Assembly: GCF_024266585.1 (NCBI RefSeq)
Contig: NZ_CP100647.1
Location: 1,655,001 to 1,719,000 of the forward strand
Origin: Xanthomonas sacchari
Lineage (GTDB): Bacteria > Pseudomonadota > Gammaproteobacteria > Xanthomonadales > Xanthomonadaceae
Direction of reading: 5' to 3'
DNA: 64,000 nt
The translations under genes were made by a program, and so were the position numbers. A model generated the notes under the pieces. It searched no databases. It was not told where the DNA came from and saw nothing but the letters and a program-made list of their open reading frames with translations. Each line of letters opens with the position of its first letter. Within the stretch, counting starts at the first letter, position 1. Shown here in pieces: positions 1 to 64,000 of the stretch.

Positions 1-1580
1 CGCAGGGTGCCGTGCAGGCGCGCGCGCAGCAATGCGTACAGCGGCGCGCGCAGCCCCGGTTGCCATTCCGCCAACCCTTCCAGCACCGCCTGCAGGTCCA
101 ACTGCAGGATGATGGTGCAGAACATCCGCGCCAGCGCGGCGTCGTCCTGCACCGGGATGCGCGCATCGCGCGGCGCGCCCAGCGCGGCCAGCGCCGGCCG
201 TTGCGCGTGCAGGCGCGACAGCAGCACCCGCGCCGCGTCGTTGTCCTTGAGCAGCAGCCGCGGCGCGCGGCCGGCGGCATAGATCAGCACGCTGTTCTGC
301 TGGTTGGCCTCCAGCGCGATGCCGTAGCGCAGCCACAGCCGCAGGTGCACCTGGCACATCAGCGCCAGGTAGCCGTCCCACCAGGCGCTGAGGTCGCCAC
401 CATGGAAGCGTTCGGCCAGGTGCACCGCCAGTGGCCGTCCATCCGGCAACGCCGCGCACAGGCCGGCCACCGGCACCAGGGTCGCCTCCGGCAGCGCCGG
501 ATAGCGGCGCAGCAGGTAGGACAGATGCCGGGTCTCGCCGACATGGCCGGCATGCGCCTCGTCCACGTGCAGGTAGCGTTCACCCAGCGCCGGATCGTGC
601 GCGGCGAGGTCGCGCAGCACGCGTTCGAACCAGTGCCCGTCGTACAGCGTGGACGGCTTGATCAGGCGCAGGTTGAGCGCGCCGAGGGTGCGCATCGGCA
701 CCGGCAGCTTCAGGTGATGATCGGGAAACGCCAGCGGGATCACCGTGCGCAGCGACAGCGACGGGCGCACCTGCAGCCATGGCTGCGGCGCGGCGATCGC
801 GCCCTCCGGCAGGGCGAAGGCGTCCTCGCCCAGGCGCGCGAAGACCAGCGGGTGCAGTGGCCAGGCGACATGGTCGGCGTCCAGCGCCGGGTCCAGGCCG
901 AGCATGCTCGGGCGCGGCCAGAACGCCGGCGGCGGCGTGGTCTGGGTGACCTGCGCGGCCGGCAGCGCCAGCCAGCGCAGCGCGAAGCTGGGGCCGAACT
1001 CCGGCGCGTAGCGCGGCAGGTCGGCGTCGTCGAGGCCGAGCTTGGCGCGTGCGCTGGGATAGAACGGATGGTCGCGGTGGCTGGCCAGCTGTTCGCAGCG
1101 ATAGGCGCGTTCGTACGCGTCGGCGGCATCCAGCGCGCCGGCCAGCAGCGGCCGTTGCTGCGCGTAGGCCTGCCGCGCCAGCGCGCGCTGGCGCACCGCG
1201 CACTCGGCTTCCTCGACATAGGCGCGGTGCAGGGCCTGGGTCTGCGCGTCGAGCCCGGCGCTCAGCCGCGCCAGCCACTGCGCCGCGCCGGATTCGAACG
1301 TGCTGCGCTGCGAAGTGTGCAGGACCCAGCCGTCGCTGCAGGCACTGACGGTCTGCAGGTAGCCGGCGCGGCGCAGCGGCAGCCACAGTTCGCCATCGGG
1401 CAGATGCCCGATGCGCCACCAGGTGGCGTCCGCCGGCAGCGGCGCCTGCGCCCAGGCGGCGAGCACCGCCGGCGGTGGGGTGGCGGCAGCGCCGCGGCTG
1501 ACGATGCCGTGCAGGTCCTCGCGCAGGCAGGCGTCGATCACGCGCAGGTCGATGTAGCGGCGGTCGGCGTCCCGGTTCAT
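1..1580 (-). CDS. IucA/IucC family NIS siderophore synthetase (3' end outside window)
   Basis: Cytosolic ATP-dependent synthetase that condenses a carboxylate such as citrate with an amine or alcohol in NRPS-independent siderophore synthesis. About 526 codons are visible and the C-terminus lies beyond base 1. Family motifs seen are SHRDHPFYPSARAKLG (about residues 166-181), LIKPSTLYDGHW (about 300) and ALEANQQNSVLI (about 425). The ATG at 1580 overlaps the stop of the upstream ATP-grasp gene as ATGA, so translation is coupled. With the ATP-grasp gene and TonB receptor upstream it looks like the second biosynthetic gene of a vibrioferrin/xanthoferrin-type operon (pvsB/xssB position). The exact product is inferred, not shown. 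Confidence 0.88.
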   Translation of the reverse strand, partial: MNRDADRRYIDLRVIDACLREDLHGIVSRGAAATPPPAVLAAWAQAPLPADATWWRIGHLPDGELWLPLRRAGYLQTVSACSDGWVLHTSQRSTFESGAAQWLARLSAGLDAQTQALHRAYVEEAECAVRQRALARQAYAQQRPLLAGALDAADAYERAYRCEQLASHRDHPFYPSARAKLGLDDADLPRYAPEFGPSFALRWLALPAAQVTQTTPPPAFWPRPSMLGLDPALDADHVAWPLHPLVFARLGEDAFALPEGAIAAPQPWLQVRPSLSLRTVIPLAFPDHHLKLPVPMRTLGALNLRLIKPSTLYDGHWFERVLRDLAAHDPALGERYLHVDEAHAGHVGETRHLSYLLRRYPALPEATLVPVAGLCAALPDGRPLAVHLAERFHGGDLSAWWDGYLALMCQVHLRLWLRYGIALEANQQNSVLIYAAGRAPRLLLKDNDAARVLLSRLHAQRPALAALGAPRDARIPVQDDAALARMFCTIILQLDLQAVLEGLAEWQPGLRAPLYALLRARLHGTL

Positions 1581-2803
1581 GCGGCCGCTCCGGTGGCGGT
1601 GTCGATGCGCCAGCGCAGCGATGCCTCGGCGCTGGCCAGCGCCTGCTGCAGGTCCGACTCGGTGTCGGCGAGCACGTCCAGCACGCCCAGGTAATCCTTG
1701 TTGGAATGGCTCAGGCGGATGGCGTCGCCAGGTTGCCGCAGGCGCCGGTAGCGCGCTTCCCAGCCGGCGTCGCTGCTGCCGTGGTCGGCGCTGGCCACCG
1801 CCAGCGTGCCGTCGTGCTCGGCCACGTAGTAGCGCACCAGCGCCTGCGCGCGGCGCGCCTGCAGCGCCGGCAGCGGCCGACTCAGGTGCAGGCCGAGCAC
1901 GCTGTCGAACCAGTGCCCGCCGAACAGGCGATGGAGCAGGAATTCGCGGCCGTCGCCGATGCTGCGGTAGTTGATCTCCACCAGCACCGGCCCGTCGGCG
2001 GTGAGGATGAATTCGCTGTGGCACACGCCGAAGCCGATGCCGAACGCCTGCAGTTGCGTCAGCGCCTGCTGCAGCACCGGCGTGTCGGTGGCGCCGCGCC
2101 AGCGCGCCTCGCACTCGACGAAGTGCGGCGGTGCCGACAGTTGCACGTCGAAGCCGCCGATCGGCAGCAAGGTGCGCCCATCGCCGAGCGTTTCCAGGGT
2201 GAACAGCGGTCCCTCCAGCACGCTCTCCAGCAACACGCTGCGCTGTGGGTGACGTTGCCAGAAGTCGTCCAGGTAGGCCTGCAGCGCCGCCGCGTCGGCG
2301 CAGTGGCGCACGTCCAGGCTGGCCACGCCTTCGCGCGGCTTGGCGATCAGCGGCCAGGGCGCCTGCGCCGGCGGCAGCGCGCCCGGCGTCAGGCTGCAGA
2401 ACCACGGCGCCGGCAGGCCGAGCGCGCGCAGGCGCTGGCGCATCGCCGCCTTGTTCTTGGCCGCGTAGCAGACCTGCCAGTCCTTGCCCGGCACGCCGAG
2501 CGCGGCGGCGACCACGGCGGCGCTGGTCTGCAGGTGGTCGCTGTTGCTGAACACCGCGCGCGGCGGCTGCGGCAGGCTGCCGAGCAGGTCGAGCACGCCC
2601 AGCGGATTGAACACGTCGCACTCCAGCACCTGCACCGGCGCGGCCGGCGGATGCCGGCGGAAGTGGTCGAGGTGGGCGTGGCGATGGTCGGTCAGCAGCA
2701 GCACCGGCACGCCCAAACGCTGTGCGGCGGGGAGGAAGCCATCGGTTACCGCCGGGTGGCAGACGTGGCTGAGGATCAGCAGGGGAGCGTCGTGCGGGAT
2801 CAT
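1577..2803 (-). CDS. ATP-grasp ligase of the siderophore operon
   Basis: ATP-grasp fold ligase of 408 aa. The central part carries the nucleotide-binding pattern LIAKPREGVASLD, and near the C-terminal third VLVEINYRSIGDG gives the Glu-x-Asn metal/ATP-binding pair of the family. A longer reading frame runs upstream to 3076, but it is Arg/Pro-rich and overlaps the receptor gene; MIPHDAPLLILSHVCHP at 2803 is the natural start. It overlaps the IucA/IucC gene by ATGA. In vibrioferrin-type clusters the first gene (pvsA) is an ATP-grasp enzyme followed by an IucA/IucC synthetase, the arrangement seen here. The substrate is inferred from that parallel only. Confidence 0.85.
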   Translation of the reverse strand: MIPHDAPLLILSHVCHPAVTDGFLPAAQRLGVPVLLLTDHRHAHLDHFRRHPPAAPVQVLECDVFNPLGVLDLLGSLPQPPRAVFSNSDHLQTSAAVVAAALGVPGKDWQVCYAAKNKAAMRQRLRALGLPAPWFCSLTPGALPPAQAPWPLIAKPREGVASLDVRHCADAAALQAYLDDFWQRHPQRSVLLESVLEGPLFTLETLGDGRTLLPIGGFDVQLSAPPHFVECEARWRGATDTPVLQQALTQLQAFGIGFGVCHSEFILTADGPVLVEINYRSIGDGREFLLHRLFGGHWFDSVLGLHLSRPLPALQARRAQALVRYYVAEHDGTLAVASADHGSSDAGWEARYRRLRQPGDAIRLSHSNKDYLGVLDVLADTESDLQQALASAEASLRWRIDTATGAAA

Positions 2804-3053
2804 GTGCGGGTCTCGTCGGGCGCAGGCGCACGCACGCCGCCGGCGCGGCCGCGCGGGCGCGGACACGGGAGGCATGCGCCGCGGCTGCGGCAGGTCGTGT
2901 GGTTGCCTGGCGCGGCGCATCGGGCGCGCGCTGGGTAGGGGAAAGGACGCGGCTGCGTCCGTGGCATGTGCCCGCGTCTCCCGCGGGCGGCGGCGCGCCG
3001 TGCTGGCGCGCGGTGGTGCGGCTGCCGGCGGCGTCGTCCGACGCCGGCGTGGA

Positions 3054-5183
3054 TCAGAAGGTGTACTCGAGGCCAACGGTGACGCTGCGGCCCGGCGCCG
3101 GCTGCCGGCCCCAGGGGCTGGTGTCGATGCCGCGGTACCAGTACTTGCGATCGAACAGGTTGTTGACCGCCAGCGACGCGCTGAGCTTGCCGCCGGCGCC
3201 TTCGCTGAGCACCTGGCTCAGCTGCGCGTTCCACACCCAGTAGGAGGGCAGTTCGCCGACCGAGGCGATCGCGTTTTCCTGCACGGTGTTGGCCGCATCG
3301 CTGAAGGCACGGCTGAAGTAATAGCTGGAAACGGCGACGGTGGTGTGACCGGATTCGGGCCGGTACGCGGCGCCGAGGGTGAGCTGGTTGCGCGAGGTGT
3401 AAGGCACGCGCAGGCCCTCGTACACGCCCGATTTCTGCCGCGCGTCCAGGTAGGCGTAGCCGGCGTTGAGGGTCAGCGCGCGCAGTTGCGCCGGGCTCCA
3501 CTGCAGTTCCACTTCGCCGCCCTGGTGGCGGGTCTTGCCGAGGTTGCGGTAGGTGCGGGTGGTGTTGTCGAGCTGGATCTGCTGGTCGAAGTCGATCAGG
3601 TAGCCGCCGAACTGCACGCGGGTGCGTTCGTTGGGCTGGTAGCGCGCGCCGGCCTCGTAGTTCCAGGCCAGTTCGGCGTCGAGGTTGTCGCCGAAGATGA
3701 TCTGGGTGACCTGCGGCGCGCGCAGCGAGCGCTGCCCGTCGGCGTACAGGTACCACTGCGGGCTGGCCTGGAATCCCAGGGTCAGGCCGGGCAGCACGTC
3801 GTCGGTCTTGTTGCGCGTGCGCGCGCCGCTGGCCAGGTTGTAGTAGCGCGAATCGACCTGCTCGTAGCGCAGGCCGGGGGTGACGGTGACGCGGCCGTCG
3901 GCGAAGGCGATCGCGTCGCTGACGTAGGCGGCGGCGCCGCGGTCCTTGAAGCGCCAGTCGCGCACCAGGGTGTAGACGCCGTCGCTGAGGCGGGTGTTGC
4001 CGACCAGGAAGTCGATGTCCTCGTTGATCGCGCGCGCGCCCAGCGTCCACTGCTGGCGTACCGCGCCGTCGCCCATCGTCCAGCTCAGCCGCGGTTCGCT
4101 GCCGTAGACCCGGAAGTCGCGCGGCGCGCTCTGCCGCAGTTGCGGCGGCAGGTCGGCGCGCCAGGTCTCGCTGGCGGCCTGGCGCATGCCGACGATGAAG
4201 TTGCGGCTGCTGCGCGCGCTGAAGTTGCTCCAGTCCAGGCGCAGGTCCTGGAACGGACCAAGATCGCCGAAGTCCTGCTGGTAGACCAGCGAGGCGCGGG
4301 TGGTGCGGCCGGTGAATGCATCCAGCGGCCGCGTCGACTGGCGCGGATCGCGCAGGTAGTCGGCCGGCGCCAGCGCCCCGGCCAGGTCCATGTTCGCGAC
4401 ATAGCGCTGCACGCTGGCCTTGAGCAGCTTGTCCGGCGCCAGCCACCATTCCGCGCGCAGGCGCAGGTTCTTGATGTCGGTGGCGCTGTGCTCGCGCCAG
4501 TAGTCGCCCTTGGTCCAGTTCGCGTCCAGTTGCAGGCCGAAGGTGTCGCTGGCGTAGCCGCCGGTGCTGATCGCGGTGTCGCCGAGGTAATGCCCGGCAC
4601 CGCCGGCGGTGACCTTCTGTCCCAGCGTGGTGGTCCAGGTGGTGGGAATCTCCGGGCTGATCAGGTTGATCACCCCGCCCACGTTGTTGGGGCCGTACTG
4701 CACCGCGGCGCCGCCGCGCACGATGTCGATGCGGTCGATCTGGTTCATGCCCACCGGGAACAGCGACAGGCTGGTCTGTCCGTACGGGGCCAGCGCCAGC
4801 GGGATGCCGTCCTCCAGCACCTGTACGCGGCCGCTGCGGCTTTCGTAGAGGCCGCGCAGCATGATCTGCGGCAGCGCGCCGGTGCCGGTCTCGTCGAACA
4901 CCTTGATGCCCGGCACCTTCTGCAGCGCGTCGTCCAGCGAGCGGTTGGCGCCGGTGCGCAGCTGCGTGCTGTCGATCACCTGGCGGCTGCCGGCGTAGTG
5001 CTGCACGTCCTCGACCGTGGAGCGGCCGAGCAGGCTGCCCTGCACCTGCACCGCGTCGAGCTGGCGGATCCGCGCCTGGGCGTCGGCGTCGGGCGGGGTG
5101 TCCTCGGCGCGCGCGCTGGAGGGGGCAAGCATGGCGGCGACGAGGGCGACGGCCAGCAGCGAAGGGGAAAGCGAAGCGATCAA
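3054..5183 (-). CDS. TonB-dependent siderophore receptor (FecA-like)
   Basis: Outer-membrane receptor of 709 aa for a ferric siderophore, powered by TonB. It has a Sec signal peptide ending near AEDTPP, a TonB box-like LDAVQVQG, a plug domain with DALQKVPGIKVF, RIDIVRGGAAVQYG and GGVINLISPE, then a 22-strand-type barrel ending in the aromatic YTF. It lies 27 bp after the aldolase-like gene and 250 bp before the ATP-grasp gene, so it probably imports the siderophore made by this operon (xsuA/psuA position). A GC-rich hairpin follows its stop, which may reduce read-through into the synthesis genes. Confidence 0.93.
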   Translation of the reverse strand: MIASLSPSLLAVALVAAMLAPSSARAEDTPPDADAQARIRQLDAVQVQGSLLGRSTVEDVQHYAGSRQVIDSTQLRTGANRSLDDALQKVPGIKVFDETGTGALPQIMLRGLYESRSGRVQVLEDGIPLALAPYGQTSLSLFPVGMNQIDRIDIVRGGAAVQYGPNNVGGVINLISPEIPTTWTTTLGQKVTAGGAGHYLGDTAISTGGYASDTFGLQLDANWTKGDYWREHSATDIKNLRLRAEWWLAPDKLLKASVQRYVANMDLAGALAPADYLRDPRQSTRPLDAFTGRTTRASLVYQQDFGDLGPFQDLRLDWSNFSARSSRNFIVGMRQAASETWRADLPPQLRQSAPRDFRVYGSEPRLSWTMGDGAVRQQWTLGARAINEDIDFLVGNTRLSDGVYTLVRDWRFKDRGAAAYVSDAIAFADGRVTVTPGLRYEQVDSRYYNLASGARTRNKTDDVLPGLTLGFQASPQWYLYADGQRSLRAPQVTQIIFGDNLDAELAWNYEAGARYQPNERTRVQFGGYLIDFDQQIQLDNTTRTYRNLGKTRHQGGEVELQWSPAQLRALTLNAGYAYLDARQKSGVYEGLRVPYTSRNQLTLGAAYRPESGHTTVAVSSYYFSRAFSDAANTVQENAIASVGELPSYWVWNAQLSQVLSEGAGGKLSASLAVNNLFDRKYWYRGIDTSPWGRQPAPGRSVTVGLEYTF

Positions 5184-5210
5184 GACGACGACTCCAAGGG
5201 CACGAAACGG

Positions 5211-5942
5211 TCAGGGACTGCGCAGGTCGGCCGCGCGCTGGCGCAACGCGGCCTGCAGCAGCGCGCGGTCTTCGCCGGCGAACAGCCACTGCAGGTCCGC
5301 CTGTGCCAGCCAATGCGCGCGCTGCGCGGCGTCGCGGGGATTGGGGCAGAACGGCACGCCGGCGGCACGGCAGGCCGCGGCGATCGCCAGCAGGTGTTCC
5401 CAGACCTGCGGATGGGTGGGCTGCGGGCCGACGCCCAGGTCCAGCGCCAGGTCCAGCGCGCCTTCCATCACCAGCGACACACCGGGCACCTGCAGGATCT
5501 GCGGCAGGGCGCGCACGCCGGCGACGCTCTCGATCATCGGGATCACGCGCAGGCGTTCGCGGCTATGGGCGATGTAGTCGGCCAGGCCCACGCTACCGAA
5601 GCCGGTGACGCGGCCGCCGGTGATGCCGCGGCGGCCGTGCGGCGGGAAGTGCGCCGCGGCGACCGCACGCTCGGCCTGCTCGGCGCTGTCCAGTCCGGGC
5701 AGGACCACGCCGCGGGCGCCGGCGTCGAGCACCCGGCCGATCAGCTTGGCGTCGACCTCGGGCACCCGCACCCAGGCTTCGCAGCCGCCCAGCTCGCAGG
5801 CGCGGATGGCATGTTCCAGCTCGGCTGGCGAGCGCAGCACGTGTTCCAGATCCAGCACCGCGAAGTCGTAGCCGACATGGCCGAACATCTCGCACAGCAG
5901 GGCACTGGGTAAGGAGTTGAGCAACCCGATCTTGCTGGCCAT
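5211..5942 (-). CDS. HpcH/HpaI family aldolase-like protein
   Basis: Member of the HpcH/HpaI (2-dehydro-3-deoxy-glucarate/4-hydroxy-2-oxoheptanedioate) class II aldolase family, about 243 aa with the ATG at 5942. A TTG at 5978 would add 12 residues; neither start has a clear Shine-Dalgarno. The metal and substrate residues can be followed: His in LDLEH, Arg in VRVPE, Glu in PMIESV, Asp in EGALDLALDLG. It is the first gene behind a Fur-box-like site and precedes the receptor. In this place it may make or break down an oxo-acid building block for the siderophore or an associated carbon route; the reaction itself cannot be read from sequence. Confidence 0.82.
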   Translation of the reverse strand: MASKIGLLNSLPSALLCEMFGHVGYDFAVLDLEHVLRSPAELEHAIRACELGGCEAWVRVPEVDAKLIGRVLDAGARGVVLPGLDSAEQAERAVAAAHFPPHGRRGITGGRVTGFGSVGLADYIAHSRERLRVIPMIESVAGVRALPQILQVPGVSLVMEGALDLALDLGVGPQPTHPQVWEHLLAIAAACRAAGVPFCPNPRDAAQRAHWLAQADLQWLFAGEDRALLQAALRQRAADLRSP

Positions 5943-5990
5943 GGGGGAGGGCGAGCGGAGCTGGGGAAGGGAGCGCAATCCTGACGGAAA

Positions 5991-6005
5991 CGAGAATGCT
6001 TATCA
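5991..6005 (-). promoter_or_regulatory. Fur-box-like operator of the siderophore operon
   Basis: Read on the minus strand, TGATAAGCATTCTCG matches the 7-1-7 Fur consensus TGATAATNATTATCA at about 11 of 14 informative positions. It lies just upstream of the first gene of an iron-uptake operon, where Fur would be expected. If it overlaps the promoter, transcription would begin near 5980 and favour the ATG at 5942 for the aldolase gene. No protein-DNA evidence is available. Confidence 0.6.
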
Positions 6006-6107
6006 AGACGATTCGTAGCGGGCGTTCACAGTCGCTGTAGACGTTTTCTGTGCGCTACCGCGCTTTTCCCCGCAGCGACTTGCTCTCCGAAGAGGAGTCG
6101 CTTTTGC

Positions 6108-6165
6108 GAATCCCGATTCCCGATTCCCGATTCCCCAATCCCCAATCCCCAATCCCCAATCCCAG
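6108..6165. repeat. Heptamer-arm repeat, single arm
   Basis: Tandem 7-mers, first GATTCCC three times and then CAATCCC four times, preceded by CGCTTTTGCGA, the typical inner boundary of this family. It sits 11 bp beyond the ybaL stop. The stem AGCGACT/AGTCGCT at 6074-6080 and 6096-6102, followed by TTTT on the plus strand, adjoins it and may belong to the same structure. No opposite arm is visible here. Confidence 0.8.
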
Positions 6166-6176
6166 CCGCCAAGCGC

Positions 6177-7856
6177 TCAGCGTGCGGCGGCGCGCAGCCC
6201 CCGGTACGGCGGCGTCGCCATCACCATCTCCGCCAGCGAATACGCCAGCTCGCGCTCGGCCATCACCGTGCCGTCGGCGCCGTGGTCGAGCAGGTGCTTG
6301 ACCTCGGCATCGCTGTGCGCGCGCGCCAGCAGGGTCAGCGCCGGGTTCAGCGCACGCAGCTTGGCCAGCGCCTCGCCGGCCTCCAGCGGCTGCGGGATCG
6401 CCAGGATCGCGATCTTGGCCTTCTCCGGATGCGCCTCGGCCAGCACGCGGTCGGCGGCGGCGCTGCCGCGGATGCCGGGGATGCCGTCGGCGTGGGCGCG
6501 TTCGACATGGTCGCGGTTGTCGTCGATCACCAGCACCGGCACGCCGCGCTCGCGCAGCACCGCCGCCAGCGCGCTGCCGACCCGGCCGTAGCCGATCACG
6601 ATGGCGTGGTCGGCCAGGTCCAGCGATGGGCCCGGCGGCAGTTCCGGTTCCACCGTCACCGGCGCTTCCACGGCCTGGCGCGCCTGCCAGCGGTCCAGCC
6701 AGGAGAACAGCAGCGGGTTGGCGATGATCGACAGCAGTGCGCCGGCGAGGATCAGGTCGCGGCCGGTCTCGGGCAGGATCGCCAGGCTCACGCCCAGGCC
6801 GGCGAGGATGAAGGAGAACTCGCCGATCTGCGCCAGGCTGGTGGAGATGGTCAGGGCGATGCCAGTGGGATGGCCGAACGCCCGTACGATCACGAAAGCG
6901 GCCAGCGACTTGCCGACGGTGATGGTCAGGAACGTGGCCAGCACCTGCCAGGGATGCTCGAGCAGGATGTGCGGGTCGAACAGCATGCCCACCGAGACGA
7001 AGAACAGCACCGCGAAGGCGTCGCGCAGCGGCAGCGAGTCGCTGGCGGCCTTGTGGCTGAGTTCGGATTCCTTCAGCAGCATGCCGGCGAAGAACGCGCC
7101 CAGTGCGAACGACACACCGAACAGGGTCGCCGAGCCGAACGCCACGCCCAGCGCGATCGCCAGCACCGACAGGGTGAACAGCTCGCGCGAGCCGGTCGCG
7201 GCGACCTTCTCCAGCGCCCACGGGATGGCGCGGCGGCCGACCACCAGCATGACCGCCACGAACGCCGCCATCTTCAGCAGGGTGACGCCGAGCGCGCCGA
7301 GGATCGCACCGGTGTCGGCGCCCTTGCCGCCGAGCGCGTCGGCCAGCGCCGGCAGCAGCACCAGCGCCAGCACCATCACCAGGTCCTCCACGATCAGCCA
7401 GCCGACCGCGATGCGCCCGCGCAGGGTTTCCAGCAGGCGCCGTTCCTCCATCGCCCGCAGCAGCACCACGGTACTGGCCACCGACAGCGCCAGGCCGAAC
7501 ACCAGGCCGTGCAGGGTCGGCCAGCCCATGCTCCAGGCCAGGCCCCAGCCGAGCAGGGTGGCGACCGCGATCTGCGCCAGCGCGCCGGGGATCGCGATCC
7601 ACTTCACTTCCATCAGGTCTTCGAGCGAAAAGTGCAGCCCCACCCCGAACATCAGCAGCATCACGCCCAGTTCCGACAACTGGTTGGCCAGCGCCTGGTC
7701 GGCGACGAAGCCCGGCGTGAACGGTCCCACGCAGATGCCGGCCACCAGGTAGCCGACCAGCGGCGAGAGCTTGAGACGGTGGGCGAGCGTACCGAAGAGG
7801 AAGGCGAGCGCGAGCCCGACCGCGATGATGTCGATGAGACTGGTGTCGTGATGCAT
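6177..7856 (-). CDS. ybaL: KefB/YbaL-type monovalent cation:proton antiporter-2 with RCK domain
   Basis: Inner-membrane cation/H+ antiporter of 559 aa, close to the 558 aa of E. coli YbaL. The first about 390 residues form the CPA2 transport domain with many hydrophobic segments and the motifs GYLVAGICVGPFTPGF, GLALSVASTVVLLRAME and LAQIGEFSFILAGLG. Residues about 410-530 form a cytosolic RCK/TrkA-N Rossmann domain starting HAIVIGYGRVGSALA, the nucleotide-sensing part. It is transcribed alone; a hairpin lies just upstream of its start and a heptamer repeat just beyond its stop. The transported ion (K+ or Na+) is not evident. Confidence 0.92.
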   Translation of the reverse strand: MHHDTSLIDIIAVGLALAFLFGTLAHRLKLSPLVGYLVAGICVGPFTPGFVADQALANQLSELGVMLLMFGVGLHFSLEDLMEVKWIAIPGALAQIAVATLLGWGLAWSMGWPTLHGLVFGLALSVASTVVLLRAMEERRLLETLRGRIAVGWLIVEDLVMVLALVLLPALADALGGKGADTGAILGALGVTLLKMAAFVAVMLVVGRRAIPWALEKVAATGSRELFTLSVLAIALGVAFGSATLFGVSFALGAFFAGMLLKESELSHKAASDSLPLRDAFAVLFFVSVGMLFDPHILLEHPWQVLATFLTITVGKSLAAFVIVRAFGHPTGIALTISTSLAQIGEFSFILAGLGVSLAILPETGRDLILAGALLSIIANPLLFSWLDRWQARQAVEAPVTVEPELPPGPSLDLADHAIVIGYGRVGSALAAVLRERGVPVLVIDDNRDHVERAHADGIPGIRGSAAADRVLAEAHPEKAKIAILAIPQPLEAGEALAKLRALNPALTLLARAHSDAEVKHLLDHGADGTVMAERELAYSLAEMVMATPPYRGLRAAAR

Positions 7857-7876
7857 TCAGGATCGCAGAACAAGGG

Positions 7877-7906
7877 AGCCCCGAGTGTCGCCGATCGGGG
7901 CTTTTG
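7877..7906 (+). terminator. Hairpin with T-run upstream of ybaL
   Basis: Stem AGCCCCGA (7877-7884) and TCGGGGCT (7895-7902) with a 10-nt loop, followed by TTTT on the plus strand. There is no plus-strand gene before it, so it may instead shape the 5' leader of ybaL, whose ATG is at 7856. The rest of the 7857-8303 intergenic region shows no convincing gene. Confidence 0.4.
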
Positions 7907-8303
7907 TCGGCAAATCGGCGTGCGGCGCCGAAGGGCTGGCGAAGCTTGGGGCGTGACACCTGAAGTCAGCCTCGAACTGCTGTGCCGATAGGTGCTGCGC
8001 GCGGATGGGAACCGGAACAGTTGGTCCGCAGCGCATGTCCCCAGCACCGCGCAGGTCGGTGATGGGCGCGGCTCGCCGGCGCTGCTGCTGCGCAGTCGGT
8101 GCACTGGGCAGTGTCCCATCGCTGCCTCCGGCCCCACTCCCTGACAGCGTGACTGGGATGGAGGTCGCAGTGATCGCGCTACGCGCGCAACTCCCTGTCA
8201 GGAAAGACATTACACCGCATGATGGACGTTAACTGTCTACTGTTTCGGCCCATGCCCTGGTGTATGTTTGCGCCCATTGGTGTCCTGCCAGGACCAGGGT
8301 GGC

Positions 8304-9818
8304 ATGGCTAGACTGAAGACTTTCGCGAGCGGAATCCTCCTGAGTGCGGTGTACTGCGCGGCCTACCTGGCCGTGTGGCACTGCTCTCTGGATCAATGGT
8401 TCCTGCCGATCGGACTGCGTACCGCAGCGCTGCTGTTTCTCCCCTATCGGCTCTGGCCCTACGTTTTCTTGGGAGATGCGGCGGCGCTGTTGAGCATGCG
8501 CGTGCCGATGATCGATGAGGGCGGAGCGGATCCGCTCTGGGCATACGGCAGTTCGCTCCTGTTGATGCCGGCGTTCTCGTTGCTGCCCTGGGCGGTCCGG
8601 CGCGGTCTTCCTGATTTCCGGGCCGAGCCGAGCTGGCTGCCCCTGATCTGCCTCTGTGCGGCGTTGTGGGCGGTGCTGGTCAACAAGGGCGCCAACTGGT
8701 TGTTGGATGGGCCTGCCGCCTACATCAATCTGGAAAACACGCTGAAGTTCTGGATAGGTTTCTATCTGGGTATCGTCATGTTCGTCTTTCCCGCACTGCT
8801 GTGGGTCAGGCGAGCAGAGGGGGATGCAAGTACCCGAAAGACGGTTCTGCACAGCGCAGGCGTCGCCGCGTTGCTCATGGGCGTCATGTTTGGGGTCGCG
8901 ATGCAGGCCGAGGGCGTCCTGCGCCAGTTCATTCTGGTTCTGATGATTACGCCGGCCGTCTGGTTGACGTTCAAGCATGCCTGGCGGGGCGCTGCGATCG
9001 GTGTGGTCATGGCCAACTTCGCGGTGGCCATGTCCCTGCCAAAGACCAACTACGCCGGTGCCTACGATGCAGATACGTTGCAGGTGCAGTTGTTGATCGC
9101 CTTTGCGGTGACTGCGCTAGCGTCCCTTGGCGCCAGGTTGTCTGTGGCCTTCGACCAGGCGCAACGCTTCGGCTTCGCCGAAAGGGAGGCGCTGCAGGTG
9201 GCCCAGGCCAGCTACATGTCGGCCGAGCGGACCCTGCGCAATCGTGTGGTCGAGTACACCGACATCCACGTGCACATCAACAAGTTGCGCCGCGACATCG
9301 CCACCACGCTGAAGGAGCACGGCCACTACGCCGCGGCGATGGAAATGAACCGCACCGGGGTGATCCAGGCGCAGTTGCTGGACGACTACGTCGCCGCGTT
9401 GTATCCGCTGGATATCGAAACCCATGGCCTGTACGGCGCGCTGAACTCCATCGCCTTCGCCAATGCCTGCGATACCGAGGTCGAGGCGCGTCTGCACGGC
9501 GATTCGCGGCGGCTGTCGATCGGACTGCAACTGGCGGCGTACCGCTGCGTGCTCAATGCCATGGAGATCCTGCCCAATGCGGGCCGGCACATGATCGCGG
9601 CGCGGGTCTGGTCGGCGCGCGGCAAGCGCGGCGTGGTGGTGACGGTGGAAGCCGACGCGGCGATGCCGGGCGGCGGCCGCAAGCGTCACGGCGCCGATGA
9701 GATCGACTGGGAGCTGGCCAGTCGGTTGAAGGCCCATGACGGCACCTGCCGGCGCCGTCATGAGCGAAAGATCAGTTTCCTGATCTCCGAGCCACTGGAA
9801 AAGACCGTTACTTCTTGA
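8304..9818 (+). CDS. MASE1-type membrane sensor with degenerate histidine-kinase-like end
   Basis: Membrane protein of 504 aa from ATG 8304, chosen because GGGTGG lies just upstream; a TTG at 8268 would add 12 residues. About eight to nine hydrophobic segments fill residues 8-285 in a MASE1-like pattern. A helical linker follows (AEREALQVAQASYMSAERTL), then a region recalling HisKA_3 kinases: LLDDYVAALYPL resembles their LxPxxLDDLG segment and LQLAAYRCVLNAMEI their RIxQEALNNA N-box. No phosphoacceptor His in an ExxRIARELHD context and no glycine-rich G-box are visible, so kinase activity is doubtful. Its 3' end overlaps the convergent next gene by 11 bp. Confidence 0.75.
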   Translation: MARLKTFASGILLSAVYCAAYLAVWHCSLDQWFLPIGLRTAALLFLPYRLWPYVFLGDAAALLSMRVPMIDEGGADPLWAYGSSLLLMPAFSLLPWAVRRGLPDFRAEPSWLPLICLCAALWAVLVNKGANWLLDGPAAYINLENTLKFWIGFYLGIVMFVFPALLWVRRAEGDASTRKTVLHSAGVAALLMGVMFGVAMQAEGVLRQFILVLMITPAVWLTFKHAWRGAAIGVVMANFAVAMSLPKTNYAGAYDADTLQVQLLIAFAVTALASLGARLSVAFDQAQRFGFAEREALQVAQASYMSAERTLRNRVVEYTDIHVHINKLRRDIATTLKEHGHYAAAMEMNRTGVIQAQLLDDYVAALYPLDIETHGLYGALNSIAFANACDTEVEARLHGDSRRLSIGLQLAAYRCVLNAMEILPNAGRHMIAARVWSARGKRGVVVTVEADAAMPGGGRKRHGADEIDWELASRLKAHDGTCRRRHERKISFLISEPLEKTVTS

Positions 9819-10239
9819 TGGTCACGGTCCAGACGTCGCCGTCGGCGCTGCTGGCCAGCTGTACGGTGAAGTAGCGCGCATCGTAGACCACGGTGCCGCG
9901 GCTGCTGTCGAAGGTGTCGACGGTGCTCACCCGATCCACGTCCTTGCCCATCGGCGTCACCCATGCGGTGTCGCCGACGCGGCCGATCGCGCCACGCACC
10001 TGACCGGTGCTGTCGTTGATCTGCAGGTAAGTCACGCCATTACGCTCGAACTGGTAGATGCGCGCCGAGCCGTTGGTAGACAGATTGGTCGCCGCCGGCG
10101 CGCTTTCGCCTAGACCGCGGATGGCGATGGGGGTGCCGACACCGCCACCCGGACAGCAGCTCTGCGCATAGGCGCTGGACGCTAGCGCCGAGCAGGCCAC
10201 GATGCCTGAGAGCACCGCTATTTTTGAACTTTTCCACAT
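9808..10239 (-). CDS. Small secreted protein of unknown function
   Basis: 143 aa with a clear Sec signal peptide (MWKSSKIAVLSGIVACSALASSAYA, cleavage before QSCC). The mature part is about 118 residues, starts with a Cys pair and a Gly-rich stretch, and looks beta-rich (ITYLQIND-like and VWTVTIKK strands). The SD GGGGAAGGA lies 8 bp before the ATG. It converges on the MASE1 gene with an 11-bp overlap. I do not recognise a family; secretion to the periplasm or outside is the only supported statement. Confidence 0.75.
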   Translation of the reverse strand: MWKSSKIAVLSGIVACSALASSAYAQSCCPGGGVGTPIAIRGLGESAPAATNLSTNGSARIYQFERNGVTYLQINDSTGQVRGAIGRVGDTAWVTPMGKDVDRVSTVDTFDSSRGTVVYDARYFTVQLASSADGDVWTVTIKK

Positions 10240-10305
10240 GACACGATCCTTCCCCAGAGGGGTTTTTTTGCCTGCCGTTCAGGCGATTCCACATTACGCG
10301 AATCG

Positions 10306-10321
10306 CAACAGGCCACTGTTG
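10306..10321. promoter_or_regulatory. Operator-like palindrome CAACAG-GCCA-CTGTTG
   Basis: Perfect 6-bp inverted repeat around GCCA, 67 bp upstream of the secreted-protein ATG at 10239. It could bind a dimeric regulator; the plus-strand TTGACA at 10319 overlaps its right edge. The role is inferred from symmetry and position only. Confidence 0.3.
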
Positions 10322-10678
10322 ACAAATAAATAATCGATTCATACTTGTGATGCGGCTCACGCTTATTTATCCAGGGAAACTCCCTGCAAATCACCGCATC
10401 GGTTGGCTCAGGTATGGCCCCAGGTCGCGCAGCATCGCGTCGACCGTCCGGCATCGCCGGGGCGTCGGGCGCGGTGCTTCTTGCAGTTTCCATGCCATAC
10501 ATTGCAGGTCTACCTTCAAGGCGCAGCGGCGCGGTGTTTTCGTTAAGCGCGTCGTTGCAGGCGGGCATATTGATGGATCTTCGGTGCGGGCCGCACTGCA
10601 TAACGAATGTCGTGGTCTATGGTTTGCTCGTTGCAACGCGAGTAAATCTATCCTGCCTTCGCCTGGTATTTTTTTGAA

Positions 10679-10703
10679 TGCGATAAGGATAGACCTTATC
10701 GCA
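10679..10703. repeat. Perfect 10-bp inverted repeat TGCGATAAGG/CCTTATCGCA
   Basis: Arms 10679-10688 and 10694-10703 with loop ATAGA. A TTTTTTT run at 10669-10675 lies to its left on the plus strand, so it is not a normal terminator for either strand. It might be an operator or part of an unannotated small RNA. Confidence 0.5.
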
Positions 10704-11077
10704 GCTGGCGATCACTGGGCCGGCGAGATGGCTATAACCGAATGGGCCGATGTTTTCGATCGCGCGACGAATGCTTGACGCTTTCGTGCAACTGTCTGGC
10801 GCGATCAGGTGGAGCGTGGCTGAAAACCCGCGACCGGAGCGGGTGACTCCAAGGTGCGATGCGTTGCCGAATGGCGTCTGCAATGCCGGTGCGCACGTCG
10901 CCCCGAACCCTCATCGCCGCCGCGGCGCTGCGCTGCGTCTCCCGACGCCTGCGGGCGGCAGCGTGGCAGCGCCCCAGGCCCGATGCCGCTAGCTTGGGGG
11001 CGGTACCGGTATCGCCGGTGGCGAACGCGGCGGCGGTGTCGGGGCACCGCCGCCACAGACGCGTCACCCAGCTCGCG

Positions 11078-13462
<2,385 letters not shown>

Positions 13463-13812
13463 GAGGGAGGCGGCTCCTTGTAGTGGGGGGGAGGACGTCG
13501 CTGCATGCGCGCTCCCCTGTCCCCTGGCGGATGCGGCGACGCGCCCTAGGGATTACCGGCGGATGTCAGGAGTGTCAACGTTCCGTTAAGCGTGGCGTGG
13601 AGGTTGCAGTTGCAACGACCGCTGCAGGCATTGCGGCAGCGCGGATTCGGGGATTTGCCGGGTTCGTAGACAAAATGCGGGCGATGCGCGCCGGCGTGGC
13701 GCGCGCGCCCGTGCCTGCGCACGGCGGCGTGTGGGGGGCGCGCATGCTCATCCGTGCGATGGCGGCTGCGTGGCCGGTGCAGGCATGCACGCGTCCGTGC
13801 CGTGCGGTGCAT

Positions 13813-13963
13813 GTTTTCAATGCGCGCCTGGCGCCCGAGGGCGCGACTCGGAACGCGGGTCGTAGGCCAGCGGGACGTACAGGTTTCAATCCACGCGCCC
13901 GTGAGGGCGCGACGGACGGCAAGGGCCGCCCGCTCGCGACCATCGAGTTTCAATCCACGCGCC
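13813..13963 (-). CRISPR. Orphan type I-C CRISPR remnant, two spacers, truncated by REP
   Basis: A perfect 31-nt repeat lies at 13883-13913 (GTTTCAATCCACGCG...GGGCGCGAC), matching the known Xanthomonas type I-C repeat when read on the minus strand (ends ATTGAAAC). A degenerate copy is at 13813-13847 and a 17-nt truncated copy, GTTTCAATCCACGCGCC, at 13947-13963. Spacers are 35 nt (13848-13882) and 33 nt (13914-13946), normal for I-C. With transcription leftward, the degenerate copy is at the leader-distal end as usual, and the leader side is missing: repeat 3 breaks off directly against a REP element. No cas genes are present in the window. Confidence 0.8.
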
Positions 13964-14028
13964 AGTGTAGCCGCGGCTTCAGTCGCGACGCTTCAGCGGT
14001 AGCGCGTCGCGGCTGAAGCCGCTCCTGC
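13964..14028. repeat. REP-like palindrome abutting the CRISPR remnant
   Basis: Two arms related to TAGGAGCGGCTTCAGCCGCGAC: the left (13967-13988) is imperfect, the right (14006-14028) reads GTCGCGGCTGAAGCCGCTCCTGC. It joins CRISPR repeat 3 without spacing and marks the point where the array was lost. Confidence 0.85.
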
Positions 14029-14069
14029 GAAACGCCAGCGACCGCAAGGCGATACCGCACACTGCGCGC

Positions 14070-14105
14070 ATCCCCAATCCCCAATCCCCAATCCCCAATC
14101 CCCAA
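14070..14105. repeat. Heptamer-arm repeat, single arm (CAATCCC)n
   Basis: About five tandem 7-mers of CAATCCC, lying between the REP element and the terminator of the next receptor gene. No matching opposite arm is visible. Confidence 0.8.
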
Positions 14106-14134
14106 CAAAACAACGGCCCGGAAATCCGGGCCGT
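14103..14134 (-). terminator. Rho-independent terminator of receptor paralog 2
   Basis: Perfect 10-bp stem ACGGCCCGGA (14113-14122)/TCCGGGCCGT (14125-14134) with a 2-nt centre. On the minus strand it is followed by TTGTTTTGTT, about 45 bp beyond the receptor stop at 14180. Confidence 0.85.
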
Positions 14135-14179
14135 CGTCATGCCGCGCGTTGTCGGCCGGGGCACTGCCCGGCCGTGCGC

Positions 14180-16570
14180 TCACCAGCGGTAATTGATCCG
14201 CCCGTACACGTAGGCACCGTTGAAGCCGTACGGCGAGTAGTTGCTGTAGGGCAGCATGCCGTAGGTCGAGTTGATCAGGTTGGCGGTCTTGTCCGGGTAC
14301 TGGTCGAACACATTGTCCGCGCCCAGCGTCAGCGTCCAGTTGGTGCTGGGCTTGAAGCTGGCCGAGGCATCGACCACCCAGTCCGCGCCGTAGGTCTGGT
14401 CGCGTGCGGCGGTGGCCGAGTTGCGCACGGTGAACTCGCCGTAGCGGGTCGCGGCCAGGCTCAGGTCCCACTTGGGCAGCTTCCAGGTGCCGCTGAGGAT
14501 CAGCTTGTCCTTCGGGTAGCTGTCCTCCAGGCGGCCGATCTCGTCGCGTCCCAGCGTGGTCTGGGTCGAGCCGATGGCGGCCAGCGCCTGCGGCTGGGTC
14601 ACCGCATGGGTGATGTCGGTCTTGCTGTAGCCGTAGCTGGCGGTGAGATCCAGCGTGCTGGCCGCGAACGGGATGCTGTAGGTGCCGACCACGTCGACGC
14701 CGCGGGTGCGGGTGTCGGCGGCGTTGCTGAAGTAGCGCACGCTGGTGACATTGCTGTAGCCGAGCTGGCGCAGCTTGCCCAGCACCGCCGCGTCGTTGAG
14801 GTTGGACGACAGCAGGATGCGGTCGTCGATCTTGATCTGGTACGCGTCCACGGTCAGATACAGGCGCTCGACCGGCTGCAGCACCAGGCCCAGGCTGTAG
14901 GACAGCGAGGTCTCGGCCTTCAGCGGTGCGGCGCCCAGCGCCTGGGCCACGGCGCTGTTCACCGGGAAGGTGCCGGATTCGAAGAAGCTGCCGTTGATGT
15001 AGCTGCTGGTGACCGCCTGGTACTGCTGCTGCGCCAGCGACGGCGCACGGAAGCCGCTGGCGACGGTACCGCGCAGCGCCACCTTGTCGGTGAAGGCGTA
15101 CCGGGCCGACAGCTTGCCGGAGGTCTTGCTGCCGAAATCCGAATAGTCCTCGTAGCGGCCGGTGAGGCCGGCGGAGAACTTGTCGGTGAGGTCGGCTTCC
15201 AGGCCGGCGTAGACCGCGTAGTTGTGGCGTTCCGAATGCACCGCGTTGAGCGGGGCGAAGCCGGCGAAGCCCTGCGCGCCGCCGGTGGTGCCGGTGTACG
15301 AAGCCGGCTCGCCCGGCGACTGGTTCCACTTCTCCTGGCGGTACTCGGCGCCGAAGGACAGCGTCACCGGATACGCCAGGCCCCACTCCAGCGGCTGGGT
15401 GAAGTCGGCGTTGACCGCATTCTGGGTGTACTCCAGCGCGCCATCGTAGAAGCGCCGCGGGCTGTCGAGGCCGAGGCTGTAGTTGATGCTGTTGGCGGTG
15501 TGGAAGTCGACCTTGTTGTAGCCGTAGTTGTAGCTGATGTCCCAGGCGAAGCCGCCGGCGGTGCTGCCCTTCAGGCCGGCGACCAGCGAGCGGTCCTTGG
15601 AGTACTGCTCGATCTGCGGCACGTAGCCGTCGGGGTAGACCTGCGCCAGCAGCGCGGTCTGCCCACTGTGGTTGCGCGAGCGGTAGAACGCGAACGAGGT
15701 GATGTCGCGGTTGCTGGCGATCGCGGTGGCGTAACCGGTGAGGTTGTCGCTGAAGCGGAACTCGCCGTTGGCCGAGACCGCGGTGGCATCGACCTTGGGA
15801 TCGCCATAGACGAAGGTGGTCTGGCCGATGCTCGGGTAGTTGCCGGTGTTCGGCGCGGTGCCCTGGTAGGGGCCGGCGCGGTTGGTGGCGTCCTGCTGGC
15901 TGATCTGCCCGGCCACGTGCAGGCTGCCGCGGCCGTCGCCGAAGCCGACCCCGGCGTCGCCGGAGAGCTGCGACTTGGCACCGTCGCCGGCCGAGTACTG
16001 GCCGTGGTCGACCGCCAGGCTGCCGCCTTCGCCGGCACCCTTGAGCACGATGTTGACCACGCCGGCGATGGCGTCGGAGCCGTACTGCGCCGAGGCGCCG
16101 TCGCGCAGCACTTCCACCCGCTCGATCGCCGCGATCGGGATCGCGTTCAGATCCACCGCCGAGGCGCCGCGGCCGATGGTGCCGTTGACGTTGACCAGCG
16201 CCGAGGTATGGCGGCGCTTGCCGTTGACCAGCACCAGGACCTGGTCGGGCGAGAGCCCGCGCAGCTGCGCCGGGCGGATGCCGCTGGTGCCGTCGGTCAG
16301 CGCCGGGCGCGGGAAGTTCAGCGAGGGCAGTGCCCGCGACAGCGCGGTGGCCAGCTCGGAGGTGCCGGTGGCCTGCAGCGCCTCGGGGGTGATGATGTCG
16401 ATCGGCGACTGCGACTCGGCCACGGTGCGGTCGCTGACCCGGGTGCCGGTGACGATCACCGTGTCCAGCGTGCTGGGCGCGGTGGGGGCGTCAGTGGTCT
16501 GGGCGAAGGCGGAGGGGGCGGCAAGGACGGCGAGCACGGCGCTCGCCAGAAGCGACAACGGACGGTTCAT
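14180..16570 (-). CDS. TonB-dependent receptor, tandem paralog 2
   Basis: Outer-membrane receptor of 796 aa with signal peptide to PSAFAQ, LDTVIVTGTRVSDRTVAES at the plug start, plug motifs LRGLSPDQVLVLVNGKRRHT and VEVLRDGASAQYGSDAIAG, and a barrel ending GRINYRW. It is the middle of three tandem paralogs and the closest in the plug to paralog 1. A terminator follows its stop and a 205-bp gap with an AT-rich patch (TTATTATTTTTTAAC near 16649) precedes it, so it may have its own promoter. Substrate unknown. Confidence 0.92.
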   Translation of the reverse strand: MNRPLSLLASAVLAVLAAPSAFAQTTDAPTAPSTLDTVIVTGTRVSDRTVAESQSPIDIITPEALQATGTSELATALSRALPSLNFPRPALTDGTSGIRPAQLRGLSPDQVLVLVNGKRRHTSALVNVNGTIGRGASAVDLNAIPIAAIERVEVLRDGASAQYGSDAIAGVVNIVLKGAGEGGSLAVDHGQYSAGDGAKSQLSGDAGVGFGDGRGSLHVAGQISQQDATNRAGPYQGTAPNTGNYPSIGQTTFVYGDPKVDATAVSANGEFRFSDNLTGYATAIASNRDITSFAFYRSRNHSGQTALLAQVYPDGYVPQIEQYSKDRSLVAGLKGSTAGGFAWDISYNYGYNKVDFHTANSINYSLGLDSPRRFYDGALEYTQNAVNADFTQPLEWGLAYPVTLSFGAEYRQEKWNQSPGEPASYTGTTGGAQGFAGFAPLNAVHSERHNYAVYAGLEADLTDKFSAGLTGRYEDYSDFGSKTSGKLSARYAFTDKVALRGTVASGFRAPSLAQQQYQAVTSSYINGSFFESGTFPVNSAVAQALGAAPLKAETSLSYSLGLVLQPVERLYLTVDAYQIKIDDRILLSSNLNDAAVLGKLRQLGYSNVTSVRYFSNAADTRTRGVDVVGTYSIPFAASTLDLTASYGYSKTDITHAVTQPQALAAIGSTQTTLGRDEIGRLEDSYPKDKLILSGTWKLPKWDLSLAATRYGEFTVRNSATAARDQTYGADWVVDASASFKPSTNWTLTLGADNVFDQYPDKTANLINSTYGMLPYSNYSPYGFNGAYVYGRINYRW

Positions 16571-16729
16571 GAAAACTCCAGCAGGTGCCGAAACGGCAGG
16601 CGGGGCGCGCCGCGGCCGGCATGGCAGGCCGCGTCCCCAGGGGCGTCTTATTATTTTTTAACATGCGTGCGGCGTCGCAGGATGCAAGCGCATGTTCTTA
16701 TTCCTTTACGTTCTAAGCTGTCCGCTCGA

Positions 16730-16759
16730 GGGCGTGGCCGCGCCCCTGCGGCCACGCCC
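16730..16759 (-). terminator. Strong hairpin after receptor paralog 3
   Basis: 12-bp perfect stem GGGCGTGGCCGC (16730-16741)/GCGGCCACGCCC (16748-16759), 15 bp past the stop of the gene ending at 16775. There is no T-run on the minus strand, so it may only slow transcription or protect the mRNA end. Confidence 0.45.
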
Positions 16760-16774
16760 GGCCTGCTGGCCGCC

Positions 16775-19165
16775 TCAGAAGCGGTAGTTCACCCGCGCGT
16801 ACCAGTAGCGCCCGTTGAAGCCGAACGGCGACAGCGGCGAGTACTGCAGGCCGTTGGGGCGATCGTCGTAGATGTTGTTGAGCGCGGTCCGGGTCGGATA
16901 CTGGTTGGTGACGTTGTCGGCGCCGACGGTGAAGCTGAGGTCGTGCCAGGCATAGGTCGTGGACAGGTTCAACAGCCAGCGCGCGGCGAAGCGCTGGTCC
17001 TGGCTGCCGTCGGCCTCGTCGCCGCGGCGGGTGATGGCGCCGTAGCGGGTGGTGTCGCCGTGCAGGGTCCAGCCGGCCACGGTCCAGTCGCCGCTGAGCA
17101 CGTACTTGGTGCGCGGCGAGGCATCGGTCAGCAGGCCCTGGCTGGCGCGGCGGAAGTTCGGGTCGGAGATCTCCAGGATCTCGGTCTTGTTGTAGTTGGC
17201 GCTGAGGCTGAGGTTGAGCGTGCCGGCGCGATCGAGGTCGAGCAGGTAGTTGTTCACCCAGTCCACGCCGCGGGTGCGGGTGGTAGCGCCGTTGACGAAG
17301 AACTGCACCGCGCTGACCTGGCCGATCGGCTCGGCCAGCGAGAGCTGGTCCGAGTACAGGATCTGGTCCCAGATGCGGATCTGGTACAGGTCCAGCGTGG
17401 CGTTGAAGCCGCCGCCGGACTGCCAGACCGCACCGACGCTGTAGTTGGTGGATTTTTCCGGCGCCAGCGGCTTGGCGCCGAGCGCGATCGCCACCGGGTC
17501 GGAGGTGCGGTAGGTGCCGATCTGGGTCAGCGTGCCGTTCTGCAGCAGGGTCACCACCGAGGCGTAGTTCTGCTGGGCCAGCGAAGGCGCGCGGAAGCCA
17601 TTGGAGATCGTGCCGCGCAAGGCGAAGCCATCGTTGAGCTGGTAGCGCGCCGACACCTTGCCGGAACGCGTCGATCCGGCATCGCTGTAATCCTCGTAGC
17701 GCGCCGCCACGCCGCCGGAGAGGCGGTCGGTCAGGTCCGCTTCCAGGTCGGCGTACACGGCCTGGCTATGGCGCTTGAACTGCCCGGCCACCGCTGGCGA
17801 CAGCCCGGGAAACACCTGCGAGCCGCCGGGGTAGGGGGCGCCGGTCTCGGGGTTGATGGCGTTGGGATCGAAATAGGTCGACGCCGGCGAGCCGGCCTCC
17901 ACCGCGTACTTGTCCTGCCGGTACTCGGCGCCGAAGGCGAGATTGACCGGGTAGGCCAGGCCCCAGTCCAGGGACTTGCTGAAGTCGGCGTTGAGCGCGT
18001 TCTGCTGGTTGCGGAAGCCGCCGGCGTTGAAGCGCGTCGGCGAGGCGCCGGTGCTCCAGTACAGGTTGGTGTTGATGGTGTTGCGCAGGTCGAAGGTGAC
18101 GTCGTTCTTGCCGTAGTCGGCGGAGACGTCCCAGGTCCAGCCGCTGTTGGTGCTGCCCTTGACGCCGAGCACCGCGGCGCGGTCGTTGGACGGGTTGTAG
18201 ATCTGCGGCAGGAAGCCGTTGGGATAGACCGCCTGCACGTTGCGGTCGCTGTTGTCCCAGGCGCGGTAGTAGCCGTTGGACAGCACCTCGCGGCGACTGA
18301 AGTTGGCGTAGCCGTACAGGTCGACGTGCGGGGTCAGCGCGTAGCCGAAGTTGACCAGTCCCTGGTAGGTGGTGACGGCCGGATCGCCGTAGCGCTCGTA
18401 GGGAATGCCGCTGGGGTTGGCGGCGCCGGCGCCGGTGGTGGCCTTGTCGGTGTTCTCGGCGCGATTGGTGTTCATCGCGTTCTGGTAGTTCCACGACACC
18501 CGCACCCAGCCCGGCGCCTCGCCGCCGGGCGCGCCGCCGAAGGCCAGGCCGTAGGAGCCGTCGATGCCGTTCTGCGCCCCGTCGCCCTTGTCCATGATGC
18601 CGCCGTTGACCGCGACGCTGTTGCTGCCGGGTTTGGCGCCGTGCTTGAGGACGATGTTGATGACCCCGGCGATGGCGTCGGAGCCGTACTGCGCGGAAGC
18701 GCCGTCGCGCAGCACCTCGATGCGTGCGATCGCCGACATCGGGATCGAATTGAGGTCGGCCGGCGCCGAGCCGCGGCCGACCGAGGGGTTGTAGTTGACC
18801 AGCGAGGTGGTGTGGTAGCGCTTGCCGTCCAGCAGCACCAGCACCGCGTCCGGCGACAGGCCGCGCAGGGTCGCCGGGCGCAGCGCGTCGTTGCCGTCGT
18901 TGATCGCCGGGCGCGGGAAGTTCAGCGACGGCAACAGCTTGCCCAGCGCGCTGGCGAGGTCGCTGGCGCCGGTGGCCTGCAGCGCCTCGGGCGCGATGAT
19001 GTCGATCGGCGACTGCGATTCGGCCACCGTGCGGTCGGCGATGCGGGTGCCGGTGACGATGACGTTGTCCAGCGTGGTCGGCGCCTGCTGGGACTGGGCG
19101 AGGCTGTTGGCGGAGGCGAGCGCGAGCAGGACGGCGCTGACGAGGGGAAGGCGGTGTTGCGTCAT
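16775..19165 (-). CDS. TonB-dependent receptor, tandem paralog 3
   Basis: Outer-membrane receptor of 796 aa from the ATG at 19165 (MTQHRLPLVSAVLLALASAN), preferred because it starts a clean signal peptide and GGAG lies upstream; an open frame extends further without a signal. Plug: LDNVIVTGTRIADRTVAES, LRGLSPDAVLVLLDGKRYHT, IEVLRDGASAQYGSDAIAG; the barrel ends RVNYRF. It differs from paralogs 1 and 2 by a loop rich in Gly/Asn after the plug (GGAPGGEAPGW). First of the three in transcription order; substrate unknown. Confidence 0.92.
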   Translation of the reverse strand: MTQHRLPLVSAVLLALASANSLAQSQQAPTTLDNVIVTGTRIADRTVAESQSPIDIIAPEALQATGASDLASALGKLLPSLNFPRPAINDGNDALRPATLRGLSPDAVLVLLDGKRYHTTSLVNYNPSVGRGSAPADLNSIPMSAIARIEVLRDGASAQYGSDAIAGVINIVLKHGAKPGSNSVAVNGGIMDKGDGAQNGIDGSYGLAFGGAPGGEAPGWVRVSWNYQNAMNTNRAENTDKATTGAGAANPSGIPYERYGDPAVTTYQGLVNFGYALTPHVDLYGYANFSRREVLSNGYYRAWDNSDRNVQAVYPNGFLPQIYNPSNDRAAVLGVKGSTNSGWTWDVSADYGKNDVTFDLRNTINTNLYWSTGASPTRFNAGGFRNQQNALNADFSKSLDWGLAYPVNLAFGAEYRQDKYAVEAGSPASTYFDPNAINPETGAPYPGGSQVFPGLSPAVAGQFKRHSQAVYADLEADLTDRLSGGVAARYEDYSDAGSTRSGKVSARYQLNDGFALRGTISNGFRAPSLAQQNYASVVTLLQNGTLTQIGTYRTSDPVAIALGAKPLAPEKSTNYSVGAVWQSGGGFNATLDLYQIRIWDQILYSDQLSLAEPIGQVSAVQFFVNGATTRTRGVDWVNNYLLDLDRAGTLNLSLSANYNKTEILEISDPNFRRASQGLLTDASPRTKYVLSGDWTVAGWTLHGDTTRYGAITRRGDEADGSQDQRFAARWLLNLSTTYAWHDLSFTVGADNVTNQYPTRTALNNIYDDRPNGLQYSPLSPFGFNGRYWYARVNYRF

Positions 19166-19417
19166 CGGGCGGAGACTCCAGTGGCTGGGGGATTGGCGTG
19201 GGTCTGGCGATTTCCGGTAGGGCGAGCAGATGCTGCGGTGCAGCGAGTGCCATCGGATTGAAAGCCGTTTTTCACGCGGGCGCGTATACAAAAACGGCAC
19301 TGGGTCGGATTTCGTGGGGGCTCGGGCGCCGCCCCGGAGCGTGCCGCGTCGTCGCCCCGGGTGGGCCGGGACGGGCGAAGCGGCTACACTTCCGCCTCGC
19401 TAGCCGAGTGCCCTGCC

Positions 19418-21277
<1,860 letters not shown>

Positions 21278-21419
21278 GCCGCTCCGTGGTCTCGCCGTGC
21301 TGGCAGATGCCGGCGAGGGATTGTGGGGGTCAGAACATGCGCACCGGCGTCTTTGCACCGGTCTTGCCGCACGTGGCACGCTCCGCGTCTGGCCGTGGAC
21401 GACAGGGAAGAGGAGCACG

Positions 21420-21935
21420 ATGATCAGCGGCACCATCACGGTGGAAGACTATCTGGCCACGCAGCGCCTGCATCAGCGGCGCGCACTGCGGCGCCTGATG
21501 TTGGCGATGGCGGTATTGTTGCTGATCGGCCTGACGCTGTGCGCCTTCGCCCGACATGGTTCCGGCATGGCCATCCTCGGCGTCGTGCTGGCGGGCGCCG
21601 GTGGCGGTGGCTTGATCGGCCAGACCATCCAGTCGGCATGGACGATGCCGCGCAAGGTCCGGCGCCTGTATGCGCAACAGGCGGCGTTGCGGCATCGCCT
21701 CACCTATCGCTGGGACGAAGCCGGCCTGGAGGTCACCTGGGCGGATGGCCACGTGCGTCGTTCCTGGCGCGACTACGTGCGCTATCGCGAGAGTCCGCAG
21801 GTGCTGATGCTGTACCAGAACGACATCCTGTTCGACCTGGTGCCGACGGCCTGGTTCGTCGATGCCGCGCAGCGCGATGCGTTCCGGCAGCTGGCGGCGC
21901 AGGTAGGCACCGACGCCGGCAAGCGCGCCGTGTAG
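21420..21935 (+). CDS. YcxB-like membrane protein
   Basis: 171 aa with two hydrophobic segments (about residues 24-46 and 50-70) and a C-terminal beta-rich part whose end WFVDAAQRDAFRQLAAQ matches the YcxB-type C-terminal domain. SD AGAGGAG lies 6 bp before the ATG. It follows the ABC-F gene by 142 bp, same strand. Function unknown; an inner-membrane location is inferred. Confidence 0.75.
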   Translation: MISGTITVEDYLATQRLHQRRALRRLMLAMAVLLLIGLTLCAFARHGSGMAILGVVLAGAGGGGLIGQTIQSAWTMPRKVRRLYAQQAALRHRLTYRWDEAGLEVTWADGHVRRSWRDYVRYRESPQVLMLYQNDILFDLVPTAWFVDAAQRDAFRQLAAQVGTDAGKRAV

Positions 21936-22030
21936 CGGACGCCGCGGTTAGGGCGTGCGCTGGAGAGATCCGAGAGGCCGATGTCCGGGCCAGGTCCAGG
22001 CGTGGCCGGAGCGCGAGCCGGCACACCCCT

Positions 22031-22053
22031 GTGGGAGGGGCTTCAGCCCCGAC
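22031..22053. repeat. Half REP element
   Basis: GTGGGAGGGGCTTCAGCCCC followed by GAC is one arm of the REP-like family (GGGGC subtype). No inverted partner lies within 100 bp. The 21936-22250 gap shows no other feature. Confidence 0.7.
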
Positions 22054-22250
22054 GCCTCATCGCCTCAGCCGACGGCAATTACCGCCTGCACTGCGTGCGC
22101 CAGCGCCCAGGGCGGAGAGCGCGCCGGGTCAGCGAGGACGCTGCTGGCGGCAGTGGTGGGCCGTGCCCGGCGCAATCGTTCGCGCCGGACTTGCCGTGCA
22201 GAACGAGGGCGATCGCAGCGGCCGGCGCGCGCTGCGCCGGCCCACGCCGC

Positions 22251-22541
22251 TCAGGCGGCAGCGCTGGCCACGACCAGCAGGCCGCCGGCGATCGCCGCCC
22301 AGTCCAACGGCGAGCCAGAGCGCAGGCCCTGCAGCGAGGGGCGGGCGGTCGGTGTCGGTCGCAGACTGGCCTTGAGCGCCATCAGCGCCAGGCCGGTGGC
22401 GCTGAGCGCCCAATGCCATTCGCTGGCGCCGCTGCGCAGGAAGTAGGCCAGGTGCAGCACGCACAGGCAGGCCAGTACGGCCGCCAGCACGACGTCACGC
22501 GAGACCAGGCCCGGGCGGGCGGTCAAGGCAATACGAGTCAT
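22251..22541 (-). CDS. Small inner-membrane protein of unknown function
   Basis: 96 aa from the ATG at 22541, preceded by GGGGAA at good distance; a frame upstream to 22643 has no better start. Three hydrophobic segments are visible (DVVLAAVLACLCVLHLAYFL, WALSATGLALMAL, AAIAGGLLVVASAAA). I recognise no family. It is transcribed alone. Confidence 0.6.
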   Translation of the reverse strand: MTRIALTARPGLVSRDVVLAAVLACLCVLHLAYFLRSGASEWHWALSATGLALMALKASLRPTPTARPSLQGLRSGSPLDWAAIAGGLLVVASAAA

Positions 22542-22767
22542 CAGCAAGTTTCCCCGAAACTGTGGGCACCTTCCCCTGGCGCACATTGCGACTGCGACCT
22601 GGATCATAGTTCGGCTTGAATCGGTCGCCAAGCGGCACTGCACAAAATCTTCACGCGGGTATCGTTACCAGTGGCGCGCGTCATTCCTTCGATGCAATTC
22701 ACGCTCGCGGAGCGGGCGGCCCTCCGCGAATCCAAGGCCATTTGCCCGCATCCGCCGCCAGCCCGGC

Positions 22768-23646
22768 TCAGTCGGCCTGCGCCGCCTGTTCGGCCAGCAA
22801 CCACTCGCGCAGGCGCCGGCCGGCGTTGCTTTCCGTGCGCGACCGCAGCCGGGTCAGCCAGTAGCGGCCCAGGTCGATGCGGGTCGGGAACGGGCACAGC
22901 AGGCGCCCGGCATCCAGGTCCTGGGCGAACAGGCGCAGCGGCAGCAGGGCCACGCCATGGCCGGCCGCGGCGATGCTGGCCAGGGTCAGCGAGGCGTCGC
23001 AGATCGGGCCGCCGGCCTGCACCTCCGGGGCACCGGCGGCCTGCAGCCAGCGCGGCCACTCGTCCAGGCGATAGGAGCGCAGCAGGGTGGTCCTGGCCAA
23101 GTGCGCCGGCGTGTGCAGCCGCGCTGCCAGTGCCGGCGCGCAGACCGGCGCGAACGGCGCGTCCAGGATCGGCGTGGCGGCCTGGCCCTGCCAGTCGCCA
23201 TCGCCGAAGCGGATCGCCAGGTCCAGGCCTTCGCCGGCCAGGTCGACCCGGTTGTTGTGGGTGTACACGCGTAACTCGATGTCCGGATGCGCGGCATGGA
23301 AGGCGTCCAGCCGCGGCAGCAGCCAGCCCACCGCGAAGGTGCCGACCACGCCCACGCTCAGCGTCTCGCGGTAGCGGCCGCCGGCGAAGCGCTGCAGGGT
23401 CGCGGCGATGCGGTCGAAGGCCTCGGTCAGCACCGGATGCAGGCGCAGGCCCTCGTCGGTCAGGGCCACCCCGCGCGGCAGCCGCTGGAACAGGACCACG
23501 CCCAGGCGCGCCTCCAGTTGCTTGATCTGATGGCTCAGCGCGGCCTGGGTCACGCACAGCTCGGCGGCGGCACGGGTCAGGTTCTGATGCCGCGCCGCGG
23601 CCTCGAAGGCGCGCAGGGCGTTCAGCGGCAGGTGCGGACGGCTCAT
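22768..23646 (-). CDS. ampR: LysR-type regulator of beta-lactamase (AmpR)
   Basis: 292 aa, the usual LysR length. The N-terminal winged helix-turn-helix is LNALRAFEAAARHQNLTRAA with CVTQAALSHQIKQLEARLG, the classic AmpR start. The rest is the periplasmic-binding-protein-like effector domain, which in AmpR senses muropeptides. It is divergent from the class A beta-lactamase with a 98-bp shared control region, the arrangement known for ampR-ampC and for the Xanthomonas/Stenotrophomonas ampR-bla pairs. Expected role: activation of bla when cell-wall recycling is disturbed. Confidence 0.9.
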   Translation of the reverse strand: MSRPHLPLNALRAFEAAARHQNLTRAAAELCVTQAALSHQIKQLEARLGVVLFQRLPRGVALTDEGLRLHPVLTEAFDRIAATLQRFAGGRYRETLSVGVVGTFAVGWLLPRLDAFHAAHPDIELRVYTHNNRVDLAGEGLDLAIRFGDGDWQGQAATPILDAPFAPVCAPALAARLHTPAHLARTTLLRSYRLDEWPRWLQAAGAPEVQAGGPICDASLTLASIAAAGHGVALLPLRLFAQDLDAGRLLCPFPTRIDLGRYWLTRLRSRTESNAGRRLREWLLAEQAAQAD

Positions 23647-23744
23647 CGCCAGGCATCAATTCGGCTCATGGGTGCGATTGAATAACCTCGCTGGTGAGGG
23701 TGGGTCAATGCGGCCATCATCCTGGCTCCCGACGGAGGTGGACG
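23647..23744. promoter_or_regulatory. ampR-bla divergent control region
   Basis: The 98 bp between the two divergent starts must hold both promoters and the AmpR site. ATTC at 23659-23662 and GAAT at 23680-23683 form an interrupted dyad compatible with LysR-type T-N11-A sites, but the match is loose. GGAGG at 23734-23738 is the bla ribosome-binding site. Confidence 0.5.
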
Positions 23745-24653
23745 ATGCTGACGAGACGAGGGTTCCTGCAGGGTGTGGGCATGGGCGCGAGCCTGCTGGC
23801 GGTGGCTGCAGTGCAGGCGAAAACGGCACAGAATCGGGCGCCGACGCTGCAGCAGCGGCTGGCCGCGATCGAGCGCCGCAGTGGTGGCCGGCTCGGCGTG
23901 AGCCTGCTCGACGGCAGTGGCGCCTCGCTCGGCGGGCAGCGCCAGGACGAGCGCTTCCCGCTGTGCAGCACCTTCAAATTTCTATTGGCGGGGGCGGTGC
24001 TGCAGCGGGTCGACCGCGGCGAACTGGACCTGGAGCGGCGCCTGCCGGTGCGCAAGGCGGATCTGCTGGGGAATGCGCCGGTGTCCGAGCGCCATGTGGG
24101 CGGCACGCTCAGCGTGGCCGAGCTGTGCCGTGCGGCGATGATCTACAGCGACAACACCGCGGCGAACCTGTTGCTGCCGCTGGTCGGCGACCCGCCCGGC
24201 GTGACCCGCTTCCTGCGTGCGTTGGGCGATACGCAGACCCAATTGGACCGCAACGAGCCGGGCATGAACGACTTTGTCCCCGGCGATCCGCGCGACACCA
24301 CCACGCCCGCGGCGATGGCGGCGACGATGCGCACCCTGCTGCTGGGCGAGGCGCTGCAACCCGCCTCGCGGCAGCGTCTGATGGACTGGATGCGCGACAA
24401 CCGCACCGGCAACGACTGCTTGCGCGCCGGCTTGCCGGCGGGCTGGCGGATCGGCGACAAGACCGGCAGCAACGGCACCGATACCCGCAACGACATCGCC
24501 ATCGTGTGGGCGCCGGGGCGGCCCACGCCGCTGCTGCTCACCGCATATCTCAACGGCGCGAGCGTCGACAGCGCCGCGCGCGATGCGGCGCTGAAGGCGG
24601 TGGCGCAGGCGGTAGTGGCCTCGCTGCCGGCGCAGCCGCCACGCACCGCCTAG
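23745..24653 (+). CDS. bla: Class A serine beta-lactamase with Tat signal (L2/BlaXCC-like)
   Basis: Periplasmic hydrolase of beta-lactams, 302 aa. The twin-arginine start LTRRGFLQGVGMGAS suggests Tat export, as in Stenotrophomonas L2. Catalytic motifs are complete: S75-T-F-K78 (Ambler 70-73), S135-D-N137 (130-132), E171-P-G-M-N175 (166-170, with M in place of the usual L) and K239-T-G241 (234-236). The ATG at 23745 has GGAGG 6 bp upstream. The divergent ampR predicts inducible expression. The enzyme family is known in Xanthomonas; the spectrum cannot be predicted from this reading. Confidence 0.95.
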   Translation: MLTRRGFLQGVGMGASLLAVAAVQAKTAQNRAPTLQQRLAAIERRSGGRLGVSLLDGSGASLGGQRQDERFPLCSTFKFLLAGAVLQRVDRGELDLERRLPVRKADLLGNAPVSERHVGGTLSVAELCRAAMIYSDNTAANLLLPLVGDPPGVTRFLRALGDTQTQLDRNEPGMNDFVPGDPRDTTTPAAMAATMRTLLLGEALQPASRQRLMDWMRDNRTGNDCLRAGLPAGWRIGDKTGSNGTDTRNDIAIVWAPGRPTPLLLTAYLNGASVDSAARDAALKAVAQAVVASLPAQPPRTA

Positions 24654-24718
24654 TCTGCCTTGTGCGCGCTATGGCACCTGCGTTCGCCGCAATCGCACCG
24701 GATGCAGGTCGCTCTCCT

Positions 24719-24772
24719 GCAGGAGCGGCTTCAGCCGCGACGGACGTGATCGAAAACGCCCGTCGCGGCTGA
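24719..24772. repeat. REP-like palindrome, right arm truncated
   Basis: Left arm GCAGGAGCGGCTTCAGCCGC then GAC; the right arm GTCGCGGCTGA breaks off into an A-rich patch. The upstream sequence CGGATGCAG is shared with other REP copies at 36709 and 52010. Confidence 0.75.
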
Positions 24773-24943
24773 TCCAAAAAAATAAGGGGGCGTTCCTGCG
24801 ACACGCCGCTGGCGATCATCGGCGTCGCCATAGTGCCGATGCCGCGTGCGATCGCCTGCGTTGTACCCAACGGCCACAGCCGCCGCGGCCGTGCTACCTG
24901 ATCGTGCGGTCCCTTCCATTCCCCATCCTGTTCGGAGCGTCCC

Positions 24944-25891
24944 ATGCGTCGATTCGTATGCTGTTCGTTGGCCATCGCCCTCGGTCTGTTGTCCCACGCC
25001 GCGCAGGCGCGGGTTTGGGAACCCACGCCGGGCCATGTGCAGGTGCCGATCTGGCCCGGCGCGGTGCCGAATGCGTTGCCGCACCCGAAACCGGAATCGG
25101 CCGGCCCCGGGGCCAGGATCGACAACGTCAGCCGGCCGACCATGACCGTGTACCCGGCGCAGGGCCACAACACCGGCGCCGCGGTGGTGGTGTTTCCCGG
25201 CGGCGGCTACCAGATGTTGGCGATGGACCTTGAGGGCACGGAGATCTGCGACTGGCTGACCGCGCGCGGCATCACCTGCGTGCTGCTGAAGTACCGCGTG
25301 CCGAACTCCGGGCCGACCTGGGTCGACGACCGTCGCTACTACCCGAAGGTGCAGACCGCACTGCAGGACGCGCAGCGCACGCTGGGCCTGGTGCGCCAAC
25401 AGGCCGCCACCTGGGGCGTGGACCCGCACAAGATCGGAGTGATGGGGTTTTCCGCCGGCGGGCACCTGGTGGCCGCGGCCAGCACGCACTTCGCCGAGCG
25501 CACCTATCCGTTGGTGGATGCCGCCGATCATGTGAGTTGCCGCCCGGACTTCGCCATCGCCGTGTATCCGGGCCATCTGTGGGTGCACGAGGACGAGGAC
25601 GCCGACACCCGCGATTTCACCGATCTGGCATTGCGTCCGGACATCCGCGTCGCCGCCGACACCCCCCCGACCTTCCTGCTGCAGGCCCAGGACGACTACG
25701 TGGACGGCATCTCGCAGGTGCTGGCGTACTTCGTCGCGCTCAACCACGCCGACGTGCCGACGGAAATGCATATTTACGCCAAGGGCGGCCATGCCTTCGG
25801 CCTGCGCGCCAAGAACCTGCCGATCGCGCAGTGGCCGCAGCTGGTGGAGACCTGGCTGCATACGATCGGGGTGCTTGAGAGCCGGGAGTAG
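24944..25891 (+). CDS. Secreted alpha/beta hydrolase, acetyl-xylan esterase-like
   Basis: 315 aa with Sec signal peptide (cleaved near AQARVW). The fold is of the BD-FAE/acetyl-xylan esterase type: oxyanion loop VVFPGGGYQM, nucleophile elbow GFSAGGH, acid in QAQDDYVD and catalytic His in KGGHAFG. It probably removes acyl groups from plant cell-wall polysaccharides or related esters in the periplasm. Its last residues (LESRE and the TAG stop) fall inside the heptamer repeat that separates it from the convergent phospholipase gene. Confidence 0.85.
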   Translation: MRRFVCCSLAIALGLLSHAAQARVWEPTPGHVQVPIWPGAVPNALPHPKPESAGPGARIDNVSRPTMTVYPAQGHNTGAAVVVFPGGGYQMLAMDLEGTEICDWLTARGITCVLLKYRVPNSGPTWVDDRRYYPKVQTALQDAQRTLGLVRQQAATWGVDPHKIGVMGFSAGGHLVAAASTHFAERTYPLVDAADHVSCRPDFAIAVYPGHLWVHEDEDADTRDFTDLALRPDIRVAADTPPTFLLQAQDDYVDGISQVLAYFVALNHADVPTEMHIYAKGGHAFGLRAKNLPIAQWPQLVETWLHTIGVLESRE

Positions 25892-26032
25892 GGAGTCGGG
25901 ATTGGGGATGCGTAACAGCCGGGATCGGGGATCGGGGATTGGCAAACGCGTGTCAGCGCGCGGATTGCGCTTTCACGAATCCCAAAATCCCAAATCCCAA
26001 ATCCCGGACGTTGTCACGACTCCCCACTCCCG
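25881..26032. repeat. Heptamer-arm repeat between convergent genes
   Basis: Left arm of GGGAGTC/GGGATTG-type units, core beginning GGCAAACGCG, inner right edge GCGCTTTCACGAATCCC, and a right arm of CAAATCC units ending CTCCCCACTCCCG. The element overlaps the 3' ends of both flanking genes: it carries the esterase stop at 25889-25891 and the last about 19 codons of the phospholipase. Confidence 0.85.
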
Positions 26033-28168
26033 CCCGCCTCCGGCGGGCTCCTGGTACAGCCGCGCCGGCCCGCCCATCGCCGGATCGCTGATGCCGGGCG
26101 TGCCGGTCTCCACGCGGCCGGCCAGGCGCTGGCGTGCGCCGTCCTGGACCAGCCACAGGTCGTACCAGCCGCCGCTCGGTTTGGCGCTCCAGCGGACGCG
26201 GTGCTCGCCGCCGGGCGCCAGCGTGACCCGCTGGTGGGGTTGCGCCTGCGCGTAGGCGGCCGGCTCCAGGGCCACGCCGAGCGGCGCGGTCCCGGGATTG
26301 CGCAGGACCAGGCACAGCGCCTGCGCATCGTCCGGGTCCTGGGCGATCTCCGCCTGCAGCAGCGGAGCGGCGAGGTCGCCGCGGTAATGGCGATGGAAGC
26401 CGTTGGGACCGAGCAGCCACAGGTCGTAGCGGCCGTCGTAGGTGGTCCAGGTGCCGTCCAGGGTCGCGCCGCTGCCGACCGTGTAGCGGCGCGGGATCGC
26501 GGCCAGGTCGTAGCGGTCGTAGACGTGCAGCACCGCCGCCGCACCGGTGTTGGCCATGCGCAACCGCACCTCGCCGCGTGCCTGCACGAACTGCAGCTGC
26601 ACCGTCGGCCGATACGGCAGGGCGCGCGCGCGGCGCACGCCGAACGCCTGCCGCGGCGCCTGCAGTTGCGTCGGCAGCGGCGGCAGCGCGTGCTCGCGCA
26701 AGGCGGCGGCGCGCGCTGCTGCCTCGCGCACGTCGGGCAGGTCGGCGACGAACGGGCGGGTATCGGCCTGGCGGAAATCGAAGGCGTCGACCAGGTCGCC
26801 GCAGACCGCGCGGCGCCAGGCGCTCACGCCGCTGGCGGCGACGCCGAAGCGGCGCTCCAGCAGGCGCAGCACCGAGGTGTGGTCGTAGACCTGCGAATCC
26901 ACCCAGCCGCCGCGGCTCCACGGCGAGATCACGTACAGCGGCACGCGCGGGCCGAGGCCGTAGGGGCGCCCGCGCAGCGCGGGTGGATCGGCCTTGGCAT
27001 CGCCCGGCGCTGGGTGCAGGTGGTATTCGCCGGCGGTGTCGATGCTGGAGGCGCCGGCCCAGCCGCCGGCTGCGGCCGGGTCGGGCGAGGGCGGCGCCGG
27101 CGGCGGCACGTGGTCGAAGAAACCGTCGTTCTCGTCGAACATCAGCAGCAGCGCGGTACGCGCCCACACCTTGGGGTCGGCGGTGAGCGCGTCGAGCACG
27201 CGCGCGGTGTAGGCCGCGCCCTGCGCCGGGCTGGACGGGTCCGGATGCTCGCTGCCGGCGGCATCGGCGATGATGAAGCTCACCGACGGCAGCCGCGCCG
27301 CCAGCACGTCCTCGCGCAACTGCGCCAGGCTGCGGCTGGAGACGCCGCGTGCGCGCAACTGCGGATCGTGCCCGGGCGCGCCGCGCCAGGCCGCGCGGAA
27401 CGGCGCGAAGCCGGCCAGCGGGTTGTCGGTGAAGTTGTCGGCCATGTCCTGGTAGATCTGCCAGGACACGCCGGCCTGCTGCAGCGCCTCGACGTAGCTG
27501 GGCCAGCGGTAGTCGTCCGGATCGCCGCCCAGTTCCGGGAAGTTGTCGTGCGAGTTGGCGATCGCCGGGCCGCCGGCACGCGCGTGCGGATCGTTCTGCC
27601 CGGTCCACAGGAAGATCCGGTTCGGGTTGGTGCCGGCCTGGATCGCGCAGTGGTACGCGTCGCACACGGTGAATATCTCGGCCAGGGCGAACTGGAACGG
27701 CAGGTCGTCGCGTTCGTAGTGGGCCAGGGCGTGGTCGCGCTTGGCCGCCGGCCACTGGCCCATGCGGCCGTGGTCCCAGGCCTGTTGCGCGTTCGGCCAG
27801 GTGTGCGGGGTGCCCTGCACGCGCATGGTGGCGAAGTCGCGCGCGGTGCGCAGCGGGAACGGCGCCAGCGGGCGGCTCCCGTCGGCGCTGGGCTGCAGCC
27901 AGACCGTGCGCGGCGCGGTGCCGGCCAGCGGTGGCGCCGGGATCGGGAAGCGGTCGCCGAAGCCGCGCACGCCGGCCAGGCTGCCGAAGTAATGGTCGAA
28001 GGCGCGGTTCTCCTGCATCAGGATCACCACGTGCTGCAGGTCGTCGAGGGTGCCGCGGCGCACGTCCGGGGCGATCGCGGCGGCGCGGGCGATGCTCGGC
28101 GGCAGCAGGCCGGCGGCGCTCGCGGTGAGGCCGGCGCGGAGCAGCCGGCGGCGGGTCTGGTCGGTCAT
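25973..28168 (-). CDS. plcN: Phosphocholine-specific phospholipase C with Tat signal
   Basis: Exported phospholipase C of 731 aa that releases phosphorylated head groups from phospholipids. Tat signal TDQTRRRLLRAGLTAS; phosphoesterase domain with HVVILMQENRAFDHYFG, GTNPNRIFLWTG and LLMFDENDGFFDHVPPP as metal and phosphothreonine-type active-site segments; two C-terminal DUF756 repeats from about residue 510. It lies 70 bp after a TonB receptor, probably in one operon. The last 19 residues (from REWGVV) are encoded by the heptamer repeat and are probably not ancestral; the family normally ends near the ARLYQEPA region. Confidence 0.9.
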   Translation of the reverse strand: MTDQTRRRLLRAGLTASAAGLLPPSIARAAAIAPDVRRGTLDDLQHVVILMQENRAFDHYFGSLAGVRGFGDRFPIPAPPLAGTAPRTVWLQPSADGSRPLAPFPLRTARDFATMRVQGTPHTWPNAQQAWDHGRMGQWPAAKRDHALAHYERDDLPFQFALAEIFTVCDAYHCAIQAGTNPNRIFLWTGQNDPHARAGGPAIANSHDNFPELGGDPDDYRWPSYVEALQQAGVSWQIYQDMADNFTDNPLAGFAPFRAAWRGAPGHDPQLRARGVSSRSLAQLREDVLAARLPSVSFIIADAAGSEHPDPSSPAQGAAYTARVLDALTADPKVWARTALLLMFDENDGFFDHVPPPAPPSPDPAAAGGWAGASSIDTAGEYHLHPAPGDAKADPPALRGRPYGLGPRVPLYVISPWSRGGWVDSQVYDHTSVLRLLERRFGVAASGVSAWRRAVCGDLVDAFDFRQADTRPFVADLPDVREAAARAAALREHALPPLPTQLQAPRQAFGVRRARALPYRPTVQLQFVQARGEVRLRMANTGAAAVLHVYDRYDLAAIPRRYTVGSGATLDGTWTTYDGRYDLWLLGPNGFHRHYRGDLAAPLLQAEIAQDPDDAQALCLVLRNPGTAPLGVALEPAAYAQAQPHQRVTLAPGGEHRVRWSAKPSGGWYDLWLVQDGARQRLAGRVETGTPGISDPAMGGPARLYQEPAGGGREWGVVTTSGIWDLGFWDS

Positions 28169-28238
28169 GGTGGTCCGGGAAAACGCAACGCGGCGGCGGC
28201 CGGGATCGACCGCCGCCGCGAGACTGCCACGGCGCCGG

Positions 28239-30635
28239 TTACAGGTCGACCATGAAGGTCAGGCCGACGGTGCGCGGCGGCGCGATGAAGGCGCTGTCGC
28301 TGCCGTCCACGCCGTTGAGGTAGCGCTTGTCGGTGAGGTTGCTGATCACCAGGTCCAGCCTGGCCTGCTGCAACTGCGGGCTCAGCCCGCCCAGGGCGAT
28401 GCCGAGATTGGCGTCGAAGGTGGTCACCGCCTCCAGCGCCGCGCTGTTGGCCGCGTCCAGGTAGCGCCGGCCGAGGTAGCGGCCGGACAGGCCGCCGTGC
28501 CAGCGCTGGCCCTGCCAGTCGGCCGACAGCACCAGGGTCTGGCGCGGCTGGCCGATCACCTGCGACCCCGGTGCGATCTCCAGCGCCTGGTCGCGCGCGG
28601 CGTTGCCGCTGCCCAGGTAGGTCGCCTTGTTGTAGGTGTAGGCGCCGTTGAGCCGCCAGCCGTTGTCCCAGGCGTAGCCCAGCGCCAGCTCCACGCCGCG
28701 CGCGTGCACGCCGCCGAAGTTCTCGTAGACGCCGTCGGTCTCGCCCAGGTAGTCGATGCCGGTGACGAAGTTGGCCGGCACGTAGACGATGCGGTTGTCG
28801 AAGCGGATGTCGTACAGGGTGATGCTGCCGGTCAGCGGCCAGCGGCTCATGCGCAGGCCCACCTCGATGTTGTCGGCGGTTTCCGGCTTGACCTTGCTCA
28901 GCACCAGCGGGTCGGTCTCGCCGAGCACGCCGGAGGGGATCGCGGCGAAGTTCTGCGAGAAGCCGGCAAAGGCTTCCACGCCCTTGATCGGCGTGGTCCA
29001 GGTCAGGCCGGCGGAGACCAGCGGATCGGAGTGCGAATCCGATTCGATATGCGCGGCGTCGCCGATGCGGCGGTCGCGGGTCTGGTCGACGAAGAACTGC
29101 TTGACGCCCACGCGCCAGGCGAAGTCGCCATAGCGCATCACGTCCTCGGCGTAGTACATCTGCTCGTCGGTGCGGTAGTCGTCCTTGAACTGCACCCAGT
29201 ACGGCACGTGGTCGAAGGCGATATTGGTGCCGACATTGAGCAGGCGGTGCCAGTCGCGGGTGACGCTGCGGTCGTAGCGTTCCAGCCACAGGCCGCCGCG
29301 CACGGTGTTGTGCAGCCCGCCGAAATCCTGCGCCCACTCCACGTCGGCGGTGACGCCGCCGCGCTGGTTGTCGTAGTGGCTGTGGCGGTAGGACTGCACC
29401 GGCAGCGAGCCGGCCGGGTAGCAGGCCGGGTTGGACTCGGCCGGCAGGGTCGCGGTGTCGGCGCAGCCGGGCAGCATGCTCGCGGCAGCGCCGTTCGGGG
29501 TGACGAAGTAGAGCTTGCCCAGCGCGCTGCCGCCGTACACGGTATGGCCGCCGGTATATTCGGACTCGGGCTGGCCCGCGCCGTCGTCGGTGACGTCGAC
29601 CAGGTAGGGCGGGATCCAGTCGCCACGGCCCTTCATGCGGTGCGCGTAGCCGGTCAGCGTGGCCTTGAAGCCGTTGCCGCCATCGAACAGGCCGCGCAGG
29701 TAGCCGAAGGTGTTCTTGCGCAGCGCGCGCGAGCCGGAGCGGTAGTTCTGGTCGTAGTAGGGGATGCCGGTGAGCGTGCCGGTGAGCAGGTCGTGGTCCG
29801 GATCGGTGGCGAACTGCGCCGGGGTGACGCTGCTGTATTCCGACTCGTTGGCATCGTCGTAGGACAGGTAGCCGCTGAGCGTCCACGCGCCGAGGTCGCT
29901 GACGAACTTGCCGGCCAGGTGGTCGCGGGTGGTGTGGCCGCTGCCGTCGATCCAGTCGTCGTTGCTGGCGTGCGAGCCGCTGACCCAGGCGCGGGTGCCG
30001 CCGAGGTCGCCGCTGTCGTAGCGCGCGTAGTACTTGCGCGCCTGGTTGTCGCCGATGCCGAACGCCATGCGCACGCGTTGCTGGTCCAGCGGTTCGCTGG
30101 TGAGGAAGTTGAGGGTGCCGCCCAGCGCTTCGTTGGAGCGCGAGGCGATGTCGGCGGTGCCCTGGCTGACCTCCACCGTTTCCAGGTCCAGCGTGTCGAT
30201 GAAGCGGTTGGCCTTGGAGCCGCCGCCGTAGGCCGAGCCGCCGTTGGGCACGCCGTCGATGGTGGTGCCGATCTGCTGGTCGTCGCGGTTGGTGACGAAG
30301 CCGCGCATGCTGATCTGCGTGCCCCAGTCGGAGGAGCCGAACGCATCGGCCTCGGTGGCGATCACGCCGGGCAGCTCGTTGAGCGCGTCGTTGACGCTGC
30401 TCAGCGCGAACTGGCGGTCCAGCGCCTCCTTGCTGACGTTGATCTTGGCGTAGGTGGTGGCCTGGCCGAGCACCTGCACCTGGTCCAGGGTCGAGACCCG
30501 GTCGCCGTTGTCGGCCGGGGCGGTGCCGTCGGATCCGTCGCTGGCCTCGGCGGCGTGGGCGCAGGCGATGCTGGTGGCCAGCGCCAGGGCCAGCAGGGTT
30601 GGAGCGGGGGTGCGGAAATACGCCGAAACGGTCAT
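28239..30635 (-). CDS. TonB-dependent receptor paired with phospholipase C
   Basis: Outer-membrane receptor of 798 aa, signal peptide to CAHAAE. Plug begins LDQVQVLGQATTYAKINVSK, with NELPGVIATEADAFG, DGVPNGGSAYGGGSKANRF and GTADIASRSNEALGGTLNF; the barrel ends LTFMVDL. It belongs to a different subfamily from the three tandem receptors. The plcN gene follows 70 bp downstream, and such receptor-PLC pairs suggest uptake of a phosphorus- or choline-containing product. I saw no clear Pho box upstream. Confidence 0.9.
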   Translation of the reverse strand: MTVSAYFRTPAPTLLALALATSIACAHAAEASDGSDGTAPADNGDRVSTLDQVQVLGQATTYAKINVSKEALDRQFALSSVNDALNELPGVIATEADAFGSSDWGTQISMRGFVTNRDDQQIGTTIDGVPNGGSAYGGGSKANRFIDTLDLETVEVSQGTADIASRSNEALGGTLNFLTSEPLDQQRVRMAFGIGDNQARKYYARYDSGDLGGTRAWVSGSHASNDDWIDGSGHTTRDHLAGKFVSDLGAWTLSGYLSYDDANESEYSSVTPAQFATDPDHDLLTGTLTGIPYYDQNYRSGSRALRKNTFGYLRGLFDGGNGFKATLTGYAHRMKGRGDWIPPYLVDVTDDGAGQPESEYTGGHTVYGGSALGKLYFVTPNGAAASMLPGCADTATLPAESNPACYPAGSLPVQSYRHSHYDNQRGGVTADVEWAQDFGGLHNTVRGGLWLERYDRSVTRDWHRLLNVGTNIAFDHVPYWVQFKDDYRTDEQMYYAEDVMRYGDFAWRVGVKQFFVDQTRDRRIGDAAHIESDSHSDPLVSAGLTWTTPIKGVEAFAGFSQNFAAIPSGVLGETDPLVLSKVKPETADNIEVGLRMSRWPLTGSITLYDIRFDNRIVYVPANFVTGIDYLGETDGVYENFGGVHARGVELALGYAWDNGWRLNGAYTYNKATYLGSGNAARDQALEIAPGSQVIGQPRQTLVLSADWQGQRWHGGLSGRYLGRRYLDAANSAALEAVTTFDANLGIALGGLSPQLQQARLDLVISNLTDKRYLNGVDGSDSAFIAPPRTVGLTFMVDL

Positions 30636-31068
30636 CGGTTGCGTGGCTTGCGTGAGGGGCGCTCATGGTCCGATCGAGCGATTTCGAGCATGTGACCGGG
30701 ATCTTGCGGATTCGTGCATCATGCGCAAATCGGCATGAATCGAGCCGGGGCGATGCCGCGAGCCACGCGCAGCGGCGACGGGTGGCGGGCGGACGAGGCG
30801 GAGGCACGGTGTTGGTGCGGCTGTCCGGGAGGGCGGTGGCGTGCGCGGCGTATGCGCCGTTGACGTCCGTGTCGGGCACGGATGCCTGCGTGCGCGGCGG
30901 ACTCGTCGTCGGGAGGGAATGTCCTTGCGTGGGCGCGCAGACGCACGCAGACGCCGCGCGGGGCACGCGACCACAGCCGGCGCTTCGCCGTGATGGCGCA
31001 CAACACGGGCAAACCGGCATCATCGCCGCTGCCGCCGCCGGCGGGCCCGCGATGGAACCTCCTGCCTG
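30636..31068. other. 433-bp divergent intergenic region
   Basis: Lies between the start of the minus-strand receptor and the start of the plus-strand antiporter, so it must contain both promoters. Only short partial dyads and no convincing gene, Pho box or RNA were seen. Confidence 0.5.
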
Positions 31069-32343
31069 ATGAGCCACGAACTGATCTACCTGCTGCTGAT
31101 CTTCGCCCTGCTGGTGATCCCGCGCGCGCTGCAGCGCTTCAAGATGCCGGCGCCGCTGACCTGCCTGCTGTTCGGCATCGTCGCGATGCTGGCGATGGGG
31201 CCGCGTGCGCACGATCCGGTGGTGACCCTGCTGGCCACGCTCGGCATCTCCTCGCTGTTCCTGTTCGCCGGCCTGGAAGTGGACCCGAAGGCACTGCGTC
31301 GCGGGCTGTGGCCGCTGCTGCTGCACCTGGTGGTGCGCGGGGGCACCCTGTTCGGCGTCGGCTGGCTGGCCTGGCGCTACGCCGGGTTGTCGTGGCAGGC
31401 GGCCGGATTGCTGGCGCTGGCCCTGCTGACGCCTTCCACCGGGTTCATCATCGAGTCGCTGGGGCGGCTGGGGCTGGACGAGGAGGAGCGGTTCTGGGTC
31501 ACCAGCAAGGCCATCGCCGGCGAACTGCTGGCGCTGGCGGCGCTGTTCGTGATCCTGCAGGCCGGCGATCCCTGGCAGATGGGGCTGTCCAGCCTGGCGC
31601 TGGTGGCGATGCTGGTCGGCCTGCCGCTGCTGTTCGTGGCCCTGGGGCGCTGGGTGGCGCCGCAGGCGCCGGGGTCGGAGTTCTCGCTGCTGGTGATGGT
31701 TGGCCTGATCGCCGCCTACATCACCTATGCGCTGGGCGTGTACTACCTGGTCGGTGCGTTCATCGCCGGGCTGGTGGCGCGGCTGCTGCGCCAGCGCATG
31801 CCGCTGCTGGCCTCCGACGAGAACCTGCAGGCGGTGCGCCTGTTCGCCTCGTTCTTCGTGCCGTTCTACTTCTTCAATGCCGGCACCAAGGTGCCCAGCG
31901 GCGCGCTGAGCCTGCAGGCGCTGGGTCTGGGCCTGGCCCTGACCGCCTGCGTGCTGCCGCTGCGCATCGGCATTCTGTGGCTGCAGCGGCGGGTGCTGTT
32001 CGGCGAGGGCGCGCGCAGCAGCCTGCGGGTGTCGCTGGCGCTGTCGCCGACGCTGATCTTCACCCTGGTCCTGGCCGGGATCCTGCGCGACCGTTTCGCC
32101 ATCGCCGATGCGCTGTTCGGCGCGCTGCTGCTGTACGCGGCCCTGACCACGCTGCTGCCGGCGCTGCTGCTGCGCATGCCCTTCGACGTCAGTCCGCTGG
32201 AAGCGGCGCCGGCCGCGCCGGCGGAGGCCGCGGCCGCGCGGGGACCGGACGAGCCGGTAGCCGAGGCGCCGCTGGAGGACGCGCCGACGCCGCCCGCAGA
32301 CGCGCCGGAGACCGCACCGCGCGCCCAGCCAGGGCCAGCATGA
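31069..32343 (+). CDS. CPA2-family cation:proton antiporter
   Basis: Inner-membrane antiporter of 424 aa with about 12 hydrophobic segments over residues 1-375 (start MSHELIYLLLIFALLVIP). Motifs include LFLFAGLEVDPKALRRG, LTPSTGFIIESLGRLG and YYLVGAFIAGLVARLL, as in Na+/H+ or K+/H+ exchangers of the CPA2 type. No RCK domain follows; instead a 50-residue Ala/Pro/Glu-rich tail. Ion specificity unknown. It may be cotranscribed with the fmdB gene 71 bp downstream. Confidence 0.85.
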   Translation: MSHELIYLLLIFALLVIPRALQRFKMPAPLTCLLFGIVAMLAMGPRAHDPVVTLLATLGISSLFLFAGLEVDPKALRRGLWPLLLHLVVRGGTLFGVGWLAWRYAGLSWQAAGLLALALLTPSTGFIIESLGRLGLDEEERFWVTSKAIAGELLALAALFVILQAGDPWQMGLSSLALVAMLVGLPLLFVALGRWVAPQAPGSEFSLLVMVGLIAAYITYALGVYYLVGAFIAGLVARLLRQRMPLLASDENLQAVRLFASFFVPFYFFNAGTKVPSGALSLQALGLGLALTACVLPLRIGILWLQRRVLFGEGARSSLRVSLALSPTLIFTLVLAGILRDRFAIADALFGALLLYAALTTLLPALLLRMPFDVSPLEAAPAAPAEAAAARGPDEPVAEAPLEDAPTPPADAPETAPRAQPGPA

Positions 32344-32414
32344 GCCGGGATGCTTGAAAGCCGGCGTGCGGCCCCCATACTGGCCGCCTCCGTTGCTTTC
32401 GCGTTTTTGCCGCC

Positions 32415-32753
32415 ATGCCGATCTACGCTTTCCAATGTGCCGCGTGCGGTCACAGCTTCGACCGCCTGCAGAAACTGTCCGATCCGGATCCGGAGACCTG
32501 TCCGTCCTGCGCCGCGCCAGCGGTCAAACGCCAGCTCACCGCGCCGGCGTTCCGCCTGTCCGGCAGCGGCTGGTACGAGACCGATTTCAAGAAGGACGGC
32601 GACAAGAAGCGCAACCTCGCCGAGTCCGGTAGTTCGGGTGGCAGCAGCGAGGCCAAGCCCGCGGTCGCCCCTGCGTCCGACACCTCGGCCAAGCCGGCAG
32701 CCGCCGCCACCCCGGCGCCGGCACCCGCCGCCGCCAAGCCTGCGGCGACCTGA
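32415..32753 (+). CDS. FmdB family zinc-ribbon protein
   Basis: 112 aa. The N-terminal 50 residues form the FmdB/CxxC zinc ribbon: MPIYAFQCAACGHSFDRLQ and DPETCPSCAAPAVKR, two Cys pairs for one Zn ion. The C-terminal half is a low-complexity Ala/Pro/Ser tail. FmdB-like genes often lie just before aspS in proteobacteria, as here with one antisense gene between. Regulatory role inferred from family; function not proven. Confidence 0.85.
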   Translation: MPIYAFQCAACGHSFDRLQKLSDPDPETCPSCAAPAVKRQLTAPAFRLSGSGWYETDFKKDGDKKRNLAESGSSGGSSEAKPAVAPASDTSAKPAAAATPAPAPAAAKPAAT

Positions 32754-32772
32754 GCCCCTCGCTCTGCTCCAC

Positions 32773-32840
32773 GTAGGAGCGGCTTCAGCCGCGACCGGGC
32801 GTTATCTGTAATGCCCGGTCGCGGCTGAAGCCGCGCCTAC
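32773..32840. repeat. REP-like palindrome, complete
   Basis: GTAGGAGCGGCTTCAGCCGC with GAC, core CGGGCGTTATCTGTAATGCCCG, and the inverted arm GTCGCGGCTGAAGCCGCGCC with TAC. The core is itself partly palindromic, so the whole element folds into one long hairpin. It may end the fmdB transcript. Confidence 0.88.
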
Positions 32841-32945
32841 GCGTATCCAAATCCAGGAGCCTGGAACGCCGCGCAGGCCTCCAAATCCAGGGGCCTGGAA
32901 GGCCGGGCCGCGTGCAACACGCCGCGGCCCGACGTTCGCATTGGC

Positions 32946-33896
32946 TCAGCGCGCGCCGAAGCGCGCCCGGCAGCCGCCGTTGACCCACACCGTATTGCCT
33001 TCGTAGCCCCAGCTGCGGCCTTCCGCGCAGGTGGTGCCGGACAACTGCTCGATCAGCACCGGGCGGCCCTGGCGGCGGTCCCAGGCGCAGGTGCGCAGGC
33101 GCTTGTCGTCGCTGCTGCAGGTTACCGTGTAGCCGCTGTCCAGCGGCGGCCGGCCCGGTCCCCAGCCGCCGCCGCCGCGGCCCTCGGCAAACTCGCCGCG
33201 GCAGCCGTCGTCGACCCACACCGCGCCATCGCGTGAGCCCCAGGTACGGCCCTCGATGCAGCGGGTGTCCGACAGCTGCCGCACCAGCGTGGCGTTGCGC
33301 CAGCCGGTCGGGCACACGCGCTGGCGCTGGTCCTGGCTCTCGCAGCGCACGGTGCCGGCGGCGCCGCCACTGCCGCCGCCGCCCCAGTTGCCGCCCCAGC
33401 CGCCGCGACCTTCGACGAAGCGACCGCGGCAACCCTGGTCCACCCACACCACCCCGGGCGCCGAGCCCCAGGTGCGGCCTTCGATGCAGGGCGAATCGGA
33501 GAGGGTGCCGACCAGCCGGGCAGGCCCGCGGAACGGGGTTGCGCACTGCTGGCGCCGGCGATCGTTGCTGGAGCAGGCGACGGTGCGGCCGTCGAAGCCC
33601 GGTTCCTGCCGCCAGCCGCCGCCGCTGCCGCGCAGCGAGGTGGCGATGTCCTGCTGGATGTTGCCGAAGCCCCAGCCACGGTCGATCTGGTCCAGGTAGA
33701 ACTCGAGCTGGTCGTCGGGAATCTGCCGGCCGCGCGACTGGTCGGCGTATTCGCGCTCGATCACCCGGACCCGGCCGGGGATCGACAGTTGCCGCAGGTC
33801 CTGCGGGGCGTAGGCGCGGGCGCTCTGGGCCGCGGCCGGGGCGCTGGCCAGGGCCAGCGCGGCGATCACCAGCCAGGTGCCAAGGGGCTTCAACAT
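32946..33896 (-). CDS. Secreted protein with three DUF3011 repeats
   Basis: 316 aa from ATG 33896 (SD GGAGGAG). Signal peptide to APAAAQ. Three homologous modules follow a short N-terminal region: about residues 105-165, 180-235 and 250-315, each with CxxxDxRxxxC, the pattern LSDxxCIEGRTWG and VWVDxGCRGxF. These are DUF3011 repeats, with four Cys per module that can form disulfides. Gly-rich linkers (GGWGGNWGGGGSGG) separate them. Periplasmic or surface-bound; molecular function unknown. Confidence 0.85.
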   Translation of the reverse strand: MLKPLGTWLVIAALALASAPAAAQSARAYAPQDLRQLSIPGRVRVIEREYADQSRGRQIPDDQLEFYLDQIDRGWGFGNIQQDIATSLRGSGGGWRQEPGFDGRTVACSSNDRRRQQCATPFRGPARLVGTLSDSPCIEGRTWGSAPGVVWVDQGCRGRFVEGRGGWGGNWGGGGSGGAAGTVRCESQDQRQRVCPTGWRNATLVRQLSDTRCIEGRTWGSRDGAVWVDDGCRGEFAEGRGGGGWGPGRPPLDSGYTVTCSSDDKRLRTCAWDRRQGRPVLIEQLSGTTCAEGRSWGYEGNTVWVNGGCRARFGAR

Positions 33897-34053
33897 GGGT
33901 TCTCTCCTCCCCGTGAATGGTGCGCGGACTATAGCCGCAGGCCAACTTAAGCCAGGATGAGTCATGCGCGATTTGCCCGGGCCGACGCGCCGCCGCAGAA
34001 TACCGGGCTTGCCGGCGCCTTCTGCGCCGGCCGCCCCCTGTTTGGAGCTAGCG

Positions 34054-35805
34054 ATGCGTACCCACTTCTGCGGCCTGGTCGACGAGACCCTGATCGGCCA
34101 AACCGTCACCCTGGCCGGCTGGACCGACGTGGCCCGCAACCTCGGCGGCGTGTGCTTCATCGACTTGCGCGACCACGAAGGCATCGTGCAGGTGATGGTG
34201 GAGCCGGAGAACGCGGACGTGTTCAAGGTCGCCGCCAGCCTCGGCTACGAGGACGTGCTGCAGGTCGAGGGCGTGGTGCGCGCGCGGCATGCGGTCAACG
34301 ACAAACTGCGCAGCGGCAAGGTCGAGGTGATCGCCACGTCCATCAGCGTGCTCAACAAGGCCGCGCCGCTGCCGTTCCATGCGCACGAGAACCCGGGCGA
34401 GGAGACCCGCCTGAAGTACCGGTATCTGGACCTGCGCCGCCCGGAGATGCAGCGCATGCAGCGCACCCGCATCAAGCTGGTGCAGGCGCTGCGCCGCTAC
34501 CTGGACGAGCGCGGCTTCCAGGACATCGAGACGCCGATCCTGACCAAGGCCACCCCCGAAGGCGCGCGCGACTTCCTGGTGCCGGCGCGCATGCACCCGG
34601 GCGAGTTCTACGCGTTGCCGCAGTCGCCGCAGCTGTTCAAGCAGATCCTGATGGTGGCCGGCTTCGACCGCTACTACCAGATCGCGCGCTGCTTCCGCGA
34701 CGAGGCCCTGCGCGCCGACCGCCAGCTCGAGTTCACCCAGCTGGACATGGAGTTCGCCTTCGTCCGCGAGCGCGACGTGCAGGACTTCGTCGAGGCGATG
34801 GTCCGCGCCATCTTCAAGGAAGTGGTCGACGTCGAGCTGGACGCCAGCTTCCCGCGCATGACCTGGGCCGAGGCCATGCGCCGCTACGGCTCGGACAAGC
34901 CGGACCTGCGCATCGCACTTGAGCTGACCGACGTGGCCGAACTGGTCAAGGACAGCGACTTCGCGGTGTTCAGCGCCGCCGCCGGCGACCCGGACGGCCG
35001 CGTCGCCGCGCTGCGCATTCCCGGCGGCGCCAGCCTCTCGCGCAAGCAGATCGACGAGTACGCCGCGCATGCCGCCAAGTACGGCGCCAAGGGCCTGGCC
35101 TACGTCAAGATCGCCGACAGCGGCGAGATCAGCTCGCCGATCCAGAAGTTCTTCGGCGAGGCCGCGTTCGCCGCGCTGCTCGCCCATGTCGGCGCCGGCA
35201 ACGGCGACATCGTGTTCTTCGGCGCCGGCGCCTACGGCAAGGTCTCCGACTTCATGGGCGCGCTGCGCCTGAAGGCCGGCAAGGACTTCAACCTCATTGC
35301 CGATGGCTGGCGTCCGCTGTGGGTCACCGACTTCCCGATGTTCGAGTGGGACGAGGAGGCGCAGCGCTACGTCGCCCTGCATCACCCGTTCACCGCGCCG
35401 GCGGTGGACGACATCGCCGAGCTGCGCACGCACGCCAAGACCGCGGTGTCGCGCGGTTACGACATGGTGCTCAACGGCAACGAGATCGGTGGCGGTTCGA
35501 TCCGCATCCACCGCCCGGACATGCAGAGCGCGGTGTTCGAGCTGCTCGGCATCGGCGCCGAGGAAGCGCGCGCCAAGTTCGGCTTCCTGCTCGATGCGCT
35601 GAACTACGGCGCGCCGCCGCACGGCGGCATCGCCTTCGGCATCGACCGCATCGCCGCGCTGATGGCCGGCACCGAGTCGATCCGCGACGTGATCCCGTTC
35701 CCCAAGACCACCGGCGCGCAGGACCTGATGACCGATGCGCCGTCGCCGATCGCCGACGCGCAGCTGGCGGAAGTGCACGTGCAGGTGCGCCCGCAGGCGC
35801 AGTGA
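34054..35805 (+). CDS. aspS: Aspartyl-tRNA synthetase
   Basis: Class II synthetase that charges tRNA-Asp, 583 aa, matching the bacterial size of about 590. The N-terminal OB-fold anticodon domain starts [20 protein letters not shown]; the catalytic core has motif 2 as [20 protein letters not shown] and motif 3 as [14 protein letters not shown], with the bacterial insertion (GAD) domain between. The ATG at 34054 has TTGGAG at 7 bp; an in-frame start at 33964 would add 30 unlikely residues. Two small genes follow closely and may be cotranscribed. Confidence 0.97.
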
Positions 35806-35838
35806 TCCCTTTCTTCCAACTGTAGCGCAGGCCAGTAC

Positions 35839-36141
35839 ATGAGCGAGACCGCATTCAACCTGGAGTGGGAAACCCTCGGCAACGAGGGCGCCGTGGAGAC
35901 CATCGTCACCCAGCGCGCGCGCGTGTTCGGCGGCTGGCTGGTGCGCGCCGGCAGCGGCGCCAACGCGCCGCTGGCGTTCGTGCCGGATCCGGAAGGCCGT
36001 TGGGACGGCGAGGACTTCGGCGAGGACGATTACGAGTACGAGGAAGACGAAGAGGAAGAGGAAGAAGAGGACGAGGACGAGGACGAGGAAGAAGGCGACG
36101 ACGAGGACGACGGCGCCGACGCTGCGCACCCGGTGCGCTGA
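35839..36141 (+). CDS. Small protein with very acidic C-terminal tail
   Basis: 100 aa; the N-terminal 55 residues look like a small beta-rich domain (NLEWETLGNEGAVETIVTQR), and residues 55-93 are almost only Asp/Glu. It starts 33 bp after aspS and is followed 3 bp later by the GNAT gene, so the three are likely one transcript. Family not recognised. The charged tail could bind basic proteins or cations, or interact with ribosomal surfaces; that is guesswork. Confidence 0.7.
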   Translation: MSETAFNLEWETLGNEGAVETIVTQRARVFGGWLVRAGSGANAPLAFVPDPEGRWDGEDFGEDDYEYEEDEEEEEEEDEDEDEEEGDDEDDGADAAHPVR

Positions 36142-36144
36142 GCC

Positions 36145-36663
36145 GTGCGCATCCGCCGTGCCACGCCGGACGATGCCGCGGCGGTGACCCGCATCGCCGC
36201 GGCCACCTTCTGCGAAACCTTCGGCCATCTGTATCCCGCGCAGGACCTGCAGGCCTTTCTCGACGAGGCCTATTCGCTGGAGCGCGCCCAGGTGGTGCTG
36301 GCGCATCCGGACTACGCGATCTGGCTGGTCGAGCACGACGGCGCCGTGGTCGGGCACGCCGCGGCCGGCCCTTGCGGCCTGCCGCATGCCGAGGTGCGTC
36401 CCGGCGACGGCGAACTGAAGCGGCTGTACCTGCTGCGCGCGCACCAGAACGGCGGTTGGGGCGGCCGTTTGTTCGACGCCGCCCTGGCCTGGCTGGAGCG
36501 CGATGGCCCGCGCACGCTGTGGATCGGCGTGTGGTCGGAGAACCTCGGCGCGCAGCGCTTCTACGCGCGTTACGGCTTCGAGAAGGTCGGTACCTACGAA
36601 TTTCCGGTGGGGCAGGTGCGCGATCTCGAATTCATCCTGCGGCGTCCGCCGCGCGCGGCCTGA
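36145..36663 (+). CDS. GNAT-family N-acetyltransferase
   Basis: 172 aa cytosolic acetyltransferase using acetyl-CoA. GNAT motifs: start MRIRRATPDDAAAVTRIAA, the acetyl-CoA loop region LKRLYLLRAHQNGGWGGRLF (variant of Q/RxxGxG/A) and the motif B segment LWIGVWSENLGAQRFYARYG with GFEKVGTY. The start is GTG three bases after the previous stop, suggesting translational coupling. Substrate unknown. Confidence 0.88.
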   Translation: MRIRRATPDDAAAVTRIAAATFCETFGHLYPAQDLQAFLDEAYSLERAQVVLAHPDYAIWLVEHDGAVVGHAAAGPCGLPHAEVRPGDGELKRLYLLRAHQNGGWGGRLFDAALAWLERDGPRTLWIGVWSENLGAQRFYARYGFEKVGTYEFPVGQVRDLEFILRRPPRAA

Positions 36664-36725
36664 CGCCCGCAGGGCATTTCGAATCAGCTGCTTCCGCGAC
36701 ACGCAAGCCGGATGCAGTGTGACTT

Positions 36726-36792
36726 GCAGGAGCGGCTTCAGCCGCGACGGGCTGTATCGGGAACGCGTCGTCGCGGCTGAAGCCGCTCCTAC
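36726..36792. repeat. REP-like palindrome, complete
   Basis: GCAGGAGCGGCTTCAGCCGC with GAC, core of about 20 nt, right arm GTCGCGGCTGAAGCCGCTCC with TAC. The preceding segment GACACGCAAGCCGGATGCAG (36698-36717) recurs, inverted, beside the REP at 51926, so the repeated unit is larger than the palindrome. Confidence 0.88.
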
Positions 36793-36902
36793 GTGACGTG
36801 TGCTGGCGTGATTAGGGGGGCGCTGCACGCGAGTGCCGCGTCGACACCGCGGCAACGGCGGCGCGCTAGAGTGCAGTCCTGTCCAGCTTCGAGGAGAGCG
36901 CC

Positions 36903-37214
36903 ATGTTCCGACCGTGGATGGGAATCGCCGCCGTGGTGCCGCTGCTGGCCGCATGCGCGCCACCAGCCTCGTTGCAGCCGGCCAGCGCAGGGCCGAGCGT
37001 GCAGGGCGATGGCCGCTGCAATGTCGAGGCGGTGGCCTGGGCCGTAGGCCAGGAAGCCACCCAGGCGACCATGAGCCGGGTCTGGAAGGAGAGCGGGGCC
37101 GGCGTGGTGCGGCCGATCGCGCCGGGTCAGGCGGTGACCCGCGATCTGCGCCTGGACCGGCTCAACGTGTATCTGGATGGCAGCAATCGCATCCTCCGCA
37201 CCACCTGCGGTTGA
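36903..37214 (+). CDS. Peptidase inhibitor I78 family lipoprotein
   Basis: 103 aa. Lipobox LLAAC puts the lipidated Cys at residue 18. The mature part fits the I78 inhibitor family, with GRCNVEAVAWAVGQEAT, IAPGQAVTRDLRLDRLNVYLD and the final TTCG, including the two Cys expected to pair. Predicted to be anchored in the outer or inner membrane facing the periplasm, blocking a serine protease there. It is followed 7 bp later by a hydrolase gene. Confidence 0.87.
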   Translation: MFRPWMGIAAVVPLLAACAPPASLQPASAGPSVQGDGRCNVEAVAWAVGQEATQATMSRVWKESGAGVVRPIAPGQAVTRDLRLDRLNVYLDGSNRILRTTCG

Positions 37215-37221
37215 GCCTCAC

Positions 37222-37848
37222 ATGGCCGCCGCGCCGCAGGTGCTGTTGCTGCACGGCATCTGGAACGCGCGGCCGTGGCTGCTGCCGCTGGCATTGCGCC
37301 TGCGCCGCGATGGCTGGCGCGTCGCCAGCTTCGGCTATTCCACCGCTTTCGGCGGTGCCGAGGCCGCGCTGCCACGGCTGCACGCGCGCATCGAGCGTCT
37401 GGCTGCCGCCGGTCCGGTGGCGCTGGTCGGCCACAGCCTCGGCGGCCTGATCGCGTTGCAGGCCTTGCGCCAGGCGCCGTCGCTGCCGGTGACCCGGGTG
37501 GTCTGCCTGGGCAGTCCGTTGGCGGGCAGCGCCGTTGCGCGCGCCTTGGCGCAACGGCGGCTCGGACGGGCGCTGGGCCGCAGCGCGACGCTGCTGCAGC
37601 AGGGCGTGGCGCGTTGGGAAGGCGCGGCCGAGGTCGGCATGATCGCCGGCACGGTGGCGCGCGGGCTGGGCGCGCGCTTCGCGGCGCTGGGGCCGCAGTC
37701 CGACGGCAGCGTGGCCCTGGCCGAGACCCGCGTGCCCGGCCTGGGCGACCACTGCCAGGTGCGCGCCAGTCACAGCGGCCTGCTGTTCTCGGCGCAGGCC
37801 GCGCGGCAGACCGCCGCCTTCCTGCGCGACGGTCGGTTCGGCGTCTGA
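37222..37848 (+). CDS. Small alpha/beta hydrolase (lipase/esterase-like)
   Basis: 208 aa from the ATG at 37222, 7 bp after the inhibitor gene. Alpha/beta hydrolase pattern: VLLLHGIWNARPW (oxyanion region), nucleophile elbow GHSLGG, late His in LGDHCQVRASHSG. No signal peptide is evident. It resembles small cytosolic lipase-like hydrolases of unknown substrate. It probably shares a transcript with the I78 lipoprotein. Confidence 0.8.
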   Translation: MAAAPQVLLLHGIWNARPWLLPLALRLRRDGWRVASFGYSTAFGGAEAALPRLHARIERLAAAGPVALVGHSLGGLIALQALRQAPSLPVTRVVCLGSPLAGSAVARALAQRRLGRALGRSATLLQQGVARWEGAAEVGMIAGTVARGLGARFAALGPQSDGSVALAETRVPGLGDHCQVRASHSGLLFSAQAARQTAAFLRDGRFGV

Positions 37849-37935
37849 GCTCCACCGCCGGAACCGGGCATCCCGCGGTGCCGGCCGGCGCCGTATCGCG
37901 ATCGCCTTGGCGCCGGCACCGGGCGGCGACGTCCC

Positions 37936-38838
37936 TCAGGGCGTCACGAAGGTCTTCAGCCAGTCCAGGGTGGGGTTGAGCGCCCAGGCGGCGGTGCCGC
38001 TGCGGTAGTTGCCGTCGACCAGAATGCCCGCGCACTGGGTGCCGGGGTAGCCGCCGAAGCCCATGAAGCAGTGGTCGGCGTAGAGGTCCTGCACCTCGCG
38101 GTCCTTGACGATGTACCAGCCGCTGCCGTTGCTGCGGAAGCACGACTGCTGCCCGTCGCAGCGCAGGCCGGTGACCAGTTGTGCCTGCGTGCGGGCGATG
38201 TTCTCGGTGCCGCCGACGAACATGTCGCGCTCGCCGTTGATGATGCGCAGGCGATCGGACGGCAGCGAGTGGTTGCCGTCGGCGATGCAGGACGCCAGGT
38301 TGTAGTAGGCGGTGTAGGTCGCGCCGGTGCCCTGGCCGAACGAGGCGGCGACCCGGGGATCGTAGTCGTGCGCCAGCACCGAGATGATCGAGCCCTGGCT
38401 GAGCCCGCCGGTCACCACGCCCTTGGAACAGTCGGCCTTGTCGCGGGCGCATAGTTGGGCGATGGCGCTGTTGAGATTCTGCGCATCGAAGATGGCCTTG
38501 GCACGGTTGCCGATGACGCCGCAGCTGCCGAAGCTGGTGTTGTCGTACTCCACCGAGGCCGCCACGAAGCCCTTGGCCGCCGCGGCATTCACTGCGGCCA
38601 TCGCCCAGTTGCTCTGGTAGTTCTCGCCGGTCCCGCCGATATGCACGTAGACCGGGTACTTGCCCGTCGCGCGGGGTTCCTGGCCGCTGATCGAATAGGT
38701 GGTGTAGCCGGCGCTGTAGCGGCCCCTGAAGGCATCGGTCTGGGCGCTGGCCAGGCCCGGGGCGGCGAGGGCGAGCAGGCCCACGCAGCGCAGGGCCAGC
38801 GACAGGAAGGGGGCGGGTGCGGGGGTGGTGCGGGACAT
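37936..38838 (-). CDS. Secreted alpha/beta hydrolase
   Basis: 300 aa with signal peptide to GLASAQ; SD AAAAGGAG before the ATG. Alpha/beta fold: PVYVHIGGTGENY (oxyanion region), nucleophile in TGGLSQGS (GxSxG), acid and base probably within ERDMFVGG and the C-terminal HCFMGFGG. Several Cys pairs (FGSCG, LCARDKADC, LRCDGQQSC) suggest disulfides outside the cytoplasm. Substrate unknown. It converges on the previous hydrolase gene. Confidence 0.75.
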   Translation of the reverse strand: MSRTTPAPAPFLSLALRCVGLLALAAPGLASAQTDAFRGRYSAGYTTYSISGQEPRATGKYPVYVHIGGTGENYQSNWAMAAVNAAAAKGFVAASVEYDNTSFGSCGVIGNRAKAIFDAQNLNSAIAQLCARDKADCSKGVVTGGLSQGSIISVLAHDYDPRVAASFGQGTGATYTAYYNLASCIADGNHSLPSDRLRIINGERDMFVGGTENIARTQAQLVTGLRCDGQQSCFRSNGSGWYIVKDREVQDLYADHCFMGFGGYPGTQCAGILVDGNYRSGTAAWALNPTLDWLKTFVTP

Positions 38839-39122
38839 GGGGGGGTCTCCTTTTAGTGCGATGGAAGGCGGGCGCGACTGACGCGTTCAGCCTCCCGGTG
38901 GGGCATGACAGTTCTGGCAGCGATGCGGCGCGCATGGGTAGACAGTCCGCCAATGTTTGACTGGCAGCACGGGCTGGCGCGCGCCGGAGCGGGCGCCGCC
39001 CGGGGAACGGGCTGCATGCGCCGGTCGCACGCGCGGTCGGTCGTCGGCGCGGCTGGACCGCGGGATGTGCGCGGCATCAGGTAAAATCTGCGCCCTGTCC
39101 TTACAACTGTCCGGAACGCCCC

Positions 39123-39857
39123 ATGGGTAGAGGCCCCTCGATCGAAGCCCGCAAGAACGCATCCGATGCGAAGCGCGGCAAGATTTTCACCAAGATCATC
39201 CGCGAGATCGGCGTCGCCGCGCGCGCCGGCGGCGGCGATCCGTCCAACAACCCGCGGCTGCGCGTGGCGATGGACAAGGGGCTGGCCTCGAACATGTCCA
39301 AGGACGTGATCGAGCGCGCGATCAAGAAGGCCACCGGCGAACTGGAAGGCGTGGAGTACGAGGAAGTGCGCTACGAGGGCTACGCCCCGGGCGGCGTGGC
39401 GGTGATCGTGGATTGCCTGACCGACAACCGCGTGCGCACCGTGGCCGACGTGCGCCATGCCTTCAGCAAGTGCGGCGGCAACATGGGCACCGATGGCTCG
39501 GTGGCCTTCATGTTCAAGCGCCTGGGCGTGCTCAGCTTCGCCGCCGGCGCCGACGAGGAGAAGATCACCGAAGCGGCGATCGAGGCCGGTGCCGACGACA
39601 TCGTGGTCTACCCCGAGGACGGCGCGATCGACGTGCTGACCGCGCCTGAGGCGTTCCAGGCGGTCAAGGACGCCATGGACGCGGCCGGCCTGGCCGCCGA
39701 CCACGCCGAAATCACTTTCCGCGCCGACAACGACATCGCCGTGGACGGCGACACCGCGGTGCAGGTACGCAAGCTGCTGGACATGCTGGAAGACCTGGAC
39801 GACGTGCAGAACGTCTATTCCAACGTGGACCAGGCCGCGCTGAGTGACGGGGGCTGA
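39123..39857 (+). CDS. yebC: YebC/PmpR family DNA-binding or translation factor
   Basis: 244 aa TACO1/YebC family protein, full length. It starts [20 protein letters not shown], the variant of the usual GHSKWANIKHRK start seen in xanthomonads, followed by [20 protein letters not shown] and the [16 protein letters not shown] block. Members were described as transcription regulators and more recently as factors relieving ribosome stalling. The gene leads the ruv genes. TAAAAT at 39082-39087 is a possible -10 box. Confidence 0.95.
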
Positions 39858-39866
39858 AGCCATGAC

Positions 39867-40014
39867 GACCGGGACCCGGGGCCCAAGACCCGGAACCCGG
39901 AGCGGCGCCGTGCCGGTGCCGGAGGCATTGCCGACATCAATGGCGGCAGCGAGCAGCGATGCTCGGGTGACCGGCGTTTTCCCGATTCCCGACTCCCGAA
40001 TCCCCAATCCCGGC
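39867..40014. repeat. Heptamer-arm repeat at yebC/ruvC junction
   Basis: Left arm of GGGACCCGGG/GGAACCCGG-type units (39867-39905, diverged), right arm TTCCCGATTCCCGACTCCCG and following CAATCCC (39977-40014). The right arm ends six bases before the codon where RuvC homologues start; the element therefore provides the start codon and N-terminus of ruvC here. Confidence 0.75.
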
Positions 40015-40542
40015 TCCACCACCACCCGCATCCTCGGCATCGACCCCGGCTCGCAACGCACCGGCGTCGGCATCATCGACGTGGACGCGGCCGGCCGTAC
40101 CCGGCACGTGCACCACACGCCGCTGCTGCTGCTGGGCGAGGGCGACTTCGCGCTGCGGCTCAAGCGCCTGCTGCACGGGCTGGATGCGCTGATCGAGGAG
40201 TACCGGCCGCAGGAAGTGGCGATCGAGCGGGTGTTCATGGGCAAGAGCGCCGACGCGGCGCTGAAGCTGGGCCATGCCCGTGGCGCGGCGATCTGCGCGG
40301 CGGTGCTGCGCGATCTGCCGGTACACGAGTACGCGGCCAAGGAGATCAAGCTCGCCATCGTCGGCAAGGGCGCGGCGGAAAAGCAGCAGGTGCAACACAT
40401 GGTTGGTCTCATGCTGAGCCTGACCGGCAAACTTCAGGCCGACGCCGCCGACGCGCTGGCGGTCGCCATCACCCATGCCCACGTGCGCGCCACCGCGCAG
40501 CGCCTGGGCGTCAGCACGCAGCAGGCGTGGAGCAGAAAATGA
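39910..40542 (+). CDS. ruvC: Holliday junction endonuclease RuvC with repeat-derived N-terminus
   Basis: Nuclease that cuts Holliday junctions with RuvAB. The core starting [15 protein letters not shown] is complete, with acidic catalytic residues in GIDPGS, AIERVF and DAADALA. Homologues start with Met-Thr directly before RILG, but here that codon (40021-40023) is ACC, and no ATG, GTG or TTG occurs between it and the repeat. Translation must begin inside the element: GTG 39910 (GGAG 7 nt upstream, chosen), ATG 39862, ATG 39940 or GTG 39967. The extra 20-55 residues include [11 protein letters not shown], translated from heptamers. The core fold looks intact. Confidence 0.85.
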
Positions 40543-40550
40543 GAAAGGCT

Positions 40551-40646
40551 GGGAATCGGAAGTCGGGAATCGGGAATGGGAACAGCGGAAGCGATGAAGC
40601 GGGCGTCCGCTTTGCCCATTCCCCATTCCCGTTTCCCCATTCCCGG
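40551..40646. repeat. Heptamer-arm repeat at ruvC/ruvA junction
   Basis: Left arm GGGAATCGGAAGTCGGGAAT and onward (40551-40580), core with GCGTCCGCTTTGCCCAT, right arm CATTCCC units (40615-40645). Arms are inverted copies of each other, so the segment can fold in the mRNA between the two genes. Confidence 0.88.
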
Positions 40647-40664
40647 CGCCTCCAGGGAGGCGCC
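40645..40664 (+). promoter_or_regulatory. Hairpin enclosing the ruvA ribosome-binding site
   Basis: Perfect inverted repeat GGCGCCTCC (40645-40653)/GGAGGCGCC (40656-40664) with 2-nt centre. The SD GGAGG (40656-40660), 6 nt before the ruvA ATG, lies wholly in the right arm, so a folded mRNA would hide it. Upstream translation of ruvC could open it. Confidence 0.65.
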
Positions 40665-40666
40665 CA

Positions 40667-41251
40667 ATGATCGGCCGTCTGCGCGGCATCCTGGCCTACA
40701 AGCAGCCGCCGTGGCTGGTGATCGACGTGGGCGGGGTGGGGTACGAGCTGGAGGCGCCGATGAGCACCTTCTACGACCTGCCCGATGTCGGGCGTGACGT
40801 GATCCTGTTCACCCACTATGCGCAGAAGGAGGACAGCGTGTCGCTGTACGGCTTCCTGCGCGAGGGCGAGCGGCGCCTGTTCCGCGACGTGCAGCGGGTC
40901 AGCGGGATCGGCGCGAAGATCGCGCTGGCGGTGCTGTCCGGGGTCAGCGTCGACGAGTTCGCGCGGCTGATCACCGCCGCCGACGTCACCGCGCTGACCC
41001 GCATTCCCGGCATCGGCAAGAAGACCGCCGAGCGCATGGTGGTGGAGTTGCGCGACCGCGCGGCCGACTTCAGCGGCGGCGCGCCGGTCACCGGGCAACT
41101 GGGCACCGACGCGGTGTCCGAGGCCACGGTGGCCCTGCAGCAGCTCGGCTACAAGCCCGCCGAGGCGGCGAAGATGGCGCGCGACGCCGCCGCCGACGGC
41201 GACGAGGTCGCCACGGTGATCCGCAAGGCCCTGCAGGCGGCGCTGCGCTGA
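40667..41251 (+). CDS. ruvA: Holliday junction DNA helicase subunit RuvA
   Basis: 194 aa, standard RuvA length. OB-fold N-terminus [20 protein letters not shown], helix-hairpin-helix region with [13 protein letters not shown] and [19 protein letters not shown] that binds the junction, and a C-terminal domain ([16 protein letters not shown]) that contacts RuvB. The SD lies in a hairpin (see 40645). It forms the RuvAB branch-migration complex with RuvB, whose gene is separated from it by kup. Confidence 0.97.
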
Positions 41252-41310
41252 CCGGTCGGTTGGCCCAACTCTCCGCTCCTTCTTCACGTTCTGGCGCTAC
41301 TCTTCCCACC

Positions 41311-43224
<1,914 letters not shown>

Positions 43225-43245
43225 GGCCGCGACGGGGTCGCGGCC
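43225..43245 (+). terminator. Hairpin directly after kup stop
   Basis: Perfect 9-bp stem GGCCGCGAC (43225-43233)/GTCGCGGCC (43237-43245), loop GGG, followed only by TTGGG. Probably weak as an intrinsic terminator; it may separate kup from ruvB. Confidence 0.5.
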
Positions 43246-43246
43246 T

Positions 43247-43400
43247 TGGGAATGGGGAAGCGGGAATGGGGAATAGGGTGAAGCAACGGCAACGGCGTTC
43301 GGCCTGAAAACGCAGCGGCGCCGCGAAAGTAGGCGCCAGCAGCGGCGCCAACCGCTACTATTGTCCGCTCGATTCCCCAATCCCGATTCCCCATTCCCGG
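43247..43400. repeat. Heptamer-arm repeat at kup/ruvB junction
   Basis: Left arm GGGAATGGGGAAGCGGGAAT and onward (43247-43279), core of about 90 bp, right arm GATTCCCCAATCCCGATTCC and onward (43371-43400). It ends 6 bp before the ruvB ATG, so it covers the place where the ruvB ribosome-binding site should be; no good SD remains. Confidence 0.88.
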
Positions 43401-43406
43401 CTTTCC

Positions 43407-44444
43407 ATGGACCGCATCATCGCCAGCAGCGCCACCCGCGAGGATGAGGCGGCCGAGGCCAGCATCCGCCCCAAGCGGCTGGACGACTACCTCGGCCAGC
43501 AGCCGGTGCGCGAGCAGCTGTCGATCTACATCGAGGCGGCCAAGGCGCGCGGGGAGGCGATGGACCATGTGCTGATCTTCGGGCCGCCGGGCCTGGGCAA
43601 GACCACGCTCAGCCATGTCATCGCCAACGAGCTGGGGGTCAACCTGCGGGTCACCTCCGGCCCGGTGATCGAGAAGGCCGGCGACCTGGCCGCGCTGCTG
43701 ACCAACCTGCAGCCGCACGACGTGCTGTTCGTCGACGAGATCCATCGGCTGTCGCCGGTGGTCGAGGAAGTGCTGTACCCGGCGATGGAAGACTTCCAGA
43801 TCGACATCATGATCGGCGAGGGCCCGGCCGCGCGCTCGATCAAGATCGACCTGCCGCCGTTCACCCTGATCGGCGCGACCACCCGCGCCGGCCTGCTGAC
43901 CGCGCCGCTGCGCGACCGCTTCGGCATCGTCCAGCGCCTGGCCTTCTACACCCCGGACGAGCTGGCGCGGATCGTGCGCCGCTCCGCCGGCATCCTCGGC
44001 ATCGCCTGCGACGCCGACGGCTGCGCCGAGATCGCCCGGCGCGCGCGCGGCACCCCGCGCATCGCCAACCGCCTGCTGCGGCGGGTCCGCGACTTCGCCC
44101 AGGTGCGCGCCGGCGGGCAGATCGACCTGGCGGTGGCGCAGGCGGCCACGCAGATGCTCAAGGTCGACGCCGAGGGCTTCGACGAGCTGGACCGGCGCAT
44201 GCTGCGCACCATCATCGAGTACTTCGACGGCGGCCCGGTCGGCGTCGAGTCGCTGGCCGCCTCGCTGTCGGAGGAGCGCGGCACCCTGGAGGACGTGATC
44301 GAGCCTTACCTGATCCAGCAGGGCTACCTGATCCGCACCGCCCGCGGGCGCATGGCGACCAACAAGGCGTATCTGCACTTGGGCTTGCAGCCCAAGAACC
44401 GGGAATTGGGAATCGGGACTGGGGAATCGGGGGCATTGTTCTAG
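43407..44444 (+). CDS. ruvB: Holliday junction DNA helicase motor RuvB
   Basis: Hexameric AAA+ ATPase of 345 aa that drives branch migration with RuvA. Walker [14 protein letters not shown], Walker [12 protein letters not shown], sensor 1 GATTRAGLL, arginine finger region [12 protein letters not shown], then the winged-helix domain ending HLGLQPKN. The last residues ([14 protein letters not shown]) are encoded by a heptamer repeat and replace the usual short C-terminus. They lie outside the folded core, so activity is probably retained. Confidence 0.97.
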
Positions 44445-44522
44445 GATGTTGTGGTTACCCAGCTATCGACAGGAGCGCCGCTCTTGACCTCCGATTCCCC
44501 AGTCCCTATTCCCCAATCCCCG
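44399..44522. repeat. Heptamer-arm repeat joining ruvB and ybgC
   Basis: Left arm CGGGAATTGGGAATCGGGAC and onward (44399-44432) is translated as the RuvB C-terminus; the core carries the RuvB stop (44442-44444) and AGGAG (44471-44475); the right arm GATTCCCCAGTCCCTATTCC and onward (44491-44522) is translated as the start of YbgC. The element thus replaced an entire gene junction. Confidence 0.87.
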
Positions 44523-44957
44523 CGTCTATTCAGTTGGCCGACACGCGTCTACTGGGAAGATACCGACGCCAGTGGCGTGGTCTACCACGCGCGCTACGTG
44601 GCCTTTCTGGAGCGGGCGCGCACGGAGTGGCTGCGGGCGCTGGGCCATGGCCAGGAGCGTCTGCGCCTGCAGCACGATCTGATGTTCGTGGTGCGTTCGA
44701 TGCAGCTCGACTTCCTGCGCCCGGCACGCCTGGACGATTCCCTGCAGGTCGGCGCCGCGCTGTCGCAGTGCAAGCGCGCCAGCCTGGTGTTCACGCAGTC
44801 GATCCATCGCGACGGCGAGTTGCTGCTGCGCGCGCAGGTGCGGCTGGCGGCCATCGGCGCCGGCAGCTTCCGCCCGCGCGGCATGGACGACGCGCTGTAC
44901 GACGCATTGAAAGTTCTTGAAATCACTGAAGCCGAATTACTGAGGAACGACGGATGA
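44484..44957 (+). CDS. ybgC: Acyl-CoA thioesterase YbgC, Tol-Pal associated
   Basis: Hotdog-fold thioesterase, 157 aa from TTG 44484, which has AGGAG at 8 nt; a GTG at 44451 is the other option. The core LFSWPTRVYWEDTDASGVVY with the catalytic Asp (EDTDASG) and HARYVAFLERARTEWLRALG is typical. Residues DSPVPIPQSPR before the core come from the heptamer repeat. First gene of the tol operon, overlapping tolQ by ATGA. It hydrolyses acyl-CoA or acyl-ACP at the membrane. Confidence 0.92.
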   Translation: MTSDSPVPIPQSPRLFSWPTRVYWEDTDASGVVYHARYVAFLERARTEWLRALGHGQERLRLQHDLMFVVRSMQLDFLRPARLDDSLQVGAALSQCKRASLVFTQSIHRDGELLLRAQVRLAAIGAGSFRPRGMDDALYDALKVLEITEAELLRNDG

Positions 44958-45730
44958 TCGCATTGCTCCTGGCCCTGCAGGACACGGTGGTGGAGGCGCT
45001 GCCGCAGGACGTGACCCAGACCGCCACCCAGGCCGTCGCCAGCACCGCCGCCCATGGCGGCATCAACTACCTGGACCTGATGGTCAAGGCCAGCCTGCCG
45101 GTCAAGGTGATCGTGCTGCTGCTGCTGCTCGGCTCGCTGATCAGCTGGGTGATCATCTTCCGCAAGGGCAAGGTGTTCAAGGACGCCAACCGCGAGGCCG
45201 ACGACTTCGAGAACCGCTTCTGGTCCGGCACCGACCTGAGCAAGCTCTACGCCGGTGCCACCGACCGCAACCGCGTGGTCGGCGGGCTGGAGGCGATCTT
45301 CGAGGCCGGCTTCCGCGAATTCACCCGCCTGCGCGACAAGCGTCGGCTCGATGCGCGCATCCAGCTGGAAGGCGCGCAGCGGGCGATGCGCGCCACCTAC
45401 GCGCGCGAGGTGGACCGCCTGGAGCGCAACCTGGAACTGCTCGCCAACATCGGCTCCACCGCGCCCTACGTGGGCCTGGTCGGCACCGTGTTCGGCATCA
45501 TGGTGACCATGCACGACATGATCAGCAGCGGCCAGCAGGCGGGCATCGCCGCGGTCGCGCCGGGCATCTCCGAGGCGCTGTTCGCCACCGCCATCGGCCT
45601 GTTCGTGGCGATCCCGGCGGTATGGGCCTACAACCGCTTCACCACCCGGGTCGAGCGCCTGGCCGTGCGCTTCGAGACCTTCTCCGAAGAGTTCAGTTCC
45701 ATCCTGCAGCGCCAGGCCAGCGGCGACTGA
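44954..45730 (+). CDS. tolQ: Tol-Pal system proton-channel subunit TolQ
   Basis: 258 aa inner-membrane protein of the MotA/TolQ/ExbB family with three membrane segments (about 50-70, 160-185 and 200-220). Signature NIGSTAPYVGLVGTVFGIM and GISEALFATAIGLFVAIPAV. With TolR it couples proton flow to TolA, which keeps the outer membrane attached during division. The start overlaps ybgC by 4 bp. Confidence 0.97.
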   Translation: MIALLLALQDTVVEALPQDVTQTATQAVASTAAHGGINYLDLMVKASLPVKVIVLLLLLGSLISWVIIFRKGKVFKDANREADDFENRFWSGTDLSKLYAGATDRNRVVGGLEAIFEAGFREFTRLRDKRRLDARIQLEGAQRAMRATYAREVDRLERNLELLANIGSTAPYVGLVGTVFGIMVTMHDMISSGQQAGIAAVAPGISEALFATAIGLFVAIPAVWAYNRFTTRVERLAVRFETFSEEFSSILQRQASGD

Positions 45731-45767
45731 GCGTCGCCCGCCTGCCCACGACTCCCAGGATTCCCGC

Positions 45768-46194
<427 letters not shown>

Positions 46195-46205
<11 letters not shown>

Positions 46206-47196
46206 CGCCGAAAACCGACCGCCCCTGGCCAGGGGCGACAATGACGGCCTGATGTACGGCATCGCGCTGGCGGTGGCCGTGCATGTGCTGATCGCGCTGC
46301 TGTTCTTCCTGGCCTGGTGGTGGTCGCCGGTGCGCCAGGTCGAACCCGCTGCCGGTTCGCCCATGGTCGAGGCCTCGCTGGTGGTCTCGGCCGCCGACGT
46401 GCGCTCGGCGCAGAAGGCGGTGAAGGACGCGCCCAAGCCCTTGCCCGAGCCGCTGCCCGAGCCGGTCAAGGACGTCGCCGAGGAAGACACGGTGCCGCCG
46501 CCGCAGCCGCTCCCCACGCCCAAGCCGCAGCAGGCGCCGACCCCGCAGCAGCAGAAGGCACAGGACTTCGTTCCGGTCCCCGACAAGGTCGACCAGGACC
46601 GCGCCACCCGCACCGCGATCTCCCAGGAAAAGGAGAAGCAGGAGCAGGAGGCCAAGCGCCGCCAGGAACAGATCGACCTGACCGAGCAGAAGCGCCAGCA
46701 GGAGGCCGAGCAGAAGCAGCGCCTGGCCGCGCAGCAGGAAGAGGAGCGGCAGAAGAAGATCGCCGAGATCCGCAAGCAGCGCGAACAGGCCGAACGCGAG
46801 GCCAAGCTGGCCCAGCAGAAGCTGCAGCAGCTGGCCGACGTGCGCGCCAAGCAGGCCTCGGCCGCGGCGGCGACCACCGCGCAGCCGACGCCGGGTCAGA
46901 ACGGCACCAATACCGACCTGCAGGCCAAGTACGCCGCGGCGATCCAGCAGGCCGTGCTGAGCCAGTGGGTGCGCCCGGATTCGGTGCCGCTGGGGCAGAA
47001 GTGCAAGATCTCGATCACGCAGATTCCCGGCGGCCAGGTGATGGACGCCAAGGTCAGTCCCGACTGTCCCTACGACGAGGCCGGCCGGCGTTCGATCGAG
47101 GCCGCCGTGCTGCGCGCCCAGCCGTTGCCCTACCGTGGCTTCGAGAGCGTTTTCTCGCGCAATCTGACGTTCAACTTCACCGCCCAGGACCAATGA
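46195..47196 (+). CDS. tolA: Tol-Pal system bridging protein TolA
   Basis: 333 aa. One N-terminal membrane anchor (about residues 20-41, ALAVAVHVLIALLFFLAWWW), a Pro-rich stretch (80-125), a long Lys/Glu/Gln/Ala coiled coil (about 130-230) spanning the periplasm, and a C-terminal domain with two Cys (GQKCKISITQIPGGQV, VSPDCPYDEAGRRSIEAAVL) that binds TolB/Pal. The start lies inside tolR. Confidence 0.95.
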
Positions 47197-47368
47197 CCCC
47201 CGGCCGCCGCCGCTGCGTTCGCGCGCGGCCGGCCGTCCACCCGACTGGCGATGGGCGATAATGTGCCGCGTCCTGCCATCGGCTTCACATGGCGATGGTT
47301 CATGATTGCGAATACGTTCACCCGCGCATTGCTATCTCTTGCGCCTTTCCGATCCCGCTGAGCGACCC

Positions 47369-48688
47369 ATGAAGAAACTGCCGCGCTGGCTTGCCGTTCT
47401 CACCGCCCTGTTGCTGCCTCTCGCCGCGTCCGCGCAGGACAAGGGCCTGGAAATCGACATCGTCGGCGGCAATGCCTCGGCGACCCCGATCACCGTGGTG
47501 CCGATGCCGTACCAGGGATCGGCGACCCCGCCGAGCACCGACGTCGCCGCGGTGGTCCGCGCCGACCTGGATCGCTCCGGCCAGTTCCGCAATCTGCCCG
47601 AGTCGCAGATCGTCGAGCGTCCGACCCGCGGCAGCGAGGTGCAGTTCGCCACCTGGCGCGCGCTCAAGCAGAGCTACCTGGTCGTCGGCCGGGTGATGGA
47701 CGCCGGCGAAGGCGCCTACCGCGTCGAATACGAGCTGTTCGACGTGGGCAAGGGCGAGCGCATGCTCGGCCTGGCCATGACCGCCCGCGCCAACGCCATG
47801 CGCGACGTCGCCCACCAGATGGCCGACGCCATCTACGAGAAGATCACCGGCGTGCGCGGCGCGTTCTGGACCCGCATCGCCTACGTCACCGCCAGCGGCA
47901 AGGGCGGGGCGATGCGCTATGCGCTGATGGTCGCCGACTCCGACGGCTACAACCCGCAGACCATCGTCCGCTCGGCCGAGCCGCTGCTGTCGCCGAACTG
48001 GAGCCCGGACGGCAAGAAGCTGGCCTACGTGAGCTTCGAACGCGGCAACTCCTCGATCTACATCCAGGACATCGCCACCGGCGCGCGCCAGCTGGTGTCC
48101 AGCTTCCGCGGCATCAACGGCGCCCCGTCGTTCTCGCCGGACGGCAAGAGGCTGGCGCTGGCCCTGTCGCGCAGCGGCAACCCGGAGATCTACGTGATGG
48201 ATCTGGGCAGCAAGCAGCTGACCCAGCTGACCAACCACTTCGGCATCGACACCGAGCCGACCTGGGCGCCGGACGGCAACAGCATCTACTTCACCTCGGA
48301 CCGCAGCGGCCGCCCGCAGATCTACCAGGTGCCGGCCACCGGCGGCAGCGCCACCCGCATCACCTTCCAGGGCAACTACAACGCGACCCCGAGCGTGTCC
48401 TTCGACGGCAACAAGCTGGTCGTGGCCCAGGGCAGCGGCAACACCTACAAGATCGCGATGATGGACCGCAGCCTGGGTTCGCCGCGCTGGAGCACGCTGT
48501 CGACCGGTTCGCTGGACGAATCGCCGAGCTTCGCCCCCAACGCCAGCATGGTGCTGTATGCGGCGCGCGAAGGCGGCCGCGGCGTGCTGTACGCGGTCTC
48601 GGCCGATGCCCGCGTGCGGCAGCGCCTGGTGCTCGCCGATGGCGACGTGCGCGAACCGTCCTGGTCGCCGTATCGCACCGCACGTTGA
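47369..48688 (+). CDS. tolB: Tol-Pal periplasmic beta-propeller protein TolB
   Basis: 439 aa from ATG 47369, the start of a clear signal peptide ([20 protein letters not shown], cleaved before QDKG); an earlier in-frame start at 47306 would hide it. N-terminal alpha/beta domain, then a six-bladed propeller with repeated SPDGKK/SPDGKR/APDGNS blades. Interacts with Pal and TolA. Confidence 0.97.
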
Positions 48689-48713
48689 CATGTAAGTTTG
48701 GTGTTAATATTCC
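48685..48713 (+). promoter_or_regulatory. Possible promoter of pal-cpoB inside tolB end
   Basis: TTGACA at 48685-48690 (perfect -35, overlapping the tolB TGA) and TATTCC at 48708-48713 at 17-nt spacing; TAATAT at 48705 is another -10 candidate at too short a distance. It could allow separate expression of abundant Pal. Confidence 0.45.
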
Positions 48714-48756
48714 GCTGTTGAACCCCTCATCGGCCCAGGAGCCACAAGGTATCGCC

Positions 48757-49275
48757 ATGAACAAGACCACCCGCGTTCTGCTTGTTTCGCTGTTGTCCGT
48801 CGCAGCTCTGGCCGGCTGCTCCAAGAAGGTCAAGGAACAGCCCCAGACCGACACCACCGGCACCACCGGCACCACCGTTCCGACCGGCCCGTCGACCTCC
48901 GGCCTGTACGGCCCGGGCGACCTGGACACCGATTCCTGCCTGCGTCAGCGCGTGGTCTACTTCGACCTGGACAAGGACACCGTGAAGCCGGAATTCCAGG
49001 CGATCATGGCGTGCCACGCCAAGTACCTGCGTGACCGTCCGTCCTCGCGCATCACCCTGCAGGGCAACACCGACGAGCGTGGTTCGCGCGAGTACAACAT
49101 GGGCCTGGGCGAGCGTCGTGCCAACGCCGTGTCCTCGGCGCTGCAGGCCAACGGTGGCTCGGCTGCGCAGCTGACCGTGGTCAGCTACGGCGAAGAGCGT
49201 CCGGTCTGCACCGAGTCGAACGAGTCCTGCTGGTCGCAGAACCGTCGCGTCGAGATCGTCTACACGGCGCAGTAA
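48757..49275 (+). CDS. pal: Peptidoglycan-associated lipoprotein Pal
   Basis: 172 aa outer-membrane lipoprotein with lipobox ALAGC (Cys at 22), a Thr/Gly/Pro linker, and the OmpA-like domain binding diaminopimelate: VYFDLDKDTVKPEF, LQGNTDERGSREYNMGLGER and VSYGEERPVC. ATG 48757 starts the signal. TolA pulls on Pal to draw the outer membrane inward during division. Confidence 0.97.
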   Translation: MNKTTRVLLVSLLSVAALAGCSKKVKEQPQTDTTGTTGTTVPTGPSTSGLYGPGDLDTDSCLRQRVVYFDLDKDTVKPEFQAIMACHAKYLRDRPSSRITLQGNTDERGSREYNMGLGERRANAVSSALQANGGSAAQLTVVSYGEERPVCTESNESCWSQNRRVEIVYTAQ

Positions 49276-49281
49276 GAAAAG

Positions 49282-50109
49282 ATGCGTATCGGTGTCCTTA
49301 CATCGATGATCGTCGCGGCGGCCCTCGTGGCCGCCGCGCCGGCTCATGCGCAGCGCGCAAGCCTGGCCGACCGCGTTTCCGCGCTCGAGCAGCAGGCCAT
49401 GAATACCCAGGCCAACACCGACATCCTGAACCAGCTCAACCAGCTGCGGACCCAGATGCAGTCGATGGAGGCCACGATCGAACAACTGCAGCACAGCAAC
49501 GACCAGCTCAAGCAGCAGATCAAGGACCAGTACCTGGACCTGGATGGCCGCGTGGGCAGGCTCGAGAGTGGTGCAGGGGCAGGGGCGACGCCGCCGTTGC
49601 CGCCGGCCAATGGCCCCGCACCGGCTGCCGCACCGGCCGCGCCCGCGGGCAAGCCGTCCGCCGTTGCCGAGCCGCCGCCGTCGGTGCACGGCGACGCCGG
49701 CACCCTGGCCGCCGCCGGCGACGAGCGGGCCGCCTACAATGTCGCCTTCGATGCCCTGAAGGCCGGCAAGTACGCCGACTCGGCGAACCTGTTCCAGAGC
49801 TTCCTGCAGGCCTACCCGAACGGCGTGTATGCGCCGAACGCGCTGTACTGGCTGGGCGAGAGCTACTACGCCACCAAGAACTTCCAGTTGGCCGAGGCCC
49901 AGTTCCAGGACCTGATCGGCCGCTACCCGACCCACGACAAGGCGTCGGGCGCGCTGCTCAAGTTGGGCCTGTCCCAGTACGGCGAAGGCCGCGTGCAGGA
50001 CGCCGAGCAGACCCTGCAACAGGTCGGTGCGAAGTATCCTGGGTCCGATGCCGCGCGGACCGCGCAGGACCGCCTGCAGTCGATCCGTCTCGGCCAGCAG
50101 TTGCGCTGA
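49282..50109 (+). CDS. cpoB: Cell-division coordinator CpoB (YbgF)
   Basis: 275 aa periplasmic protein; signal to PAHAQ; trimeric coiled coil (about residues 25-95, LADRVSALEQQAMNTQANTD), an Ala/Pro linker (97-140) and three TPR repeats (AYNVAFDALKAGKYADSANL onward). It links PBP1B and the Tol machine. It begins 6 bp after pal and is the last gene of the tol series. Confidence 0.95.
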   Translation: MRIGVLTSMIVAAALVAAAPAHAQRASLADRVSALEQQAMNTQANTDILNQLNQLRTQMQSMEATIEQLQHSNDQLKQQIKDQYLDLDGRVGRLESGAGAGATPPLPPANGPAPAAAPAAPAGKPSAVAEPPPSVHGDAGTLAAAGDERAAYNVAFDALKAGKYADSANLFQSFLQAYPNGVYAPNALYWLGESYYATKNFQLAEAQFQDLIGRYPTHDKASGALLKLGLSQYGEGRVQDAEQTLQQVGAKYPGSDAARTAQDRLQSIRLGQQLR

Positions 50110-50155
50110 GCCCCTTACGCTGCCGCCGTCGTCGCGGGAGCAGTCTTCTCCCGCC

Positions 50156-50833
50156 ATGGCCGCCGTTCCCAGCGATATCGTCCAAAGCCCGCTGCCCCGC
50201 CTGAAGCTGACGGAGATCTTCCTGTCGCTGCAGGGCGAGGCCGAGAGCGCCGGCTGGCCCACCGTGTTCGTGCGCCTGACCGGCTGCCCGTTGCGCTGCA
50301 GTTACTGCGACACCGCCTACGCCTTCCATGGCGGCCAGTGGTGGGACATCGACGCGATCCTCGAAGAGGTGGCGCGCCACGGCGTGCGCCATGTCTGCGT
50401 GACCGGCGGCGAGCCGCTGGCGCAGAAGCGCTGCCTGCAACTGCTGCAGCGCCTGTGCGATGCCGGCTACGACGTGTCGCTGGAGACCTCCGGCGCGCTG
50501 GACATCGCCGAGGTCGACCCGCGGGTGTCGCGGGTGCTCGACATCAAGACCCCGGCGTCGCAGGAAGCGCACCGCAACCGCTGGGAGAACCTGCCGCTGC
50601 TGACCGCGCGCGACCAGATCAAGTTCGTCCTGTGCGGCCGCGCCGACTACGAGTGGGCGCGGGACGTGGTCGCCGAACACCGGCTGGACACGCGCTGCAC
50701 GGTCTGGTTTTCCCCGAGCAAGAGCGAACTGACCGCGCGCGATCTGGCCGACTGGATCGTCGCCGACCGCCTGCCGGTACGGTTCCAGATGCAGTTGCAC
50801 AAGCTGCTGTGGAACGACGAGCCGGGGCGGTAG
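50156..50833 (+). CDS. queE: 7-carboxy-7-deazaguanine synthase QueE
   Basis: Radical SAM enzyme, 225 aa, making the deazaguanine ring in preQ0 synthesis. N-terminal [20 protein letters not shown] and the cluster motif CPLRCSYC (CxxxCxxC), then [13 protein letters not shown] 50156; a 7-bp inverted repeat GCGGGAG/CTCCCGC (50134-50154) lies just before the start. It is followed by queC across a heptamer element. Confidence 0.96.
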
Positions 50834-50849
50834 CTGCGCTGGTGCGCAG

Positions 50850-51008
50850 CCGGGAATCGGGAATGGAGAATCGGGAATCGGCAAAGCGCTGCATAGCAGG
50901 CGTGTTTGTGCCTGTTTTGCTTCCGCTTCTCGAAGCTTGTCCAGCTTTCCGGTCCTGCGTGGCTGTTACGCTCTCCCCATTCCCGATTCTCCATTTCCCA
51001 TTCCCGGC
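50850..51008. repeat. Heptamer-arm repeat at queE/queC junction
   Basis: Left arm CGGGAATCGGGAATGGAGAA and onward, inner edge GGCAAAGCG (50850-50887); core of about 90 bp; right arm CCCATTCCCGATTCTCCATT and onward (50974-51007). It ends 7 bp before the queC ATG and covers nearly the whole 181-bp spacer. A hairpin GCTGCGC/GCGCAGC (50833-50850) joins its left edge. Confidence 0.88.
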
Positions 51009-51014
51009 CCCCAG

Positions 51015-51680
51015 ATGAAAAACGCCGTCGTCCTTCTCTCCGGTGGCATGGACTCCGCCGTCGTCGTCGCTATCGCCCGTGCGCAGGGCTTCGCCGTGCA
51101 TGCCCTGAGCGTGCGCTATGGCCAGCGCCATACCTCCGAACTGGACGCGGCCGCGCGGGTCGCCAGCGCCCTGGGTGCGGTGGCGCACAAGACCGTCAAC
51201 GTCGACCTGCGCAGCATCGGCGGCTCCGCGCTGACCGACGACATCGAGGTGCCGGACGCCGGCGGCGAGGGCATCCCGGTGACCTACGTGCCGGCGCGCA
51301 ACACCATCATGCTGTCGGTGGCGCTGGGCTGGGCCGAGGTGCTGGGTGCGGCCGACATCTTCTGCGGGGTCAACGCGGTGGACTATTCCGGCTATCCCGA
51401 TTGCCGCCCCGAGTTCATCGACGCGTTCCAGACCCTGGCCAACCTGGCGACCAAGGCCGGGGTGGAGGGTGCCGGGCTGCGCGTGCATGCGCCGTTGCAG
51501 CACATGAGCAAGGCCGACATCGTGCGCGAGGGCGTGCGCCTGGGCGTGGATTTCGGCCTGACCGTGTCTTGCTACCGCGCCGACGACGCCGGCCGCGCCT
51601 GTGGCCATTGCGACGCCTGCCGCCTGCGCGCGGCGGGCTTCGCCGATGCCGGCGTCGCCGACCCGACCCACTACGCCTGA
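51015..51680 (+). CDS. queC: 7-cyano-7-deazaguanine (preQ0) synthase QueC
   Basis: 221 aa ATP-dependent enzyme converting 7-carboxy-7-deazaguanine to preQ0. PP-loop [13 protein letters not shown] at the N-terminus, then [20 protein letters not shown], and the zinc site [23 protein letters not shown] 51015; an in-frame start at 50937 would be translated through the repeat. Product used for queuosine in tRNA. Confidence 0.97.
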
Positions 51681-51716
51681 TTTCGCGAAACGCCCCGCCC
51701 TGGGGTAGACTACGCC

Positions 51717-51744
51717 CCCCGGCGCAACGCCGGGGCCTTGTTTT
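51717..51744 (+). terminator. Hairpin and T-run after queC, before tRNA-Lys
   Basis: Stem CCCCGGCG (51717-51724)/CGCCGGGG (51728-51735), loop CAA, followed by CCTTGTTTT up to the tRNA. It fits a queC terminator; TAGACT at 51706-51711 just before it resembles a tRNA -10 box, so the hairpin may also lie in the tRNA precursor leader. Confidence 0.6.
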
Positions 51745-51820
51745 GGGCCGTTAGCTCAGTCGGTAGAGCAGAAGACTTTTAATCTTTTGGTCGATGGTTC
51801 GAATCCATCACGGCCCACCA
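51745..51820 (+). tRNA. tRNA-Lys (anticodon TTT)
   Basis: 76 nt including encoded CCA. Acceptor stem GGGCCGT/ACGGCCC, D-loop AGCTCAGTCGGTAGAGC, anticodon loop CTTTTAA with TTT at its centre, T-loop GGTTCGAATCC. All four stems pair. No duplicate of the 3' end was seen in the window. Confidence 0.97.
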
Positions 51821-51925
51821 CTATTCCAGATAGTCAGGCATTGCCTTCGGTGGGTTTTTCGCCGGCTCCTGAAGTCACTTCTGAAATCGACGATAGGGCA
51901 CCATCAAAACTCCGGAACGCGTTCT

Positions 51926-51990
51926 GTAGGAGCGGCTTCAGCCGCGACGGGGCGTCCCGGTAGGTCCGTCGCGGCTGAAGCCGCTCCTAC
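51926..51990. repeat. REP-like palindrome, complete
   Basis: GTAGGAGCGGCTTCAGCCGC with GAC, core of about 19 nt, right arm GTCGCGGCTGAAGCCGCTCC with TAC. Next to it at 51997-52029, read in reverse, lies the shared flank GACACTCAAGCGGGATGCAG. Confidence 0.9.
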
Positions 51991-52469
51991 AGGGCAGGCT
52001 GCATCCCGCTTGAGTGTCGAAGAAGCAGGTTGTTCTAGGTGCCCAATAGACGCGCTGGTTCCACGGTCGGGGCGGTGGGTTCGTAGCATGGCTGCAGTGA
52101 CTCGGTTTTGTGGCCGCTTGTGGCCTGGTCATTCGGATCCGTGGTGCTTCGCTACTTCAGGCCGTCCAGTGCAACGCGATCGCCCGCGGCGATCACGCCT
52201 TGCTTGATCGCGCGCGGGGTCAAGCGCTGCCGAGCGTTGTCGAACGCGCGCTTCGGGCACATGGCGCCGCTTTTGTTCGCGACACGTGGGCGATGTCCTG
52301 GCCGCATCGGATCGCAAGGTAACTGCGTGCGGATGCACGTCGTCGTATCGGCCGCAGCGTCGGCTTGCAGACCGCGCAGCGGAGATTGCCGGCGCCGCGC
52401 GCACCGGTCCTGGGCCTGAACGCTTCGCTGAAGTTGTTATGATGGACGCTGTCTACAGGGGACTTTCTT
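51991..52469. other. Gene-free stretch after tRNA-Lys
   Basis: Together with 51821-51925 this makes about 650 bp after the tRNA with no convincing gene, only the REP element and its flank. No integrase fragment or direct repeat of the tRNA end is visible. Confidence 0.5.
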
Positions 52470-52826
52470 GTGCGATCGAACGCTTTCATTCTCACCGCCG
52501 TCCTGGCGGTTCTTTCCGGGTCGGTACACGCTGCCCAGTCCGGCCACTACATGGTCGTGCGCAAGCAACTGACGATTGCGAGCCTGCCGGACGACGACAT
52601 GCGCCCACAGATCGTCGGGACCGTTGTCGCCGTCAATGCCGAAGGCACGACCCTGAAAGGTGGCGCCCGCGTACCTGCCAAGGGTGCCAAGCCAGGTGAA
52701 TTGGCGAGGTTCGCCTGCCGTTCGATCGAGATGGACAACAAGCCGCCAGTCTCGACCGACTGCGAGCTGATCAGCACCCAGGCACCCGACAAGCAGGCGC
52801 GCGACTACAGCAACTTCTGGGACTGA
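52470..52826 (+). CDS. Small secreted protein of unknown function
   Basis: 118 aa from GTG 52470 with AGGGGA upstream. Signal peptide to GSVHAA, mature part about 96 aa with two Cys (FACRSIEMDN, STDCELIST) that may pair, and a beta-rich look (VVAVNAEGTTLKGGARV). No family recognised. A strong terminator follows, which supports a real transcript. Confidence 0.7.
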   Translation: MRSNAFILTAVLAVLSGSVHAAQSGHYMVVRKQLTIASLPDDDMRPQIVGTVVAVNAEGTTLKGGARVPAKGAKPGELARFACRSIEMDNKPPVSTDCELISTQAPDKQARDYSNFWD

Positions 52827-52863
52827 CCCGGCGCCGCAGTGGCGCTACGGTCAGCATCTTCGG

Positions 52864-52896
52864 AACCCCGGCCACGCGCCGGGGTTTTGTTTTTCC
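52864..52896 (+). terminator. Rho-independent terminator
   Basis: 9-bp stem AACCCCGGC (52864-52872)/GCCGGGGTT (52878-52886), 5-nt loop, then TTGTTTTTCC. Ends the transcript of the small secreted protein. Confidence 0.9.
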
Positions 52897-52993
52897 TCTT
52901 TCGCTCAGCTGCGCAAGCGGAAGCCCGCGTCTGCGCCATCATGGGGAGCCGTGCACTGTCGCGCCGCGTTGGCATCCACTGCACCCCGATCGC

Positions 52994-53611
52994 TCATCCC
53001 AGGGGCTGCAGAAGCAATGAGAGGCACAACCCCAGCATGAACAGCGCGACCGCCGCATCCAGCAGCCGCCACGCGGCGGGCTTGCGGAACACCGGTTGCA
53101 GCAGCCGGGCGCCGTAGCCCAGGCTGCAGAACCAGGTCGCGCTGGCCAGGCAGGCGCCGAGCGCGAACGCCCAGCGCAGTTGTCCCGGGTAGCGCGTGGA
53201 GAGGCTGCCCAGCAGCACCATGGTGTCCAGATACACGTGCGGATTGAGGAAGGTGAAGGCCAGGCAGGTCAGCAGGGCGCGCTGCCAGCGCTGCCGATCC
53301 TGGCCTTGCGCCAGCAGGCCGCCACTGCCGCGCCAGGCGCGCCGCGCCGCCAGCAGCGCATACGCGCCGAGAAAGGCCGCGCCGCCGAAGCGCAATCCCT
53401 GTAGTACGCCTGGCCAGGTATCCACCACGGCGCCGATGCCGGACACGCCGAGCACGATCAGCGCGACGTCGCTGGCGGCGCACACGGCCACGACCAGGCC
53501 GACATGCCGACGCTGCAGCCCCTGGCGCAGCACGAAGGCGTTCTGCGCGCCGATGGCGACGATCAGGCCGGCGCCGGCGACGAAGCCGGTCAACAGTGCG
53601 TGCAGCCACAT
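52994..53611 (-). CDS. argO: LysE/ArgO family basic amino-acid exporter
   Basis: 205 aa inner-membrane exporter with about six hydrophobic segments, start MWLHALLTGFVAGAGLIVAIGAQNAFVLRQGLQ with the family's GAQNAFVLRQG motif; FTFLNPHVYLDTMVLLGSLS is the conserved NPHVYLD block. It exports arginine/lysine and toxic analogues such as canavanine. Divergent from an ArgP-like regulator 105 bp away, the usual pairing. Confidence 0.92.
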   Translation of the reverse strand: MWLHALLTGFVAGAGLIVAIGAQNAFVLRQGLQRRHVGLVVAVCAASDVALIVLGVSGIGAVVDTWPGVLQGLRFGGAAFLGAYALLAARRAWRGSGGLLAQGQDRQRWQRALLTCLAFTFLNPHVYLDTMVLLGSLSTRYPGQLRWAFALGACLASATWFCSLGYGARLLQPVFRKPAAWRLLDAAVALFMLGLCLSLLLQPLG

Positions 53612-53716
53612 GCGCTAGGTCCTGGTGGGTGGGGCGAGCATGCTGCACGCGCCACCGCCATTAGCCAAACTCATTTTTCTGTAGGCTGTGAAGCATTCCT
53701 AATCTGCCTCGCCGTC

Positions 53717-54625
53717 ATGGATCTGCTGCATCCCCAGCTGTCCGCCTTCGCCGCCGTCCTGGAAGAAGGCAGTTTCGAGGCCGCCGCACGCCGCCTGGCG
53801 CTGACTCCGTCGGCGGTGTCGCAGCGGATCAAGGCGCTGGAAGACCGGCTCGGCCAGGTGCTGATCGTGCGCCAGGCCCCATGCCGGCCGACCCCCGCGG
53901 GCGAGCGCCTGCTGCGCAGCGTGCGGCCGATGCAGGTGCTGGAGGCCGAGGCGGTGGCCGACCTGCTGCCCGCGCCCGCCAGCAGCGCAGCGGCGCGCAG
54001 CATCGCCATCGCGGTCAACGACGACTCGCTGCAGACTTGGTTCCTGGACGCGCTGGCGGTGCTGCACGACGCGCATGGCTACCTGTTCGACATCCAGGTG
54101 GACGACCAGGATCACACGCTGGAACTGCTGCGCAGCGGTGCGGTCCTCGGCGCCGTCACCTCCGTCGGCAAGGCGTTGCAGGGCTGCAATGTGCTGCCGC
54201 TGGGGGCGATGCGCTACCGCGCGATCGCCTCGCCGGCCTTTGTCGCCCGTTACTTCGCCCAGGGCCTGGATGCGGCGGCGTTGGCGCGCGCCCCGATGAT
54301 CGTCTACAACCGCAAGGACGCGCTGCAGGCGCGCTTCGTGCGCCGCATCACCCGCTCGCGCCTGAGCCCGCCGATCCACTACCTGCCGACCTCCATCGGC
54401 TTCGTCGACGCAGCCGCCCGCGGCCTGGGTTGGTGCCTGGCACCGGAGCAGATGCTGGGGGCTGCGCTGCGACAGCAGCAGATCGTGGTCGTCGACCCGC
54501 AGCGCTGGCTCGATGTGCCGCTGTACTGGCAGCACGTGGCGGTCCGCTCCAGGACGCTGCAGCAGATCGGTCAGGCACTGCGTACCGCAGCGGGGCGCAT
54601 GCGCGCGCCAGCGGCGCCGGCCTGA
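53717..54625 (+). CDS. argP: LysR-type regulator ArgP (IciA-like)
   Basis: 302 aa. N-terminal helix-turn-helix LLHPQLSAFAAVLEEGSFEA, then RLALTPSAVSQRIKALEDRL, matches ArgP. The effector domain follows (RSIAIAVNDDSLQTWFLDAL). It would activate the divergent argO exporter in response to arginine and lysine. ATG 53717 starts at the homologous position; frames extend upstream but overlap the control region. Confidence 0.92.
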   Translation: MDLLHPQLSAFAAVLEEGSFEAAARRLALTPSAVSQRIKALEDRLGQVLIVRQAPCRPTPAGERLLRSVRPMQVLEAEAVADLLPAPASSAAARSIAIAVNDDSLQTWFLDALAVLHDAHGYLFDIQVDDQDHTLELLRSGAVLGAVTSVGKALQGCNVLPLGAMRYRAIASPAFVARYFAQGLDAAALARAPMIVYNRKDALQARFVRRITRSRLSPPIHYLPTSIGFVDAAARGLGWCLAPEQMLGAALRQQQIVVVDPQRWLDVPLYWQHVAVRSRTLQQIGQALRTAAGRMRAPAAPA

Positions 54626-54875
54626 GCGGGCGCTGACGATCGTCCACGCGGCCCTTTCTCGCGATAGCGACGAGGCCTCGACGTTGAGCGTTGCGCTGGC
54701 GCTGGACGTGGCTGTTGGTGGATGGCGCCGCAGCGATTGCATACCGCTGCGTACAGGCACGCAGTACTGCGACGGCGCCGAGCGCCGTTGCCGCGGGACG
54801 CATCAGGATCCCACTCAATGCGCCGGCGATGTGCGTGGACGATCCGCGGGCCGAAGGCGGCGGCGGACCACGGCG

Positions 54876-55502
54876 TCAGCTGCGCGCCGTGCTGAAGATC
54901 CCGGCCAGGCTTTCGCTCAGGATCAACTGCAGGTGCATGCGGTTGAGCTCCACGCCGGTGGTCATCATCATGTGCAGGCCGCCGCACATCGCCGCGACCG
55001 CGTAGACGCGGGCCTGGAACTCCGCCTCGCTGCCGCTCCAGCCGTGGTCGCGCAGCATGCGCCGCAGCAGGTCGCCGAGGTTCTGCACCAGGGACACGTT
55101 GAGCCGGCGCGCGTACTGCGCCAGGTCGGGGTCGCGCGCGGCGGCCAGGTCCATTTCCAGGTCCAGGCGCCGCCGCCGCTGGTTGGCATCGGCCACCAGC
55201 CACTCTTCCAGCGCACCGGCGATGAACGCCGTGGCGTCCTGGTGCGGTGGCGGCTGCAGCAGCCACATCGTGCGGATGGCGCGCTCGTAGCCGCGTTCCA
55301 TCAGTGCCTGGACCAGGCCACGCTTGTCGTCGAACTGTCGGCGCACCGCGCTGCAGGGGACGTCGGCAATCCCGGCGATCAGTTCGAAGGTGGTGGCGCC
55401 GAGACCGTTCTCCGCGATGCAGCGCTCGGCCGCATCGAGGACATCGTCGTGCTGGCGCTGCTCGCGTTCGCGGGCGCTGTGCAGCCGGACTACGTTGGAC
55501 AT
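54876..55502 (-). CDS. TetR/AcrR family transcriptional regulator
   Basis: 208 aa from ATG 55502. N-terminal helix-turn-helix DDVLDAAERCIAENGLGATT with FELIAGIADVPCSAVRRQFD; the rest is a helical ligand domain, with Met/His-rich ending (GGLHMMMTTGVELNRMHLQL). Neighbours do not tell its target, and no clear operator palindrome was found. The first 250 bp downstream (54626-54875) are empty. Confidence 0.85.
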   Translation of the reverse strand: MSNVVRLHSAREREQRQHDDVLDAAERCIAENGLGATTFELIAGIADVPCSAVRRQFDDKRGLVQALMERGYERAIRTMWLLQPPPHQDATAFIAGALEEWLVADANQRRRRLDLEMDLAAARDPDLAQYARRLNVSLVQNLGDLLRRMLRDHGWSGSEAEFQARVYAVAAMCGGLHMMMTTGVELNRMHLQLILSESLAGIFSTARS

Positions 55503-55924
55503 GGCGTGGGCTCGGGGGAAAGCGGTGCCACAAGGAGGGGGGCGTCGGGGAGCGCCTCGCGGGGAGCGTGCTGCCAGGTCGCGCCGCCACAGGCGAATGT
55601 CCTGCTGCGCGATTGTAGTCGCGATATGGCGCGAGCGTCGCGCACGCGGCTGATGCGATCGCCACGACCGTGACGCCGGCAACGCTGCACGATGGGGCTG
55701 CGTCGCGTTTCGCTGCAGGCAGGACTGGGGGGCCTACGCCGCCGTGGTCTGACGGTGCCCAGTCAGGCGGGCGAAGGTGGACCTGGGGTGGCCGAAAGGC
55801 AGGGGGGCGCAGTCGCCGGATCGGCGGAAGGCGCGCAGACGCCGGCGGCGGAGTCGGGCAATACGAGATTCCGACGATTTGCGCACCGCCTGCGTGGCGG
55901 TGCGTGGTCGGGCGTTCGCCGCGG
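55503..55924. other. 422-bp intergenic region
   Basis: Lies upstream of the TetR gene and downstream of the next minus-strand gene. No convincing open reading frame, hairpin with T-run, or repeat was seen. Confidence 0.45.
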
Positions 55925-56419
55925 TTACCAGCCGAACGGCGGCGGGCCGTAGGCGCCGGGGTAGTAGCCACGGCCGAACACCGGGCCGTCGCCGCGGCCG
56001 ACACTGATGCTGATGCCCATCTGTCGGGGCTTGCCGTCGTCGGTGTAGGAGGTCTTGCACAGGTTCAGGTTGGCGGCCTGGTAGTTGCTGTTGCCGCCGT
56101 GCGATGAGTAGCCGATGCCGGTGGCGACGCTGCCGTGCACGTCGCCATTGCAGCGCTCGGCCTGCGCCTGCAGCGCTTCGGCGCGCGCCTGCGCCGCCGC
56201 GGCCTTCTGGGCCGAGGCCGAGGTGCCGCTGGTGTCGCCGTAGTAGGCGCCCGGCGGATCGGCCTTGGTGCCGGGATCGGCATAGGTGATCGGCTGCTGC
56301 GGCACGCTCAGGTCGAGCTTGCGCTTGGCCGCCTCGCTGTCGCTGGTGGCGTCGGCGGTCTGGGCCAGGGCCGGGCCGGCAAGCAGGGCGCAGGCGAGGA
56401 GAAGGAGGCTGCGGTTCAT
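55925..56419 (-). CDS. Secreted Gly/Tyr-rich protein of unknown function
   Basis: 164 aa with signal peptide MNRSLLLLACALLAGPALAQ. The mature protein has a helical Ala-rich middle (SAQKAAAAQARAEALQAQAE), then YSSHGGNSNYQAANLNLCKT and a Gly/Tyr/Pro end (GRGYYPGAYGPPPFGW). One Cys pair possible (ERCNGD, LNLCKT). Not recognised; could be an envelope protein. It follows recQ by 149 bp on the same strand. Confidence 0.7.
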   Translation of the reverse strand: MNRSLLLLACALLAGPALAQTADATSDSEAAKRKLDLSVPQQPITYADPGTKADPPGAYYGDTSGTSASAQKAAAAQARAEALQAQAERCNGDVHGSVATGIGYSSHGGNSNYQAANLNLCKTSYTDDGKPRQMGISISVGRGDGPVFGRGYYPGAYGPPPFGW

Positions 56420-56568
56420 CGGGCATCCGCCAGGAGAGAGGGGCCCGGCGGAGCCAGGTAGACGCTCTGCCGTGACGCTGACGCTATCAATACCACGTTG
56501 AACCCGGCCTGTCGGTGCCGCGGGCCTCGCCGCGGCGCGCGGGCGAGGCGGGCGCCGGTGCCCGCCAC

Positions 56569-58377
<1,809 letters not shown>

Positions 58378-58572
58378 GTGCGTAGGATACCGTGCCGCGC
58401 CGGCGCGGTTGCCTTCCGGATGTCCGCAAACGCGTATCAGGCAAACGCGCGCCGGTCTGTAGGAGGCGGCTGTCCCGCGGTGGGGGCCGACATTAGAACG
58501 GCGTCGGGACGGAAGTCCCTCCCGTAGTGGCCCCAGCCAACGTATCGCTCCCGGCGACGGCGCGCGCGGCGC

Positions 58573-58597
58573 GCCCTGCCTGCCAAGCAGGCAGGGC
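58573..58597 (-). terminator. Strong hairpin after dps
   Basis: Perfect 11-bp stem GCCCTGCCTGC (58573-58583)/GCAGGCAGGGC (58587-58597), 3-nt loop, 8 bp past the dps stop. No T-run follows on the minus strand, so termination may need Rho. Confidence 0.6.
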
Positions 58598-58605
58598 GGC
58601 ACCCC

Positions 58606-59172
58606 TTACTGCAGCAGCGAGCGCAGCATCCAGGCGTACTTCTCGTGGGTCTGCAGGCGCTGGGTCAGCAGGTCCACCGACGGGTCGTCGCCGGCGTCGT
58701 CGGCGGTCTTGAGCACCTTGCGCGCGGTGCGGCACACCGCTTCGTTGCCGACCACCAGCTGGCGCACCATCTCGCGCCAGTCGGCGCTGTCGCCGAGGCC
58801 TTCTTCTTCCGGGATCGAGGTCAGCGCGGCGTACTCCTTGTACGAGCCCGGGGCGTTGAAGCCCAGGGCGCGGATGCGCTCGGCGACGTCGTCCAGCGCC
58901 GCCCACTGCTCGGTGTACTGCGTCTCGAACATCAGGTGCAGCGAGTTGAACATCGACCCGGTCACGTTCCAGTGGAAGTTGTGGGTCTTCAGGTACAGGG
59001 TGAAGGCGTCGGCCATGAAGTGCGACAGGCCGTCGGCGATCTTCTTGCGATCGCCGCCGCCGATCCCGATATCGATGTTGGGCGCGGCCGGCGCCAGCGC
59101 GGCCAGCGGCTGGCCGGCGACGGCCTTGCTGGCGGAGTTCTTGGTCTTGCCGGGGGTCTTGCTCTTGGCCAT
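58606..59172 (-). CDS. dps: Dps family DNA-binding ferroxidase
   Basis: 188 aa from ATG 59172 (SD AAGAGGAA). Ferritin-like dodecamer protecting DNA by oxidising and storing iron. Ferroxidase residues are in LKTHNFHWNVTGSMFNSLHL and DDVAERIRALG. The N-terminal 45 residues are Lys/Ala/Gly-rich (KSKTPGKTKNSASKAVAGQP) and probably bind DNA. Divergent from hrpA; the 92-bp spacer may hold an oxidative-stress site, not identified. Confidence 0.93.
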   Translation of the reverse strand: MAKSKTPGKTKNSASKAVAGQPLAALAPAAPNIDIGIGGGDRKKIADGLSHFMADAFTLYLKTHNFHWNVTGSMFNSLHLMFETQYTEQWAALDDVAERIRALGFNAPGSYKEYAALTSIPEEEGLGDSADWREMVRQLVVGNEAVCRTARKVLKTADDAGDDPSVDLLTQRLQTHEKYAWMLRSLLQ

Positions 59173-59264
59173 GGGAATTCCTCTTGGGGGTAACAGACAA
59201 GATGGCGTCACAATAGACAGACTAAAGCATGCGCTGTGATTCAACGTTCAATGGCACCTGATTG

Positions 59265-62200
59265 ATGAATGCTATCGAGAAATCTTCCGTGCCGGCACGC
59301 CTGCGCGAACGCCGCGCCGCGATCGACGGCGCGCTGACCCGCGACCGCGGCCGCCTGCTGGGCCTATGGTCGCGCTGGCAGGGCGCACCGGGCAATGCCG
59401 CGCTGGAGACCGCGTTCGAGCAGGCGCTGCAGGCGTCGCAGGCGCGTTGCGCCGCGCGCGCGGCGCAGCAGCCGGCGATCACCCTGGACCCGCAGTTGCC
59501 GATCGCGCGCGAGGCCGAGCGCATCGTGGCGCTGATCCGCGACCACCAGGTGGTGGTGATCGCCGGCGAGACCGGCTCGGGCAAAACCACGCAGTTGCCG
59601 AAGCTGTGCCTGGCCGCCGGACGCGGCGCCGCCGGCATGATCGGCTGCACCCAGCCGCGGCGCATCGCCGCGCGCGCGGTGGCCAGCCGCGTGGCCGAGG
59701 AACTGCGCACGCCGGTGGGCGAGACGGTGGGCTTCCAGGTGCGCTTCAACGACCGGGTCGGCGAACAGACCCGGATCAAGTTCATGACCGACGGCATCCT
59801 GCTGGCCGAGATCGCCAGCGACCGCTGGCTGTCCAGCTACGACACGATCATCGTCGACGAGGCGCACGAGCGCAGCCTCAACATCGATTTCCTGCTCGGC
59901 TACCTCAAGCAACTGCTGCGCAAGCGCCCGGACCTGAAGGTCATCGTGACCTCGGCGACGATCGACACCGCGCGCTTCGCCGCGCATTTCGACGATGCGC
60001 CGGTGATCAGCGTGGAAGGCCGGACCTATCCGGTGGAGGTGCGCTATCGGCCGCTGGAAGAGCCGGGAGTGGAGAGTGGGGATGGCCAGCCTGCGGCTGT
60101 CGAGGAGCGCGCGGGATTGGCAGAAGCCCGTGACGCCGAACGCGCGCGGCCAACCGCCGTTTCGAATCCCGAATCCCGAATCCCCACTGCCGGCCTCTCG
60201 GTCAACGATGCGATCGTGGCGGCGGTGGACGAAATCACCCGGCTGGATCCGCGCGGCGACGTGCTGGTGTTCCTGCCCGGCGAGCGCGAGATCCGCGATG
60301 CGCACCATGCGCTGGAACGGCGCAAGTACCGCGAGACCGAGGTGCTGCCGCTGTACGCGCGGCTCTCCAACGCCGACCAGGACCGGGTGTTCAACCCCGG
60401 TCCGCGGCGGCGCCTGGTGCTGGCCACCAATGTCGCCGAAACCTCGCTGACGGTGCCGCGCATCCGCTACGTGGTCGATCCCGGCTACGCGCGGGTCAAG
60501 CGCTACAGCCCGCGGCAGAAGCTCGACCGCCTGCACATCGAGCCGATCTCGCAGGCCAGCGCCAACCAGCGCAAGGGCCGTTGCGGCCGCATCGCCGAAG
60601 GCATCTGCTACCGGCTGTACGCCGAGGCGGACTTCCAGGCACGGCCGGAGTTCACCGATCCGGAGATCCGCCGCTCCAGCCTGGCCGGGGTGATCCTGCG
60701 CATGCTGCAGCTGGGGCTGGGACGGATCGAGGATTTCCCGTTCCTGGAGCCGCCGGACGAGCGCGCGGTGGCCGATGGCTGGCAGCAGCTGGTGGAACTG
60801 GGCGCGGTCGGCGAGCCGGACCGCCATGGCGTGCGCAAGCTCACCGAGATCGGCCGCAAGATGGCGCGGCTGCCGGTGGACGTGAAGCTGGCGCGGATGC
60901 TGGTGGCGGCGCAGCAGCACGGCTGCCTGCGGCCGATGCTGGTGATCGCCGCGTTCCTGGGCATCCAGGACCCGCGCGAGCGCCCGCCGGAGGCGCGCGA
61001 GGCCGCCGACAACGCGCATGCCAAGTTCGCCGATGCGCGTTCGGAATTCGTCGGCATCCTGCGTCTGTGGGACGGCTACCGGCAGGCGCACGAGGACCTG
61101 ACCCAGTCCAAGCTGCGTGACTGGTGCGGACGGCATTTCCTGGGCTTCCTGCGCATGCGCGAGTGGCGCGAACTGCACCGCCAGCTGCATCTGCTGTGCG
61201 CGGAGCTGGGCTGGACCGAGGAGCCGGCGGAGGCCTCCATGCGGCCGTTGCTGGCCGGCGCCGCGGCGCCCGCACCGGCACGCGATGCCGAGACTGCGGC
61301 GCGCGCGACCCGCGGGCAACTGCACCGTGCCGCGCGCCTGGCCCGCGAAGGGCGCGCCGGCGGCGCGCCGCCGGCCACGCCGGTGCCGGCGGCGCAGACG
61401 CCGCCACCCCCGGCACCCGCCGAGGCGGGCGAGGCGCCGCGCGCCAGCGAACGCGAGCGTGCCGCCGCCTACCAGGCGCTGCACCGCGCGCTGCTGGCGG
61501 GCCTGCCGACCCAGGTCGGCCACCGCACCGAGAAGGGCGATTTCCTGGCGCCGCGGCAGCGCCGTTTCCTGTTGTTCCCCGGCTCGGCGCTGGCGCGCAA
61601 GCCGCCGCCGTGGGTGCTGCCGGCGACGCTGCTGGACACGCAGAAGGTGTGGGGCCTGACCAATGCGGCGATCGAGCCGGACTGGGTGATCGCCGAGTTG
61701 CCGCACCTGCTCGCGCGCAAGCACTTCGATCCGCACTGGTCGCGCGCGCAGGGGCAGGTGCTGGCCTCCGAGCAGATCAGCCTGTTCGGGCTGGTGCTGG
61801 CGCCGAAGAAGCCGGTGCACTACGGCCGCATCGATCCCCCCGGCGCGCACGAGCTGTTCGTGCGCCAGGGCTTGGTGCCGGGCGAGATCAACACCCGTGC
61901 CAGCTTCGTCGCCGACAACCAGAAGGTGCTGGCGCAGGCGCATGAGGAAGAAGCCAAGCTGCGCCGCGCCGGCATCGTCGCCGACGAGGACTGGCAGGCG
62001 CGCTGGTACCTGGACCGGATCCCCGGCGAGATCTACTCCGCCGCCGGCCTGGACGCCTGGTGGAAGGCGCTGGCGCCGGAGCAGCGGCGCGCGCTGCACT
62101 GGTCGCTGGCCGACCTGCTGCCAGGCGAGGGCAGCGCCGCCGAGCGCTACCCCGCGTACTTCCCGCTGGGCGATGCGCGGCTGGCGCTGCACTACCGCTT

Positions 62201-63491
62201 CGAGCCGGGCGCGGCCGACGATGGCGTGACCCTGGAGGTGCCGGTGCACCTGCTCAATGCGCTGGACCCGGCGCGGCTGTCGTGGCTGGCGCCGGGCTTC
62301 GTCGCCGACAAGGCCGCGGCGCTGATCCGCAGCCTGCCCAAGGCGCTGCGCCGCAACTACGTGCCGGCGCCGGACTTCGCCCGCGCGTTCTACGAGGCGT
62401 TCCCGCAGCCCAGCGCCGACGACCTCCGCGGCGAACTGGCGCGCTTCCTGCAACGCGCCACCGGCGCGCCCTTGAGCGCGCTGGAGTTCGACGAGAGCAC
62501 GCTGGAGCCGCATCTGCGCATGAACCTGCGCCTGCGCGACGACGCCGGCAAGGTGCTGGCCGAATCGCGCGACCTGGACGCGCTGCGCGCGCGCTTCGGC
62601 GAGCGTGCCGGACAGGCCTTCGCCGCGCGCGCCGGCCGCGCCATGGCCGCCACCGGGCTGCGCGAGTTCCCGGCGACGCCGATTCCGCTGCAGGTGCCGG
62701 GCGAAGCCGGGGTGCCGGCGTATCCGGCGCTGGTGGACGAGGGCGACAGCGCCGCGCTGCGGATCTTCGCCGACCGTGCGCAGGCCGAGGCCGCGCATCC
62801 GCGCGGGGTGCGCCGGCTGCTGGAGATCGCCCTGGCCGACAAGGTCAAGCAGGCGCGCAAGCAGTTGCCGGTGTCGCCCAAGACCGGACTGCTGTATGCG
62901 GCGATCGAGTCGCAGGAGCGCCTGCGCGGCGACCTGGTGGAGGCGGCGTTGAACGCGCTGCTGGAGCAGGGGCTGGAGGCGATCCGCGACGCGGACCGCT
63001 TCGCGCAGCGCCGCGATGCCGCCGCCAAGCAGTTGTTCGGCGAGGCGATGGAGCGGCTGAAGCTGGCCGAGGCGATCATGGGCGCGGCCGCGGAACTGAA
63101 GCCGCAGCTGGAGTCGCCGTTGATGGGCTGGGCCAGCGGCAATCTCGACGACCTGCGCGCGCAACTGGCGGCGCTGCTGCATCCGGGCTTCCTGCGCGAG
63201 ACCCCGGCCACCGCGCTGGCGCAGTTCCCGCGCTACCTGCGGGCGATGCTGTTGCGCGCCGAGCGCGCCAAGCGCGATCCGGCCCGCGACCAGGCGCGCA
63301 TGCTGGAGCTGAAGCCGTTCGTCGACGCGCTGGCCGAGGCGGCCGCGGCCGGGCGCGGAGACACGCCGGAGTGGCAGGCGCTGCGCTGGGACCTGGAAGA
63401 GCTGCGGGTGTCGCTGTTCGCCCAGGAACTGGGCGCCCGCGCCGGCATCTCGGCCAAGAAGCTGGCGCAGCGGGTGGCTCAACTGCGGTGA
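59265..63491 (+). CDS. hrpA: ATP-dependent RNA helicase HrpA with internal repeat insertion
   Basis: DEAH-box RNA helicase of 1408 aa (E. coli about 1300), linked in other bacteria to rescue of stalled, collided ribosomes. Walker A GETGSGKTTQ (about 100-109), IIVDEAHERS (about 195), VTSATIDTARF, NVAETSLTVP and SASANQRKGRCGR. C-terminal DUF3418 region to the end. Two extra pieces are seen: residues about 266-310 are a translated heptamer element in frame between YPVEVRYRPLEE and LSVNDAIVAAVDE, and an Ala/Pro-rich linker lies at about 665-730. The ATG at 59265 follows an in-frame TTG. Confidence 0.95.
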   Translation: MNAIEKSSVPARLRERRAAIDGALTRDRGRLLGLWSRWQGAPGNAALETAFEQALQASQARCAARAAQQPAITLDPQLPIAREAERIVALIRDHQVVVIAGETGSGKTTQLPKLCLAAGRGAAGMIGCTQPRRIAARAVASRVAEELRTPVGETVGFQVRFNDRVGEQTRIKFMTDGILLAEIASDRWLSSYDTIIVDEAHERSLNIDFLLGYLKQLLRKRPDLKVIVTSATIDTARFAAHFDDAPVISVEGRTYPVEVRYRPLEEPGVESGDGQPAAVEERAGLAEARDAERARPTAVSNPESRIPTAGLSVNDAIVAAVDEITRLDPRGDVLVFLPGEREIRDAHHALERRKYRETEVLPLYARLSNADQDRVFNPGPRRRLVLATNVAETSLTVPRIRYVVDPGYARVKRYSPRQKLDRLHIEPISQASANQRKGRCGRIAEGICYRLYAEADFQARPEFTDPEIRRSSLAGVILRMLQLGLGRIEDFPFLEPPDERAVADGWQQLVELGAVGEPDRHGVRKLTEIGRKMARLPVDVKLARMLVAAQQHGCLRPMLVIAAFLGIQDPRERPPEAREAADNAHAKFADARSEFVGILRLWDGYRQAHEDLTQSKLRDWCGRHFLGFLRMREWRELHRQLHLLCAELGWTEEPAEASMRPLLAGAAAPAPARDAETAARATRGQLHRAARLAREGRAGGAPPATPVPAAQTPPPPAPAEAGEAPRASERERAAAYQALHRALLAGLPTQVGHRTEKGDFLAPRQRRFLLFPGSALARKPPPWVLPATLLDTQKVWGLTNAAIEPDWVIAELPHLLARKHFDPHWSRAQGQVLASEQISLFGLVLAPKKPVHYGRIDPPGAHELFVRQGLVPGEINTRASFVADNQKVLAQAHEEEAKLRRAGIVADEDWQARWYLDRIPGEIYSAAGLDAWWKALAPEQRRALHWSLADLLPGEGSAAERYPAYFPLGDARLALHYRFEPGAADDGVTLEVPVHLLNALDPARLSWLAPGFVADKAAALIRSLPKALRRNYVPAPDFARAFYEAFPQPSADDLRGELARFLQRATGAPLSALEFDESTLEPHLRMNLRLRDDAGKVLAESRDLDALRARFGERAGQAFAARAGRAMAATGLREFPATPIPLQVPGEAGVPAYPALVDEGDSAALRIFADRAQAEAAHPRGVRRLLEIALADKVKQARKQLPVSPKTGLLYAAIESQERLRGDLVEAALNALLEQGLEAIRDADRFAQRRDAAAKQLFGEAMERLKLAEAIMGAAAELKPQLESPLMGWASGNLDDLRAQLAALLHPGFLRETPATALAQFPRYLRAMLLRAERAKRDPARDQARMLELKPFVDALAEAAAAGRGDTPEWQALRWDLEELRVSLFAQELGARAGISAKKLAQRVAQLR
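60062..60194. repeat. Heptamer-arm repeat inside hrpA coding sequence
   Basis: Left arm CCGGGAGTGGAGAGTGGGGA and onward (60062-60085), core of about 75 bp containing GATTGGCAGAAGC, right arm CGAATCCCGAATCCCGAATC and onward (60161-60194). It is in frame, so the reading frame of hrpA is kept. Confidence 0.85.
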
Positions 63492-63623
63492 TTCGGGATT
63501 GGGGATTCGGGATTGGTGGTGGGATTCCCGCGCTGTTCCCGCACTATCCGCGTGGGCAGCATCCTTGTGGGAAAAGCTTCTGTCCCGAGGCTGTTCCCGC
63601 GCTATCCCAGTGGGCAGCATTCT

Positions 63624-63686
63624 TGCAGGAGGGACTTCAGTCCCGACGCCTTCAGCGGCAGGCGGTGGGGCTGAAGCCCCTCCCAC
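63624..63686. repeat. REP-like element, GGGGC subtype
   Basis: Left arm GCAGGAGGGACTTCAGTCCC with GAC, right arm GTGGGGCTGAAGCCCCTCCC with AC. Its left arm belongs to the second 58-bp tandem copy. Confidence 0.75.
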
Positions 63687-63782
63687 AAAAGCGAGGCGCC
63701 GTGTGGACGGTCAAGCGATTTGCTCTGCAACGGCGCGTGGTGTTTGGTGCCAAGCACTGATGCTGTCGCGTCTGCTGATGTC

Positions 63783-63844
63783 GTAAGAGCGGCTTCAGCC
63801 GCGACGCATGGCGCCACGACGGTCGAGGCTGAAGCTGCTCCTAC
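63783..63844. repeat. REP-like palindrome, somewhat diverged
   Basis: GTAAGAGCGGCTTCAGCCGC with GAC and an imperfect inverted arm GTCGAGGCTGAAGCTGCTCC with TAC. Confidence 0.8.
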
Positions 63845-63924
63845 GACATGCTGTCGCCACCCTCGACATTTCAGCCAGCGGCAATCCGCCGAATCCCCAC
63901 TCCCCACTCCCCAATCCCCGCCCC

Positions 63925-64000
63925 TCAATCATCCACCCGCTCGCCCATCAGCTCGCGCTGGCGCTTGTCCAGTTCCTCGGCGTAGCGCTTGCGCACGAAG
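63925..64000 (-). CDS. 3' end of an unidentified gene (C-terminal 24 residues)
   Basis: The minus strand reads FVRKRYAEELDKRQRELMGE then RVDD and a TGA stop at 63925-63927. The charged helix is typical of a soluble C-terminus, but it is too short for identification. It converges on hrpA across the repeat block. Confidence 0.5.
   Translation of the reverse strand, partial: FVRKRYAEELDKRQRELMGERVDD

Follow-up and report, generated by a model that had tools for sequence, protein, structure and literature searches.

Four-unit heptamer arrays at gene ends in Xanthomonas: a known repeat family whose sites may be rewritten in place

The heptamer repeats considered here belong to a family that is already known. 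Rehm et al. 2015 (PMC4692102) described, in Xanthomonas, repeats of GGGAATC and GGGGA(C/T)T that prefer four units, lie at gene ends and occur as inverted pairs. The parts of that paper on which we draw report CD data for quadruplexes formed in vitro by GGGAATC repeats, 70 convergent inverted pairs in Xcc and 75 in Xac, 83% conservation of context between the two, and arrays that differ in length while the type of pair is usually kept. The arrays of this study match that family in genus, units, four-unit preference, placement at gene ends and convergent pairing; they are tandem GGGANTN units, at least one of them GGGAATC, mostly four to an array. Since the published search, as described in those parts, required at least one GGGAATC, arrays made purely of GGGATT or GGGAC units lay outside it, and these form a wider set here. 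The same parts do not treat arm-to-arm matching, spacer inversion, genome dialects, filled and unfilled alleles, or family-wide distribution. Among open-access papers (without supplements) none turned up that deals with matched arms, inverted spacers or dialects in these repeats, searches by repeat sequence and on X. albilineans returned nothing on them, and Xanthomonas, heptamers and GGGAATC are absent from the text of PMC4666352. New here are the four-unit count with its edges, the agreement of arm types, spacer inversion, dialects, and filled and unfilled sites.

Other systems offer partial parallels, at least in the cited portions of their descriptions. REPINs and RAYTs (PMC3116915) also involve short repeats, single or in inverted pairs, hundreds per genome and mainly extragenic, but the units here are arrays of heptamers and no palindromes, and they show no correlation with RAYT. 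Template switching between inverted repeats is reported to homogenise arms and invert spacers (PMC8604942), and both homogenised arms and inverted spacers are found here; there, however, the repeats are scattered and single (PMC8604942, PMC8794818), while here a whole dispersed family would be affected. The dialects of the DNA uptake sequence in Neisseriaceae (PMC3630211) are likewise variants of a dispersed motif that extend over the genome and differ by lineage, but here the motif is a 28-bp array at conserved sites, with no linked import tracts seen.

The original prediction named ten loci with heptamer arrays in the window (the whole stretch of X. sacchari DNA analysed, 64,000 nucleotides), and all ten have them. 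There are 21 occurrences of GGGAATC there and 24 of GGGATTG, where shuffled sequence has 4.94 and 6.11 on average; in 100 shuffles neither count was reached. Across the X. sacchari genome (4,889,028 bases), (GGGAATN)3 with at most two mismatches gave 309 forward and 345 reverse overlapping matches, and the reversed control gave none in either direction. The dispersed arrays do exist, in numbers well beyond chance. A scoring scan of the window and 40 evenly spaced stretches of 20 kb, 864 kb in all, found 87 arrays, as opposed to one in the reversed sequence; 16 lie in the window and 71 in the 800 kb of the stretches, an enrichment of about 2.8-fold in the window. Exactly four units make up 68 of the 87, and neighbouring arrays form 29 convergent pairs less than 300 bp apart against a single divergent pair, the convergent arrangement also found by Rehm et al. 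In the paired form, two arrays, each of four GGGANNN units, face inward at gene ends across a spacer of 24-198 bp. The outer edge of sampled arrays is GC[C/T] and the inner edge a loose GNAANAGC; past unit four, the profile of 68 arms is G, N, A (0.57), A (0.72), N, A (0.66), G (0.70), C (0.69). The inner edges are related as predicted, though loosely. Intact GGG tracts number four in 246 of 356 arms, three in 95 and two in 15. These results support one dispersed family with inverted arms and related inner edges, sited at gene ends.

Between yebC and queC, five of 13 junctions are occupied, which does not bear out the claim that most operon junctions hold an element. In what follows, left arms lie on the forward strand and right arms on the reverse. 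The yebC-ruvC element has a degenerate left arm of GGGACCC type (39871..39898) and a right arm of mixed GGGATT/GGGAAT type (39984..40011). The arms of the other occupied junctions have four units each: ruvC-ruvA (40551..40578 and 40617..40644, enclosing a 38-nt spacer, 40579..40616, that occurs in both orientations among orthologues), kup-ruvB (43248..43275 and 43371..43398), ruvB-ybgC (44401..44428 and 44493..44520) and queE-queC (50852..50879 and 50978..51005). The ruvB-ybgC left arm lies within the RuvB reading frame, supplying internal codons as anticipated. Elsewhere, an irregular left arm (25884..25911) is paired with a right side made of two interrupted array pieces (25977..26031, reverse), and a degenerate left arm (60065..60084) and a right arm (60164..60191) both fall within an HrpA-like reading frame. 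An array at 63488..63515 (forward) holds the TGA of the 59262-63491 ORF, as expected if copies supply stops, and another, 375 bp off, faces it (63891..63918, reverse). The arrays at 6108..6163 (eight units, four of GGGATTG and then the GGGAATC type, followed by inner edge GCAAAAGCG) and 14069..14103 (GGGATTG), both on the reverse strand, stand alone, and the left arms near 39867 and 60065 are degenerate. As a whole, the earlier observation is partly confirmed.

For comparison between genomes, units were classed as GGGAAT, GGGATT or GGGAC (A, T and C types) at 12 orthologous sites chosen as occupied in genome G000; 210 site-by-genome rows were extracted, and 32 were dropped by limits on arm score or length. 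The two arms agree in unit type in 172 of 177 scored rows, although types differ between species, while shuffling the right arms within sites 5000 times gave 78 on average and never more than 102, a contrast that overstates independence since rows share ancestry. Five of the dropped rows, low-scoring ones at yebC-ruvC (G000, G011, G013, G010 and G008), combine a left arm resembling GGGCCC with a right arm of A/T type; agreement becomes 172 of 182 when they are included. Within one type, base-by-base matching of arms is clear only at unit position 6 (0.873 vs 0.826), and position 7 is unmatched (0.526 vs 0.511, p 0.11). Both arms may change around a retained spacer: at site L127d, G017 is of C type, G014 and G003 are of T type, and spacer identity is 0.91. 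Such cases (spacer identity at least 0.70) occur at only 2 of the 12 sites, in 57 of 358 high-identity pairs with ties left out. Elsewhere a change of type accompanies a different spacer, with identity at 0.404 in 344 different-type pairs, 0.706 in 256 same-type pairs and 0.436 in shuffles.

Three of the 12 sites have spacers whose orientation is opposite in different species, and occurrence in both orientations is a trait of phase-variable invertons. Among 1293 genome pairs, 15 scored as inverted and 480 as direct. By-eye counts on alignments give 85 matches in 94 columns between G010 and the reverse complement of G003 at ruvC-ruvA, and 98 in 108 for the inverted comparison of G014 with G003 at L127b. 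The arrays also have dialects, each genome having its own dominant unit type. Agreement of units in their linkers is 0.695 within an arm and 0.501 between sites of one genome, but 0.296 for the same site in different genomes and 0.254 when site and genome both differ. Orthologous sites are hardly more alike than random ones, in contrast to unrelated sites within a genome. It is uncommon for many short, dispersed, non-coding sites of a bacterium to change in concert.

The reading we favour, to which we give roughly an even chance, is that these are old, fixed sites whose letters are rewritten, through template switching, copying between arrays, cassette exchange and selection, and not copies of a jumping element. 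During replication, a nascent strand would switch template between the two arms, making the arms alike and flipping the spacer; such switching between inverted repeats is on record as leaving arms matched and spacers inverted. Dialects call for a further process, be it the copying of one array onto another or an exchange of entire cassettes; the two together, the former within a genome and the latter between species, could keep a genome near one dialect. We propose that a hairpin or quadruplex is useful where transcripts end, and that selection would for this reason retain position, the four G-tracts and the facing arrangement. Any function would lie, we infer, in selection on the hairpin or the G-tracts.

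The original prediction took the element for a MITE-like mobile unit, and its interpretation is partly supported. The discrete filled and unfilled sites expected of a MITE do exist. The element is present in the HrpA-like gene in 12 of 20 genomes, with the ORF open in frame across it in all 12 (so that it has become coding sequence, as proposed), and absent in 8; of 67 named ruvC-ruvA loci measured, 35 have a gap of 13 or 16 nt, compared with 124-127 nt in Xanthomonas with arms. Because filled and unfilled alleles exist, local expansion without empty sites, the outcome named in advance as contrary to an element, does not describe the data. A MITE or REPIN-like element moved by a transposase acting in trans would also explain the inverted arms and dispersed copies, but we think it very improbable. 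No homologous core was seen among the sampled copies, which share arms alone (spacers of different sites have mean local scores of 7.0-7.2, a figure without a shuffle baseline); the extra copies noticed are local tandem duplications only; and no target duplication is visible at HrpA, where a short one could be hidden by the divergence of the unfilled linkers. The data do not support a self-moving MITE. RAYT as the mover is rejected on the distribution of Y1_Tnp (PF01797), found in 24 of 27 genomes but not following the arrays: X. cissicola (G030) has 289 array matches and no PF01797, while six Stenotrophomonas have one to four PF01797 each and zero to two array matches. CRISPR is excluded, as the prediction had it, by a layout, judged from the repeats alone, of heptamers head-to-tail without spacers. 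Ordinary simple-sequence slippage could account for long arrays, among them one of at least 15 units in Stenotrophomonas sp. MMGLT7 and, at L127c in G017, an extended run of GGGACTC, and for the mixed units inside arms, yet the four-unit count, the convergent pairing, and matched arms with flipped spacers make it the least credible of the readings. Point substitutions compensating one another in an RNA hairpin under selection are also improbable, if slightly less so than a mobile element. Predicted folds are strong (z -6.2 to -8.2 for two elements, both strands), and rare units reappear at the paired position in 19 of 130 cases against 17 of 390 at unpaired ones (Fisher p 2e-4, rows not independent), but unit position 7 lacks covariation, all eight units change together, genome dialects are left unexplained, and in 39500-51200 there is no Rfam match; a simple scan placed no terminator-like site at an array.

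A stronger competitor to rewriting, still only a tentative one, is cassette exchange alone, in which the A, T and C types would be alternative alleles of long standing at each junction, shuffled by interspecies recombination, and a dialect no more than a mixture of ancestries. Spacers do track type: at flank identities of 0.97-1.00, spacer identity is 0.890 for same-type pairs (n=18) and 0.439 for different-type pairs (n=33), with shuffles at 0.436. Moreover, X. arboricola has both A-type (L101 group, L106, L107, L109) and T-type (L104) alleles at kup-ruvB. Type is not linked to flanking coding sequence, however, even within 40 bp (same-type minus different-type flank identity runs from -0.005 to +0.008 in 10 bins), and arms have changed in place at L127d and L146a, and one arm only at L146d and yebC-ruvC. 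Import of long recombination tracts is rejected, flank identity being independent of type.

If this concerted change is confirmed, the arrays would let template switching in replication, gene conversion among very short repeats and the role of bacterial quadruplex repeats be studied together in a natural system. Heptamer repeats serve in strain typing, and the results warn that they are not independently slipping loci. It is conceivable, though unlikely, that one dialect is set for a genome's hundreds of arrays by a trans-acting, sequence-specific agent, whether a templated writer of the four-unit arms or a reader, either a receptor for an uptake signal or a protein that binds hairpins, with a specificity that drifts between species; lineages losing the agent, perhaps X. 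albilineans, would lose arrays everywhere while the sites stay. X. albilineans has lost its arrays almost completely, several pairs of genomes from one genus comprise an array-rich and an array-free member, and the pattern inside other genera is all-or-little, a distribution that points to a searchable cause.

The original prediction, which proposed a MITE-sized element, named ten loci with arrays of G-rich heptamers (GGGANNN units), and arrays are indeed present at all ten, in counts well over the shuffled expectation. Rehm et al. 2015 (PMC4692102) have already described such repeats in X. campestris and X. citri. In their account four-unit arrays are favoured, convergent pairs number 70 and 75 in the respective species, the repeats sit close to stop and start codons and form quadruplexes in vitro, genomic context is 83% conserved, and no function is assigned. 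No further papers on these repeats were recognised in the literature searched.

The window's own genome (G000) has 4,889,028 bases and a TolQ identical to those of Xanthomonas sp. NCPPB 1128 and F10. A scoring scan covered the window and 40 stretches of 20 kb at even spacing, and found 87 arrays, versus one in the reversed sequence. Leaving the window aside, the 40 stretches account for 71 arrays and for 24 of the 29 pairs; at that density the whole genome would carry about 430 arrays and 150 pairs. Array density in the window exceeds the genome average. Exactly four units make up 68 of the 87 arrays, and in the profile of these the outer edge is GC (0.85 each) followed by C or T, the units read GGGA[A/T]T[C/G], and the inner edge, G-N-A-A-N-A-G-C, is loose. 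Inward-facing pairs less than 300 bp apart number 29 (spacers 24-198 bp), outward neighbour pairs one, and unpaired arrays 29; a degenerate inward partner accompanies 7 of 27 single arrays tested, an outward partner none of the 27. Units may be classed as A (GGGAAT), T (GGGATT), or C (GGGAC). Pairs with at least four units in both arms are A/A in 22 cases, T/T in three, and mixed in none, whereas single arrays are T in 17, A in five, and undecided in two (Fisher p 7e-6). The predicted RNA folds of two elements have z-scores of -6.2 to -8.2 over both strands. Duplications were also seen: three tandem copies of the element with a 111-bp period at ruvC-ruvA in L165 (a record of genome G008), two tandem copies at L127 6917-7135, and four single arrays spaced about 145-245 bp apart at L120 13495-14058.

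Orthologues were compared at 12 paired sites in up to 20 Xanthomonas genomes: five in the ruv-que region (yebC-ruvC, ruvC-ruvA, kup-ruvB, ruvB-ybgC, and queE-queC), four in locus L127, and three in L146. Of 210 rows extracted, 178 lay within the limits of arm score and length and 177 were tabulated (G012 at ruvB-ybgC fell outside the list). The types of left and right arms agree in 172 of the 177, including one row tied on both sides; shuffling yields at most 102. Five dropped yebC-ruvC rows, with GGGCCC-like left arms and A/T-type right arms, go against the rule, and counting them gives 172 of 182. Once type is controlled, there is extra matching at unit position 6 only, and none beyond type at positions 5 and 7.

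The letters themselves go with the genome. Overlapping hits to three different patterns of unequal sensitivity give A/T/C counts of, for example, 441/284/4 in G000, 521/177/1 in G008, 71/651/56 in G009, 63/654/106 in G003, 12/60/565 in G015, 47/23/379 in G004, and, in the reduced genomes G001 and G012, 1/2/8 and 1/4/5. Agreement of unit linkers is 0.695 within an arm, 0.501 across sites of one genome, 0.296 at the same site in different genomes, and 0.254 otherwise. Genome identity thus predicts the letters much better than site ancestry, which is hardly above chance.

How might arms stay matched? According to PMC8604942, template switching between inverted repeats yields homogenised arms and inverted spacers. 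Spacers were aligned in both orientations for 1293 genome pairs; by fixed margins, the direct alignment is the better one in 480 and the inverted alignment in 15. The inverted ones lie at ruvC-ruvA, L127a, and L127b; the same test found none at the other nine of the 12 sites. Both orientations occur at ruvC-ruvA in each of the two main clades defined by flank identity (G009 and G013 versus G006 and G010; G003, G014, and G002 versus G017 and G018), so either inversion is recurrent or orientations have been exchanged. In the alignments inspected, inner units are flipped while some outer units keep their place, which puts the breakpoints within the arms. Template switching between the inverted arms, homogenising them and inverting the spacer, is most likely the process at single sites. 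It leaves the genome dialects unexplained; these would require an added process, for which copying between arrays, exchange of cassettes, and a factor acting in trans are candidates.

Across the five ruv-que sites, identity is 0.706 among same-type spacers (256 pairs) and 0.404 among spacers of different type (344 pairs), the latter no higher than shuffled (0.436). The genes on either side show equal similarity in the two sets (0.933 and 0.934), and flank identity shows no dependence on type even within 40 bp. Since spacers track type and flanks do not, it is whole cassettes that differ, and their edges are sharp. At L127d, both arms have changed (T in G014, G003, and G002, C in G017) around a retained spacer (identity 0.89-0.91); L146a likewise kept its spacer while both arms changed, and at L146d a single arm changed in G007. 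Both routes, cassette difference and arm change with the spacer kept, seem to occur. The left arm at the L146d site of L197 (from G002) holds a ~39-nt insert resembling part of the G000 element in the HrpA-like gene, which suggests ectopic exchange via the arms.

That HrpA-like gene (element at 60065-60191 of the window) carries an element of 99-135 nt in 12 of 20 genomes and a 45-51-nt linker in the other eight; in every one of the 20 the length is divisible by three and the reading frame is open. The site varies among close relatives (filled in G000 and G007, unfilled in G010 and G011), and no target duplication is visible between filled and unfilled forms in the 20 genomes, though divergence of the unfilled linkers could hide a short one. 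Among 67 named loci in which the ruvC-ruvA junction was measured, its length is 13 nt in 19 cases and 16 nt in another 16, with no arrays in the examples of these viewed.

Across 34 named genomes besides G000, pattern hits number 235-518 in Xanthomonas proper, 5 and 3 in X. albilineans and GPE 39, 0 in X. chitinilytica, 0-2 in each of fourteen Stenotrophomonas, 458 in Stenotrophomonas sp. MMGLT7, 0-144 in seven Pseudoxanthomonas, and 63 in Luteimonas marina. A family-wide draw gave at least one hit in 172 of 297 genomes, ranging within genera from hundreds to none, though low counts mean little there (genome G085 had more hits to the reversed control than to the pattern). Junctions in X. albilineans have kept their length and not their arms, as expected if maintenance of the arms had been lost. 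The features that selection would keep are four G-tracts, facing arms, and a position at gene ends, and these suggest that the elements may act as hairpins or quadruplexes.

One full repeat, a spacer of about 33 nt, and a truncated second repeat at 13884-13967, adjoining the single array at 14069, look like a type I-C CRISPR remnant. REP-like palindromes around GGAGCGGCTTCAGCCGC occur at 13974-14030 and 63560-63860, and the queE-queC spacer of G006 and G010 contains palindromes of the same kind. A record titled Bacillus subtilis (L062) bears a Stenotrophomonas-like tol/ruv region and is probably mislabelled or contaminated. Finally, a hairpin, GGCGCCTCC..GGAGGCGCC, surrounds the likely ruvA ribosome site at 40645-40666; in relatives of X. 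arboricola both sides are altered (GGCACCGCC..GGCGGTGCC), as if the one change compensated the other.
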